Shown in pieces: positions 1 through 36,219 of a stretch of DNA of 36,219 bases (position 1 is its first letter; each line of letters opens with the position of its first letter). The position numbers were made by a program, and so were the translations under genes. The stretch covers positions 1-36,219 of the forward strand of contig MKUZ01000023.1 in assembly GCA_001899065.1 (NCBI GenBank), given 5' to 3'. Under the pieces are notes generated by a model, which was not told where the DNA came from, searched no databases, and saw nothing but the letters and a program-made list of their open reading frames with translations. This stretch comes from Devosia sp. 66-22. GTDB lineage: Bacteria; Pseudomonadota; Alphaproteobacteria; Rhizobiales; Devosiaceae.

Positions 1-18
1 CTCACCGTCGTGCACTAC

Positions 19-75
19 GAGGGGGTCAATATTGGGCGCCGATCCAGGGTCAAGTTTGCGCGCCGATTGACAGTG
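19..75. repeat. IS21-type terminal repeats (edge of an IS element)
   Basis: Two imperfect tandem copies of a unit of about 25 bases are visible. One begins GGGTCAATATTGGGCGCCGAT and the next begins GGGTCAAGTTTGCGCGCCGAT and runs into TTGACAG. Multiple short terminal repeats combining a GGGTCAA-type and a GCCGATTGAC-type half are typical of IS21-family ends. The rest of that element (istA/istB) would lie left of the window. The exact outer end of the element cannot be fixed, because no second end or target duplication is visible. Confidence 0.5.
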
Positions 76-123
76 GGGGCTTTTCGCAAAGTCTCACAAG
101 CGGCATGGTACTGCTGAGCCGAC

Positions 124-630
124 TTAAAAATGATGCGAGTCGAAACGTTCATGGCTGATAAGGACCCCATTGGGATCATCCATGCGCCCGATGTAAGTCT
201 CGTCGGCCTCAACAGTCTTGCCTTCGCCGCCCAGCGGGCCGGATGACGCAACGTCCTCTTTCATGGCTTCGCGGATGCGGTGGGCCATGAACCAAGCGGT
301 CTTGTAGGTTACACCAAGCATGCGGTGCAGCTGGTGGGCGCTCATGCCCTTCTTGCTGGACGCATAGAGGTGGAAGCCGAGCACCCACTTGCTGAGGCTG
401 ATTTTCGAACGCTCCATCACGGAGCCGACCGTCACGGTGAAATGCTCACGGCAAGCGTTGCACTGCCACAGACCGGGGCGGTGAGACTTGCCAGCCAGCT
501 TGTGCAGCGTGGTCTGATCCGAGTTGCCGCAATGCGGGCAGTAGACGCCATTGGCCCAGCGGATGCTTTCGAGGTGTTCGCGGGCCGCGTTGTCGTCGTG
601 AAAGATCGGGTCGGTGAGGTTCAGAGACAT
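124..630 (-). pseudogene. IS1595-family transposase, C-terminally truncated
   Basis: This is the N-terminal part of an ISXO2/IS1595-type DDE transposase. A zinc ribbon (YCPHCG ... WQCNACR, about residues 31-60) is followed by the family's helical region, which contains KTAWFMAHRIREAM. The first catalytic acidic residue lies in VEADETYIG, near residue 143. The frame then stops at about 168 residues, roughly half the usual 300, so the remaining catalytic residues are missing. The truncation falls next to IS21-type terminal repeats at 19-75, which suggests a second IS inserted into or deleted this copy. The ATG start is supported by an AGGA about 9 bases upstream. The protein cannot be an active transposase. 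Confidence 0.8.
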
Positions 631-690
631 GACGCTTCGTCCTGTTGATGCTCTGAATCTAGGTTCCAGTCCCAGCTATGTCAAGTATAT

Positions 691-712
691 AATTAGGATG
701 ATAATCCTAATT
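691..712. promoter_or_regulatory. Perfect inverted repeat, operator-like
   Basis: AATTAGGAT and ATCCTAATT form a perfect 9-base inverted repeat around a 4-base spacer (GATA). It sits in unusually AT-rich DNA, between the transposase remnant and the response regulator gene. It is not followed by a T-run, so it looks more like a dimeric regulator site than a terminator. The regulator is unknown. Because it lies just outside the transposase gene, it could instead belong to the end of the IS1595 element. Confidence 0.4.
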
Positions 713-851
713 GATCGGTGCTTATCCGTACGCGTCGGTCCGCTCGGAGCGCAACTCTGCCTAGTGCATGCTCCGGACGTGTTTCATCCTGAGCCGAGCG
801 GCATGGGTGGACTCGAGCGTGGTTCGTGAATTGGCACGGACAGGTCCGCCC

Positions 852-868
852 CCGGAACAGTGTTCCGG
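852..868. promoter_or_regulatory. 17-base palindrome upstream of the FixJ-like regulator
   Basis: CCGGAACA-G-TGTTCCGG is a perfect palindrome with 8-base arms. A possible GTG start for the downstream regulator lies inside it, but a better start is the TTG at 911, which would leave this palindrome in the 5' leader or promoter. It could be an operator or a leader hairpin. It does not match the alphaproteobacterial LexA site (GTTC-N7-GTTC). Confidence 0.35.
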
Positions 869-910
869 TCCTCGCCGCAGCGGCTTCCTACTGCCGGAGC
901 GAGGCCGCAA

Positions 911-1549
911 TTGCCGGAAGAGATCTACTACCACTCATTCCTGAACCGCGACCGGGTCGTCCACGTGGTCGATCCCGACCTCACCACCTGCGAAGCGCTG
1001 AGCGTGCTCTTCCGCCTCGAGGGGTTCCAGACCGCCTTCTCGATCAACCTGCCGGGGTTCCTTGCCAGCCTCGAGCGGCGGCGTCCCGACGTGGTGGTTG
1101 CCAATATCGATCTGGGCGGCGGCGACGACGGGCTGCTGCTGTTGCGCAGGGTCAAGACACTGCGCATGGGGACACCAGTGTTCATGATCGAGAACCAGCC
1201 GCTGGTGGAGGCCGCGGTGGCGGCAATGAAGTCCGGCGCCGCCGATGTCATCACCAAGCCGATCGACAACGAGAACCTGGTGCGCATCGTTCGCGACGCG
1301 CTTCGCCAGGACATCCACATCAGCGCCGCCGCATCGGGCCGCCGCGCGGTGGAGGTCCGCGGCTTCGCCCAACTCACGCCGCGCGAGCGCGAAGTGCTGC
1401 AGCTCATCACCAATGGCCAGTCCAATAAGGAAGCCGGGCGCGAACTCGGCATCTCGCCGCGCACCATCGAGGTGCACCGGGCGCGCGTCATGGAGAAGCT
1501 GGGTGCCCGCAACACCGCCGACCTCATGCGGATCGTCCTGACCAGCTAG
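911..1549 (+). CDS. FixJ/NarL-family response regulator with atypical receiver
   Basis: This is a two-domain cytoplasmic regulator. The N-terminal receiver-like domain spans about residues 10-125. The C-terminal LuxR-type helix-turn-helix (LTPREREVLQLITNG ... SKRTIEVHR-like segment SPRTIEVHRARVMEKLG) spans about residues 150-208. The acidic pair (VDPD) and the conserved lysine (ITKPID) are present. However, the segment where FixJ has its phosphoacceptor reads ANIDLGGGDDG, so Asn or a shifted Asp replaces the usual Asp, and the Thr/Ser switch position reads IENQ. Phosphorylation may therefore be lost or altered. I chose the TTG at 911 because GAGG lies 6 bases upstream. A GTG at 860 is in frame but sits inside a palindrome. 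No cognate kinase gene is adjacent. Confidence 0.8.
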   Translation: MPEEIYYHSFLNRDRVVHVVDPDLTTCEALSVLFRLEGFQTAFSINLPGFLASLERRRPDVVVANIDLGGGDDGLLLLRRVKTLRMGTPVFMIENQPLVEAAVAAMKSGAADVITKPIDNENLVRIVRDALRQDIHISAAASGRRAVEVRGFAQLTPREREVLQLITNGQSNKEAGRELGISPRTIEVHRARVMEKLGARNTADLMRIVLTS

Positions 1550-1625
1550 CGCGACGCAACTTGCGCAGGATTTGCCGCCCGGGCCCATGCCAGTCTACCC
1601 ATCACAGCATGGGAGGACGACGGCA

Positions 1626-2486
1626 ATGGCCAGGCTACAGACACAGGCGAGCTACCAGGACCGACTCGCACGGGTCACCGACTTTCTCTACGAGCATCTC
1701 GAGGACGACCTGTCCTTCGACCGGCTGGCCGAGATTGCCTGCCTTTCATCCTACCACTGGAGCCGCATCTACACCGCGATGCGCGGCGAAACGATTGCCG
1801 CGACGGTGCGGCGACTTCGCCTGCAGCGCGCCGCCGACCGGCTGGCGAATGGCGATCTCGATATCGCCCTGATCGCGACGCGCGCCGGCTACGGCTCCAC
1901 CGATACCTTCGCCCGCGCCTTCCGCGACATGTTCGGTCAGGCGCCGGCCGCCTATCGCGCGGCCGGCTCGCACGCAGTGTTCCGGGCTGCCAGTGCCGCC
2001 GCCAACGCGCATGGCTTCCCGGTGAGCATCGACACGCTGGCGCCACAGCGCTGCGCCGGCATCGACCATGTCGGCTCCTATATGCAGATCGACCAGGCCA
2101 TGGGTCGGCTGTTCGCCGAGCTTGCCGCACGCGGCCGCCTGCCGGCGCAGCCCGCCATGACCGGCGTCTATTTCGACGATCCCGACAACGTCCCCGAGAC
2201 AGAACTGCGCTCGCGCGCCTGCCTGCCGCTCGACGACGAACTGGCCATCGAGGCGCCCATGGTCGAGACGATGCTGCGCGGCGGTCTCTATGCCCGGCTC
2301 AACTACACCGGCCCCTATGCCGACATGCGCGGCGCCTATCGCTGGCTGCTCGCAACCTGGCTGCCGGCCTCCGGCTACGAGCCTGCCGAGGCGCCGATCC
2401 TCGAGGCCTATCTCAACGATCCACGCGAGGTCCCGCAGAGCGAACTGCGGACCGACATTCTCCTGCCCATCGAGCGCGCCTCCTGA
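1626..2486 (+). CDS. AraC-family regulator with GyrI-like effector domain
   Basis: This 286-residue transcription factor has the N-terminal AraC double helix-turn-helix at about residues 10-108. Recognisable parts are LSFDRLAEIACLSSYHWSRI and the signature AGYGSTDTFARAFRDMFGQAP. The C-terminal domain (about 130-285) is of the GyrI/SOUL-like type found in Rob and BmrR and usually binds small hydrophobic ligands, with features such as GGLYARLNYTGPYADM and the closing TDILLPI. This order (DNA-binding domain first) is the Rob-like arrangement. ATG 1626 has GGGAGGA upstream. Its stop overlaps the next start by one base (TGATG), so the next gene is translationally coupled. The ligand and targets are unknown. 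Confidence 0.85.
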   Translation: MARLQTQASYQDRLARVTDFLYEHLEDDLSFDRLAEIACLSSYHWSRIYTAMRGETIAATVRRLRLQRAADRLANGDLDIALIATRAGYGSTDTFARAFRDMFGQAPAAYRAAGSHAVFRAASAAANAHGFPVSIDTLAPQRCAGIDHVGSYMQIDQAMGRLFAELAARGRLPAQPAMTGVYFDDPDNVPETELRSRACLPLDDELAIEAPMVETMLRGGLYARLNYTGPYADMRGAYRWLLATWLPASGYEPAEAPILEAYLNDPREVPQSELRTDILLPIERAS

Positions 2487-2908
2487 TGCACGCGGACATC
2501 CCGCCTCCCGTCGCCGCGGCGCTGTCGCGTTATGCCCCGCCGGTTCGCCGGCGGCTCGCCGAACTGCGGCGGCTGATCCTGGCGGTGGCGGACGCGACGG
2601 CGGACGTGGGGCCGCTCACCGAGACGCTAAGATGGGGCGAGGCGGCCTATCTCACCGAGCACAGCGGCAGCGGCACGACGATCCGCCTCGGCGCGCCGCG
2701 CACCAATCCTGCGAGCTGCGCGCTCTTTTTCAACTGCCGCACCACGCTGGTCCCCTCCTTCCGCGACCTGTTCGGCTCCTCGCTCAGCTACGAGGGAACG
2801 CGGGCGGTGCTTGTGCCTGCCGAGGGACTCGTTCCCGAAAACCAGCTCCGCATCTGCATTGCCATGGCACTGACCTATCACCGCGATGGCAGAGGCCGCT
2901 CCGGCTGA
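2486..2908 (+). CDS. DUF1801-domain protein
   Basis: This 140-residue cytoplasmic protein resembles the YdhG/DUF1801 family. Visible family features are the N-terminal PPVRRRLAELRRLIL helix, the LTETLRWGEAAYLT core and the strand-rich C-terminal half with ALFFNCRTTLV. Members adopt a small alpha/beta fold and have no settled biochemical role. The start overlaps the stop of the AraC/GyrI regulator (TGATG), so the two are co-translated. In many genomes DUF1801 proteins accompany GyrI-like proteins, but a shared function is only inferred. Confidence 0.75.
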   Translation: MHADIPPPVAAALSRYAPPVRRRLAELRRLILAVADATADVGPLTETLRWGEAAYLTEHSGSGTTIRLGAPRTNPASCALFFNCRTTLVPSFRDLFGSSLSYEGTRAVLVPAEGLVPENQLRICIAMALTYHRDGRGRSG

Positions 2909-2991
2909 GTTGACAGTCGTGCCCGCCGGCGGCGACAACAGGGGCGGACCGGCCGCCGGATTTTGGCGCGTCGTCGACCTCGGAGCAGGCG

Positions 2992-3612
2992 ATGGCAGAG
3001 TTCACCCATGACTGGTTCGGTCGCTACGCGGCCTACTGGCAGGAGCTGTTCGCGAGCCGGGGCTGGCACCCGGACACGCCGCGCACCGCCATCGAGATCG
3101 GGTCTTACGAGGGCCGATCGGCACTCTGGATGCTCGAGAATCTGCTGCAGCATCCGCAGAGCCGGCTGCATTGCGTGGACACATTCCACGATCGGGATCA
3201 GGCGGATAGCTACTGGCGGCGGTTCGAGGCCAATGTGCTGCGTTCGCCGCACGCCGAAAAGGTCAGCGTCGCGGTGTCCGCCTCGCTGCCGTTCCTCACC
3301 CGCTTCGTCGCCGCCGGGAAGCGGGTGGACTTCGTCTATGTCGACGGCTCCCATCGTGCCGCCGAAGTGCTCGAGGATCTGGTGCTCGCCTTTCACGCCA
3401 CGCGCCCCGGCGGCGTCATCATCTGCGACGACTATCTCAAGGGCGGACGCGCCGCCGACTCGACGCTGGGCACGCCCAAGCTCGCTGTCGATGCGTTCAC
3501 CACCATCTATCGCGATCGCCTCGATATCCCCTGGGGCCAGCCGCTCTATCAGCTGGCAATGATCAAGACCGCCGACCGCGCCGCCGACGATCCGGGCGCA
3601 CGCGGCCTGTAG
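2992..3612 (+). CDS. Class I SAM-dependent methyltransferase
   Basis: This 206-residue protein has a Rossmann-type methyltransferase fold of the Methyltransf_24 kind. The SAM-binding motif I is IEIGSYEGRSALWMLE near residue 31. An acidic residue ends strand 2 (CVDTF). The later motifs are VDFVYVDGSHRAAEVLEDL and GGVIICDDYL. The paired aspartates in YVDGSH and CDDY are the metal or substrate-binding positions in related O-methyltransferases. The acceptor substrate cannot be deduced. GGAG lies 8 bases before the ATG. The gene converges on the DUF6544/hemA unit with only 21 bases between stops. Confidence 0.8.
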   Translation: MAEFTHDWFGRYAAYWQELFASRGWHPDTPRTAIEIGSYEGRSALWMLENLLQHPQSRLHCVDTFHDRDQADSYWRRFEANVLRSPHAEKVSVAVSASLPFLTRFVAAGKRVDFVYVDGSHRAAEVLEDLVLAFHATRPGGVIICDDYLKGGRAADSTLGTPKLAVDAFTTIYRDRLDIPWGQPLYQLAMIKTADRAADDPGARGL

Positions 3613-3633
3613 CGGAACGTGCCAGTTATCTGC

Positions 3634-4473
3634 TTAGGGCCCCGCGAGCGGCGCGAGGCTGGTCATGCCGCCGCGCCAGTAGACGAACTCGCCTTCGGGC
3701 AGATCCCACGCGACCTCGCCTCGCCGCGGCAGGCGATAGGCGCCGACCGGCCCGTAGTCGGCGTAACGGCCGAACCAGCGCGTTTCGATCACGCTGTCGC
3801 CCACCATGCGCGGACGCGCTGCCGCCTCGATGCCATCGACATCGCCCGCCGCGTCGAAGCTCATGACCACGCTGGCGGCGCCCGCGCCGACCGGCACGGA
3901 GACCGCGACATGCGTCGCATCGAGCTGCCGCCAGGCCAGCATCGGCGCATTGAGGATGGCATCGGGATTGAAGGGCAGCTCGGCGAGAAAGCGCATCGCT
4001 TCACCACGGTCCGCCGCGGCGCCGCGCGCCTCGGCCACGGTGATGGCGCCCGCGAGGCGCGCTTCGAGCAACCCCGCGCCACCCACATAGGCATCGACGA
4101 CCTCGACCGGCACGACACCCATCATCGTTCCCTTGGCGTGCCAGACGAAATCGGACTGCCGCGTGCCAGACCGCTGCGTGGCGCTGAGGGCAAAGAACGG
4201 CTGGTCCGGGGCGAGGCGCATCTCCGCCTGTTGCGTCGCGACCACCACCGGTGCGGCGCCCACCGTTCCGCCGTTGCGCTCGGCGAAGGCGCGGACGATC
4301 GGCGGCAGGGCGGCGAGGTCGACGCCTGGCGCGGTGTCGCCCTGGCCGATACGCGCGTTGAGGGCATCGATCTCGCGGGCGAAGCCGGTGGCGCGCCAGA
4401 TCTGCGCCGCCGCGATGCCGGCGATGACGAGGACGATGCCGATGAGGATCACCTGCATCGGCCGCGCTCGCAT
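3634..4473 (-). CDS. DUF6544-like membrane-anchored protein
   Basis: This 279-residue protein starts with an uncleaved signal-anchor helix (QVILIGIVLVIAGIAAAQIW, about residues 7-26), so most of it is probably outside the cytoplasmic membrane. The body resembles DUF6544 proteins, with segments such as LPPIVRAFAERNGG, EMRLAPDQPFFALSATQ and DFVWHAKGTMMGVVPVEVVD. No catalytic motif is recognisable. Its start lies one base after the hemA stop (TGA-C-ATG in coding sense), so it is very probably co-transcribed with hemA. A link to haem synthesis is inference from position only. Confidence 0.6.
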   Translation of the reverse strand: MRARPMQVILIGIVLVIAGIAAAQIWRATGFAREIDALNARIGQGDTAPGVDLAALPPIVRAFAERNGGTVGAAPVVVATQQAEMRLAPDQPFFALSATQRSGTRQSDFVWHAKGTMMGVVPVEVVDAYVGGAGLLEARLAGAITVAEARGAAADRGEAMRFLAELPFNPDAILNAPMLAWRQLDATHVAVSVPVGAGAASVVMSFDAAGDVDGIEAAARPRMVGDSVIETRWFGRYADYGPVGAYRLPRRGEVAWDLPEGEFVYWRGGMTSLAPLAGP

Positions 4474-4474
4474 G

Positions 4475-5755
4475 TCAGCCGCCGACGGTGGGCAGCGTCA
4501 GGTCGCCGCTCGTCAGCTTGTCGGCGGTGATCTTGCGGGCGGGGCGTTCGCGCGGCAGCTCGAGCTCGGCCCACACGCTTACCAGTGCGTGGCGCAGCGC
4601 GATGATCATCTCGTCGCTGTGGAGCGGCGTCGGAGTGATGCGCAGCCGTTCCGTCCCCTTGGGCACGGTGGGGTAGTTGATGGGCTGGATGTAGATGTTG
4701 TGCTTGTCGAGCAGCAGGTCGCTCGCGGCCTTGCAGAGGCGCGCATCGCCCACGATCAGCGGCACGATATGGGTATCGGTCGGCATGACCGGCAGGCCGG
4801 CATCGGCGAGGATGTCCTTGGTGAGCTGTGCCTGCCGCTGGTGGCTGGCGCGTTCGTCGTTCGAGCTCTTGAGGTGTTCGATCGAGGCACGCGCTGCGGC
4901 ACACAGCGCCGGGGGCAGGGCCGTCGTGAAGATGAACTCGGGCGCGTAGGAGCGCACGGCATCGACGATGGCGCGGTTGGCGGCGATGTAGCCGCCCATC
5001 ACGCCGAAGCCCTTGGCGAGGGTTCCCTCGATGATGTCGATCCGCTCCATCAGCCCGTCGCGTTCGGCAATGCCGCCGCCGCGCGGGCCGTAGATTCCCA
5101 CCGCGTGCACTTCGTCGATATAGGTGAGCGCGCCGAACTCTTCGGCGAGGTCGCAGATTTCCTTGATCGGCGCCACATCGCCATCCATCGAGTACACCGA
5201 CTCGAAGGCGATCAGCTTGGGCCGCTTGCGGTCCACCGCGCTCAGCAATTCGCGCAGATGGGCGAGGTCGTTGTGGCGGAAGATCTTCTTTTCCATGCCG
5301 CTCTGGCGCACGCCCTGGATCATCGAGGCGTGGTTGAGCTGGTCGGAGAGAATCACGCAGTCCGGCATCAGCCGGGCGATGGTCGAGATCGCCGCTTCGT
5401 TGCTCACAAAGCCCGAGGTGAACACCAGCGCCGCTTCCTTGCGGTGGAGATCGGCGAGCGAGCGCTCGAGCTCGACCAGCGGGCGGTTGGTGCCCGAGAT
5501 GTTGCGCGTGCCACCGGCGCCGACGCCGAGCTTGGCGGCGGTGTCCTGCATCGCTGCGATGGTCACCGCGTGCTGGCCCATCCCCAGATAGTCGTTGGAG
5601 CACCAGATGGTGATCTCCCGGGCATTGTCGGACTGATCGCGATAGACCGCCCGGGGGAAGCGGCCGGCAATCCGCTCGAGGTCGGCAAAGACGCGGTATC
5701 GCTTCTCCGCCCTCAATGCATCGACTGCGTCCTCGAAGATCCCGCGATAGTCCAT
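4475..5755 (-). CDS. hemA: 5-aminolevulinate synthase
   Basis: This PLP enzyme condenses glycine with succinyl-CoA to 5-aminolevulinate, the first committed step of tetrapyrrole synthesis by the C4 route used by alphaproteobacteria and mitochondria. It belongs to the alpha-oxoamine synthase family. Visible features are the substrate region [19 protein letters not shown], the cofactor aspartate strand ([13 protein letters not shown]) and the Schiff-base lysine in EGTLAKGFG. With the ATG at 5755 this lysine is residue 248, the number known for the Rhodobacter capsulatus enzyme, which supports this start over upstream in-frame alternatives. At 426 residues it is slightly longer than usual, with a short C-terminal extension. 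An FNR/FixK-like box lies about 60 bases upstream. The DUF6544 gene follows in the same unit. Confidence 0.95.
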
Positions 5756-5810
5756 CTGAAGTCTCGTGCCGTTGATGAGGCGAGGGGACCCTAGTTTCGC
5801 GTGGCTGTCG

Positions 5811-5824
5811 TTGACATAGGTCAA
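5811..5824 (-). promoter_or_regulatory. FNR/FixK/FnrL-type box upstream of hemA
   Basis: TTGAC-ATAG-GTCAA is a perfect 5-base inverted repeat with a 4-base spacer, matching the TTGAY-N4-RTCAA consensus of FNR, FixK and FnrL. It lies in the 151-base gap between hemA (minus) and the divergent acyltransferase-like gene (plus), centred about 62 bases before the hemA ATG. hemA is a known FnrL/FixK-type target in several alphaproteobacteria, where it raises tetrapyrrole supply at low oxygen. The site could also act on the divergent gene. No clear -10 element is visible at the ideal distance. Confidence 0.6.
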
Positions 5825-5906
5825 TTCGCCGCGCGACGGCAACGCCTAAGCCATTGAAGCTGCTGAGCTCCCGCCGAGAAGGCTGGAATAATTCTAGGGT
5901 CTGGGG

Positions 5907-7160
5907 GTGATGACGGCAAGCTTGCGCGCATCGCCGCGCGATCACACACTCCGCCATATGTCATCGTCGCCCGATCCGACCGCCGGCTTCACCGACATGC
6001 AGTGGTACATGTACCGCCAGCGCAATGTCGCGTTCTTCGCCGCCTTCACGTCACACGCCTTCAGTCCCGCCGAACTGCTTGCCGCGGCGCGTGCCCTTGT
6101 CGGCCTCGCCCCGCAACTGACCGCCGGCTTCGGCGATGTGTCCGACGACCTCCTCAGCCGCGTCCTCTACAGAGAGAGCGTCGCGACGCTCGACGGCTTC
6201 CCCGATCGCTGGGTCGACCGCGGCGACGACGTCTTCGCCGATCCGGCGTTGCCCTTGTTCCGCATCCGCCATGCCGCGGCCGAGATCGCTTCGCCCGATG
6301 GCCGATCCGGCTTCCTTCTCGTCCAGGTGTCGCATGCTCTCGTCGAGGGGGCCGACTCGGCGCTGCTGTCGCGCTCGCAATCGGCGGTCCATCCGATCGC
6401 GCGCGGTGGTCGCGATGCCGCCCCGCTGGTGAGGGCCGCGGCCACCGGCCTCGGTGCTGTGCTCGCGAGCCTGCATATGCTGGCGGGCAACCTCGTGACG
6501 CTGCGACCGGGGCCATTCCGCTATGCCTCGCGCGCCTACCCACGGGCGCTGTTCTCGCAACGCGCACGGCACCATGGGGTTCGTCAGCGCGCTTTGTTGT
6601 TCGCGCTGGTGATGCACACACTGTTCGATGCGGGAACGGCGCGCGGCAAGCGGCGCGTAAGCGCGACCTATTCGGTCATCGACGATGGCGGTGGGGCCGA
6701 TCGCGATGCCTTCATGCGCATGCGGATGCGCTTCGCGGCCTTCCGCAATCGCGACGGCTTCGCCGACTATGTGCGCGCCGTCGACGCGCAGCTCGCCCGG
6801 TCGGAGGGCAGGGAGGCCGGATTCAACGACGCCATGAACACCGAGGGCATCCGCCTCCACCGATCGCTGAGCCGCATCGTGCCCTTCGCCTACACGCCGA
6901 AGCTGTTCCAGTTCATGCCCTACGACGTTGTCATCGGCCTCATTCCACCGCATCGGCTCGGCGGCGGGCTGACGCGTGGCCTGCTCGAACCGGTCTATGC
7001 CGGGGCCGCGCTCGAGGGGGCAAATGCCTGCGTGATCGTGCCCGGCCGGCGGCAGGTCACGTTCAATTTCTATGTGGAAGAGCGGCTTCTGCCCCGGCTG
7101 ACGGCCCTCGACGCGGTCCTGAGCGAACCGGTCATTTCCCGTTCAGACGGCGCTCCTTAA
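5907..7160 (+). CDS. Acyltransferase-like protein (paralogue 1), unassigned family
   Basis: I do not recognise a named family for this 417-residue protein. It is clearly paralogous to the next gene, sharing the order QW(Y/F)-(M/L)Y, LAPQLT(A/H)GF, a DGFPDRW/DGYPDKW block, SHAL(V/L)EG-D-SALL-RSQSA, GVRQR-L-FALV and a C-terminal PPHR ... G ... EP-Y-GA ... VTFNF segment. The SHALVEGAD segment resembles the HHxxxDG active site of WS/DGAT, condensation-domain and related CoA-dependent acyltransferases, although the first His and the Asp are substituted. A CAT-superfamily fold is therefore an inference. The start could be the GTG at 5907 or the ATG at 5910. The later ATG at 5958 has no visible ribosome-binding site. 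It is divergent from hemA across an FNR-type box. Confidence 0.6.
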   Translation: MMTASLRASPRDHTLRHMSSSPDPTAGFTDMQWYMYRQRNVAFFAAFTSHAFSPAELLAAARALVGLAPQLTAGFGDVSDDLLSRVLYRESVATLDGFPDRWVDRGDDVFADPALPLFRIRHAAAEIASPDGRSGFLLVQVSHALVEGADSALLSRSQSAVHPIARGGRDAAPLVRAAATGLGAVLASLHMLAGNLVTLRPGPFRYASRAYPRALFSQRARHHGVRQRALLFALVMHTLFDAGTARGKRRVSATYSVIDDGGGADRDAFMRMRMRFAAFRNRDGFADYVRAVDAQLARSEGREAGFNDAMNTEGIRLHRSLSRIVPFAYTPKLFQFMPYDVVIGLIPPHRLGGGLTRGLLEPVYAGAALEGANACVIVPGRRQVTFNFYVEERLLPRLTALDAVLSEPVISRSDGAP

Positions 7161-7286
7161 GTCCAATCGCACGCTAGTGATGAGATTTCGCCACGACTTT
7201 GCTGTCGGCCGGCGTCTAATCCGTGATTACGCTTGTCGCTCGCAAAACCGATGATAAGTAGTCCTTAGGGTTGGGGATCAGTCAAA

Positions 7287-8606
7287 ATGAAGAGTTTCTC
7301 GTCGTCGAGCTTCGCCAGCGATCAGGCGGAAATCCTGGAGCTGGCCAGGGCCGCCGTGGCCAAGGATCCGCGGGCGCTCTTCACCAATTTCCAGTGGTTC
7401 CTCTACGAGGCGCGCGACACGGTGTTCTTCACCGCCTTCTCGAAGATGAGCTTCGACAAGGATTCGATTGGCAATCTTGTTGCCTCCATGGTGTCGCTGG
7501 CGCCGCAACTGACCCACGGCTTCTGGGGCGCGAGCCCCGGCCAGCCCTTCGCCAAGCACATTCTCGATGCCATCACCCATATCGAGATGGTCGACGAGTT
7601 CGACGGCTACCCCGATAAATGGCTGAGCAAGTCCGAGGACATCTTCGCCCATCAGGACCTGCCGCTGTTCCGCGTCATGGCCGCGGTGCGCCGGGGAGGT
7701 CCCGATGCCGAGGGACGCTCCTCCGTCATCCAGGTGCGCGCCAGCCATGCCCTGCTCGAAGGTTCCGACTCCGCGCTGCTGACGCGCTCGCAGTCGGCGG
7801 CGCATGGCGTCATGTCGAACCAGGCGAACAGGCTTCCATTCTGGAGCCGCTTCAAGGCCGCCGCGAGCGGCATGTCGTTGACCCTGTCCTACGTGCTGCT
7901 GGGCAACCTGCTGGCAACCAAGGAGAAGCCCTGGGGCTTCAAGACGCTCGCCATCAAGCGCCATCGCCTCCGCCTGCTCGCCAACCGCCTGGGTGTGCGC
8001 CAGCGCTCGCTCTACTTCGCGCTCGTCACGCACGGCCTCAACGGCGAGGGCAAGGAGAAGTACTTCTCCGAGAAGGTCGTGGGCGCCGCCTACACCATGC
8101 TCGATGGCAACCGTAACGCGTCCGACGACAATTTCTTCCGCGTCCGCGCGCTGCAGGCGAAGTTCTCCTGGTCTGAGGATTTCATCGAATATGTCCGCGC
8201 CGTCGACGACACCGTCGACAAGATCGAAAAGACCGACATCACCAAGTTCCAGGTGATGGCGATGACAATGTTCAAGACCATCCGCGCCCTCAACAAGGCG
8301 CTACCGTTCCTGCCCGGCAAGCGCTTCTGGCGCTTCAACAACTTCATCCATGTCGTGCTGACGCTGGTGCCGCCGCACCGCACCAACGGCCCGATGACGC
8401 AGGGCATGGTCGAACCGATCTATTGCGGCGCCTGGCACCCGGCCGCCAACATCTGCACCTTCTGCCCGGGCCGCGAATACGTGACCTTCAACTTCACCAT
8501 GGAAGACCGTCACATCGCCAATGTGGACAAGATCACCGCTCTGCTCGACCGCATCGAAGCCAGCGACTTCGCCCCGCGCGACAAGGTGATCGTCGAAGCA
8601 GACTGA
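7287..8606 (+). CDS. Acyltransferase-like protein (paralogue 2), unassigned family
   Basis: This 439-residue protein is the second member of the tandem pair. It shares the SHALLEGSDSALLTRSQSA block (about residues 153-171), the LAPQLTHGFWG block, GVRQRSLYFALVTHGL and the C-terminal TLVPPHRTNG ... VEPIYCGAW ... REYVTFNFTMEDRHI. The SHALLEG segment has the spacing of the HxxxDG catalytic motif of the chloramphenicol-acetyltransferase/WS-DGAT superfamily, with Glu instead of Asp. If it is catalytic, the single His would be the general base. ATG 7287 has GGGGA 9 bases upstream. A 126-base gap after paralogue 1 leaves room for its own promoter. The substrate is unknown. Confidence 0.6.
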   Translation: MKSFSSSSFASDQAEILELARAAVAKDPRALFTNFQWFLYEARDTVFFTAFSKMSFDKDSIGNLVASMVSLAPQLTHGFWGASPGQPFAKHILDAITHIEMVDEFDGYPDKWLSKSEDIFAHQDLPLFRVMAAVRRGGPDAEGRSSVIQVRASHALLEGSDSALLTRSQSAAHGVMSNQANRLPFWSRFKAAASGMSLTLSYVLLGNLLATKEKPWGFKTLAIKRHRLRLLANRLGVRQRSLYFALVTHGLNGEGKEKYFSEKVVGAAYTMLDGNRNASDDNFFRVRALQAKFSWSEDFIEYVRAVDDTVDKIEKTDITKFQVMAMTMFKTIRALNKALPFLPGKRFWRFNNFIHVVLTLVPPHRTNGPMTQGMVEPIYCGAWHPAANICTFCPGREYVTFNFTMEDRHIANVDKITALLDRIEASDFAPRDKVIVEAD

Positions 8607-8611
8607 GGCGC

Positions 8612-8632
8612 GGGGCGGCGCTCGCCCCTTGC
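8612..8632 (+). terminator. Possible weak terminator after the acyltransferase-like pair
   Basis: GGGGCG and CGCCCC form a 6-base GC stem with a 5-base loop directly after the stop codon, followed by TTGCTCGTT, which is only a poor T-run. It could end transcription of the paralogue pair before the sugar dehydrogenase gene, but the short tail makes this uncertain. Confidence 0.35.
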
Positions 8633-8685
8633 TCGTTCCGCCGCCCCCCGATAGACAGCGCTCCGAGCACGAACCCGGAGCCGCC

Positions 8686-9459
8686 ATGTCCAGTCAATTC
8701 GCCCGCTATCCGAGCCTCGACGGCATGCCGGTGGTGATCTCCGGTGGCGCGTCCGGCATCGGCGAGACGATCGTGCGCGAGTTCGCTGCGCAGGGCGCCA
8801 AGGTCGGCTTCGTCGATATCGCCGGGGAGCGCGGCGCGGCGCTCGAGGCAGAACTCATCGCTGCCGGGCACACGGCGAAGTTCGCGCGCTGCGACATCAC
8901 CGATACCGCCGCCTACCAGGCGACGATCCGCGGCTTCGAGGCCGCGCACGGGCCGGCGCTGGCGCTCGTCAACAACGCCGCCAACGACCAGCGCATCGCC
9001 TGGAACGAAGTGACCGAGGAGGCCTGGGACAAGGCGGTGAACGTCAACCTCCGTCATGCCTTCTTTGCCGCGCAGGCGGTGATCCCCGGCATGATTAAGG
9101 CTGGCCGCGGCTCGATCGTCAATTTCGGCTCGATCAGCTGGATGATCCTCACCGGCAATCTCACCGCCTACACGGCGAGCAAGGCGGCCGCCCACGGCAT
9201 GTCGCGCTCGCTGGCGCGCGATCTTGGCCAGCACGGTATCCGCGTCAACACGCTGGTGCCCGGCTGGATCATGACCGAGCGGCAGCTCACCCACTGGGTG
9301 GGGGACGCCGAGAACGCGCTGATCGATGCCCAGCAGGCGCTCAAGGGCCGGCTCTATCCCGCCGACATCGCCCGCATGGCGATGTTTCTTGCCGCCGACG
9401 ACAGCCAGATGATCTCCGGCCAGGACTTCCTCGTCGATGGCGGCTGGGCCCACGGCTGA
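8686..9459 (+). CDS. SDR-family sugar 1-dehydrogenase (XylB-like)
   Basis: This 257-residue short-chain dehydrogenase has the NAD(P)-binding motif GGASGIGE, the structural LVNNAAND, the catalytic serine in NFGSISW and the catalytic pair in YTASK. The region around AVNLRH-type VNVNLRHAFF, SISW and the QALKGRL segment closely resembles Caulobacter D-xylose 1-dehydrogenase (XylB) and related aldose dehydrogenases, which oxidise a sugar at C1 to the lactone. The exact sugar cannot be told, and no lactonase or sugar-acid dehydratase is adjacent. ATG 8686 has GGAG 5 bases upstream. A longer reading from 8629 would add a non-conserved proline-rich leader. Confidence 0.8.
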   Translation: MSSQFARYPSLDGMPVVISGGASGIGETIVREFAAQGAKVGFVDIAGERGAALEAELIAAGHTAKFARCDITDTAAYQATIRGFEAAHGPALALVNNAANDQRIAWNEVTEEAWDKAVNVNLRHAFFAAQAVIPGMIKAGRGSIVNFGSISWMILTGNLTAYTASKAAAHGMSRSLARDLGQHGIRVNTLVPGWIMTERQLTHWVGDAENALIDAQQALKGRLYPADIARMAMFLAADDSQMISGQDFLVDGGWAHG

Positions 9460-9558
9460 AGCCCGCCCGCCGGGCAATCGCCGCTTGCGGCAATCACCGT
9501 GCTGCCGCATTCTCTGCTCAAAAGGGCGCCCAACAGGTGTCCTCCAGGGGGTAAAGTC

Positions 9559-10227
9559 ATGAAGTCCAACGTTTTCGTCGCGGGCCTCGCGGCCCTTTCC
9601 CTTGCTGCCTGCAGCACCGTCAATCCCTACACCAATGAACAGCAGCTCTCGAAGACCTCGGGCGGCACCATCATCGGCGCCGGCTCGGGTGCGGTGCTGG
9701 GCGCTATAGTGGGCACCGCCACCGGTACCGATCCGCGCGTTGCGGCGCTGCTGGGCGCCGGCATCGGCGGCATCACCGGCGCCGCCATCGGCAGCTACAT
9801 GGACCAGCAGGAAGCCGAGCTGCGCGCCCAGCTCCAGGGCACCGGCGTCTCGGTGACCCGCGTCGGCCAGCAGATCATCCTCAACATGCCCTCCAACATC
9901 ACCTTCGGCGTCGACTCCGCCACGGTGCAGCCGACCTTCAGCGAGACGCTGGTCGCGGTCGGCCTTGTGCTGAGGAAGTTCAACAAGACCATCGTCGACG
10001 TCTACGGCCACACCGACAACACCGGTTCGGACGCTCATAATCAGGACCTGTCGCAGCGCCGCGCCGTCGCCGTCGCCACCGTGCTCGCCAACCAGGGCAT
10101 CGACCAGCGCCGCTTCTATATCGAAGGCAAGGGCGAGAGCGACCCGATCGCCTCCAATTCCAACGAAACCGGCCGCTCGCAGAACCGCCGCGTCGAGATC
10201 CAGATCTCGCCGATCCAGCAGGGCTAG
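9559..10227 (+). CDS. OmpA-family outer-membrane lipoprotein
   Basis: This 222-residue envelope protein begins with a lipoprotein signal peptide ending in the lipobox LAAC (Cys near residue 18). A glycine-zipper region follows (GGTIIGAGSGAVLGAIVG ... GIGGITGAAIGSYMD, about residues 34-78). The C-terminal OmpA-like peptidoglycan-binding domain (about 105-215) carries the diagnostic VYGHTDNTGS and LSQRRAVAVATVL plus NRRVEI. It is of the YiaD/YfiB type and should tether the outer membrane to peptidoglycan non-covalently. The ATG at 9559 follows AGGGGG. A good intrinsic terminator lies 22 bases after the stop, so it is probably monocistronic. Confidence 0.9.
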   Translation: MKSNVFVAGLAALSLAACSTVNPYTNEQQLSKTSGGTIIGAGSGAVLGAIVGTATGTDPRVAALLGAGIGGITGAAIGSYMDQQEAELRAQLQGTGVSVTRVGQQIILNMPSNITFGVDSATVQPTFSETLVAVGLVLRKFNKTIVDVYGHTDNTGSDAHNQDLSQRRAVAVATVLANQGIDQRRFYIEGKGESDPIASNSNETGRSQNRRVEIQISPIQQG

Positions 10228-10249
10228 AACGCACCTCCATAAATGAGCA

Positions 10250-10279
10250 GGGCCCGGGTTCCGCTCGGGCCCTTTGCTT
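10250..10279 (+). terminator. Intrinsic terminator of the OmpA-family gene
   Basis: GGGCCCG and CGGGCCC form a perfect 7-base GC stem around a 9-base loop, followed by TTTGCTTT. It is placed shortly after the OmpA-type lipoprotein stop and before the next gene's ribosome-binding site. Confidence 0.75.
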
Positions 10280-10353
10280 TGCTGACTGGCGGCTTCAGCG
10301 GCGGTTCAGCCGCGCGGGTCCAGCCTCCCTTCACCAAGCACAGGAGGCTTCCG

Positions 10354-10653
10354 ATGTTGAAACTTGCATTCGCGACGATCCTCGTTACCGGCCTTGCAGC
10401 GGTGGGTCCGGCGGTGGCCGAGCCCAATGGTGGCGGCACCAGCGGCATCGGTCGCGGCTGTACGCTCGACCCCTTCACCAAGACGATGCGTTGCATCGAC
10501 TTCGACAACTGCACCACCGACAAGAACGGCAAGAGGACCTGCCCCGTGGTGGTGACGCCGACCAAGCTCACGGCCGAAGCCCGCGGCAAGAAGGGCGACA
10601 AGCACGAGTACCTGACCTATGAGCTCAAGGACGCGCTGATATCGAGCTTCTGA
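10354..10653 (+). CDS. Small secreted cysteine-containing protein
   Basis: This 99-residue protein has a clear Sec signal peptide (LAFATILVTGLAAVGPAVA, cleavage predicted before EPNGG). The mature part of about 76 residues contains four cysteines in the order GCTLD, RCIDFD, NCTTD and TCPVV, which suggests disulfide bonds in the periplasm. I recognise no family. The ATG is chosen on an ideal AGGAGG 6 bases upstream. It follows the terminator of the OmpA-type gene and so must have its own promoter. Confidence 0.7.
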   Translation: MLKLAFATILVTGLAAVGPAVAEPNGGGTSGIGRGCTLDPFTKTMRCIDFDNCTTDKNGKRTCPVVVTPTKLTAEARGKKGDKHEYLTYELKDALISSF

Positions 10654-10670
10654 GCCTAGGGCGTGGTGGT

Positions 10671-10943
10671 CTACTCCGGCGGCGCCGCAATCGGCGTGCC
10701 GGGCACCACATCGGTCTGGTGATTGCCGTTGAGCAGTTGCAGCGCCAACAGCAGCGCGGCTACGATGAACAGCGCGATCAACCCCGCGCGCCACCAATTG
10801 GTCGGGCTTGTTCCGCCCACCGCGGGCTCGAACTCTTCGGCGATCTTGAGCGAGCGGTCCTCGCCCACATCGATGCGCGACCCGTTCTCGTCGACCAGGC
10901 TGTCGACCTGCGCGACACTGCCGGCCTTGATGGATGCGGCCAT
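10671..10943 (-). CDS. Small single-pass membrane protein
   Basis: This 90-residue protein has a charged N-terminal half (VDSLVDENGSRIDVGEDRSL) that would be cytoplasmic. A transmembrane helix follows (AGLIALFIVAALLLALQLL, about residues 54-72), with a short proline-rich tail. No domain is recognised. The ATG at 10943 has AGGAGGAG about 7 bases upstream. A longer in-frame reading starting near 11291 overlaps the L,D-transpeptidase gene out of phase and is rejected. The gene follows the L,D-transpeptidase on the same strand with a 68-base gap. Confidence 0.65.
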   Translation of the reverse strand: MAASIKAGSVAQVDSLVDENGSRIDVGEDRSLKIAEEFEPAVGGTSPTNWWRAGLIALFIVAALLLALQLLNGNHQTDVVPGTPIAAPPE

Positions 10944-11011
10944 CTTCACGCTCCTCCTGCCATTGCGTATCGGCAGGAAGAACGTGTGGGCCAATGGCCC
11001 GGTTCCGGCGG

Positions 11012-11683
11012 CTACTGGTTGACGATGATCGGCGTGCCGACCGGCGCGCGGCTGTAGAGGTCGATGATGTCGTGGAACAGCAGGCGCACGCAGCCCGAGG
11101 ACACGGCGCCGCCGATCGACCACACTTCCATCGTGCCGTGCAGGCGGTAGAGCGTGTCGCGGCCGTCCTGATAGATGTAGAGGGCGCGCGCGCCCAGCGG
11201 ATTGGTCAGCCCCGGCGGCATGCCGCCCGCGAATTCTCGCGTCTCGGGCTGGCGCTCCATCATCTCCTTGGTCGGCGTCCAGGTCGGCCATTCGGCCTTG
11301 CGGCCCACCTTGGCGCGGCCCGACCAGGTGAAGCCGTCGCGCCCGATGCCGACGCCGTAACGGATCGCCTGCCCGCCCTCGAGCACGAGGTAGAGGTGGC
11401 GCTCGCCGGTGTTGACCACGATCGTCCCCGGCGCTTCGCCGGTGGGATCGCTGACAACGGTGCGGAACATGTTGGGATCAAGCTTGGCGAGGTCGATCGC
11501 CGGGATCGGGAACCGCTCATTGGGGATCGGCCCGTACATCTGCAGGTAGTAATCGGAGAACTGCGGCTGATCGATCCGCTCGATACGTCGCGACGTCGCG
11601 CATCCGGCGAGCGTCAGCGCGGCGAGGCTTGCTCCGCCGGCCATGAACGCGCGGCGCGAGGGAACGGAAAGTGCTGCAGTCAT
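11012..11683 (-). CDS. L,D-transpeptidase (YkuD domain), lipoprotein/Tat-type
   Basis: This 223-residue enzyme belongs to the YkuD family, which forms 3-3 peptidoglycan crosslinks or attaches proteins to peptidoglycan in the periplasm. The leader has SRRAFMAG (twin-arginine-like) and a lipobox ending LAGC, so it may be exported folded and lipidated. The YkuD domain spans about residues 85-222. The conserved His lies in YRLHGT and the catalytic Cys198 in SSGCVRL. Most members have SHGC here, so Ser-Gly replaces the usual His-Gly context, a common variant in alphaproteobacterial members. It is transcribed divergently from the frameshifted response regulator. Confidence 0.88.
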   Translation of the reverse strand: MTAALSVPSRRAFMAGGASLAALTLAGCATSRRIERIDQPQFSDYYLQMYGPIPNERFPIPAIDLAKLDPNMFRTVVSDPTGEAPGTIVVNTGERHLYLVLEGGQAIRYGVGIGRDGFTWSGRAKVGRKAEWPTWTPTKEMMERQPETREFAGGMPPGLTNPLGARALYIYQDGRDTLYRLHGTMEVWSIGGAVSSGCVRLLFHDIIDLYSRAPVGTPIIVNQ

Positions 11684-11948
11684 TACGAACTCTGGCTTTG
11701 GAAGTGCCCGGCTATCAATGCCGCGCGCAGGGAAGTGGTTCCCTACACGAGTCCGCCTTAACGACAGCGAAATGGACCGATCACAAACCGGTCAACGGCC
11801 ATCCGGAGGCCACAGTGCGGCATTCTGGCAACATCCCGGTTGCGTGCACGTCCCGTGCGGTCGCGGACTGCCCTAACGCGGCTCCAACACGGGACGAGTT
11901 AGCCTCGACGGAGCTATAGCGGTCACCAGTCACCTCGCGGATATCATC

Positions 11949-12603
11949 GTGCGTGTCCTCATTGCCGAAGACGAGCGCCAGCTCGCCGATTCGATTGCCG
12001 AAGGCCTGCGGCGCCACGCCATGGCGGTCGATGTCGCCTATGATGGCGAGGCGGCGCTCGAGCGCGCCGGCATCAACGACTATGACGTGCGTCCTCGACC
12101 GCGACCTGCCGATCGTGTCGGGCGACGAGGTCTGCGCCACCCTCGTCAAATCCGAGTCCGAGACCCGCATCCTGATGCTGACCGCCGCGACCGCCGTGTC
12201 CCAGCGCGTCAGCGGGCTCGGCCTCGGCGCGGACGACTATCTGATCAAGCCTTTCGCTTTTGCCGAGCTCGTTGCCCGCGTGCAGGCACTCGGCCGCCGC
12301 GCCCGGCCGGCCATCGCGCCGGTGCTCGAGCGGGCCGGCATCCGTCTCGATCCGCACCGGCGGACGGTGCTGCGGGACGACCGGCCCGTCGACCTGTCGC
12401 GCAAGGAGTTCGCGGTTCTCGAAGAGCTGATGCGCGCCGACGGCGGGGTGGTCTCGGCCGAGCAGCTGCTCGAGAAGGCGTGGGACGAGCAGATCGACCC
12501 CTTCACCAACGTGGTCCGCTTCACCGTCATGAATGTCCGCCGCAAGCTGGGCGAACCACAAGTGATCGACACTGTGCAAGGCGTAGGCTACCGGCTCAAA
12601 TGA
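11949..12603 (+). pseudogene. OmpR-family response regulator, frameshifted
   Basis: The DNA encodes a complete OmpR/PhoB-type regulator, but in two frames. The GTG at 11949 starts VRVLIAEDERQLAD with the acidic pocket. The receiver runs to INDYDV at about 12089. One extra base in the stretch GACGTGCGTC (12084-12093) then throws the frame. The following frame resumes precisely with VLDRDLPIVSGDEV (phosphoacceptor Asp), the Thr of LTAAT, the lysine of YLIKPF, and a winged helix ending GVGYRLK. It is either a genuine inactivating insertion or a base error. The stop overlaps the kinase ATG (ATGA). Without correction, the first frame reads through without a stop into the kinase. Confidence 0.85.
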
Positions 12604-13790
12604 AGATCTTCGGCTTCCCCTGGACCATCCGTACCCGGCTGAGCCTGCTCTATGCGGGTGCGTTCTTTGCCGCGAGCGTCGCCCTTATCGCCTTCATCTA
12701 TCTGTTCCTCGGCCAGGTGATCGACCAGCAGTTCATGATCCGCACGGCGCCGGGGAGCCCGCCGCTCGAGGCCACGGCCGACGAGATGGACCAGGGTCGC
12801 CGCATCATCGATGTGATGATCCGGCGGGCGCGCGTGGACACGCTGCAGACAATGCTCATCGTTTCGGGGATCATTGCCGCCATCATGACGGTGATCGCGG
12901 GAGCAATCGGCTGGCTGGTGGCAGGGCAGGCGCTCCAGCCCCTGCGCGACATCACCGCCACGGCGCGCCGCGTCGCCGACCGGAGTCTCCACGAGCGCAT
13001 TGCGCTTGCCGGCCCCAATGACGAGATCAAGAATCTCGCCGATACGCTCGACGAGATGCTCGAACGGCTCGACCGCTCCTTCGACAGTCAGCGCCGCTTC
13101 GTCGCCAACGCTTCGCACGAGCTGCGCACGCCGTTGACGATCGCGCGCACGCTGATCGAGGTCGCTTTGCTCGACGAGAAGGCGGACGACAAGATCAAGC
13201 AGCTCGGCACCACTCTGCTCGCGGTCAACAAGCGGCACGAGAAGCTGACCGACGGCCTGCTGACGCTGGCGAGCAGCGAGCAGCGCGCCGCGGACTTCCA
13301 CCCGGTCGACCTCGGCGAGGTCGCGGGGCACGCGGTCGCCGACCTGCAGCCGCTCGCCGACAGGGTCGGCATTGCTCTCGAAACGGACTTCCGTTCCGGC
13401 ATCGTCATGGGCGATGCCTTTCTTCTCGAACGGCTGGTGCAGAACCTCATCGAGAACGGCATCCAGTACAATGCTCCCGAAGACGGCTGGGTGCGGGCGC
13501 GGACGCGCACCGACGCAGGCACCGTCGAGCTCGTCGTCGAGAACACGGGTCCGGCGATCCCGGCCTACGAAGTGCCCGGCCTGTTCGAGCCGTTCCGCCG
13601 CCTCGCCGCGACCGATCGGCTGGCCGGCGCGGCGCGCGGTGCAACGGTGCGCGGGGCAGGGCTTGGCCTCTCGATCGTGCGCTCCGTCGCCCATGCGCAT
13701 GGTGGCGAAGTTCAGGCCATTGCACGCGCCGGCGGCGGCCTCGTCGTCCGCGTCCGCTTGCCGGTCGTCGCGGACGACGCGAGCCCCTAA
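12600..13790 (+). CDS. Sensor histidine kinase (HAMP-HisKA-HATPase)
   Basis: This 396-residue inner-membrane kinase has two transmembrane segments (about residues 15-40 and 86-110) flanking a short periplasmic loop of some 45 residues. A HAMP linker follows. The dimerisation/phosphoacceptor helix is FVANASHELRTPLTIAR with His173, and the ATPase domain carries NLIENGIQYN (N box) and GAGLGLSIV (G box). The small loop suggests that it senses within the membrane or through a partner. It is the partner of the overlapping OmpR-type regulator (ATGA overlap) and heads a run of genes leading to an ABC exporter, which it probably controls. Confidence 0.92.
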   Translation: MKIFGFPWTIRTRLSLLYAGAFFAASVALIAFIYLFLGQVIDQQFMIRTAPGSPPLEATADEMDQGRRIIDVMIRRARVDTLQTMLIVSGIIAAIMTVIAGAIGWLVAGQALQPLRDITATARRVADRSLHERIALAGPNDEIKNLADTLDEMLERLDRSFDSQRRFVANASHELRTPLTIARTLIEVALLDEKADDKIKQLGTTLLAVNKRHEKLTDGLLTLASSEQRAADFHPVDLGEVAGHAVADLQPLADRVGIALETDFRSGIVMGDAFLLERLVQNLIENGIQYNAPEDGWVRARTRTDAGTVELVVENTGPAIPAYEVPGLFEPFRRLAATDRLAGAARGATVRGAGLGLSIVRSVAHAHGGEVQAIARAGGGLVVRVRLPVVADDASP

Positions 13791-13845
13791 CGGCCACCTA
13801 ACGCGCCGTTTCGTATCTCACGGCTCCCCAATCGGAGACGTGACG

Positions 13846-14316
13846 ATGACACCTAAGATATTCCTGCCCATTCTGCTCGCCGTGGCAGTCGTGACCGGCT
13901 CGCCCGTGGCGGCGCAGCAGTCGCCCGACAACCATGACGCCGCACTGGCATTTGCCCAATGCGTGCGCGACAACGGCTATGCCGAGTTCCCCGATCCGGA
14001 CGCCGATGGCGGCTTCAAGTTCCTCATCGAGAAGGGCGGACAGGAGCGTTTCCGGAAAGCAACGGAAGCCTGCCGCGACCTCGCTCCGGAAGGCATGCGC
14101 GACGAAGACGTTTCGCCCGAGCAAATCGACGCGCTCATCAAGCTGTCGCAATGCGTGCGGGAGAATGGCGTTCCAGAGTTTCCCGATCCGGATGCCAAGG
14201 GTGGCTACGATCTGAGTGCGCTGGGCCTTGCCCCCGGCGATGCACGGCTTGAGACGGCCATGAAGGCGTGCGGCGAACTTCGCCAGGGCGCCGGCCGGGT
14301 GATGATCGGCGGATGA
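13846..14316 (+). CDS. Exported protein with duplicated QCVR-ENG-FPDPD domain
   Basis: This 156-residue protein has a Sec signal peptide (ILLAVAVVTGSPVAA). Two tandem copies of a module of about 55 residues follow. Copy 1 contains QCVRDNGYAEFPDPDADGG and ends EACRDL. Copy 2 contains QCVRENGVPEFPDPDAKGG and ends KACGEL. Each copy has one Cys at each end, so each probably forms its own disulfide. I recall similar small proteins preceding HlyD-like/MacB-type exporters in Actinobacteria, although that is memory and not a search. ATG 13846 has GGAGA upstream, and the stop overlaps the HlyD-like start (ATGA). It is probably a periplasmic accessory of the exporter. Confidence 0.75.
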   Translation: MTPKIFLPILLAVAVVTGSPVAAQQSPDNHDAALAFAQCVRDNGYAEFPDPDADGGFKFLIEKGGQERFRKATEACRDLAPEGMRDEDVSPEQIDALIKLSQCVRENGVPEFPDPDAKGGYDLSALGLAPGDARLETAMKACGELRQGAGRVMIGG

Positions 14317-15785
14317 CGCGCCTGCGGACTATTCTCACCGGTGGCGCGCTCGGACTCGCCGCCGGGGCCGTCGCCATCGCCGGCTGGCTCTGGCTCCAGC
14401 CGGCTCCTCCCGCGGCGGCGCCGTCCGCCCTACCTGCCGCGACGGCCAGGGTGACACGCGGGACGCTGCTCGACACGAGGACCGTCACGGGGACTCTCGG
14501 CTATGGCGAGCTGAGCACGCTGCGGGCCTCGCCCGGGGTGCCGGCCATGCTCACCGCCATCGCGCCCGTGGGGTCCACGGTCGAGCGGGGCGGGGCACTC
14601 TATGCTCTCGACGGCCAGCCGACGCTCCTGTTCTACGGCGAGGTTCCGCAGCATCGCACGCTGCGCTTCGACGCCGGGGACAATGTGCCGGTGTGGGTGG
14701 AGCTGGAGGAGGCCGAGACGGCGCTCGCGGCCGCCGGGCTGACGCTGGAGCTCGAGCAGGAGCGGCTTGCGGACGCCCAGGTCCGCGCCGCCGATGCGGC
14801 GGCGAGGCTCGCCGACGCAATGTCATCGGCGCCGGCCACCGCCGAGTTCATCCAGCTCATCGGCGCCGTCGGCGCGGCCGAAGCGAGGCTGGCGCGCGTC
14901 ACCAAGCTCTCCGCCGCCGAACTCGCGCCCACGGTCGAGATTGCCGCGGCCGAGGCCGAACTCGCTGCGGCGCGCGCCGGCTTCGACTCTGCGCTTCGTG
15001 GCCTGCGCAAGGAGATCGCTGTCGCCGGCCTCGATACGGTGACCGCGCGGCTTGCCGTGGCCGATGCCGAGCAGAAGCGCGCGGCGCTGCGCACCGAGCG
15101 CGACGCCCTCGCGGCCCGCGCCTCCGATGATGCCGATGTCCGGCAGCTTGCCGACAATCTGGCCGCCCTCGGCTATGAGGGGCCGTTGCGCGACAAGGTT
15201 CGCGCCTGGCAGCGCGACGCCGGCTTGCCGGTGACCGGCATCGTCGGTCCGAGCCAGCTCGTTGTCGCGCCCGGTCCGGCGCATATCGCCGCCCATGGCG
15301 CCAGCATTGGCGAGGTGCTTGGTGCTTCGGCCGCCGATGGCGGCGTGGTTCTCGACTATTCGCGTATCGAGCGGCTGGTCACGGTGCCGCTTGCCGTCGC
15401 CGACCAGGGTCTCGCCGCAGTCGGCCGCGATGCCACCATCACCTTGCCCGACGACAGCGTGGTCGACGGCACGATCTCGGAAATCGGCTCCGTGGTGTCC
15501 AACGGCACGATCGAGGTCACCATCGCCATCGCCGATCAGGTGGCGCTTGGCGCGCTGGAGGTGGCGTCGGTCGATGTCGAGCTGGTGAGCAGCGGCCGTG
15601 AGGACGTGCTGTCCGTTCCCGTCGCGGCCTTGCTTGCACGGCCGGAGGGCGGCTTTGCCGTCGAGGCGGTCGACGACGGCCAGAGCCTGCTCGTCGCCGT
15701 CACCACGGGACTGTTCGCCGCCGGCCGCGTCGAAGTCAGCGGTGAGGGGATCGCCGAAGGCATGCTGGTGGGAGTGCCACGGTGA
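14313..15785 (+). CDS. HlyD-like adaptor with peptidoglycan-binding domain
   Basis: This 490-residue periplasmic adaptor has an N-terminal membrane anchor (ILTGGALGLAAGAVAIAGWL). A lipoyl/barrel-sandwich half follows (TVTGTLGYGE ... VGSTVERGGALYAL). An Ala-Glu-rich coiled coil of about 150 residues comes next (about 130-280). A PG_binding_1-like domain carries LADNLAALGYEG ... VRAWQRDAGLPVTGIV (about 278-315). Beta-barrel segments complete the protein (VVDGTISEIGSVVS ... VPVAALLAR). It should link the MacB-type permease to the cell wall or an outer-membrane partner. ATG 14313 overlaps the previous stop (ATGA), and its own stop overlaps the ATPase GTG. No outer-membrane TolC gene is nearby. 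Confidence 0.85.
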   Translation: MTRLRTILTGGALGLAAGAVAIAGWLWLQPAPPAAAPSALPAATARVTRGTLLDTRTVTGTLGYGELSTLRASPGVPAMLTAIAPVGSTVERGGALYALDGQPTLLFYGEVPQHRTLRFDAGDNVPVWVELEEAETALAAAGLTLELEQERLADAQVRAADAAARLADAMSSAPATAEFIQLIGAVGAAEARLARVTKLSAAELAPTVEIAAAEAELAAARAGFDSALRGLRKEIAVAGLDTVTARLAVADAEQKRAALRTERDALAARASDDADVRQLADNLAALGYEGPLRDKVRAWQRDAGLPVTGIVGPSQLVVAPGPAHIAAHGASIGEVLGASAADGGVVLDYSRIERLVTVPLAVADQGLAAVGRDATITLPDDSVVDGTISEIGSVVSNGTIEVTIAIADQVALGALEVASVDVELVSSGREDVLSVPVAALLARPEGGFAVEAVDDGQSLLVAVTTGLFAAGRVEVSGEGIAEGMLVGVPR

Positions 15786-16465
15786 GCGACGCCATCATCT
15801 CGCTCCGCGGCGTCACGCGCGCCTTCGCCGGCGGCGTGTTCGGCCTGCGCGACGTGACGCTCGAAATCGCCCGCGGCGAACTCGTCGCCATTGTCGGGCC
15901 ATCGGGCTCGGGCAAGTCGACAATGCTCAACATCATCGGCACCCTCGATCGCGCCAGCTCGGGCACGGTCGAGATCGATGGCCACGACGTCGCCCGCCTG
16001 AAGGACAGCGACCTCTCCGCTTTGCGCGCGCGCCGCATCGGCTTCGTCTTCCAGCATTTCCATCTGTCGCCCGGCGTTTCGGCGCTCGATAACGTCGCCG
16101 ACGGCCTTCTCTATACAGGCGTCGGCCGCGCCGAGCGGCGACGCCGCGCCGAGGCAGCGCTCGATCAGGTCGGCCTCGCGCATCGCCTCGGCCATCGCCC
16201 GCACCAGATGTCGGGCGGCGAAAAGCAGCGCACCGCCATCGCCCGCGCTCTCGCGCGGCGACCTGCGCTGCTGCTCGCCGACGAGCCCACGGGAGCGCTC
16301 GACAGCAGCTCGGGGGAGGGGGTCGTGCAGTTGCTGCTCGAGCTCCATCGCAGCGGCACCGCGGTCGTCGTCATTACTCACGATCGCGACCTCGCGGCGC
16401 GCCTCGACCGGCAGGCCTCAATGCGCGACGGCGAACTCGTCGACGATCGCCGGCGCACCGCATGA
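15782..16465 (+). CDS. ABC transporter ATP-binding protein (MacB/LolD type)
   Basis: This 227-residue ATPase has Walker A (GPSGSGKST), the Q loop (FVFQHFHL), the signature ([15 protein letters not shown]), Walker B with catalytic Glu ([13 protein letters not shown]) and the H loop ([11 protein letters not shown]). The TGALD ending is typical of the MacB/LolD/FtsE group, which drives mechanotransmission-type permeases instead of translocating through the membrane domain. The start is a GTG overlapping the adaptor's stop (GTGA), and the stop overlaps the permease ATG (ATGA), so equimolar translation with its partners is likely. Confidence 0.93.
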
Positions 16466-17664
16466 ACATCTCGCTCGAACCGGCGCGGCTCCTGCCGCTC
16501 GATATCGTGCGGCTCGCCGCCTATGGGCTGCGCGCCCGCCCGCTGCGCGTCGTACTGTCGGCGCTCGGCATTGCCATCGGCATTGCGGCCATGATCGCCG
16601 TCGTGGGCATCTCGACCTCAAGCCGCGCCCAGCTCAACCAGTTGCTGGGCGAGCTCGGCACCAACCTGCTAAGCGCGGGGCCGGGGACCACCATGTTCGG
16701 CGAAGCCGCGACGATGGAGCCCGAGGCAATCGCCATGGTAGGCCGCATCGCCGGGGTCGAGGCGGTCACGGCCATCGGCCTCCTCCCCGAGGCCAAGGTC
16801 TATCGCACCAACCGCATCCCGCCCAGCCAGTCGGGCGGCATTGCGGTCTATGCGGCCCGGCTCGACCTGCTCGACACGGTCAGCGCCCGGATCGCGGCCG
16901 GTTCCTGGCTCACCCCGGCCACCGCGAGTTTCCCCGCCGTGGTCCTCGGTTCCCGCGCGGCCAGCCGGCTCGGTATCGGTTCGAGCCTCATTGGCCAGCC
17001 GATCTGGCTGGGCGGCCGCTGGTTTACCGTGGTGGGCATTCTCGAGCCGGTATCGCTGGTGCCGCTTCTCGATCTTTCCGCGCTCATTGGGTGGCCAGGA
17101 GGCAAAGCTTTCCTCGACTTTGAGGGGGATATCACAACGCTTTACGTGCGCACCGACCCCGCCGCGATCGAGTCCGTGCGCGCGCTTCTGGCCCGCACCG
17201 CCAATCCCGAGCAGCCCAACGAGGTCGACGTGTCGCGCCCCTCCGACGCCATCGCAGCCGAAGCGGCGGCGGACGTGGCCTTCACCGGCCTGCTTCTGGG
17301 TCTCGGCGCGGTGGCTCTGCTGGTGGGTGGTATCGGCGTTGCCAATACCATGGTCATCTCGGTGCTCGAGCGCCGCGCCGAGATCGGCCTCCGCCGCTCG
17401 CAGGGCGCCACGCGCGGCCACATCCGCCTGCAGTTCTTCGGCGAAGCCCTGCTGCTGGCCCTGCTGGGCGGCGGCAGCGGCATCGTTATCGGCGCCATTG
17501 TCACCGCCGGCTATGCCCGCCTCCAGGGCTGGCCCGTCGATATCCCGCTCTGGGTGGCTGGGGGTGGCATGGCCGCAACCCTCCTCATCGGTGGCCTCGC
17601 CGGCCTCTACCCCGCCATGCGCGCCGCCCGTCTCGCCCCCACCGAAGCCCTGAGCGCGACATAA
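16462..17664 (+). CDS. MacB/FtsX-family ABC permease
   Basis: This 400-residue permease has the four-helix MacB topology. TM1 is about residues 28-52 (VVLSALGIAIGIAAMIAVVG). The large periplasmic core spans about 55-270. The FtsX domain contributes three further helices (GLLLGLGAVALLVGGIGVANT, LLLALLGGGSGIVIGAIVTA and a last one near 370-390), ending with the conserved LYPAMRAARLAPTEAL. It pairs with the upstream ATPase and adaptor to form an exporter that would move a periplasmic or membrane substrate such as a macrolide, peptide or lipid. The cargo is unknown. No terminator is visible after it before the tRNA fragment. Confidence 0.92.
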   Translation: MNISLEPARLLPLDIVRLAAYGLRARPLRVVLSALGIAIGIAAMIAVVGISTSSRAQLNQLLGELGTNLLSAGPGTTMFGEAATMEPEAIAMVGRIAGVEAVTAIGLLPEAKVYRTNRIPPSQSGGIAVYAARLDLLDTVSARIAAGSWLTPATASFPAVVLGSRAASRLGIGSSLIGQPIWLGGRWFTVVGILEPVSLVPLLDLSALIGWPGGKAFLDFEGDITTLYVRTDPAAIESVRALLARTANPEQPNEVDVSRPSDAIAAEAAADVAFTGLLLGLGAVALLVGGIGVANTMVISVLERRAEIGLRRSQGATRGHIRLQFFGEALLLALLGGGSGIVIGAIVTAGYARLQGWPVDIPLWVAGGGMAATLLIGGLAGLYPAMRAARLAPTEALSAT

Positions 17665-17703
17665 GTCAGCCGGCAACGGCGCGCATTGATCTGACTAAGG
17701 AAA

Positions 17704-17754
17704 TGGTGCTGCAAGAGAGGATTGAACTCTCGACCTCTCCCTTACCAAGGGAGC
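17704..17754 (-). other. attL-like site: 3' fragment of tRNA-Thr(GGT)
   Basis: Read on the minus strand, this is the 3' two-thirds of a tRNA. An anticodon arm with perfect 5-base stem CTCCC/GGGAG encloses the loop TTGGTAA (anticodon GGT, Thr). A variable region and a perfect T arm (GAGAG-TTCAATC-CTCTC) follow, then the acceptor strand TTGCAGC and ACCA. Upstream of the anticodon stem there is no D arm and no GCTGCAA acceptor strand, so the gene is incomplete. Tyrosine integrases commonly insert into tRNA 3' ends and leave such a fragment at one junction. The orientation puts chromosome to the left and the integrated element to the right. The intact tRNA is expected beyond the right edge. Confidence 0.85.
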
Positions 17755-17903
17755 AGCGCGCTTCGGAAGCAACGCGAGCAACGGGGGATTTCCAAGAGTT
17801 CCGGTGTCCACGGACACGTCACGTTGCTTCGGTGCTCGTCGTTGCTCGGCAAGTTTGCGCCGAAATGCAGCACATGTGCAGCAGTGCGGCACCGAACAAA
17901 AGC

Positions 17904-17932
17904 AAAACCCCCGGCCACAAGACCGGGGGTTT
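17904..17932 (-). terminator. Terminator of the leftward phage operon
   Basis: AAACCCCCGG and CCGGGGGTTT form a perfect 10-base stem with an 8-base loop. On the minus strand the hairpin runs into GGTTTTGCTTTTG, giving the T-rich tail for leftward transcription. It lies 45 bases after the stop of the last leftward phage gene. Confidence 0.8.
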
Positions 17933-17976
17933 CCATGCCTCAAGATCACCGGGAGGAACCCGGCCCGATCCGGCGT

Positions 17977-18324
17977 TTAGGCGCTCAGGACGGAGCCCGC
18001 GACGGACCACTTCGAGACGCCATCGGAGATGAGACGCAGCCAGTCGTACTGCGCGCCCAGCACCTTCGAGTTGGCGCCGTCGATGGTGTCGGCGCCCGCG
18101 CGGGCCACCGTGAAGTCGTTGGCCGAGGCGTCGGTCTTCTTGAACTCGATGGCGTCACCGGCGGGAACATCGGCGGCGGCGGGCAGGGTGGCCGTGAACG
18201 CGGCGCCAGCGGTGGCGGCGAAAACCAGGGTGGCGTCGTTGGTGAGGGTGATGGTGCTGTCGGCGTAAACGACGCCGACCTTGCGGCGGTCAGGATTGCG
18301 GAGAGGAAGGGCGGTGTTAGCCAA
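17977..18324 (-). CDS. Phage virion-surface/fibre-like protein
   Basis: This 115-residue protein is made of short beta-strand repeats, with the pattern ATAGAAFTATLPAAADVPAG, then FKKTDASANDFTVARAG-DTIDG and a C-terminal segment ending DWLRLISDGVSKW. Such TLPAA ... KKTD ... ADTIDG ... SDG-SKW sequences are frequent in phage head-fibre, decoration or tail-fibre proteins. The strongest start is a TTG at 18324 preceded by GGAGG at 5 bases. An ATG 12 bases further upstream (18336) lacks a ribosome-binding site. It is the last gene of the leftward operon, right next to the attachment site and a terminator. Confidence 0.6.
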   Translation of the reverse strand: MANTALPLRNPDRRKVGVVYADSTITLTNDATLVFAATAGAAFTATLPAAADVPAGDAIEFKKTDASANDFTVARAGADTIDGANSKVLGAQYDWLRLISDGVSKWSVAGSVLSA

Positions 18325-18461
18325 GATGGCCTCCATGCATGGGAGTGAGAGAGGGGTTGCAACGGGTGCTTCGTAGCACAACGCGGACACCAAGTTGCGA
18401 GAAAGCCCGGGGCTGGTGCAGACCCCGGGCCAGTGGAGCCCCGCGAAGCGGCGCGGAGCAG

Positions 18462-18704
18462 TTAGTCGCGAGGGAAGGTGACGGGCGCCCTCGGCTTCGG
18501 GCCGGTGTCCGGCGGCTCGGCGGCGATAATCTCATGCGCCGCCTTCACGAGCTTGTCGGGGAGCGTGTCGTTCGAATAGTCCAACATCTTCCGGGTCAGT
18601 TCCTGCATCTCGCTGTAGGTCAGCGAGATGAGCCCGTTAGCGACGTGACGGAGCCCGTGCGGGCGTGCGAGGCCGGGGTTGAAGCTGCGCTCGTCGTCAG
18701 CCAT
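18462..18704 (-). CDS. Small phage protein, unknown
   Basis: This 80-residue acidic-to-neutral protein has no recognised family. Its central part (YSEMQELTRKMLDYSNDTLPDKLVKAAHEII) should be two amphipathic helices, and the tail is proline-rich. The ATG at 18704 overlaps the end of the Acb2-like gene by 8 bases (ATGGCTGA), so translation is probably coupled to it. A longer start adding MMWRRVLS is possible but reads over more of the neighbour. Immediate linkage to the Acb2-like gene makes a shared counter-defence or accessory role worth testing, but the sequence does not show one. Confidence 0.6.
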   Translation of the reverse strand: MADDERSFNPGLARPHGLRHVANGLISLTYSEMQELTRKMLDYSNDTLPDKLVKAAHEIIAAEPPDTGPKPRAPVTFPRD

Positions 18705-18978
18705 CGACAGCACCCTGCGCCACATCATCCCCGGGCAGGACGACCCGACCCGGCTTGAAGACGGCGCGGTTCAGCGCCATGAAGCCCTGCTCGAAGTGCG
18801 TCCGGGCCACGGCGGCCCAGCGGTGGTCGAGGTCCGGCACGATGTCCGGCAGGGACTCGATGCGGCGCAACAGCCGCTCCTCGGTATCCTTGTGGACATT
18901 GACCGCCTCGATCTTGTGGGGCGGCTGGGCGTTGTAGCCTGCGACGGGCAGGCCGTTGACCTTGTTGGGGTCGGACAT
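18697..18978 (-). CDS. Acb2/Tad1-hairpin family protein, candidate anti-CBASS cyclic-nucleotide sponge
   Basis: This 93-residue protein has the hallmarks of the phage Acb2 family. An N-terminal stretch leads into a charged helix (DTEERLLRRIESL). A second helix follows that carries the family pattern (P)DLDHRWAAVARTHFEQGFM-LNRAVFKP-R. In Acb2 this helical hairpin hexamerises and sequesters cyclic di- and tri-nucleotides made by CBASS immune systems. The RW-x(4)-TH-x-QGFM-x-LNRA-(V/I)F signature supports the call, and the length is close to the usual 90-100. It overlaps the downstream 80-residue gene and sits in the accessory distal end of the leftward operon. Binding itself is inferred. Confidence 0.72.
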   Translation of the reverse strand: MSDPNKVNGLPVAGYNAQPPHKIEAVNVHKDTEERLLRRIESLPDIVPDLDHRWAAVARTHFEQGFMALNRAVFKPGRVVLPGDDVAQGAVDG

Positions 18979-19157
18979 TGGTGTTCTCCGAAAAGACCCG
19001 CGATCCGGGTCACTGCTCCATCAGCGAAAAACGCCCCCAACAGCGGTGTATGCGGGATCAGCGCGTCCGCGCGGTTCACCTCACGCATCCGCTCGCGCAT
19101 CTCGCGCAGATGGTCAGACAGGGACGGCTTCTTCGGCGGACGCAGATCGTTGGTCAT
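18771..19157 (-). CDS. Small phage protein with long out-of-phase overlap
   Basis: The first 60 or so residues look like genuine coding sequence: a basic, helix-rich start (LSDHLREMRERMREVNRADA) and then LIPHTPLLGAFFADGAVTRI. The ATG at 19157 overlaps the previous stop as ATGA, as expected for a coupled phage gene. From about residue 62 the frame runs inside the Acb2-like gene for about 200 bases and becomes rich in Ser, Thr, Arg and Pro, as shadow frames do. The true protein may have lost its original stop by a small indel, or the tail may be tolerated. No family is recognised. Confidence 0.45.
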   Translation of the reverse strand: MTNDLRPPKKPSLSDHLREMRERMREVNRADALIPHTPLLGAFFADGAVTRIAGLFGEHQCPTPTRSTACPSQATTPSRPTRSRRSMSTRIPRSGCCAASSPCRTSCRTSTTAGPPWPGRTSSRASWR

Positions 19158-19342
19158 TCTTCAAGCGCCTCCAGCAGCTCATGGACGGTCACTTCGGGCG
19201 GCAGCTCCGCGAGGACACGGCGAGTCACAGTGAGCTGCCGGGCGACGTTGCGCTCGGGTACGTAGCGGCGGTTGGACACGTCGCCGTTGATCGTGTCCCC
19301 GAGGGCGATTTCGATAGCCTCAACAACCTCATCGCGGCTCAT
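19154..19342 (-). CDS. Small phage protein, unknown
   Basis: This 62-residue protein is predicted to be almost entirely helical and ends in an acidic helix (PPEVTVHELLEALEE). No family is recognised. Its stop overlaps the next gene's ATG (ATGA). It lies directly downstream of the phage GcrA homologue, with a 28-base gap. The start ATG is itself embedded in an ATGA, so a very short upstream reading of about 11 codons ends there, but there is no evidence that it is translated. Confidence 0.55.
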   Translation of the reverse strand: MSRDEVVEAIEIALGDTINGDVSNRRYVPERNVARQLTVTRRVLAELPPEVTVHELLEALEE

Positions 19343-19370
19343 TTGTCGGGGCTCCGATAGAGGGGGTTGG

Positions 19371-19883
19371 TCACGGTGCGGGGCTCCTGTAGATGGCGTA
19401 GTGGTCGTCGCAATAGGCGAGGCCGTCGGGCCGTCTCTCGACGTGGCAGTTGCAGAACAGGCTCTTGCCGCCCACCGTCACCGGCCAGCGACAACCGCGC
19501 TCGGCGCGGTCCATGAGGGGCTTCGGCTCGGACCCGGGGAGCGGTTGCCAGGCAGGGGCGTTGAACAGCTCCTGCTCGGTTTGCGGGGACACGCGGACGA
19601 TGGTCACCTGTCTGTCCGGCGAGCCCTTGACGTTGCGCCCCCGGACGCGGGACGTTGCCCGCGCCAAGAGCCGGGCTTCCCTGTCCGGGCGCCGGTAGAG
19701 TTTGATCTGGCCCTTCGAACGATGGATGACGCCGATGACGGCGTTGCGCGAAGCGCCCGGGATCGCGGCTGCGATCTGCGAGGCCGACATCTGATCTTCG
19801 TGGGCGAGCTGCTTCACCCGGTCGTACCGGGCTTTGCGGTCCATCAGCAGCCAGACATCTTCGACGGGGTGAGTGGCGTCCAT
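19371..19883 (-). CDS. GcrA-family regulator, phage-encoded
   Basis: This 170-residue protein resembles GcrA, the alphaproteobacterial cell-cycle factor that binds sigma-70 RNA polymerase and promoters with methylated GANTC sites. The N-terminal DNA-binding helices read YDRVKQLAHEDQMSASQIAA, then ASRNAVIGVIHRSK, matching the SASQIA ... TRNAVIGK-HR signature. The C-terminal half has the family's cysteine/histidine segment: CRWPV, then FCNCH and YCDDHYAIY, corresponding to the sigma-interacting part. It is near full size. On a phage it could redirect host transcription or copy the host's methylation-dependent timing. No CcrM-type methyltransferase is visible in the window. Confidence 0.8.
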   Translation of the reverse strand: MDATHPVEDVWLLMDRKARYDRVKQLAHEDQMSASQIAAAIPGASRNAVIGVIHRSKGQIKLYRRPDREARLLARATSRVRGRNVKGSPDRQVTIVRVSPQTEQELFNAPAWQPLPGSEPKPLMDRAERGCRWPVTVGGKSLFCNCHVERRPDGLAYCDDHYAIYRSPAP

Positions 19884-19888
19884 GTTGG

Positions 19889-20554
19889 TCAGCCTTGCTC
19901 CGGAGCCACCGCCACGAACGGGCGTTTCGTCTCGTCACAGACGCCGAGGAGGAAGGCGCCGTATGCTTTCCAGAACTTGGACCCCGCCGCCCCATCCATC
20001 GCCGCGATCTTCCGTGCGCTGAACCCACGCCAGTCCGCGATGGGGTGCATCTGGCAACCAATCGCCATGTGGGCATCAGTGATAGTCACATTGTAGGTGA
20101 TGCCGCTAACAACGATTACGGGCGCGGACACCCGGGCGTCGCCCCACACCTGAGCGTTGCCCAACACCTGAGCGTTGCCCAACACCTGAGCGTTGCCCAA
20201 CACCCGAGCGTCGCCCGACACCCGGGCGTTGCCCAACACCCGAGCGTCGCCCGACACCCAAGCGTCGCCCGACACCTGAGCGTTGCCCAACACCCGAGCG
20301 TCGCCCGACACCCGGGCGTCGCCCGACACCCAAGCGTCGCCCGACACCTGAGCGTTGCCCGACACCTGAGCGTTGCCCGACACCCAAGCGTTATCCAACT
20401 GGCTCAGGTTCGCTTCTGACGCCACCCAGCCACCCAACGCACCGGCTACCACCGTGCCGAACGATACCAGCGCCTCGATGCGGTGCAGCGTGACCCCGAA
20501 AACCACCTTCGTCTCACGGGTCAGCCGATACTTCTTCTTCGTCTTGATTGCCAT
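19889..20554 (-). CDS. Hexapeptide-repeat (beta-helix) phage protein
   Basis: This 221-residue protein has three parts. A basic start (AIKTKKKYRLT) leads into a segment like the common phage pattern LHRIEAL ... GTVVAGALGGWVASEANLS. Fifteen near-identical hexapeptides of the type (N/D)A-x-V-(S/L)G follow, about residues 53-143, expected to fold as a left-handed or similar beta-helix. The C-terminal domain contains MAIGCQMHPIADWRGFS and FWKAYGAFLLGVC. Function is unknown. The ATG at 20554 follows AAAGGATCG. An ATG 48 bases upstream is in frame but badly spaced from its GAGG. The repeat number probably varies between related phages. Confidence 0.7.
   Translation of the reverse strand: MAIKTKKKYRLTRETKVVFGVTLHRIEALVSFGTVVAGALGGWVASEANLSQLDNAWVSGNAQVSGNAQVSGDAWVSGDARVSGDARVLGNAQVSGDAWVSGDARVLGNARVSGDARVLGNAQVLGNAQVLGNAQVWGDARVSAPVIVVSGITYNVTITDAHMAIGCQMHPIADWRGFSARKIAAMDGAAGSKFWKAYGAFLLGVCDETKRPFVAVAPEQG
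20124..20396. repeat. Tandem 18-base repeats (15 units) encoding hexapeptides
   Basis: The stretch consists of about 15 directly repeated 18-base units built from variants of ACACC(T/C)GAGCGTTGCCC and ACACCCGAGCGTCGCCC on the plus strand. All are in frame within the beta-helix protein gene. Units are identical or differ at a few positions, which is typical of arrays that expand and contract by slippage or recombination in multiples of six codons. There are no spacers, so it is not a CRISPR. Confidence 0.9.
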
Positions 20555-20615
20555 TTTGCTCGATCCTTTTCCCGATGGCTGTCCTGTCCATCTGGCGGCC
20601 ATCCTCGCGTTGTTT

Positions 20616-20653
20616 TGTCGGTTTCGTCAAGCATCAAAAACAACAAAAGCAAC
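20616..20653 (-). promoter_or_regulatory. Candidate phage control region: TTGACGAAACCGACA plus GTTGC-type repeat
   Basis: On the minus strand, upstream of the beta-helix gene, GTTGC-TTTT-GTTGT (20640-20653) is followed 14 bases later by TTGACGAAACCGACA (20616-20630). Closely related pairs occur upstream of the XRE regulator on the plus strand (30829-30876 and 30940-30967). The shared layout in non-coding gaps of opposite orientation suggests a phage regulator site or promoter class. No convincing -10 element follows. Confidence 0.4.
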
Positions 20654-20660
20654 AACGAGG

Positions 20661-22631
20661 TCATTTTTTATAGCGGTCGCCCGCCCATCCGGCGGCATCG
20701 ACCGGCAGTCCCTTTGCCCAAACAGGCGGCAACTTCATCGCGCGGAGCAGGTGCTTGAGCGACGTGTCCGCCGTCGCTGCCGGGGCTTCGCAAATCATCT
20801 CGTCGTGGACCAGCAGCTCGGGCCGCAAGCCCAAATGCTCAGCCCGCTGGGTGGCGAGCGCCATGATGTCGCGGGCGACGGCCTGCGTGATGTTCTCGAC
20901 CAGCTTGCCGCCGTAGGTGCGTTGCCGCTTCCACTTCCGCGTGTACTGGTCCACTCCCATGTAGGTGATGCCGACGCGGCCCAGCTCGTCTGTTTCGAGG
21001 CGGGCGTCGCGATAGACCAACTTGCGCCCGGAGGGCAGCTTGATCAGCAGATGCCCGCGCCACATGGCGAAGGACACCGGCCCGACGTTGTAGCTCGCGC
21101 TGGCGCCATTGATGGCCGACTGGAGCACAGCCTTGGCGGCGGCGTCGCAGTCCCACCAGAACTGGACGATCATGCGGTTGTTGGCGCGCCACGTCTTGAC
21201 GGCCTGCTCGGCAAACTCGTCTGTCAGGGCTAGGCCGTAGGTCTTGGCCGTGTCCTTGAACTTCCGCCAGGACATACCGAAGCCACAGGCGAGCACGAGG
21301 ACTTTCCCGAGCTGGCGGTTGCTAGAACCATTCTGGCGAGCGGTGTAGGTGTAAACGTCGGGGCCGGTGCCCGCGTCATAGGCGCGGAAGGTGTCCAGAA
21401 TGTCCGACTGACCGGCGAGCCACGCGACCACCCTCGCCTCGATCTGCGCGAAGTCAGCGACGACGAGCTTGTTGCCGGGCTTCGCGACGATGCACCCACG
21501 TAGGGCGCTGGACACGATCCCGAGGAGCGGCCCGAAGAACGCCTCCAAGAGGTCATCCGACATGCCGTTCGCGATTGCCTCAAGAGCTTGCTCGATCAGC
21601 TTGACCGTGCCGCGCGGCATGTTCTGGAGCTGGATCAGGCGCCCCGCCCAGCGGCCCGTGCGTGAGGCTCCATAGAACTGGAGGGCGCCCCGGGCGCGGC
21701 CATCGTGGCGGGACGCCTCGATCATGGCGTTGAGCTTGGCCGTGCTCGTCTTCGCGCCGTCCAGGCGCAGCTCCAAAATCTCGCGCTCGTGGTCGGGCGT
21801 GCTCGGATCATCGAGCCGCTGCTGCACGGTATCTTTCTTGAGGTTCGCGATGGGCGAGCCAATGGACGTGAGATAGGTCTGGAGCGCGGCGGTGCTCGTG
21901 ATGGTCTTCACCGCGCCGTTGGTGAGCTGTTCGACGTAGGAGTTGGTGTCGGCGCCAGCCCGGGAAGCCATCCCCTTGAGCGTGTCCACCATGTCCAGAT
22001 CTACCTGGACACCGCGCTCGTTGATCTTCTGGTCTAGTTCCCAGAGCGCCTGTTCTTCTTCGGGCAGCGCGGGGATCAGCGCGCCTACCGACGCTTCGGT
22101 CACAACGTCCTGATCGCAGTAGTCTTGCAGACGATCCAGCTTTGCCGGGTCTTCCTCGTGCCACCACGACAAGCCCGACTTCGTGCGCCGGGGTTTGTTC
22201 ATCTGCATCATCAGCCTGTGGCCGTCCTTGTCCTTCCAGAACTCGGGCGGCAGGCCGACGGCTTTCGCGGCTTCATCGAGCGAGAGGGGCAAGCCCCAAT
22301 AGGCGGCCCGCGCCATCGTGTCCCGGAGCTGGCCGACCTCAAGCGGGCACAGCTCGGGATGCTGACGAAGGAGCACGTAGTTCCAGATGACAAGCTCGAA
22401 GCCCACGTTCCAGCCGTGGACATGGCGACGACGCGCGACGTGATCTGCTAGTTCTTGGGGGAACGGCTCGCCGGGCTTCCAGCGTTTGACCTTCGCGCCC
22501 TCGAAGGCGTAGCTCAGGCACAGGATGCGCGTGTCCGGATGGCGGGCATACTCGTGTGCGCCCGTCTTCCGGAGGTCGAGAGTGCTGGCCGTCTCGAAAT
22601 CAATGGAAACGGCGCTGGGCACGAATGTCAT
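20661..22631 (-). CDS. Family A (Pol I-type) phage DNA polymerase with 3'-5' exonuclease
   Basis: This 656-residue replicative polymerase lacks the 5' nuclease domain. The N-terminal DEDDy proofreading domain has Exo I SIDFETAS, an Exo II-like GWNVGFEL (Glu where Asp is usual) and Exo III DYCDQDVV. The polymerase domain has motif A VADFAQIEARVVAWL, motif B RQLGKVLVLACGFG (about 438-451) and motif C LLVHDEM (about 608). The residue equivalent to E. coli Phe762, four after the motif B lysine, is Leu, a variant that published viral surveys have linked to temperate phages. ATG 22631 is chosen because SIDFETAS follows closely. Upstream in-frame sequence overlaps the preceding gene. Confidence 0.93.
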   Translation of the reverse strand: MTFVPSAVSIDFETASTLDLRKTGAHEYARHPDTRILCLSYAFEGAKVKRWKPGEPFPQELADHVARRRHVHGWNVGFELVIWNYVLLRQHPELCPLEVGQLRDTMARAAYWGLPLSLDEAAKAVGLPPEFWKDKDGHRLMMQMNKPRRTKSGLSWWHEEDPAKLDRLQDYCDQDVVTEASVGALIPALPEEEQALWELDQKINERGVQVDLDMVDTLKGMASRAGADTNSYVEQLTNGAVKTITSTAALQTYLTSIGSPIANLKKDTVQQRLDDPSTPDHEREILELRLDGAKTSTAKLNAMIEASRHDGRARGALQFYGASRTGRWAGRLIQLQNMPRGTVKLIEQALEAIANGMSDDLLEAFFGPLLGIVSSALRGCIVAKPGNKLVVADFAQIEARVVAWLAGQSDILDTFRAYDAGTGPDVYTYTARQNGSSNRQLGKVLVLACGFGMSWRKFKDTAKTYGLALTDEFAEQAVKTWRANNRMIVQFWWDCDAAAKAVLQSAINGASASYNVGPVSFAMWRGHLLIKLPSGRKLVYRDARLETDELGRVGITYMGVDQYTRKWKRQRTYGGKLVENITQAVARDIMALATQRAEHLGLRPELLVHDEMICEAPAATADTSLKHLLRAMKLPPVWAKGLPVDAAGWAGDRYKK

Positions 22632-22944
22632 TCCAATCGGGCTTCTCGAACTCGGGTTCGTTCTCCTCGATCGGGTAGACCGTGATGAGGTCGCCAAAGC
22701 CCGGCTGGAACACCCAAAGGTGCTCCATGAAGAACAGGTAGTCCGTGGCCTGCGGGTGCAGCGTCCGCTTATGCTGGACAAGGATTTGCACCCACATCGG
22801 CATCTGGCTCTCGCGCAGGCCTTCGATCCGGGCGCGGTCCACCATGCGGGCGATCGCCCGAGCCTTGATCTTGACGCGCTTACGCAGCCGCCTCATGCCG
22901 TGGACGGTCGAGCCGCGTTCGTAGCGGTTCGGGACATGGCGCAT
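22600..22944 (-). CDS. Phage protein of unknown function
   Basis: This 114-residue, strongly basic protein (start RRLRKRVKIKARAIARMVDRA) has a C-terminal part with an aromatic segment (YLFFMEHLWVFQPGFGD). No family is recognised. Its end overlaps the polymerase start by about 32 bases, and it begins 3 bases after the upstream stop, so it is part of the replication operon. The basic N-terminus could contact nucleic acid, but that is only a possibility. Confidence 0.65.
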   Translation of the reverse strand: MRHVPNRYERGSTVHGMRRLRKRVKIKARAIARMVDRARIEGLRESQMPMWVQILVQHKRTLHPQATDYLFFMEHLWVFQPGFGDLITVYPIEENEPEFEKPDWNDIRAQRRFH

Positions 22945-22947
22945 GGG

Positions 22948-23541
22948 TCACTCTCCCTCGCGCCCACGGACGGCACTTAGCCCGGCGGGGCCGACCTGTC
23001 CGACGAAGGTGGTGTCCCCGGCCTCGCGCGCAGCGAGCCCGCGAAGGTCGGCGCCGCCGGTCAGCGGAAGTTCGAGCTGTTCGCCGCCCTCGCGGGCCGC
23101 CTGCTCACGGGCAACCTCGTCACGGACAGCCTCGACCCACGCCTCGGCGTCGAGGCGGGACTTGATGACTTCGTGCAGGTAGCCGGACACGTTGAACAGG
23201 AGCCCGCACAGGGCGACCTCCAGCGGCTCCAGCGCGATCTTCTTCCAGCCCCGGTGGATCGTCCACCAGTCGAAGAAGTGACGGAAGCCGGACTTCATGT
23301 AGCTGTCGCGCGGCATCCCCTTCTGCCAGTTGTCGCCGTCGCGGAGGGAACCGTCAGCCAGCTTGCGCTTGCCATGCATGTATTGCGCGAACCGCTCCAT
23401 CACGAGCGGCGAGAAGAAGCCCTCGTAGTCGAGCTTGCTGGCGTCCACGTCGCGGGTCGCGCCAGTGGCAAAGGTGCGGACCAACGGCCCTTGTCCGGGA
23501 GCGTTCGCCCAAGGGGTGTCAGTCGGCTGCGGGTTCGTCAT
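22948..23541 (-). CDS. dATP/dGTP-diphosphohydrolase N-terminal-type (DUF5664) phage protein
   Basis: This 197-residue protein carries the phage domain formerly called DUF5664. The diagnostic order is YEGFFSPLVMERFAQYMHGKR, then DGSLRDGDNWQKGMP, YMKSGFRHFFDWW and a C-terminal helix ending LCGLLFNVSGYLHE. The family is named after a dATP/dGTP diphosphohydrolase N-terminal domain and is built of MazG-like helices, so a role in cleaning or shaping the dNTP pool is likely but not shown here. A low-complexity tail follows residue 150. ATG 23541 overlaps the preceding gene's stop by about 20 bases. It lies two genes upstream of the DNA polymerase. Confidence 0.75.
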   Translation of the reverse strand: MTNPQPTDTPWANAPGQGPLVRTFATGATRDVDASKLDYEGFFSPLVMERFAQYMHGKRKLADGSLRDGDNWQKGMPRDSYMKSGFRHFFDWWTIHRGWKKIALEPLEVALCGLLFNVSGYLHEVIKSRLDAEAWVEAVRDEVAREQAAREGGEQLELPLTGGADLRGLAAREAGDTTFVGQVGPAGLSAVRGREGE

Positions 23542-23791
23542 CGAATTTCCTCCAGTCGGAGTGATTGCGGTCGAAGGCGCGGAGGATGGTCTTCGCGTGC
23601 TTGTTGGTTGCGCCTCGGGGGACACCGCCGATCAGCGGCGGGACCGTGCGGACGGTCCACTCATCGGGGGAGCCCTCGCGTCCGTGGATGGCGTCGGCTT
23701 CGCTGACAGCCTCGGCCCTCACGTCGAAGCCCTGCTTCGTCCAGAAGTCCTCGATCTGCCGTGCGATGCGCTCTGCTTGGTGCTGCTGCAT
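23519..23791 (-). CDS. Small phage protein, unknown
   Basis: This 90-residue protein starts with an amphipathic helix (HQAERIARQIEDFWTKQG). It has a short beta section (FDVRAEAVSEAD), then a basic, Gly-Pro-containing part (PPLIGGVPRGATNK) and an acidic end. No family is recognised. ATG 23791 is supported by AAGGA 7 bases upstream. A GTG at 23815 is in frame but has a poorer context. Its stop lies inside the start of the DUF5664 gene, which indicates coupled translation. Confidence 0.6.
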   Translation of the reverse strand: MQQHQAERIARQIEDFWTKQGFDVRAEAVSEADAIHGREGSPDEWTVRTVPPLIGGVPRGATNKHAKTILRAFDRNHSDWRKFDDEPAAD

Positions 23792-23882
23792 GTGGGTGTC
23801 CTTGGGTAATCCCACCCCCGCCAGCTCCTCCGGCTCTCGTGTCCGGCTGGCGCTGGCGGGCGTGTTGACGTTCCAGTGGCGA

Positions 23883-24518
23883 CTAGAACGGCATATCGTC
23901 GGGGGCGATGCCGCCCGAGGACGGCGCCTGCCCGGGCGTGATGCCCAGCGCGGCGAGCTGCGAGTTGTCCACGCTCTCGAACGCCTTGGCCGCCGAGCGG
24001 CGACCGTCGATGCGCGGCATGTCCGCCTTCACGATCTGGACGTGCTCCAGGGCGAACGAGACGCCCTTGTTGCCCGAGTTGTCGTAGGCGAAGGCGCGGA
24101 CGGTGGCGCGCCCGAGCTGACCCGACCAGACATCGCCGGGGACCGTGATATCCTGCCCATTGATGTCCACGACACCGGGGGCTTTCTTGTCGCCGGGGCT
24201 CCACGGGTTGATGTAGACCGTGAAGTTCTCGAAGCCCGAGTATTCCTTCTCGCTCGCATTGCGGAAGGGGAGGCGGATCGAGCGCATGAACGCCGGGTCA
24301 GCAGCCTTCACCGCACCGAACTTGTCGGTCGCGGCGGCGACGACAGCCGAGCGCAGGTCCTGGTACTGCGTGGTCTTCATCGCGGTGTCATCGAAGCCGA
24401 GGATGACCGAGAAGCGCGGCTTGCCGCCGTCGGCGGCGGGCTTGGCGACGAACAGCGTGTCGGCAAAGCAGAGCGTGCCAATGGGCGTCATCGCCAGGGT
24501 CTTGGGGTTGGAGGCCAA
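23883..24518 (-). CDS. DUF2815-type single-stranded DNA-binding protein
   Basis: This 211-residue protein resembles the phage DUF2815/T7 gp2.5-like single-strand-binding proteins. It has an OB-fold-like beta-rich body (TPIGTLCFADTLFVAKPA, then PRFSVILGF, then WSGQLGRATVRAFAYDN), followed by a flexible linker. The acidic tail ends DDMPF, the tip that SSB proteins use to recruit partners. It should coat ssDNA for the phage polymerase, helicase and nuclease. The start is a TTG at 24518 with GAGGA about 9 bases upstream. No ATG alternative preserves the N-terminal strand. Confidence 0.85.
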   Translation of the reverse strand: MASNPKTLAMTPIGTLCFADTLFVAKPAADGGKPRFSVILGFDDTAMKTTQYQDLRSAVVAAATDKFGAVKAADPAFMRSIRLPFRNASEKEYSGFENFTVYINPWSPGDKKAPGVVDINGQDITVPGDVWSGQLGRATVRAFAYDNSGNKGVSFALEHVQIVKADMPRIDGRRSAAKAFESVDNSQLAALGITPGQAPSSGGIAPDDMPF

Positions 24519-24551
24519 TTACTATTTCCTCAGAGTTGTGTGCCGGTGCCG

Positions 24552-24572
24552 AGTTGCGCGACGTGAGCAACT
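24552..24572. promoter_or_regulatory. AGTTGC/GCAACT inverted repeat before the SSB gene
   Basis: AGTTGC and GCAACT form a perfect 6-base inverted repeat with a 9-base spacer in the 91-base gap between the nuclease gene and the SSB gene. The half-site GTTGC is the same pentamer repeated in other phage gaps, here in inverted orientation. It may be an operator. There is no T-run to suggest a terminator. Confidence 0.35.
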
Positions 24573-24609
24573 AATGACGCAGCGGCGAAACAGGTTCGGG
24601 GTCGGCCTC

Positions 24610-25962
24610 CTAATCGGCGTTGGGTGAGGGGAGGGTGGGTGCGAAGGCTTCCTGCGCCGAGCGGCCCTGCTGGACACGAGTGCGAGGATCGCCCTCGGGG
24701 GCGAGCGTGACGCCGCCGCTGGTGCTGGTCACAAGGCCGAGCTGATCCATGAGCGCTTTGAACGCCTTCTTGCCCAGCAGCCTCTCCGTCTGCGCGGGCG
24801 AGCGCAGGCGCGTCTCGGTGTAGAGGCCGGGTGCGAGCCCGGCGTTGTGCAGGGCGGCCACGATCTTGGGCTCGTCGTCGGCCCACACGCGGCGCGGGCG
24901 GGTCGGAACCAGCTTCCAGCCCATGCCCGGGCGGGACGACGCCCTGAGCCTGTCCGCAGCGAGGGTTTCGAGCGCGGCGAAGTAGGGCTTGATGATCGCG
25001 AGCTTGTCGAGCAGTTCGCCCAGCTTCTTGTCTGAGATGTGTGTGTCCGGCAGCGCGGCGAGCGCGTCGGTGTTGGTCGGCACACTCGTGGGGTCCGCGC
25101 CGTTCGCGACGGCCACGTTGGCGGCGGGCACGTTCTTGAATGCGTCCTTGGCCGCGTCGAGCGAGAACTTTTCGGCGGCCTTGCAGTGAGGCAGCGCCGG
25201 GCAGAAGCGGCAGTGCTCGCCGGGTTGGAAGGTCGTGCCGTTGTCGTTGATCGCCCGTTCGACGCCCTGGTAGAGCGGCCCGCGCGCCCAATCATGGACC
25301 TCCTGCCCGCTGTAGCTGGCGCGCCGGATCGGGCCGTCGGGGTGGTAGGCGCGGGGCTGAACGACGATTGTCTCGATCTCGCTGGGCGTCCAGCCGTCGG
25401 GCAGGGCCGCGTAGCCGTGTTGGGAGAGCAGGTAGTTCAGCAGCTCGCGCGAGAAGGCGCCCGCTGCGTAGTAGAGGAGCTGGGGGTTGCCGGTGGCCTC
25501 GACGGCGATGCCTCGCCCGAACTTGAGGTCCACAATGATCAGCTTGCCGGTCTGCGGGTGGAACGCGATGCAGTCCGCCGTGCCGAACAGATCAATGCCG
25601 AGGGGTGGGAGTCCGCTCCAATGGATCATCGGGGAGACGCGCGTCTCCAGCAGGATGATGTATCCCAGCGCCATGAGGCCGCGCACGAAGTCCACATAGG
25701 CTTGCACGTTGTCCGAGAAATCTTCGTCGGGCGTGAACTCGAAACCGTCCGCGTGGAACGTCCGCCCGATCAGGTCTGCCGGGTTCGAACCTGCGAACAG
25801 CGCGGCCTCGGATACGGAGTGGGCGAGAGTGCCTTCGGCGGAGAACTCGGTCGAGCGACGCTCGCCGGTGTCCACGGCCTGCCCGAGCGCATACGATCCC
25901 GAACACGCGAGGAGCCGGTGCGCCGAGCTGGCGGGGAATGCACTGTGTCCGGTGTTTGCCAT
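24610..25962 (-). CDS. DUF2800 PD-(D/E)XK nuclease, Cas4/RecB-like
   Basis: This 450-residue phage nuclease has the N-terminal start of the DUF2800 family (FPASSAHRLLACSGSYAL), a PD-(D/E)XK core with GTADCIAFHP and KLIIVDLKFGRG (catalytic Asp and Lys), and the QL-type motif NPQLLYYAAGA. A cysteine cluster CRFCPALPHC, near residue 255, together with an upstream cysteine, resembles the iron-sulfur ligands of Cas4 and AddB. Such proteins are thought to act in phage recombination or DNA end processing with SSB. ATG 25962 overlaps the previous stop (TGATG). The C-terminal 150 residues form a separate helical domain. Confidence 0.88.
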   Translation of the reverse strand: MANTGHSAFPASSAHRLLACSGSYALGQAVDTGERRSTEFSAEGTLAHSVSEAALFAGSNPADLIGRTFHADGFEFTPDEDFSDNVQAYVDFVRGLMALGYIILLETRVSPMIHWSGLPPLGIDLFGTADCIAFHPQTGKLIIVDLKFGRGIAVEATGNPQLLYYAAGAFSRELLNYLLSQHGYAALPDGWTPSEIETIVVQPRAYHPDGPIRRASYSGQEVHDWARGPLYQGVERAINDNGTTFQPGEHCRFCPALPHCKAAEKFSLDAAKDAFKNVPAANVAVANGADPTSVPTNTDALAALPDTHISDKKLGELLDKLAIIKPYFAALETLAADRLRASSRPGMGWKLVPTRPRRVWADDEPKIVAALHNAGLAPGLYTETRLRSPAQTERLLGKKAFKALMDQLGLVTSTSGGVTLAPEGDPRTRVQQGRSAQEAFAPTLPSPNAD

Positions 25963-26297
25963 CAGACGGGCTCTCCACGTTCGGCGCGCCACTTGGCGAG
26001 CCCTTCCGGGGTGGCCGTCGAGTTGGCCACGATGCTGTCGGGGTTGTCGTCAATCCACACGTCCGGGACGAAGCCCTGGCCGAAGTGGGTCAGATACCAG
26101 CGCTTGGCGACGCCGCGCGTGTAGAAGACCTCGCGCTTGCCTTCCAGGTTGCGGAGTGGGAGCGTCCGGTCGAGCACGGGGTCGCGGATCGTGACGATTG
26201 CGACCTCGTGTCCGTGCAGTTCGGCGGCGACCGCGACCTTCTCCCAGAACTCGGGGTCGAGGCTGTAGGTCTTGTCGTAGTCGAGCGCGATCCTCAT
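25962..26297 (-). CDS. HAD-like small phosphatase-type phage protein
   Basis: This 111-residue protein has an N-terminal motif like HAD motif I (LDYDKTYS, DxD followed by T) and a C-terminal WIDDNPDSIV resembling the acidic motif IV. Between them, the segment AIVTIRDP could be motif II. It is short and lacks a cap domain. Members of this phage family are thought to act on phosphorylated metabolites or nucleic-acid ends. The substrate is unknown. The stop overlaps the nuclease ATG (TGATG), and the start ATG overlaps the MazG-like stop (ATGA). Confidence 0.65.
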   Translation of the reverse strand: MRIALDYDKTYSLDPEFWEKVAVAAELHGHEVAIVTIRDPVLDRTLPLRNLEGKREVFYTRGVAKRWYLTHFGQGFVPDVWIDDNPDSIVANSTATPEGLAKWRAERGEPV

Positions 26298-26635
26298 TGG
26301 GTCAGCACCATGCGGTGCGGCAGGCCCACCTTCTCTGACGTGGCGTTGAACTTGGCGGCAACCGCAAAGCTCAAATTGATCCCGGCGGCCTGCGCGATGA
26401 GGTCGGCGCAAATGACGACATCTGCCAGCTCCTCCGCCAGATGCTCAATCGTGTCGCGGGAGCCGCGAAGGCCAAGCCGCTCGCGTTCCAGCTTCTTGAT
26501 GACGTTGCAGGCTTCGCCCACTTCACCCGCCATCTCATTGCCACGATAGGACAGGCTGATCTGGTTGCCGCTGTCCCACTGCTTCTGCCGCTCGGCGTTG
26601 GCCGTGGACAGGTCCGTGTAGGTGAAGTCGGTCAT
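26294..26635 (-). CDS. MazG-like nucleotide pyrophosphohydrolase
   Basis: This 113-residue all-alpha protein has the metal-binding pattern of the MazG/dUTPase-like fold: GEVGEACNVIKKLERE on one helix and EELADVVICADLIAQ on the next (ExxE ... ExxD). It should hydrolyse (d)NTPs to monophosphate and pyrophosphate, tuning the nucleotide pool during phage replication. The substrate preference is unknown. It overlaps both neighbours by 4 bases (ATGA at each end), within the replication operon and close to the DUF5664 gene. Confidence 0.85.
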   Translation of the reverse strand: MTDFTYTDLSTANAERQKQWDSGNQISLSYRGNEMAGEVGEACNVIKKLERERLGLRGSRDTIEHLAEELADVVICADLIAQAAGINLSFAVAAKFNATSEKVGLPHRMVLTQ

Positions 26636-26805
26636 GCAAGCCTCTTGGGTTCAGCGTCGGTGGCGCGCTGGTCGAGGACGCGCTGAATGACGAACTCGAT
26701 CTGCCGCATGCCGCACTCGGCGTCGCGCCCTTCGCGCTTGATGGACACGGCGATGTCGTGGGACGAGATGACGGTGCCGTCTTCGAGGGTGACAGTGAAC
26801 TTCAT
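26632..26805 (-). CDS. Small phage protein, unknown
   Basis: This 57-residue protein starts with a beta hairpin (MKFTVTLEDGTVISSHDIA) and ends in a helix (MRQIEFVIQRVLDQ). No family is recognised. The ATG at 26805 lies one base after the upstream stop, and the gene's own stop overlaps the MazG-like ATG (ATGA), so it is firmly in the operon. An extended reading to 26898 runs over the upstream gene and is rejected. Confidence 0.6.
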   Translation of the reverse strand: MKFTVTLEDGTVISSHDIAVSIKREGRDAECGMRQIEFVIQRVLDQRATDAEPKRLA

Positions 26806-26806
26806 T

Positions 26807-27046
26807 CTACTCACCCAATCCCTCGATGCCGGTTCCGACGAAGACCTCAATCGGTGTGTCGTCGTCCTCGGGGGTGTATGTGCCGTCCGCGACCGCACGA
26901 GCGTCGAGGATGGCGTTCAGCGCCATGTCCAGCTCGCCCGGCAGAGGGTTGCCTTGGTTGGCCTTAGAGTAGGCGCGCAGTTCGGCGGAGCTGATCGTTT
27001 CCAGCTCGCACCCGTCGTTCACGACGATCACGTATGGGAGGGTCAT
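26807..27046 (-). CDS. Small acidic phage protein, unknown
   Basis: This 79-residue acidic protein has strands at the N-terminus (LPYVIVVNDG), a helix (SSAELRAYSKANQG) and a C-terminal acidic stretch (TPEDDDTPIEVFVG). No family is recognised. It starts with ATG after a purine-rich AAGGGAAG. The upstream end of its leader, at 27117-27130, holds a GTTGC-TTTT-GTCGC pair resembling repeats upstream of other phage genes. Confidence 0.6.
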   Translation of the reverse strand: MTLPYVIVVNDGCELETISSAELRAYSKANQGNPLPGELDMALNAILDARAVADGTYTPEDDDTPIEVFVGTGIEGLGE

Positions 27047-27100
27047 TTGCTCGACTTCCCTTGGGGTTGAGGAGATTTGGTTGAACTCTGATTTGGTGCT

Positions 27101-27298
27101 TTAGTCGAGAAAATAAGCGACAAAAGCAACGACAACCGCACTAAAGAAAACAGCGACTGCGATGCCCGAAATCCAGAGCGTGTCGGTGCCGAGGGCTTGG
27201 TCGGCAACGAGCGCCCACAGAGCGACGAGCGCGGCTGCTGCGCCCACGAGGGTGCAGACCCGGGAGAGAAACATGCGGACGTGATAGGGGAGGAGCAT
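27101..27298 (-). CDS. Small two-TM membrane protein
   Basis: This 65-residue protein is almost entirely two hydrophobic helices (VCTLVGAAAALVALWALVA and WISGIAVAVFFSAVVVAFVAYF) separated by a short polar turn. It lies within the replication operon and not near lysis or tail genes, so a holin role is not supported. It may be a membrane anchor or superinfection factor. The ribosome-binding site at ATG 27298 is weak. The gap to the upstream stop is 2 bases. Confidence 0.55.
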   Translation of the reverse strand: MLLPYHVRMFLSRVCTLVGAAAALVALWALVADQALGTDTLWISGIAVAVFFSAVVVAFVAYFLD

Positions 27299-27300
27299 TT

Positions 27301-27780
27301 TTAGGCGCCTTTCTGGACCTCGGCGGTCCCGTTCACGGTCAGAAGAACATCGTTGTAGAAGTCCGGCACGCGGTCGTCCGAAATCTCATCGAACTTCTTG
27401 ACGCCGTACTTGGCCTGGAGATTGGCGAGCTGGGGCATGACGCGCTGGTCCTTGTTGAACAGGTCCAGCAGCATCTTCACGCCCGCGCTGCGCCGCTCGG
27501 GGATGGTGAGTTCTTTGACGACATTGCCCGGCGGGGGCTGCTCCTCGGTCGTGGCGGTGGACAGCGGAGCGATGGGCGCCGTCGCAGGCGCGGTGTCCGG
27601 AGGCGTGAGCGCGACGACTTCCGGCGGCCCCATCTCAGCAGTGATGCCGTCCGTGGTCACTTCGGCCTTGCGCATGTGACGAGCGAAGTTCTCCACGCCG
27701 CCAAAGGCGGCGGCAAGAGCTTCGAGCGAGCGCTTCAAGTCTTCGGGGTTGTCGGCATTGATCTGGAGGGAAAACGACAA
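27301..27780 (-). CDS. Phage protein of unknown function
   Basis: This 159-residue protein has three sections: a helical N-terminus (NPEDLKRSLEALAAAFGG), a long Pro/Ala/Thr linker (about residues 52-85) and a C-terminal helical region (RRSAGVKMLLDLFNKDQ ... LQAKYGVKKFDEI). The linker implies two separate functional parts. No family is recognised. The start is a TTG at 27780 with GAGGT 5 bases upstream. It follows the SNF2-type helicase by 9 bases, so an accessory role to that helicase is plausible. Confidence 0.6.
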   Translation of the reverse strand: MSFSLQINADNPEDLKRSLEALAAAFGGVENFARHMRKAEVTTDGITAEMGPPEVVALTPPDTAPATAPIAPLSTATTEEQPPPGNVVKELTIPERRSAGVKMLLDLFNKDQRVMPQLANLQAKYGVKKFDEISDDRVPDFYNDVLLTVNGTAEVQKGA

Positions 27781-27789
27781 TTGGAACCT

Positions 27790-29184
27790 CTATGCAGCAG
27801 TGGTGGTCAGAGCGCCGATAAGGTCGTCAAAGTCCGCCGCCCGGCGACGCGCCCGCGCAGCATACCTTTCGTCGGCGGTGCCCGCCGCGAAGCCATAGAA
27901 CGCCGTCACGCTCTCGGTTTGGCCGAGGCGGTCGAAGCGCCCAACGATCTGGTGGTTGTCTGCCGCGACGCCCTCGGGCTCCAGCAACAGCACGTAGTGC
28001 GCCGCCGTGAGCGTGATGGACGTGCCAGCCGCCGTGTTCTGGCCGATGAAGACCCGGCATGTCGGGTCGTTCTGGAAGCTGTCAACGCGGGTCGCGCGCT
28101 GCGCGGACGAAACACTGCCGTGGATCACTGCCGGGTTGTACGGTGCTAGCGCGGCTTCAAGCTGGTCCAGCACTTCACGGTGCCGCGCGAAGACCCCCAG
28201 CTTGGCGTCGGGGTTGGCGTCGAGGAAGTCCTTGATCCATTCGGTGGCGGCAGGAGTCTTTGCGAGGCCCAGCAGTCGGCGCTCCTCGGCGGCGCTCGGG
28301 CTCAGCTCGGGAAGGTCTTCGTCATCGCTGATGGCCGCCATGAGGGCGTCCAGCTCGCTCGATGTCCGTTGCGCACCGGGGATTGGGCTCAGCGTGAGCG
28401 GCAACGTCAGATGCTGGACCGGGCCGATCTCCTGTTGCACGTCCTTCTTGGCCCGGCGCAGAACGTATGGCCGCAGCGCCTCGCGCAGCTCGTGGATAGT
28501 GATTGGGTTGTTGCCCACGATTTCGAGGCCGTACGGCGTGTCCTGCGTGACGCAGAAGCGCGCGATGAAGGCGTCGTAAGCCGGGATGACGCCGCCAAAC
28601 AATTTGGTGAGCACGTCGGGAAACAGGGCGCGTAGATGGGGGTAAAGCTCGCCCGCGTTCTTGCGCTGGATCGTTGCGGACATGAGCCACGTGCTGGGCG
28701 CGCGGTCGCCGGACACGTCGAGGAGGACGCCACCGGCGAGGTTCAGCTTGGCGCCGTAGATGGCCCGGGTGCGATTGCTGTCCGCGTTGCCAAGATGGTG
28801 CGCTTCGTCAATGACGACGGCATCGAAGGTGCCGAACATCTGGGCGTGCCGGAGGAGCCTCCGGAGTTGCTTGCGCGCCTCGGCCCGTGACAGGGCATCG
28901 AAGGCAGCGACGACGGCAACGGGTGTCGGCGGGATCAGCTTGGTGTTGCCAGTGAATTGGACGACTTCGCGCGGGATCGTCTGCCACTTCGGAATTTCAA
29001 TGGCCCACGAGACGCGCCCGATCGCCTGGCAGATGACGAGGATGCGCTGCGCCCCGATCTTGTCGGCGGCACGGACGGCCTGGGCGGACTTGCCCAACCC
29101 CGTGTCGTCGGCAAGGATCGCGCGGGAGCTTCCGGACAGGAAGTCCACGCCAGCGATCTGAGAGGGGCGCAGCGCGAGGTTCAT
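27790..29184 (-). CDS. SNF2-family DNA helicase/translocase
   Basis: This 464-residue superfamily 2 ATPase is of the compact SNF2/SMARCAL1-like kind found in phages. Motif I is DDTGLGKSAQA, motif II DEAHH, motif III SAT, motif V is around NTAAGTSITLTAAHYVLLLE, and motif VI is QIVGRFDRLGQT. The C-terminal helicase lobe begins near KLGVFARHREVLDQL. Such proteins remodel forks or strip proteins from DNA and often sit beside RuvC-type resolvases, as here. The start ATG is 12 bases after the upstream stop. No accessory nuclease domain is present. Confidence 0.9.
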   Translation of the reverse strand: MNLALRPSQIAGVDFLSGSSRAILADDTGLGKSAQAVRAADKIGAQRILVICQAIGRVSWAIEIPKWQTIPREVVQFTGNTKLIPPTPVAVVAAFDALSRAEARKQLRRLLRHAQMFGTFDAVVIDEAHHLGNADSNRTRAIYGAKLNLAGGVLLDVSGDRAPSTWLMSATIQRKNAGELYPHLRALFPDVLTKLFGGVIPAYDAFIARFCVTQDTPYGLEIVGNNPITIHELREALRPYVLRRAKKDVQQEIGPVQHLTLPLTLSPIPGAQRTSSELDALMAAISDDEDLPELSPSAAEERRLLGLAKTPAATEWIKDFLDANPDAKLGVFARHREVLDQLEAALAPYNPAVIHGSVSSAQRATRVDSFQNDPTCRVFIGQNTAAGTSITLTAAHYVLLLEPEGVAADNHQIVGRFDRLGQTESVTAFYGFAAGTADERYAARARRRAADFDDLIGALTTTAA

Positions 29185-29196
29185 GGTCGGTGGTGC

Positions 29197-29823
29197 TTAG
29201 TGGCGGGTGGCCGTCTTCTCGCCGTCACGGGCGGCAACATACTTGGCCGCCAGCGCCATAAACGGGCCGTGCAGCATCCGGGGCAGGAGCGTGCCGAACT
29301 GCAACACGGACGAATTGGGCTCCACCTTGAGCGCCTTCGTCACGTAGGCGGACACAGCAGCCGCCTCGATGATGAAGCACACGCAATCGAGCAGCGCCGT
29401 CTCCATGATTTCGACGTGGCGGCCCGCGTAGTCCTCGGGCTTGGCTTCGAACGCGGCCTGCATCCCAAGGCGGTTCTGCGTGGACAGCACGCTCAGAGCC
29501 ATCGTGAATCCAGTAGTCACGCCCGCGCGGAACTTGGGCTCGTTCTCGAAGTCCTTGCGCGGCCCCGACTTGATCCAGTCCCAGGAGCTGCCGGTGGCGC
29601 CACCGGGGAGCGGCAGTCCCGTGGCTTCCTTGTCCCGCGCCACCACAGCCTCGGCCAGCGACGGCCCGTAGCGGTCTTCGGCCTCGTGAAACAGCGCATG
29701 GATGGCTTCGAGGTCCATCTGCGAGATGTCGCGGGCCTCGGTGGAAACGCCAGTTTCCGGGGAAGCTGCCTTGCCGATGTGGCCGGGGGCAGTGGTCTGC
29801 TTGGCAGTCTTGGGGTCGGTCAT
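29197..29823 (-). CDS. Phage protein of unknown function
   Basis: This 208-residue protein has a polar N-terminus (about residues 1-45), a Gly/Trp-containing middle (GGATGSSWDWIKSGP) and a long helical C-terminal half. The latter contains a hydrophobic stretch (ALLDCVCFIIEAAAVSAYV) that could be buried or membrane-associated. No family is recognised. It begins a transcription block: 200 bases of non-coding DNA precede it, with GTTGC repeats (29836-29856) and an inverted repeat (29981-30002). Confidence 0.6.
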   Translation of the reverse strand: MTDPKTAKQTTAPGHIGKAASPETGVSTEARDISQMDLEAIHALFHEAEDRYGPSLAEAVVARDKEATGLPLPGGATGSSWDWIKSGPRKDFENEPKFRAGVTTGFTMALSVLSTQNRLGMQAAFEAKPEDYAGRHVEIMETALLDCVCFIIEAAAVSAYVTKALKVEPNSSVLQFGTLLPRMLHGPFMALAAKYVAARDGEKTATRH

Positions 29824-29835
29824 AATCTCTGTCCT

Positions 29836-29856
29836 GTTGCGAGTTGCTCGTGTTGC
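29836..29856 (-). repeat. Three GTTGC repeats in the leader of the 208-residue protein gene
   Basis: GTTGC occurs at 29836, 29843 and 29852 on the plus strand, the last two exactly 9 bases apart (GTTGC-TCGT-GTTGC). The same 9-base-period arrangement recurs in several other non-coding gaps of the element. A repeated regulator half-site is the simplest reading. The function is unproved. Confidence 0.4.
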
Positions 29857-29980
29857 ATGAGGTGCTTACGCTGACAACGAAGGCAAATCACCACGCCTTT
29901 GGGTGATCCGTCAACAGGGGCCAGCGATTTTTTCGAGGGGGCCGTTACAGCGGCGTGACAACGCCGGGGACGGACGGTCA

Positions 29981-30027
29981 AAATAGGACCGTATTCCTAT
30001 TTGTTCCGACTTTGTTCCTGTTGTCAA
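29981..30027 (-). promoter_or_regulatory. Candidate promoter with overlapping operator palindrome
   Basis: On the minus strand a perfect -35 hexamer TTGACA (30022-30027) is followed after 17 bases by a weak -10 (ACAAAT). A perfect 8-base inverted repeat AAATAGGA/TCCTATTT with a 6-base loop (29981-30002) overlaps the expected start region. This is the layout expected for a repressor-controlled promoter of the leftward block beginning at 29823. The palindrome lacks a GC stem and T-run, so it is unlikely to be a terminator. Confidence 0.4.
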
Positions 30028-30542
30028 GCAACCTGGAGCGACAGCGCCCCGGCATAGGCAATCAGCGCGGCATCGGCCCGGTTGTGGTCCATCTTGCGGG
30101 CGAAGGCGCCTGCGAGGTTGGGGAAAAGCTGCCCAGCGCGAAGGCGCCCTGCGTCAGGGTCCCTGGGCACCCGGACGAGGCTCTGCCACTGTCTGGGCGC
30201 GATCCGGTGGACCACCAGGCCGGCGCCCGCCGCGACGCCCTCGATCAGGCCGAACGCCTGCCCGAACCGGAACATCGAGGTCACGCCCTGGCCGGGCATC
30301 GCGTGGACATCTTCGATGAACACGTCCGCCGCAAGCCCGAAGGGATTCTCGCTCATGCGGCGGAGTAGCGCCGCCAATTCGCTGGGGATAAGATGTGACT
30401 TGGCCGACCCGTTGACCTTCACCTTGGCAGTCGGGATATCTTGCACGTCGATGAGTCGCACGGTGCCCCCGTGCATGTGAGCTAGAGCGACCGCCCCGGT
30501 GACGCCGGGGTCAATTCCGAGGATCAGACGACTATGAGGCAT
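30024..30542 (-). CDS. RuvC-like Holliday junction resolvase
   Basis: This 172-residue RNase H-fold nuclease resembles phage RuvC-family resolvases. The first catalytic Asp is in LGIDPGVTGAVAL, the Glu in FIEDVHAMPGQG, and the C-terminal acidic pair in DHNRADAALIAY. The GVTSMFRFGQAFGLIEGV helix is also typical. It would cut Holliday junctions or branched DNA before packaging, in the cytoplasm. The ATG at 30542 overlaps the end of the upstream 97-residue gene by about 11 bases. Confidence 0.9.
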   Translation of the reverse strand: MPHSRLILGIDPGVTGAVALAHMHGGTVRLIDVQDIPTAKVKVNGSAKSHLIPSELAALLRRMSENPFGLAADVFIEDVHAMPGQGVTSMFRFGQAFGLIEGVAAGAGLVVHRIAPRQWQSLVRVPRDPDAGRLRAGQLFPNLAGAFARKMDHNRADAALIAYAGALSLQVA

Positions 30543-30825
30543 CGGCCACCACCGAGGCGGGCTTCTCGACCCGTAGTGCTTCTTGCAAGGTCATCCTGTC
30601 CATGCGCAGGGCGCAGTAGAGCAGGCGCGGGCGCCACTCGGCGGCGATCTTCTTGCGGCTGGTCCACTGATAGATGGCCCAATCGCTCGGCTCCCCGGGC
30701 TTAGCCTGCCGGTGGAGCGTCAGGGCCTTGCGAATAGGAGCAGGCGTCCAGCCGAGGGCCTTGAGGATTGCTTCATCGTCCCATGCGACGGGGCGCGTCT
30801 CGTTGGTGGGGTTCTCGGTGTTCAA
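30532..30825 (-). CDS. Phage protein, first gene of the leftward operon
   Basis: This 97-residue basic protein contains a segment (DEAILKALGWTPAPIRKALT ... DWAIYQW) that could form a small helix-turn-helix-like fold, but the match is weak. It starts at a TTG (30825) with a modest GCAGG 8 bases upstream. It is the promoter-proximal gene of the leftward operon, divergent from the XRE regulator, the place where phages often put an early regulator. No firm family. Confidence 0.55.
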   Translation of the reverse strand: MNTENPTNETRPVAWDDEAILKALGWTPAPIRKALTLHRQAKPGEPSDWAIYQWTSRKKIAAEWRPRLLYCALRMDRMTLQEALRVEKPASVVADAS

Positions 30826-30828
30826 TTC

Positions 30829-30967
30829 GTTGCCTGCGTTGCTTTTCGTTGTGCGCCACCTTTGACAATACCGTCATGGTTTCGTGCTTCGCTACAGGAA
30901 ACCACGGGGATAGCTGGACAATTCCGAGCCACAGACTTGTTGCTTTCGGTGTTTGACAAAACCGACA
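30829..30967. promoter_or_regulatory. Divergent control region with repeated GTTGC and TTGACA-AACCGACA elements
   Basis: This gap separates the leftward operon (TTG 30825) from the rightward regulator (ATG 31031). Read on the plus strand it holds GTTGC-CTGC-GTTGC (30829-30842), then TTGACAATACCGTCA (30862-30876), then GTTGC-TTTC-GGTGT (30940-30953), then TTGACAAACCGACA (30954-30967). The two halves are thus a repeated composite element. This is where a lysogeny repressor would be expected to bind. No strong -10 is visible at 17 bases from either TTGACA. Confidence 0.5.
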
Positions 30968-31030
30968 GCGGGCACTAGGCGTTAGCCCGTTGCGGTCGAG
31001 AAAATGGCAACCATGAAGGAGAAACTTGCC

Positions 31031-31543
31031 ATGACACGTTCGCCCAAGAAGCCCGCCGTGAAGGCGGCTGCGTCGAAGAGGCCCGCAAAAGCCGCCATCC
31101 AGAAGGTGGCGGCAACCCCTGTCCCGGAGACACTTGAAGGCGCGCCCGCACAGCTCGGCAGGTTCAAGACGAACATTCGCCGCCTGCGCCTCGCCCGGAA
31201 CTGGTCGCAGAGCGACCTCGCCCGGCACATCTGGGGCGAAGATACCGACAGCCGGGGCTTCGCGTTCGCCAAGAACAAGCACCTGATCTCCCGGTGGGAG
31301 AGCGGTACGGTCCCGGAAATGGACAATCTAAAGCTCGTGGCCGAGGCGCTGGAAGTGAGCATCGAAGTGCTGGCCCCGGACCTCGTGACGAACGAGCACG
31401 CGGACGAGCTGGCCGTCGCCATGACGATGGTGCCCGGGCGCCCGGACACGGTGCGGCTCACGGTGAACACTTTCACGACGCTGACGGTGGCCTCCAAGAT
31501 CATCACGCTGCTGTCCACCGACCCCAACACCAATGGCCCGTGA
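31031..31543 (+). CDS. XRE-family regulator (candidate phage repressor)
   Basis: This 170-residue protein has a basic, Lys/Ala/Pro-rich N-terminal arm (residues 1-38). An XRE helix-turn-helix follows (IRRLRLARNWSQSDLARHIWG) with an insertion before the last helices (HLISRWESGTVPEMDNLKLVAEALEV). A C-terminal Thr/Val-rich beta segment could mediate dimerisation. The ATG at 31031 has AAGGAG 9 bases upstream, better than ATGs at 31004 or 31013. Its divergent position relative to the early operon and its linkage to excisionase and integrase genes fit a lysogeny regulator. It does not carry an obvious LexA-like autocleavage domain. Confidence 0.8.
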   Translation: MTRSPKKPAVKAAASKRPAKAAIQKVAATPVPETLEGAPAQLGRFKTNIRRLRLARNWSQSDLARHIWGEDTDSRGFAFAKNKHLISRWESGTVPEMDNLKLVAEALEVSIEVLAPDLVTNEHADELAVAMTMVPGRPDTVRLTVNTFTTLTVASKIITLLSTDPNTNGP

Positions 31544-31560
31544 ATGGCCCGTGATCTGAC

Positions 31561-31929
31561 ATGAACGTCCCGGTCGAACTCGCGCTGGCCACCAAGTCCG
31601 AGGCCGCCATTCTGCTGCGCTGCTCCGTCTCCAAGATTGAGCGGCTGATGGCGAAGGGCGTCTTGCCTCACCAGCCCGGGCGACCCGTGACGATCCGGCT
31701 TGTGGACCTCATCAAGTACAACGACAGCAGGACAAAATGGTCGAGCAAACCACCTACGTCCCCGACATCGAAGACACCGAACTTCGCCCCTCCAAGCGCA
31801 CCGGCTACTACGAAATCGTCTGGACAATCCCCGCCGGCAAGACCGGGACAGGACGGGCGCGAACGCGCACGTATTCATGCCGCACTAAGGACGAAGGCAT
31901 CGCGAAGGAAATCCGCCGCGAATATCTGA
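31561..31929 (+). CDS. Excisionase-like HTH protein, tail overlapping integrase
   Basis: The first 60 residues form a small MerR/AlpA/excisionase-type DNA-binding fold (TKSEAAILLRCSVSKIERLM, then HQPGRPVTIRLVDLIKYND). This suits a recombination directionality factor or integrase regulator. From residue 60 the frame overlaps the integrase gene out of phase for 193 bases and becomes a low-complexity Ser/Pro/Ala sequence, so the functional protein may effectively be the N-terminal part. No clear ribosome-binding site precedes ATG 31561. A directly repeated ATGGCCCGTGA lies just before it. Confidence 0.6.
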   Translation: MNVPVELALATKSEAAILLRCSVSKIERLMAKGVLPHQPGRPVTIRLVDLIKYNDSRTKWSSKPPTSPTSKTPNFAPPSAPATTKSSGQSPPARPGQDGRERARIHAALRTKASRRKSAANI

Positions 31930-32885
31930 GCGCGCTGCGCGGGGCGACGAAGGCCGTCGGCCTGCCCACGGTGGGCGAGCTGATCGACGCCTACAAGACG
32001 GGCTGGATCGACGCGAAGGGCAAGGGCAAGTCGCAGTGGGAGAGCTTGAAGCCCGTCAAGCGGCTCCTTGGTGCGCTGAGCCCGGATGACCTTGATGACG
32101 GCACAGAGCTTGAAGGCGAAAACGGGTACATCGCGACCCGGACAGCCGAAGGCGTGTCCAGCGGCACGATCCGGCGCGAGCTGGGCTCTCTCGTCGCGGT
32201 GTTTGGCTGGGGCAAGCGCGCCCGGAAGCTCCCCAAGGACTACTTTCCGCCCATCGTGAACCTCACGCCGAACGGCGCGCCGCGCGAGAACTTCCTTGAT
32301 GAGGCCGACGAGCAGAAGCTGCACGATACCGCGCAGGTGATCTTGACGAGCGTGGTCAAGGGCGGACGCCATCCGGCGTGGCGCGGCGCGCTGTTCACGC
32401 TGATCGCGCTGAACCAGGCCGCGCGCTCCGAGGCCATCGAAGAACTGGACTGGACACGCATCGACACCAAGCGCTTGGGCGACCCCAAGCTGCGCCGCGT
32501 GCTGATCGACTTCCGCGATCCAGCCCGGCCCGAGACGAAGAAACGCCGGGGCATCATGCCGGTGTCCGACCGGCTGCTGCCGATCCTGCGTGAGGAGTGG
32601 CTTCGACAGGGGCGACCCGAATATGGGCCGGTGCTCGGCACGTATGGCTCGACCCGCAAGTCGTTCGCTCGCGTGAAGCTGGAAGCCTTCGGCGCGGGCT
32701 CGGTGGTGGGCGACAGCCTCTGGCGGCACGACACGCGCCGAACCTGGGCGACGCTGGCCACCATGAAGGGTGTCAAGCTGGAGAAGGTCGCGCAGGTGCT
32801 GGCCGACACGCTGGAGACGACCGAAAAGCACTACGCGCACTATGCTCCGGATTTCCTCGAAGACCCGGTGAACAAGCGCGCTTGA
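31737..32885 (+). CDS. Tyrosine recombinase/integrase
   Basis: This 382-residue phage integrase has an N-terminal arm-binding-like region (GYYEIVWTIPAGKTG ... TYSCRTKDEGIA) and a SAM-like core-binding domain (about residues 75-150). The catalytic domain carries the first Arg in LNQAARSEAIEELDW, a Lys in the KKRRG beta hairpin, the HxxR box in RHDTRRTWATL and the nucleophile Tyr near KHYAHY. It should catalyse integration at the tRNA-Thr 3' end seen at 17704-17754. The start ATG has AGCAGGA upstream. Unusually it lies well inside the element, about 14 kb from the left junction, so it is presumably nearer the other end or in a rearranged element. Confidence 0.93.
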   Translation: MVEQTTYVPDIEDTELRPSKRTGYYEIVWTIPAGKTGTGRARTRTYSCRTKDEGIAKEIRREYLSALRGATKAVGLPTVGELIDAYKTGWIDAKGKGKSQWESLKPVKRLLGALSPDDLDDGTELEGENGYIATRTAEGVSSGTIRRELGSLVAVFGWGKRARKLPKDYFPPIVNLTPNGAPRENFLDEADEQKLHDTAQVILTSVVKGGRHPAWRGALFTLIALNQAARSEAIEELDWTRIDTKRLGDPKLRRVLIDFRDPARPETKKRRGIMPVSDRLLPILREEWLRQGRPEYGPVLGTYGSTRKSFARVKLEAFGAGSVVGDSLWRHDTRRTWATLATMKGVKLEKVAQVLADTLETTEKHYAHYAPDFLEDPVNKRA

Positions 32886-32976
32886 CGAAACAGTGGACGG
32901 GCTGGTGTCTTGCCCGTTCGCCCACGTCGTTGCGCACGTAGGGCGGTCGAGCACCAAATATCGTGAGGCCGTTCAC

Positions 32977-35532
32977 ATGGGCGAAAGCCCCACACTCAAC
33001 GAAATCGTGGCCGCAATCTTCGGCCCGGACTTCGACCCCAAGACGATCCACTTCGCCAGTTTCCCTGGCGATCCCCACAACAAAGACGACGCACGTTGGC
33101 ACGGACACCGGCTGACGACAGGCGACGAGACGTTGCCGAAGGGGAATAACAACTTCCTCTGCATGGGCGCGCTTGACCCTACCAAGACGGGGCGCTCGCT
33201 CGCAGACGTGACGCACCATGTCGCGTTCTGGATGGATGACGTGGGCACGAAGGTCCCACTTGAGCGCGTGAAGCAGCTCACCCAGCGCCCCGGCATGGCG
33301 CCGGTACTCATCATCGAGACAAGCCCCGGGAACTACTCCTACATCTGGCGGCTGGACAAGGCGGTCGAGGAGCTGCCCGACGACTTCGACGCGCAAACTG
33401 TCACGGCTATCCGCCACACGCTCAAGGCCGATGGTTGGGGCGATCCGGCTGCGCAGGACCACGTGCGCTATATGCGGCTCCCCGGCATCAACGGGAAGAC
33501 GGCATATCGACAGGCAGACGGCGCCCCGTTCCAGTCACGGGTTGTCGAGTGGTCCCCGTCGAACGTGGTCCGTCTCGAAGACTTCGCGGCGGCGATCATG
33601 GGTGCCACCTGGTTCGAAGATGTCCGGTCGGGGCGTTTCGCCCCGGCGCAGGTGCTCGCCGGTGCGTCGAACGACCGCGCGGCCACGATGGACGACCCTC
33701 TGGTGCGCCTGGCGCTGGCGGTGGGCTTGAGCCCCCAGCCAAGCACCCGCGCGGGCGTGATCGACTGCATCTGTCCGAACGGCGCGAACCATACCGGGGG
33801 TGACCAGACCGGATACGCCATCATCAACGACGGCATGAGCTACTGCAATCACGCCTCGTGTCAGCATCTCAGGTCGCCCGACTTCCAAGACATGATGATC
33901 GAGGCTTACGACGCGCAGGTCCAGGCTGGGATCATGTTCGGCACGATTGTGGAGAACCCTCTCGGTGTGGGCCTGCTCGACGCCAAGACCGGAGAAGTCG
34001 TGCCCGCGACGGGGACGGGGTTTTTGGCCAGTGTCCGGTTCGAGAACGCTGCCGTGGACACGGGAATGGGGTCTGCGGGGCAGAGTTTGGTGGAGGCCGC
34101 CGAGGAAGTCGCGCTGCGCATGAGCGACGCCGAGGACGCCCGGTACCAGTACGTCGCTGATCGGTTCGTGGCCGTCGATCAGACGGGATCGTTCTGGGAC
34201 TTGAAATACGGCCAGTTGATCGGCCCCGATCTTTTCGACCGGGACGGTGGCGTGTTGCAGCACTTCAAACTAGCGACAGGCAAGAACCGGGCGAGCACGC
34301 TGGCGCTCAATCACCACAGCATGCGACATGTCCAGACGCTCGCTTGCAGGCCCGGAGAACCGGTAATCACAACCACCCGAGGTCCGAAGGGCGACCCGAT
34401 CCCGGCGGTCAACACTTACGCGCCCGCGAACATTCGGCGCGTGACGGGTGTTCCTCAGAAGTACCTCGATCATCTGGGGCACATGTTTGCCGGGCAGCAG
34501 CAGACCGTTGACTATTGGCTCGACTATCAGGCGTGGCGGCTACAAAACCCCGGGGCGCACACGTCGATCATTGCTCTATTCGGAGGAAACCCCGGCACGG
34601 GCAAGGACTTCCTCTTGGAACAGTTCTTCAAGATGGTCGGGCAGCACAACGTCGGACGCGCCACCGTCAAGGAACTGATGAGCGAGTTCAACGAGGCAGT
34701 GTTGCTGCCGACCGTCTATCTCGATGAGTTCTCGCTGGCGGGCAAGGACGCCCAATTCGGCTACAACAAACTCAAGAGCCTCGCGTCGCCTACGGGCGTG
34801 TCCATCACGATCAATCCCAAGTACGGCAAGAAATTCAAGACACAGGTGTCCACGTCCGTGCTCGCTTCGACCAACGACACCGACTCGCTGGAGGGTGTGG
34901 GAACGGACGACCGGCGCTTCTTTATCGCGTGGACCTTCGCGAACAAGCTGGTCGGGCAACACCCTGTGACGACACCCATGTCCGAGGCTTACTTCCAAGA
35001 CCTGTGGGACCACTACGAGCAACCCGACAGCATCGGCATCCTCTACGATTTTCTGATGAAGCGGAACGTCCAGCACTTCAACCCAATGGGCGCGCCGCCG
35101 CGCTCCGCCGCCCGTCACAGCACCCTCGTGGCGTCCCTCAGTACCGCGTCGCAGTTCGTCTATGATCTGGTGACGGCAGGGCCGCTCGCGAACCGGAAGG
35201 TAATCTCCAGTGAGGAGGTTCGTGCGCTGGCGCTTGCGTCAGACGATCCGGGCGTCAAGAACCACACGTCACCGAAAGCTCTCGCGCGCGGCCTCCAAGC
35301 GGCTGGTTGTGTGTCCATCAACAGAGCGGGCAGCGACAACAACCAAGTGCGGGTATCTGGAGGGCAGCGGGTCCGCCTGTGGTCGGGTGCTTGCGTCGTG
35401 GCCAACAACGCGCAGGTGGTGGGCGCCGTCTCCGAACAGGAGCGCGACGTTCTCCTGGGTAGCCCGGACAAGGCGCGGGATTTGTTCGAGGCCGAAGTCG
35501 CCGCGTCGGGGGCCGAGTTCGCCCTCACCTAG
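32977..35532 (+). CDS. Primase-helicase (RepB-like primase plus DUF5906 helicase)
   Basis: This 851-residue replication protein has an N-terminal archaeo-eukaryotic-primase-like part (VAFWMDDVGT acidic motif, then TSPGNYSYIWRLD). A Cys/His segment in the middle (DCICPNGANHTGG ... YCNHASCQHL) probably binds zinc. The C-terminal superfamily 3/D5-type helicase has Walker A GGNPGTGKDF near residue 535, Walker B TVYLDEF and a sensor segment VLASTNDTDS followed by DDRRFF. It would prime and unwind at the phage origin. ATG 32977 follows GAGG at 8 bases. A longer reading from 32893 adds a non-conserved leader. A strong terminator follows. Confidence 0.88.
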   Translation: MGESPTLNEIVAAIFGPDFDPKTIHFASFPGDPHNKDDARWHGHRLTTGDETLPKGNNNFLCMGALDPTKTGRSLADVTHHVAFWMDDVGTKVPLERVKQLTQRPGMAPVLIIETSPGNYSYIWRLDKAVEELPDDFDAQTVTAIRHTLKADGWGDPAAQDHVRYMRLPGINGKTAYRQADGAPFQSRVVEWSPSNVVRLEDFAAAIMGATWFEDVRSGRFAPAQVLAGASNDRAATMDDPLVRLALAVGLSPQPSTRAGVIDCICPNGANHTGGDQTGYAIINDGMSYCNHASCQHLRSPDFQDMMIEAYDAQVQAGIMFGTIVENPLGVGLLDAKTGEVVPATGTGFLASVRFENAAVDTGMGSAGQSLVEAAEEVALRMSDAEDARYQYVADRFVAVDQTGSFWDLKYGQLIGPDLFDRDGGVLQHFKLATGKNRASTLALNHHSMRHVQTLACRPGEPVITTTRGPKGDPIPAVNTYAPANIRRVTGVPQKYLDHLGHMFAGQQQTVDYWLDYQAWRLQNPGAHTSIIALFGGNPGTGKDFLLEQFFKMVGQHNVGRATVKELMSEFNEAVLLPTVYLDEFSLAGKDAQFGYNKLKSLASPTGVSITINPKYGKKFKTQVSTSVLASTNDTDSLEGVGTDDRRFFIAWTFANKLVGQHPVTTPMSEAYFQDLWDHYEQPDSIGILYDFLMKRNVQHFNPMGAPPRSAARHSTLVASLSTASQFVYDLVTAGPLANRKVISSEEVRALALASDDPGVKNHTSPKALARGLQAAGCVSINRAGSDNNQVRVSGGQRVRLWSGACVVANNAQVVGAVSEQERDVLLGSPDKARDLFEAEVAASGAEFALT

Positions 35533-35560
35533 GATCGAAGACTTCTCGACCCAGCCTGCT

Positions 35561-35787
35561 TGTCTCGCTTGTCTTGGTAGTGTCTCGGAAAGATTGGCAT
35601 CTTCCGAGACACTATTTTTTCCTCTGGACATGGGGGTTTCAGCCGGTTTGTCTCAGATGTCTCGGTACTTCTCTATAAAAGGGGAAATGATAGGTAATAG
35701 GGTTTATGGGTGCGTGCGTGCGAGTGTGAGCGTGCGTTCGCGCGTATAGAAAACGCATTTCTTCTGAGCCATCCGAGACACGAGACA
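35561..35787. repeat. Cluster of seven TGTCTCG-type repeats with AT-rich core (candidate origin)
   Basis: TGTCTC(G/A) occurs on the plus strand at 35561, 35581, 35649 and 35658, and as CGAGACA at 35604, 35773 and 35781. Between copies lie an AT-rich stretch (about 35668-35706, including TATAAAA) and an alternating purine-pyrimidine tract (about 35709-35745, GTGCGTGCGTGCG-like). The gap separates the convergent 3' ends of the primase-helicase and the last minus-strand gene, so promoter function is unlikely. Iteron-like repeats beside an AT-rich segment after a primase-helicase gene suggest a replication origin. Confidence 0.45.
35579..35620 (+). terminator. Strong intrinsic terminator after the primase-helicase
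   Basis: AGTGTCTCGGAA (35579-35590) pairs perfectly with TTCCGAGACACT (35602-35613). The stem extends through AGAT/ATCT around a TGGC tetraloop with one bulged A. It is followed directly by ATTTTTT. It lies 46 bases after the stop. Two of the TGTCTCG repeats form its arms. Confidence 0.9.
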
Positions 35788-35794
35788 AAATCGG

Positions 35795-36219
35795 CTATCC
35801 GAACCCAGCGTTCCGCACTTTGGTGAAGACGTTGTACCAGGCGTTCCAATCGCCACTCTCGACGGCACTCATCCACACCAGCACCATCTCCCTCGCGAGG
35901 AGGGCGGCGTCGCCCATGCGGCGCTGATCGAAGCGCTCGACCTTCGCGGACAGGCCGAACCAACTCGGCGCGACGAGCTTCATCACCGACTGGAAGATCG
36001 GTTGCAGCAGCAGCTCCCTCGGGATGCGGTTCTGGCGCAGCAGCGTCTTGAGATTGCGCCTCGCGAGAATGTGCGCCTTATCGACCGGGCGCCCTTCGTC
36101 GCGGCGCCGGTTCCTGAGCCGGATCGTGCCTGCCGTGCCCAGATGCTGGTGGCAGCACTCCTCGTCTCTCACGGCGGGGTTCCGGCACTGCAAACCTGTG
36201 CGCTTGCTGATCCGGACGC
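35795..36219 (-). CDS. Phage protein with Cys/His N-terminus, truncated by the window edge
   Basis: The frame is open to the right edge, so the start is outside the window. The visible 140 or so residues begin with a pattern like KRTGLQCRNPAVRDEECCHQH, which resembles the C-x-NPA ... C-x2-H-(G) zinc-binding starts of small phage proteins often lying near packaging genes. A basic stretch follows (RLRNRRRD) and then a helical domain ending WYNVFTKVRNAGFG. The function is not known. It converges on the primase-helicase across the repeat cluster. Confidence 0.6.
   Translation of the reverse strand, partial: VRISKRTGLQCRNPAVRDEECCHQHLGTAGTIRLRNRRRDEGRPVDKAHILARRNLKTLLRQNRIPRELLLQPIFQSVMKLVAPSWFGLSAKVERFDQRRMGDAALLAREMVLVWMSAVESGDWNAWYNVFTKVRNAGFG

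Follow-up and report, generated by a model that had tools for sequence, protein, structure and literature searches.

A Devosia prophage encodes an Acb2-family helical-hairpin protein that is probably a cyclic-nucleotide sponge

Results

The window, by which we mean the whole stretch of 36,219 nucleotides analysed here, corresponds to the first 36,219 bases of a 132 kb contig of Devosia sp. 66-22 and takes in the left end of a prophage. The left attachment repeat (17703-17752) is the 3' half of a tRNA-Thr gene, and it is identical in 50 of 50 bases to a second copy lying 49 kb rightward, at contig positions 66661-66710 (L026:16661-16710), where the tRNA-Thr(GGT) is intact. Since the two repeats enclose a set of phage genes, namely an integrase, a repressor-like gene, a primase, a terminase, a major head protein, a polymerase, an exonuclease and a helicase, we interpret the region as a prophage of ~49 kb in tRNA-Thr. 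Within the window, the minus strand carries a GcrA-like regulator (19371-19883; PF07750, E = 3.1e-15), a phage DNA polymerase A (20661-22781; PF00476, E = 2.7e-13), a phage exonuclease (DUF2800; 24610-25992; PF10926, E = 4.3e-59; phrog_69) and a phage helicase (27790-29184; phrog_62, E = 6e-71). The integrase is encoded on the plus strand (31737-32885; phrog_1, E = 7e-28; no Pfam match at E <= 0.001), and its gene stands 14 kb from the nearest prophage end instead of adjoining it. The gene studied here, acb2, is transcribed in the same direction as the polymerase and lies ~0.95 kb inside the left end of the prophage, after the leftward replication genes, with which it is probably expressed. 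A terminator scan gave 7 sites, fewer than the mean of 9.1 in shuffled sequences, and the stem after position 18462 folded slightly better than its shuffles (z -1.72).

Among phage records, no near DNA match was found for positions 18000-36219 of the window. The flanking DNA has near matches in 45 plasmid records, 44 of them from Rhizobium, Sinorhizobium, Shinella or Acuticoccus, and these are short, covering 6% of the query in the best ten rows; one flanking gene, searched by tblastn, matched mainly plasmids of Streptomyces (46 of 51). In another genome of the genus (G005), a relative of acb2 is followed by a similar tail-fibre-like gene, and the two may thus have a common position close to the end of the phage. 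The prophage GcrA-like gene lies three genes upstream of acb2, and a chromosomal GcrA gene is found elsewhere (E = 2.0e-51, in a frame with one TGA). This chromosomal gene, the plasmid matches of the flanking DNA and the hosts of the nearest named phages point to an alphaproteobacterial host, and the Streptomyces matches speak against it; a 16S search of the genome gave no hit, its controls being positive. The prophage also encodes a CobS-like AAA ATPase of 565 residues (L025:1429-3126; phrog_249, porphyrin biosynthesis), for which the tblastn matches were mainly to cyanophages.

The acb2 gene is an ATG-initiated ORF of 93 codons that occupies exactly positions 18697-18978 of the minus strand. 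A preliminary description of this DNA had given the same interval and a 93-residue product, both of which were borne out, and had left the strand unstated; the signature it quoted is indeed present in the product, as HRW followed by THFEQGFMALNRAVF. The GC content by codon position (0.73/0.40/0.89) is coding-like and resembles that of the nearby GcrA-like gene (0.67/0.50/0.87), and a CGGAGAA sequence is found upstream, its last base five bases from the ATG. Off-frame ORFs are common at this locus, as shown by the upstream ORF, which runs without a stop through 208 nt of acb2, and it could be argued on this ground that acb2 is itself a chance ORF in GC-rich DNA. The profile score, the homologues and the coding-like codon GC all speak against this, and the match to the family PF24729 refutes it, so that its probability is practically negligible.

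Three other small ORFs surround acb2 on the same strand. The downstream gene (18462-18704) encodes 80 residues and overlaps the end of acb2 by 8 nt if it starts at the ATG at 18704, or encodes 88 residues with an overlap of 32 nt if it starts at the ATG at 18728; its codon GC is 0.64/0.44/0.88. The upstream ORF (18771-19157), whose start forms an ATGA overlap with the preceding gene, is coding-like in its first 59 codons. Its last 208 nt lie inside acb2 in another frame with a codon GC of 0.38/0.96/0.70; because this pattern is not coding-like, the overlap probably arises by chance, for want of a stop codon, and this segment is likely a shadow translation over acb2. Both ORFs do overlap acb2, as stated earlier, and the two overlaps differ in kind. 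Further upstream is a gene for 62 residues (19154-19342).

When the full upstream ORF was used as a query, tblastn matched six loci, three of which are copies of one sequence, and in five of the six the match was confined to the stretch that is an out-of-frame reading of the conserved hairpin. The frame of the upstream ORF (+1) is open over the hairpin core in 10 of 83 homologues, and since the other off-frame is also open, in 22 of 83, this openness is no sign of selection; on this comparison we rejected the upstream ORF as a genuine overlapping gene. The remaining one of the six loci, L096, matches the upstream ORF across residues 17-127. As for a frameshift fusion of acb2 with the upstream ORF, no classic slippery site was seen by eye.

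The downstream ORF (18462-18728), the coding-like upstream piece (18943-19157) and the 62-residue gene gave no significant match in Pfam, PHROGs, NCBIfam or PADLOC, PHROG matches at E >= 0.11 being disregarded. By tblastn (E <= 0.01), the same three were found in none of the 116 other loci that we fetched, not all of which carry an acb2 relative. The proposal that the interval of 18.4-19.3 kb is a counter-defence island was therefore rejected as unsupported: the three small neighbours have no significant family match and, at this threshold, were not found in the other fetched loci.

The product of acb2 is a member of the Acb2/Tad1 hairpin family. The Pfam profile of this family, PF24729, matched the protein over its full length with E = 1.4e-16 and a score of 60.8 bits, the cut-off being 27, profile positions 1-58 aligning to residues 14-75 (18754-18939, minus strand). 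PHROG 717, a family with no assigned function, also matched (4.1e-11); PADLOC and NCBIfam gave no match to the product. With T4 Acb2 (Vs.4, PDB 7uq2) the protein shares 28% identity by tblastn and 35% in the multiple alignment, and with PaP2 Acb2 (p26, PDB 8h2j and 8h2x) 21%, which makes it a distant but ordinary member of the family, and one that is new.

Relatives were found by tblastn (E <= 0.01) in 55 of 50,697 phage records, all at less than 60% identity. The gene is labelled hypothetical protein in 53 of these records and 'coil containing protein' in one, and it is left unannotated in one. Relatives in the phages Polewnik, Jess A, RHph_X2_26 and RcapMu share 49-55% identity over 81-92% of the protein, and all four are labelled hypothetical protein; that of Jess A has an N-terminal extension. 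In RHph_X2_26, the gene directly before the relative (L012:4426-4962) is labelled TIR, and we dropped this link to TIR proteins when Pfam assigned the gene to DUF1937/DUF4406. Viral contigs, searched by a degenerate-pattern scan and by tblastn (E <= 1e-3), contributed 79 loci, a number that includes duplicates or weak ones. The pattern scan of genome contigs gave 3 loci, one of which (L029) was false, having no hairpin protein, and was dropped; the other two are from Tabrizicola and Devosia.

Profile searches of the PDB pointed to Acb2 in particular. A profile built from the window protein and nine uncharacterised relatives, and thus containing no characterised Acb2, retrieved nothing but Acb2 up to E = 1, in the form of three sequences (8h2j, 4.9e-10; 8ixz, 5.1e-10; 7uq2, 7.5e-7). 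A profile of 56 rows retrieved the same three at 1.2e-12, 1.5e-12 and 2.7e-9, together with an unrelated sequence at 0.57. The match to 7uq2 obtained with the profile of alignment A1 is circular because A1 contains T4 Acb2, and it is the searches repeated without T4, with the 10-sequence and 56-row profiles, that are quoted here. With the single sequence as phmmer query, the best PDB match was PaP2 Acb2 at E = 0.3, which is not significant.

The structure predicted by AlphaFold2 from the 56-row alignment (mean pLDDT 86.4, pTM 0.67) has two long antiparallel helices at residues 20-46 and 52-74 and a short helix at 84-87, with pLDDT averaging 96-98 in blocks over residues 21-70. Foldseek placed Acb2 chains in the nine best positions against the PDB, with probability 1.00 and TM scores of 0.58-0.68; the E-values were modest (0.0022-0.0072, none reaching 0.001), and the 41 others among the best 50 of 151 matches had probabilities of at most 0.47. 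The preliminary description had made structural similarity to the Acb2/Tad1 hairpins one check of its assignment, and such similarity is what the confident hairpin model and these matches reveal. As an excerpt of a review describes it, the Acb2 protomer has a short N-terminal helix before the hairpin; the model has no helix in residues 1-19, and the block pLDDT values over residues 1-20 are low (61 and 78).

The family PF24729 covers the hairpins of both Acb2 and Tad1 (7uav, 8kbh), and the host genome has five ORFs matching TIR_2, so that the protein might be envisioned as a Tad1-type sponge directed against the Thoeris signal gcADPR. Tad1, according to the review excerpt, has its own N-terminal antiparallel beta sheet, whereas the 93-residue window protein is a stand-alone hairpin, its model consisting of helices only, the first from residue 20, with no strands and no N-terminal beta domain. 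Moreover, Tad1 chains appeared only with a broad profile, at E ~0.9, and were absent up to E = 1 with the 10-sequence and 56-row profiles. We regard a Tad1-type sponge as highly improbable.

PaP2 Acb2 is the best fold match and has the GY, N, K, RW, T, M, R and P positions in common with the window protein, and T4 Acb2 is, like it, a stand-alone hairpin of ~90 residues matching PF24729. Both differ from the window protein in their longer connection between the helices. In excerpts of the papers on Panoptes (PMC12657218, PMC12657230), the T4 Acb2 substitutions Y8A, F82C and T68M are described as impairing binding, and one of the two has Phe82 stacking on the ligand. These three positions correspond in alignment A1 to Tyr15, Thr60 and Phe74 of the window protein, and all three residues are identical. 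Among the 56 aligned rows, Y15 is shared by 55, T60 by 53 and F74 by 52, and G14, K30, R71 and P76 are found in all 56. Phe74 alone does not define the family, since it is retained in just 11 rows of a broader 20-row alignment and PaP2 Acb2 has Ala at this position. Arg53, kept in 54 of the 56 rows, aligns with R67 of the Acb2 of a P. aeruginosa phage, which we take to be the arginine of the cyclic-trinucleotide site.

In three phages, RcapMu, RcWaterboi and Lsp-JY19, the hairpin gene follows the major capsid gene at a distance of two genes (loci L011:5989-6276, L014:3486-3773 and L021:2480-2701). Such a position is unexpected for a gene that counters host defence, and it raises the question of whether the hairpin could serve the phage in structure or assembly and not as a nucleotide binder. 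Such a role is quite improbable for the window protein, whose gene sits with replication genes and whose ligand residues are conserved; the neighbourhoods of the phage relatives that we opened vary too widely to fit a fixed structural part, and RcapMu44 is itself annotated as 'similar to cyclic-nucleotide binding domain'.

In the phylogenetic tree, the window protein falls in a group of 72 of the 83 rows, with T4 Acb2 and ten other relatives outside it (support 98/89), although the bootstrap had yet to converge and resolution is poor among the nearest neighbours of the window protein; the tree was made without duplicates, L029, L105, L106 and L020, and PaP2 Acb2 is absent from it. Following the conserved Pro76, the 56-row alignment, three rows of which fall outside the 72-row group, has a conserved tail of the form R-V/I-x-L-P-x-D: R78 is present in 55 rows, V or I at position 79 in 51, L81 in 46, P82 in 36 and D84 in 42. 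Across 81 distinct relatives, the arginine is found in 71 and the pattern xR[VIAL]x[LIFV] in 63. The tail is missing from T4 and PaP2 Acb2, both of which terminate within a few residues of the conserved proline, and T4 Acb2 lacks in addition the RW pair and the GLPV N-terminus of the window protein.

Nine phage records among those we opened belong to the 72-row group, from phages named for Brevundimonas, Caulobacter, Rhodobacter and Rhizobium (with Sinorhizobium as the isolation host of a single Rhizobium phage), and every one of them labels the gene hypothetical protein, RcapMu44 with the note quoted above. The viral contigs come without host names, and the alphaproteobacterial base of the group is thus established only for these nine phages and the two genome loci. 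A search for Acb2 of Caulobacter, Rhizobium or alphaproteobacterial phages listed no paper on the subject, as judged by title and the start of the abstract, and papers in Molecular Cell 2024, Nature 2024 and Cell 2023 may cover some of the relatives. In actinobacteriophages, putative Acb2 genes are already being named, as seen in an excerpt of PMC13348362.

Discussion

The assignment to Acb2 is well supported by four lines of evidence, namely the family profile, the profile search of the PDB, the predicted fold and the conserved ligand residues. Because the window protein has both the fold and the cyclic-dinucleotide positions named in the literature, Acb2-like action is the best explanation of its function, and by homology the acb2 product is very probably an Acb2-type sponge acting on cyclic nucleotides, whichever of these it prefers. 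As laid out in the review excerpt, Acb2 protomers pair head to head, three molecules of 3'3'-cGAMP are bound between the protomers of the hexamer, a central channel accommodates two cyclic trinucleotides, and the protein retains its ligands and does not degrade them. By analogy, we infer that the two-helix hairpin of the window protein would assemble as a hexamer with pockets between its protomers, and that in each pocket a cyclic nucleotide would be held tightly, and left uncut, against Tyr15 on the N-terminal side and Phe74 on the C-terminal side. In this manner the alarm signal made by the CD-NTase could be kept from its effector, for example the phospholipase encoded by a CBASS operon of a congener, and the self-killing of the infected cell might be averted until the phage is done.

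The host genome itself gave no match to SMODS or AGS_C, in searches that were both positive in control genomes. Of 18 further genomes from this genus, 3 had a SMODS match that passed the cut-off. In one of these (G008), PADLOC recognised adjoining genes for a cyclase, a phospholipase effector and an E2 protein, in another (G006) the cyclase accompanies a 4TM effector, and L110 is the third SMODS locus. These genes imply that congeners probably produce CBASS signals, even if the present host may not.

A second interpretation keeps the fold and the sponge mechanism and has the main ligand shifted away from a CBASS cyclic dinucleotide, to cyclic trinucleotides or another signal. It overlaps with the preferred one, since the mechanism is shared and the two differ in the ligand alone. 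The place of the window protein in a large group that excludes T4 Acb2 (with the bootstrap unsettled) and the conserved tail that T4 and PaP2 Acb2 lack would both be consistent with such a shift, and Acb2 homologs do vary in ligand range, as stated in the review excerpt. The positions named for cyclic dinucleotides are nevertheless retained, and a shifted ligand seems rather unlikely to us. One could go further and propose that the GLPV start and the R-V/I-x-L-P-x-D tail near Phe74 mark a distinct and widespread Acb2 branch of alphaproteobacterial phages, with a signal range unlike that of the T4 and Pseudomonas Acb2 proteins. We hold this to be a doubtful proposition, though if it were true, the signal range of the branch would report which alarm nucleotides are used by alphaproteobacterial CBASS.

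Leaving the ligand aside, the reading of the acb2 product as an Acb2-type sponge extends the range of carriers of a known family of immune-evasion proteins by a prophage of 49 kb, together with phage relatives labelled hypothetical, and it gives annotators of such phages a name for these genes. How the signal range of a sponge is set could be approached through the additional conserved tail close to the pocket. Since sponges can also betray the phage to Panoptes, as reported in the excerpts of PMC12657218 and PMC12657230, knowing which phages carry them should help in reading plating results.

Some relatives are larger than the window protein. In five of them (L010:5722-6285, L115:320-784, L020:2182-3081, L076:3869-4288 and L090:831-1214), the hairpin begins only at residue 52-210; the hairpin is the one Pfam domain over the cut-off, and some of the extensions appear beta-rich by eye.
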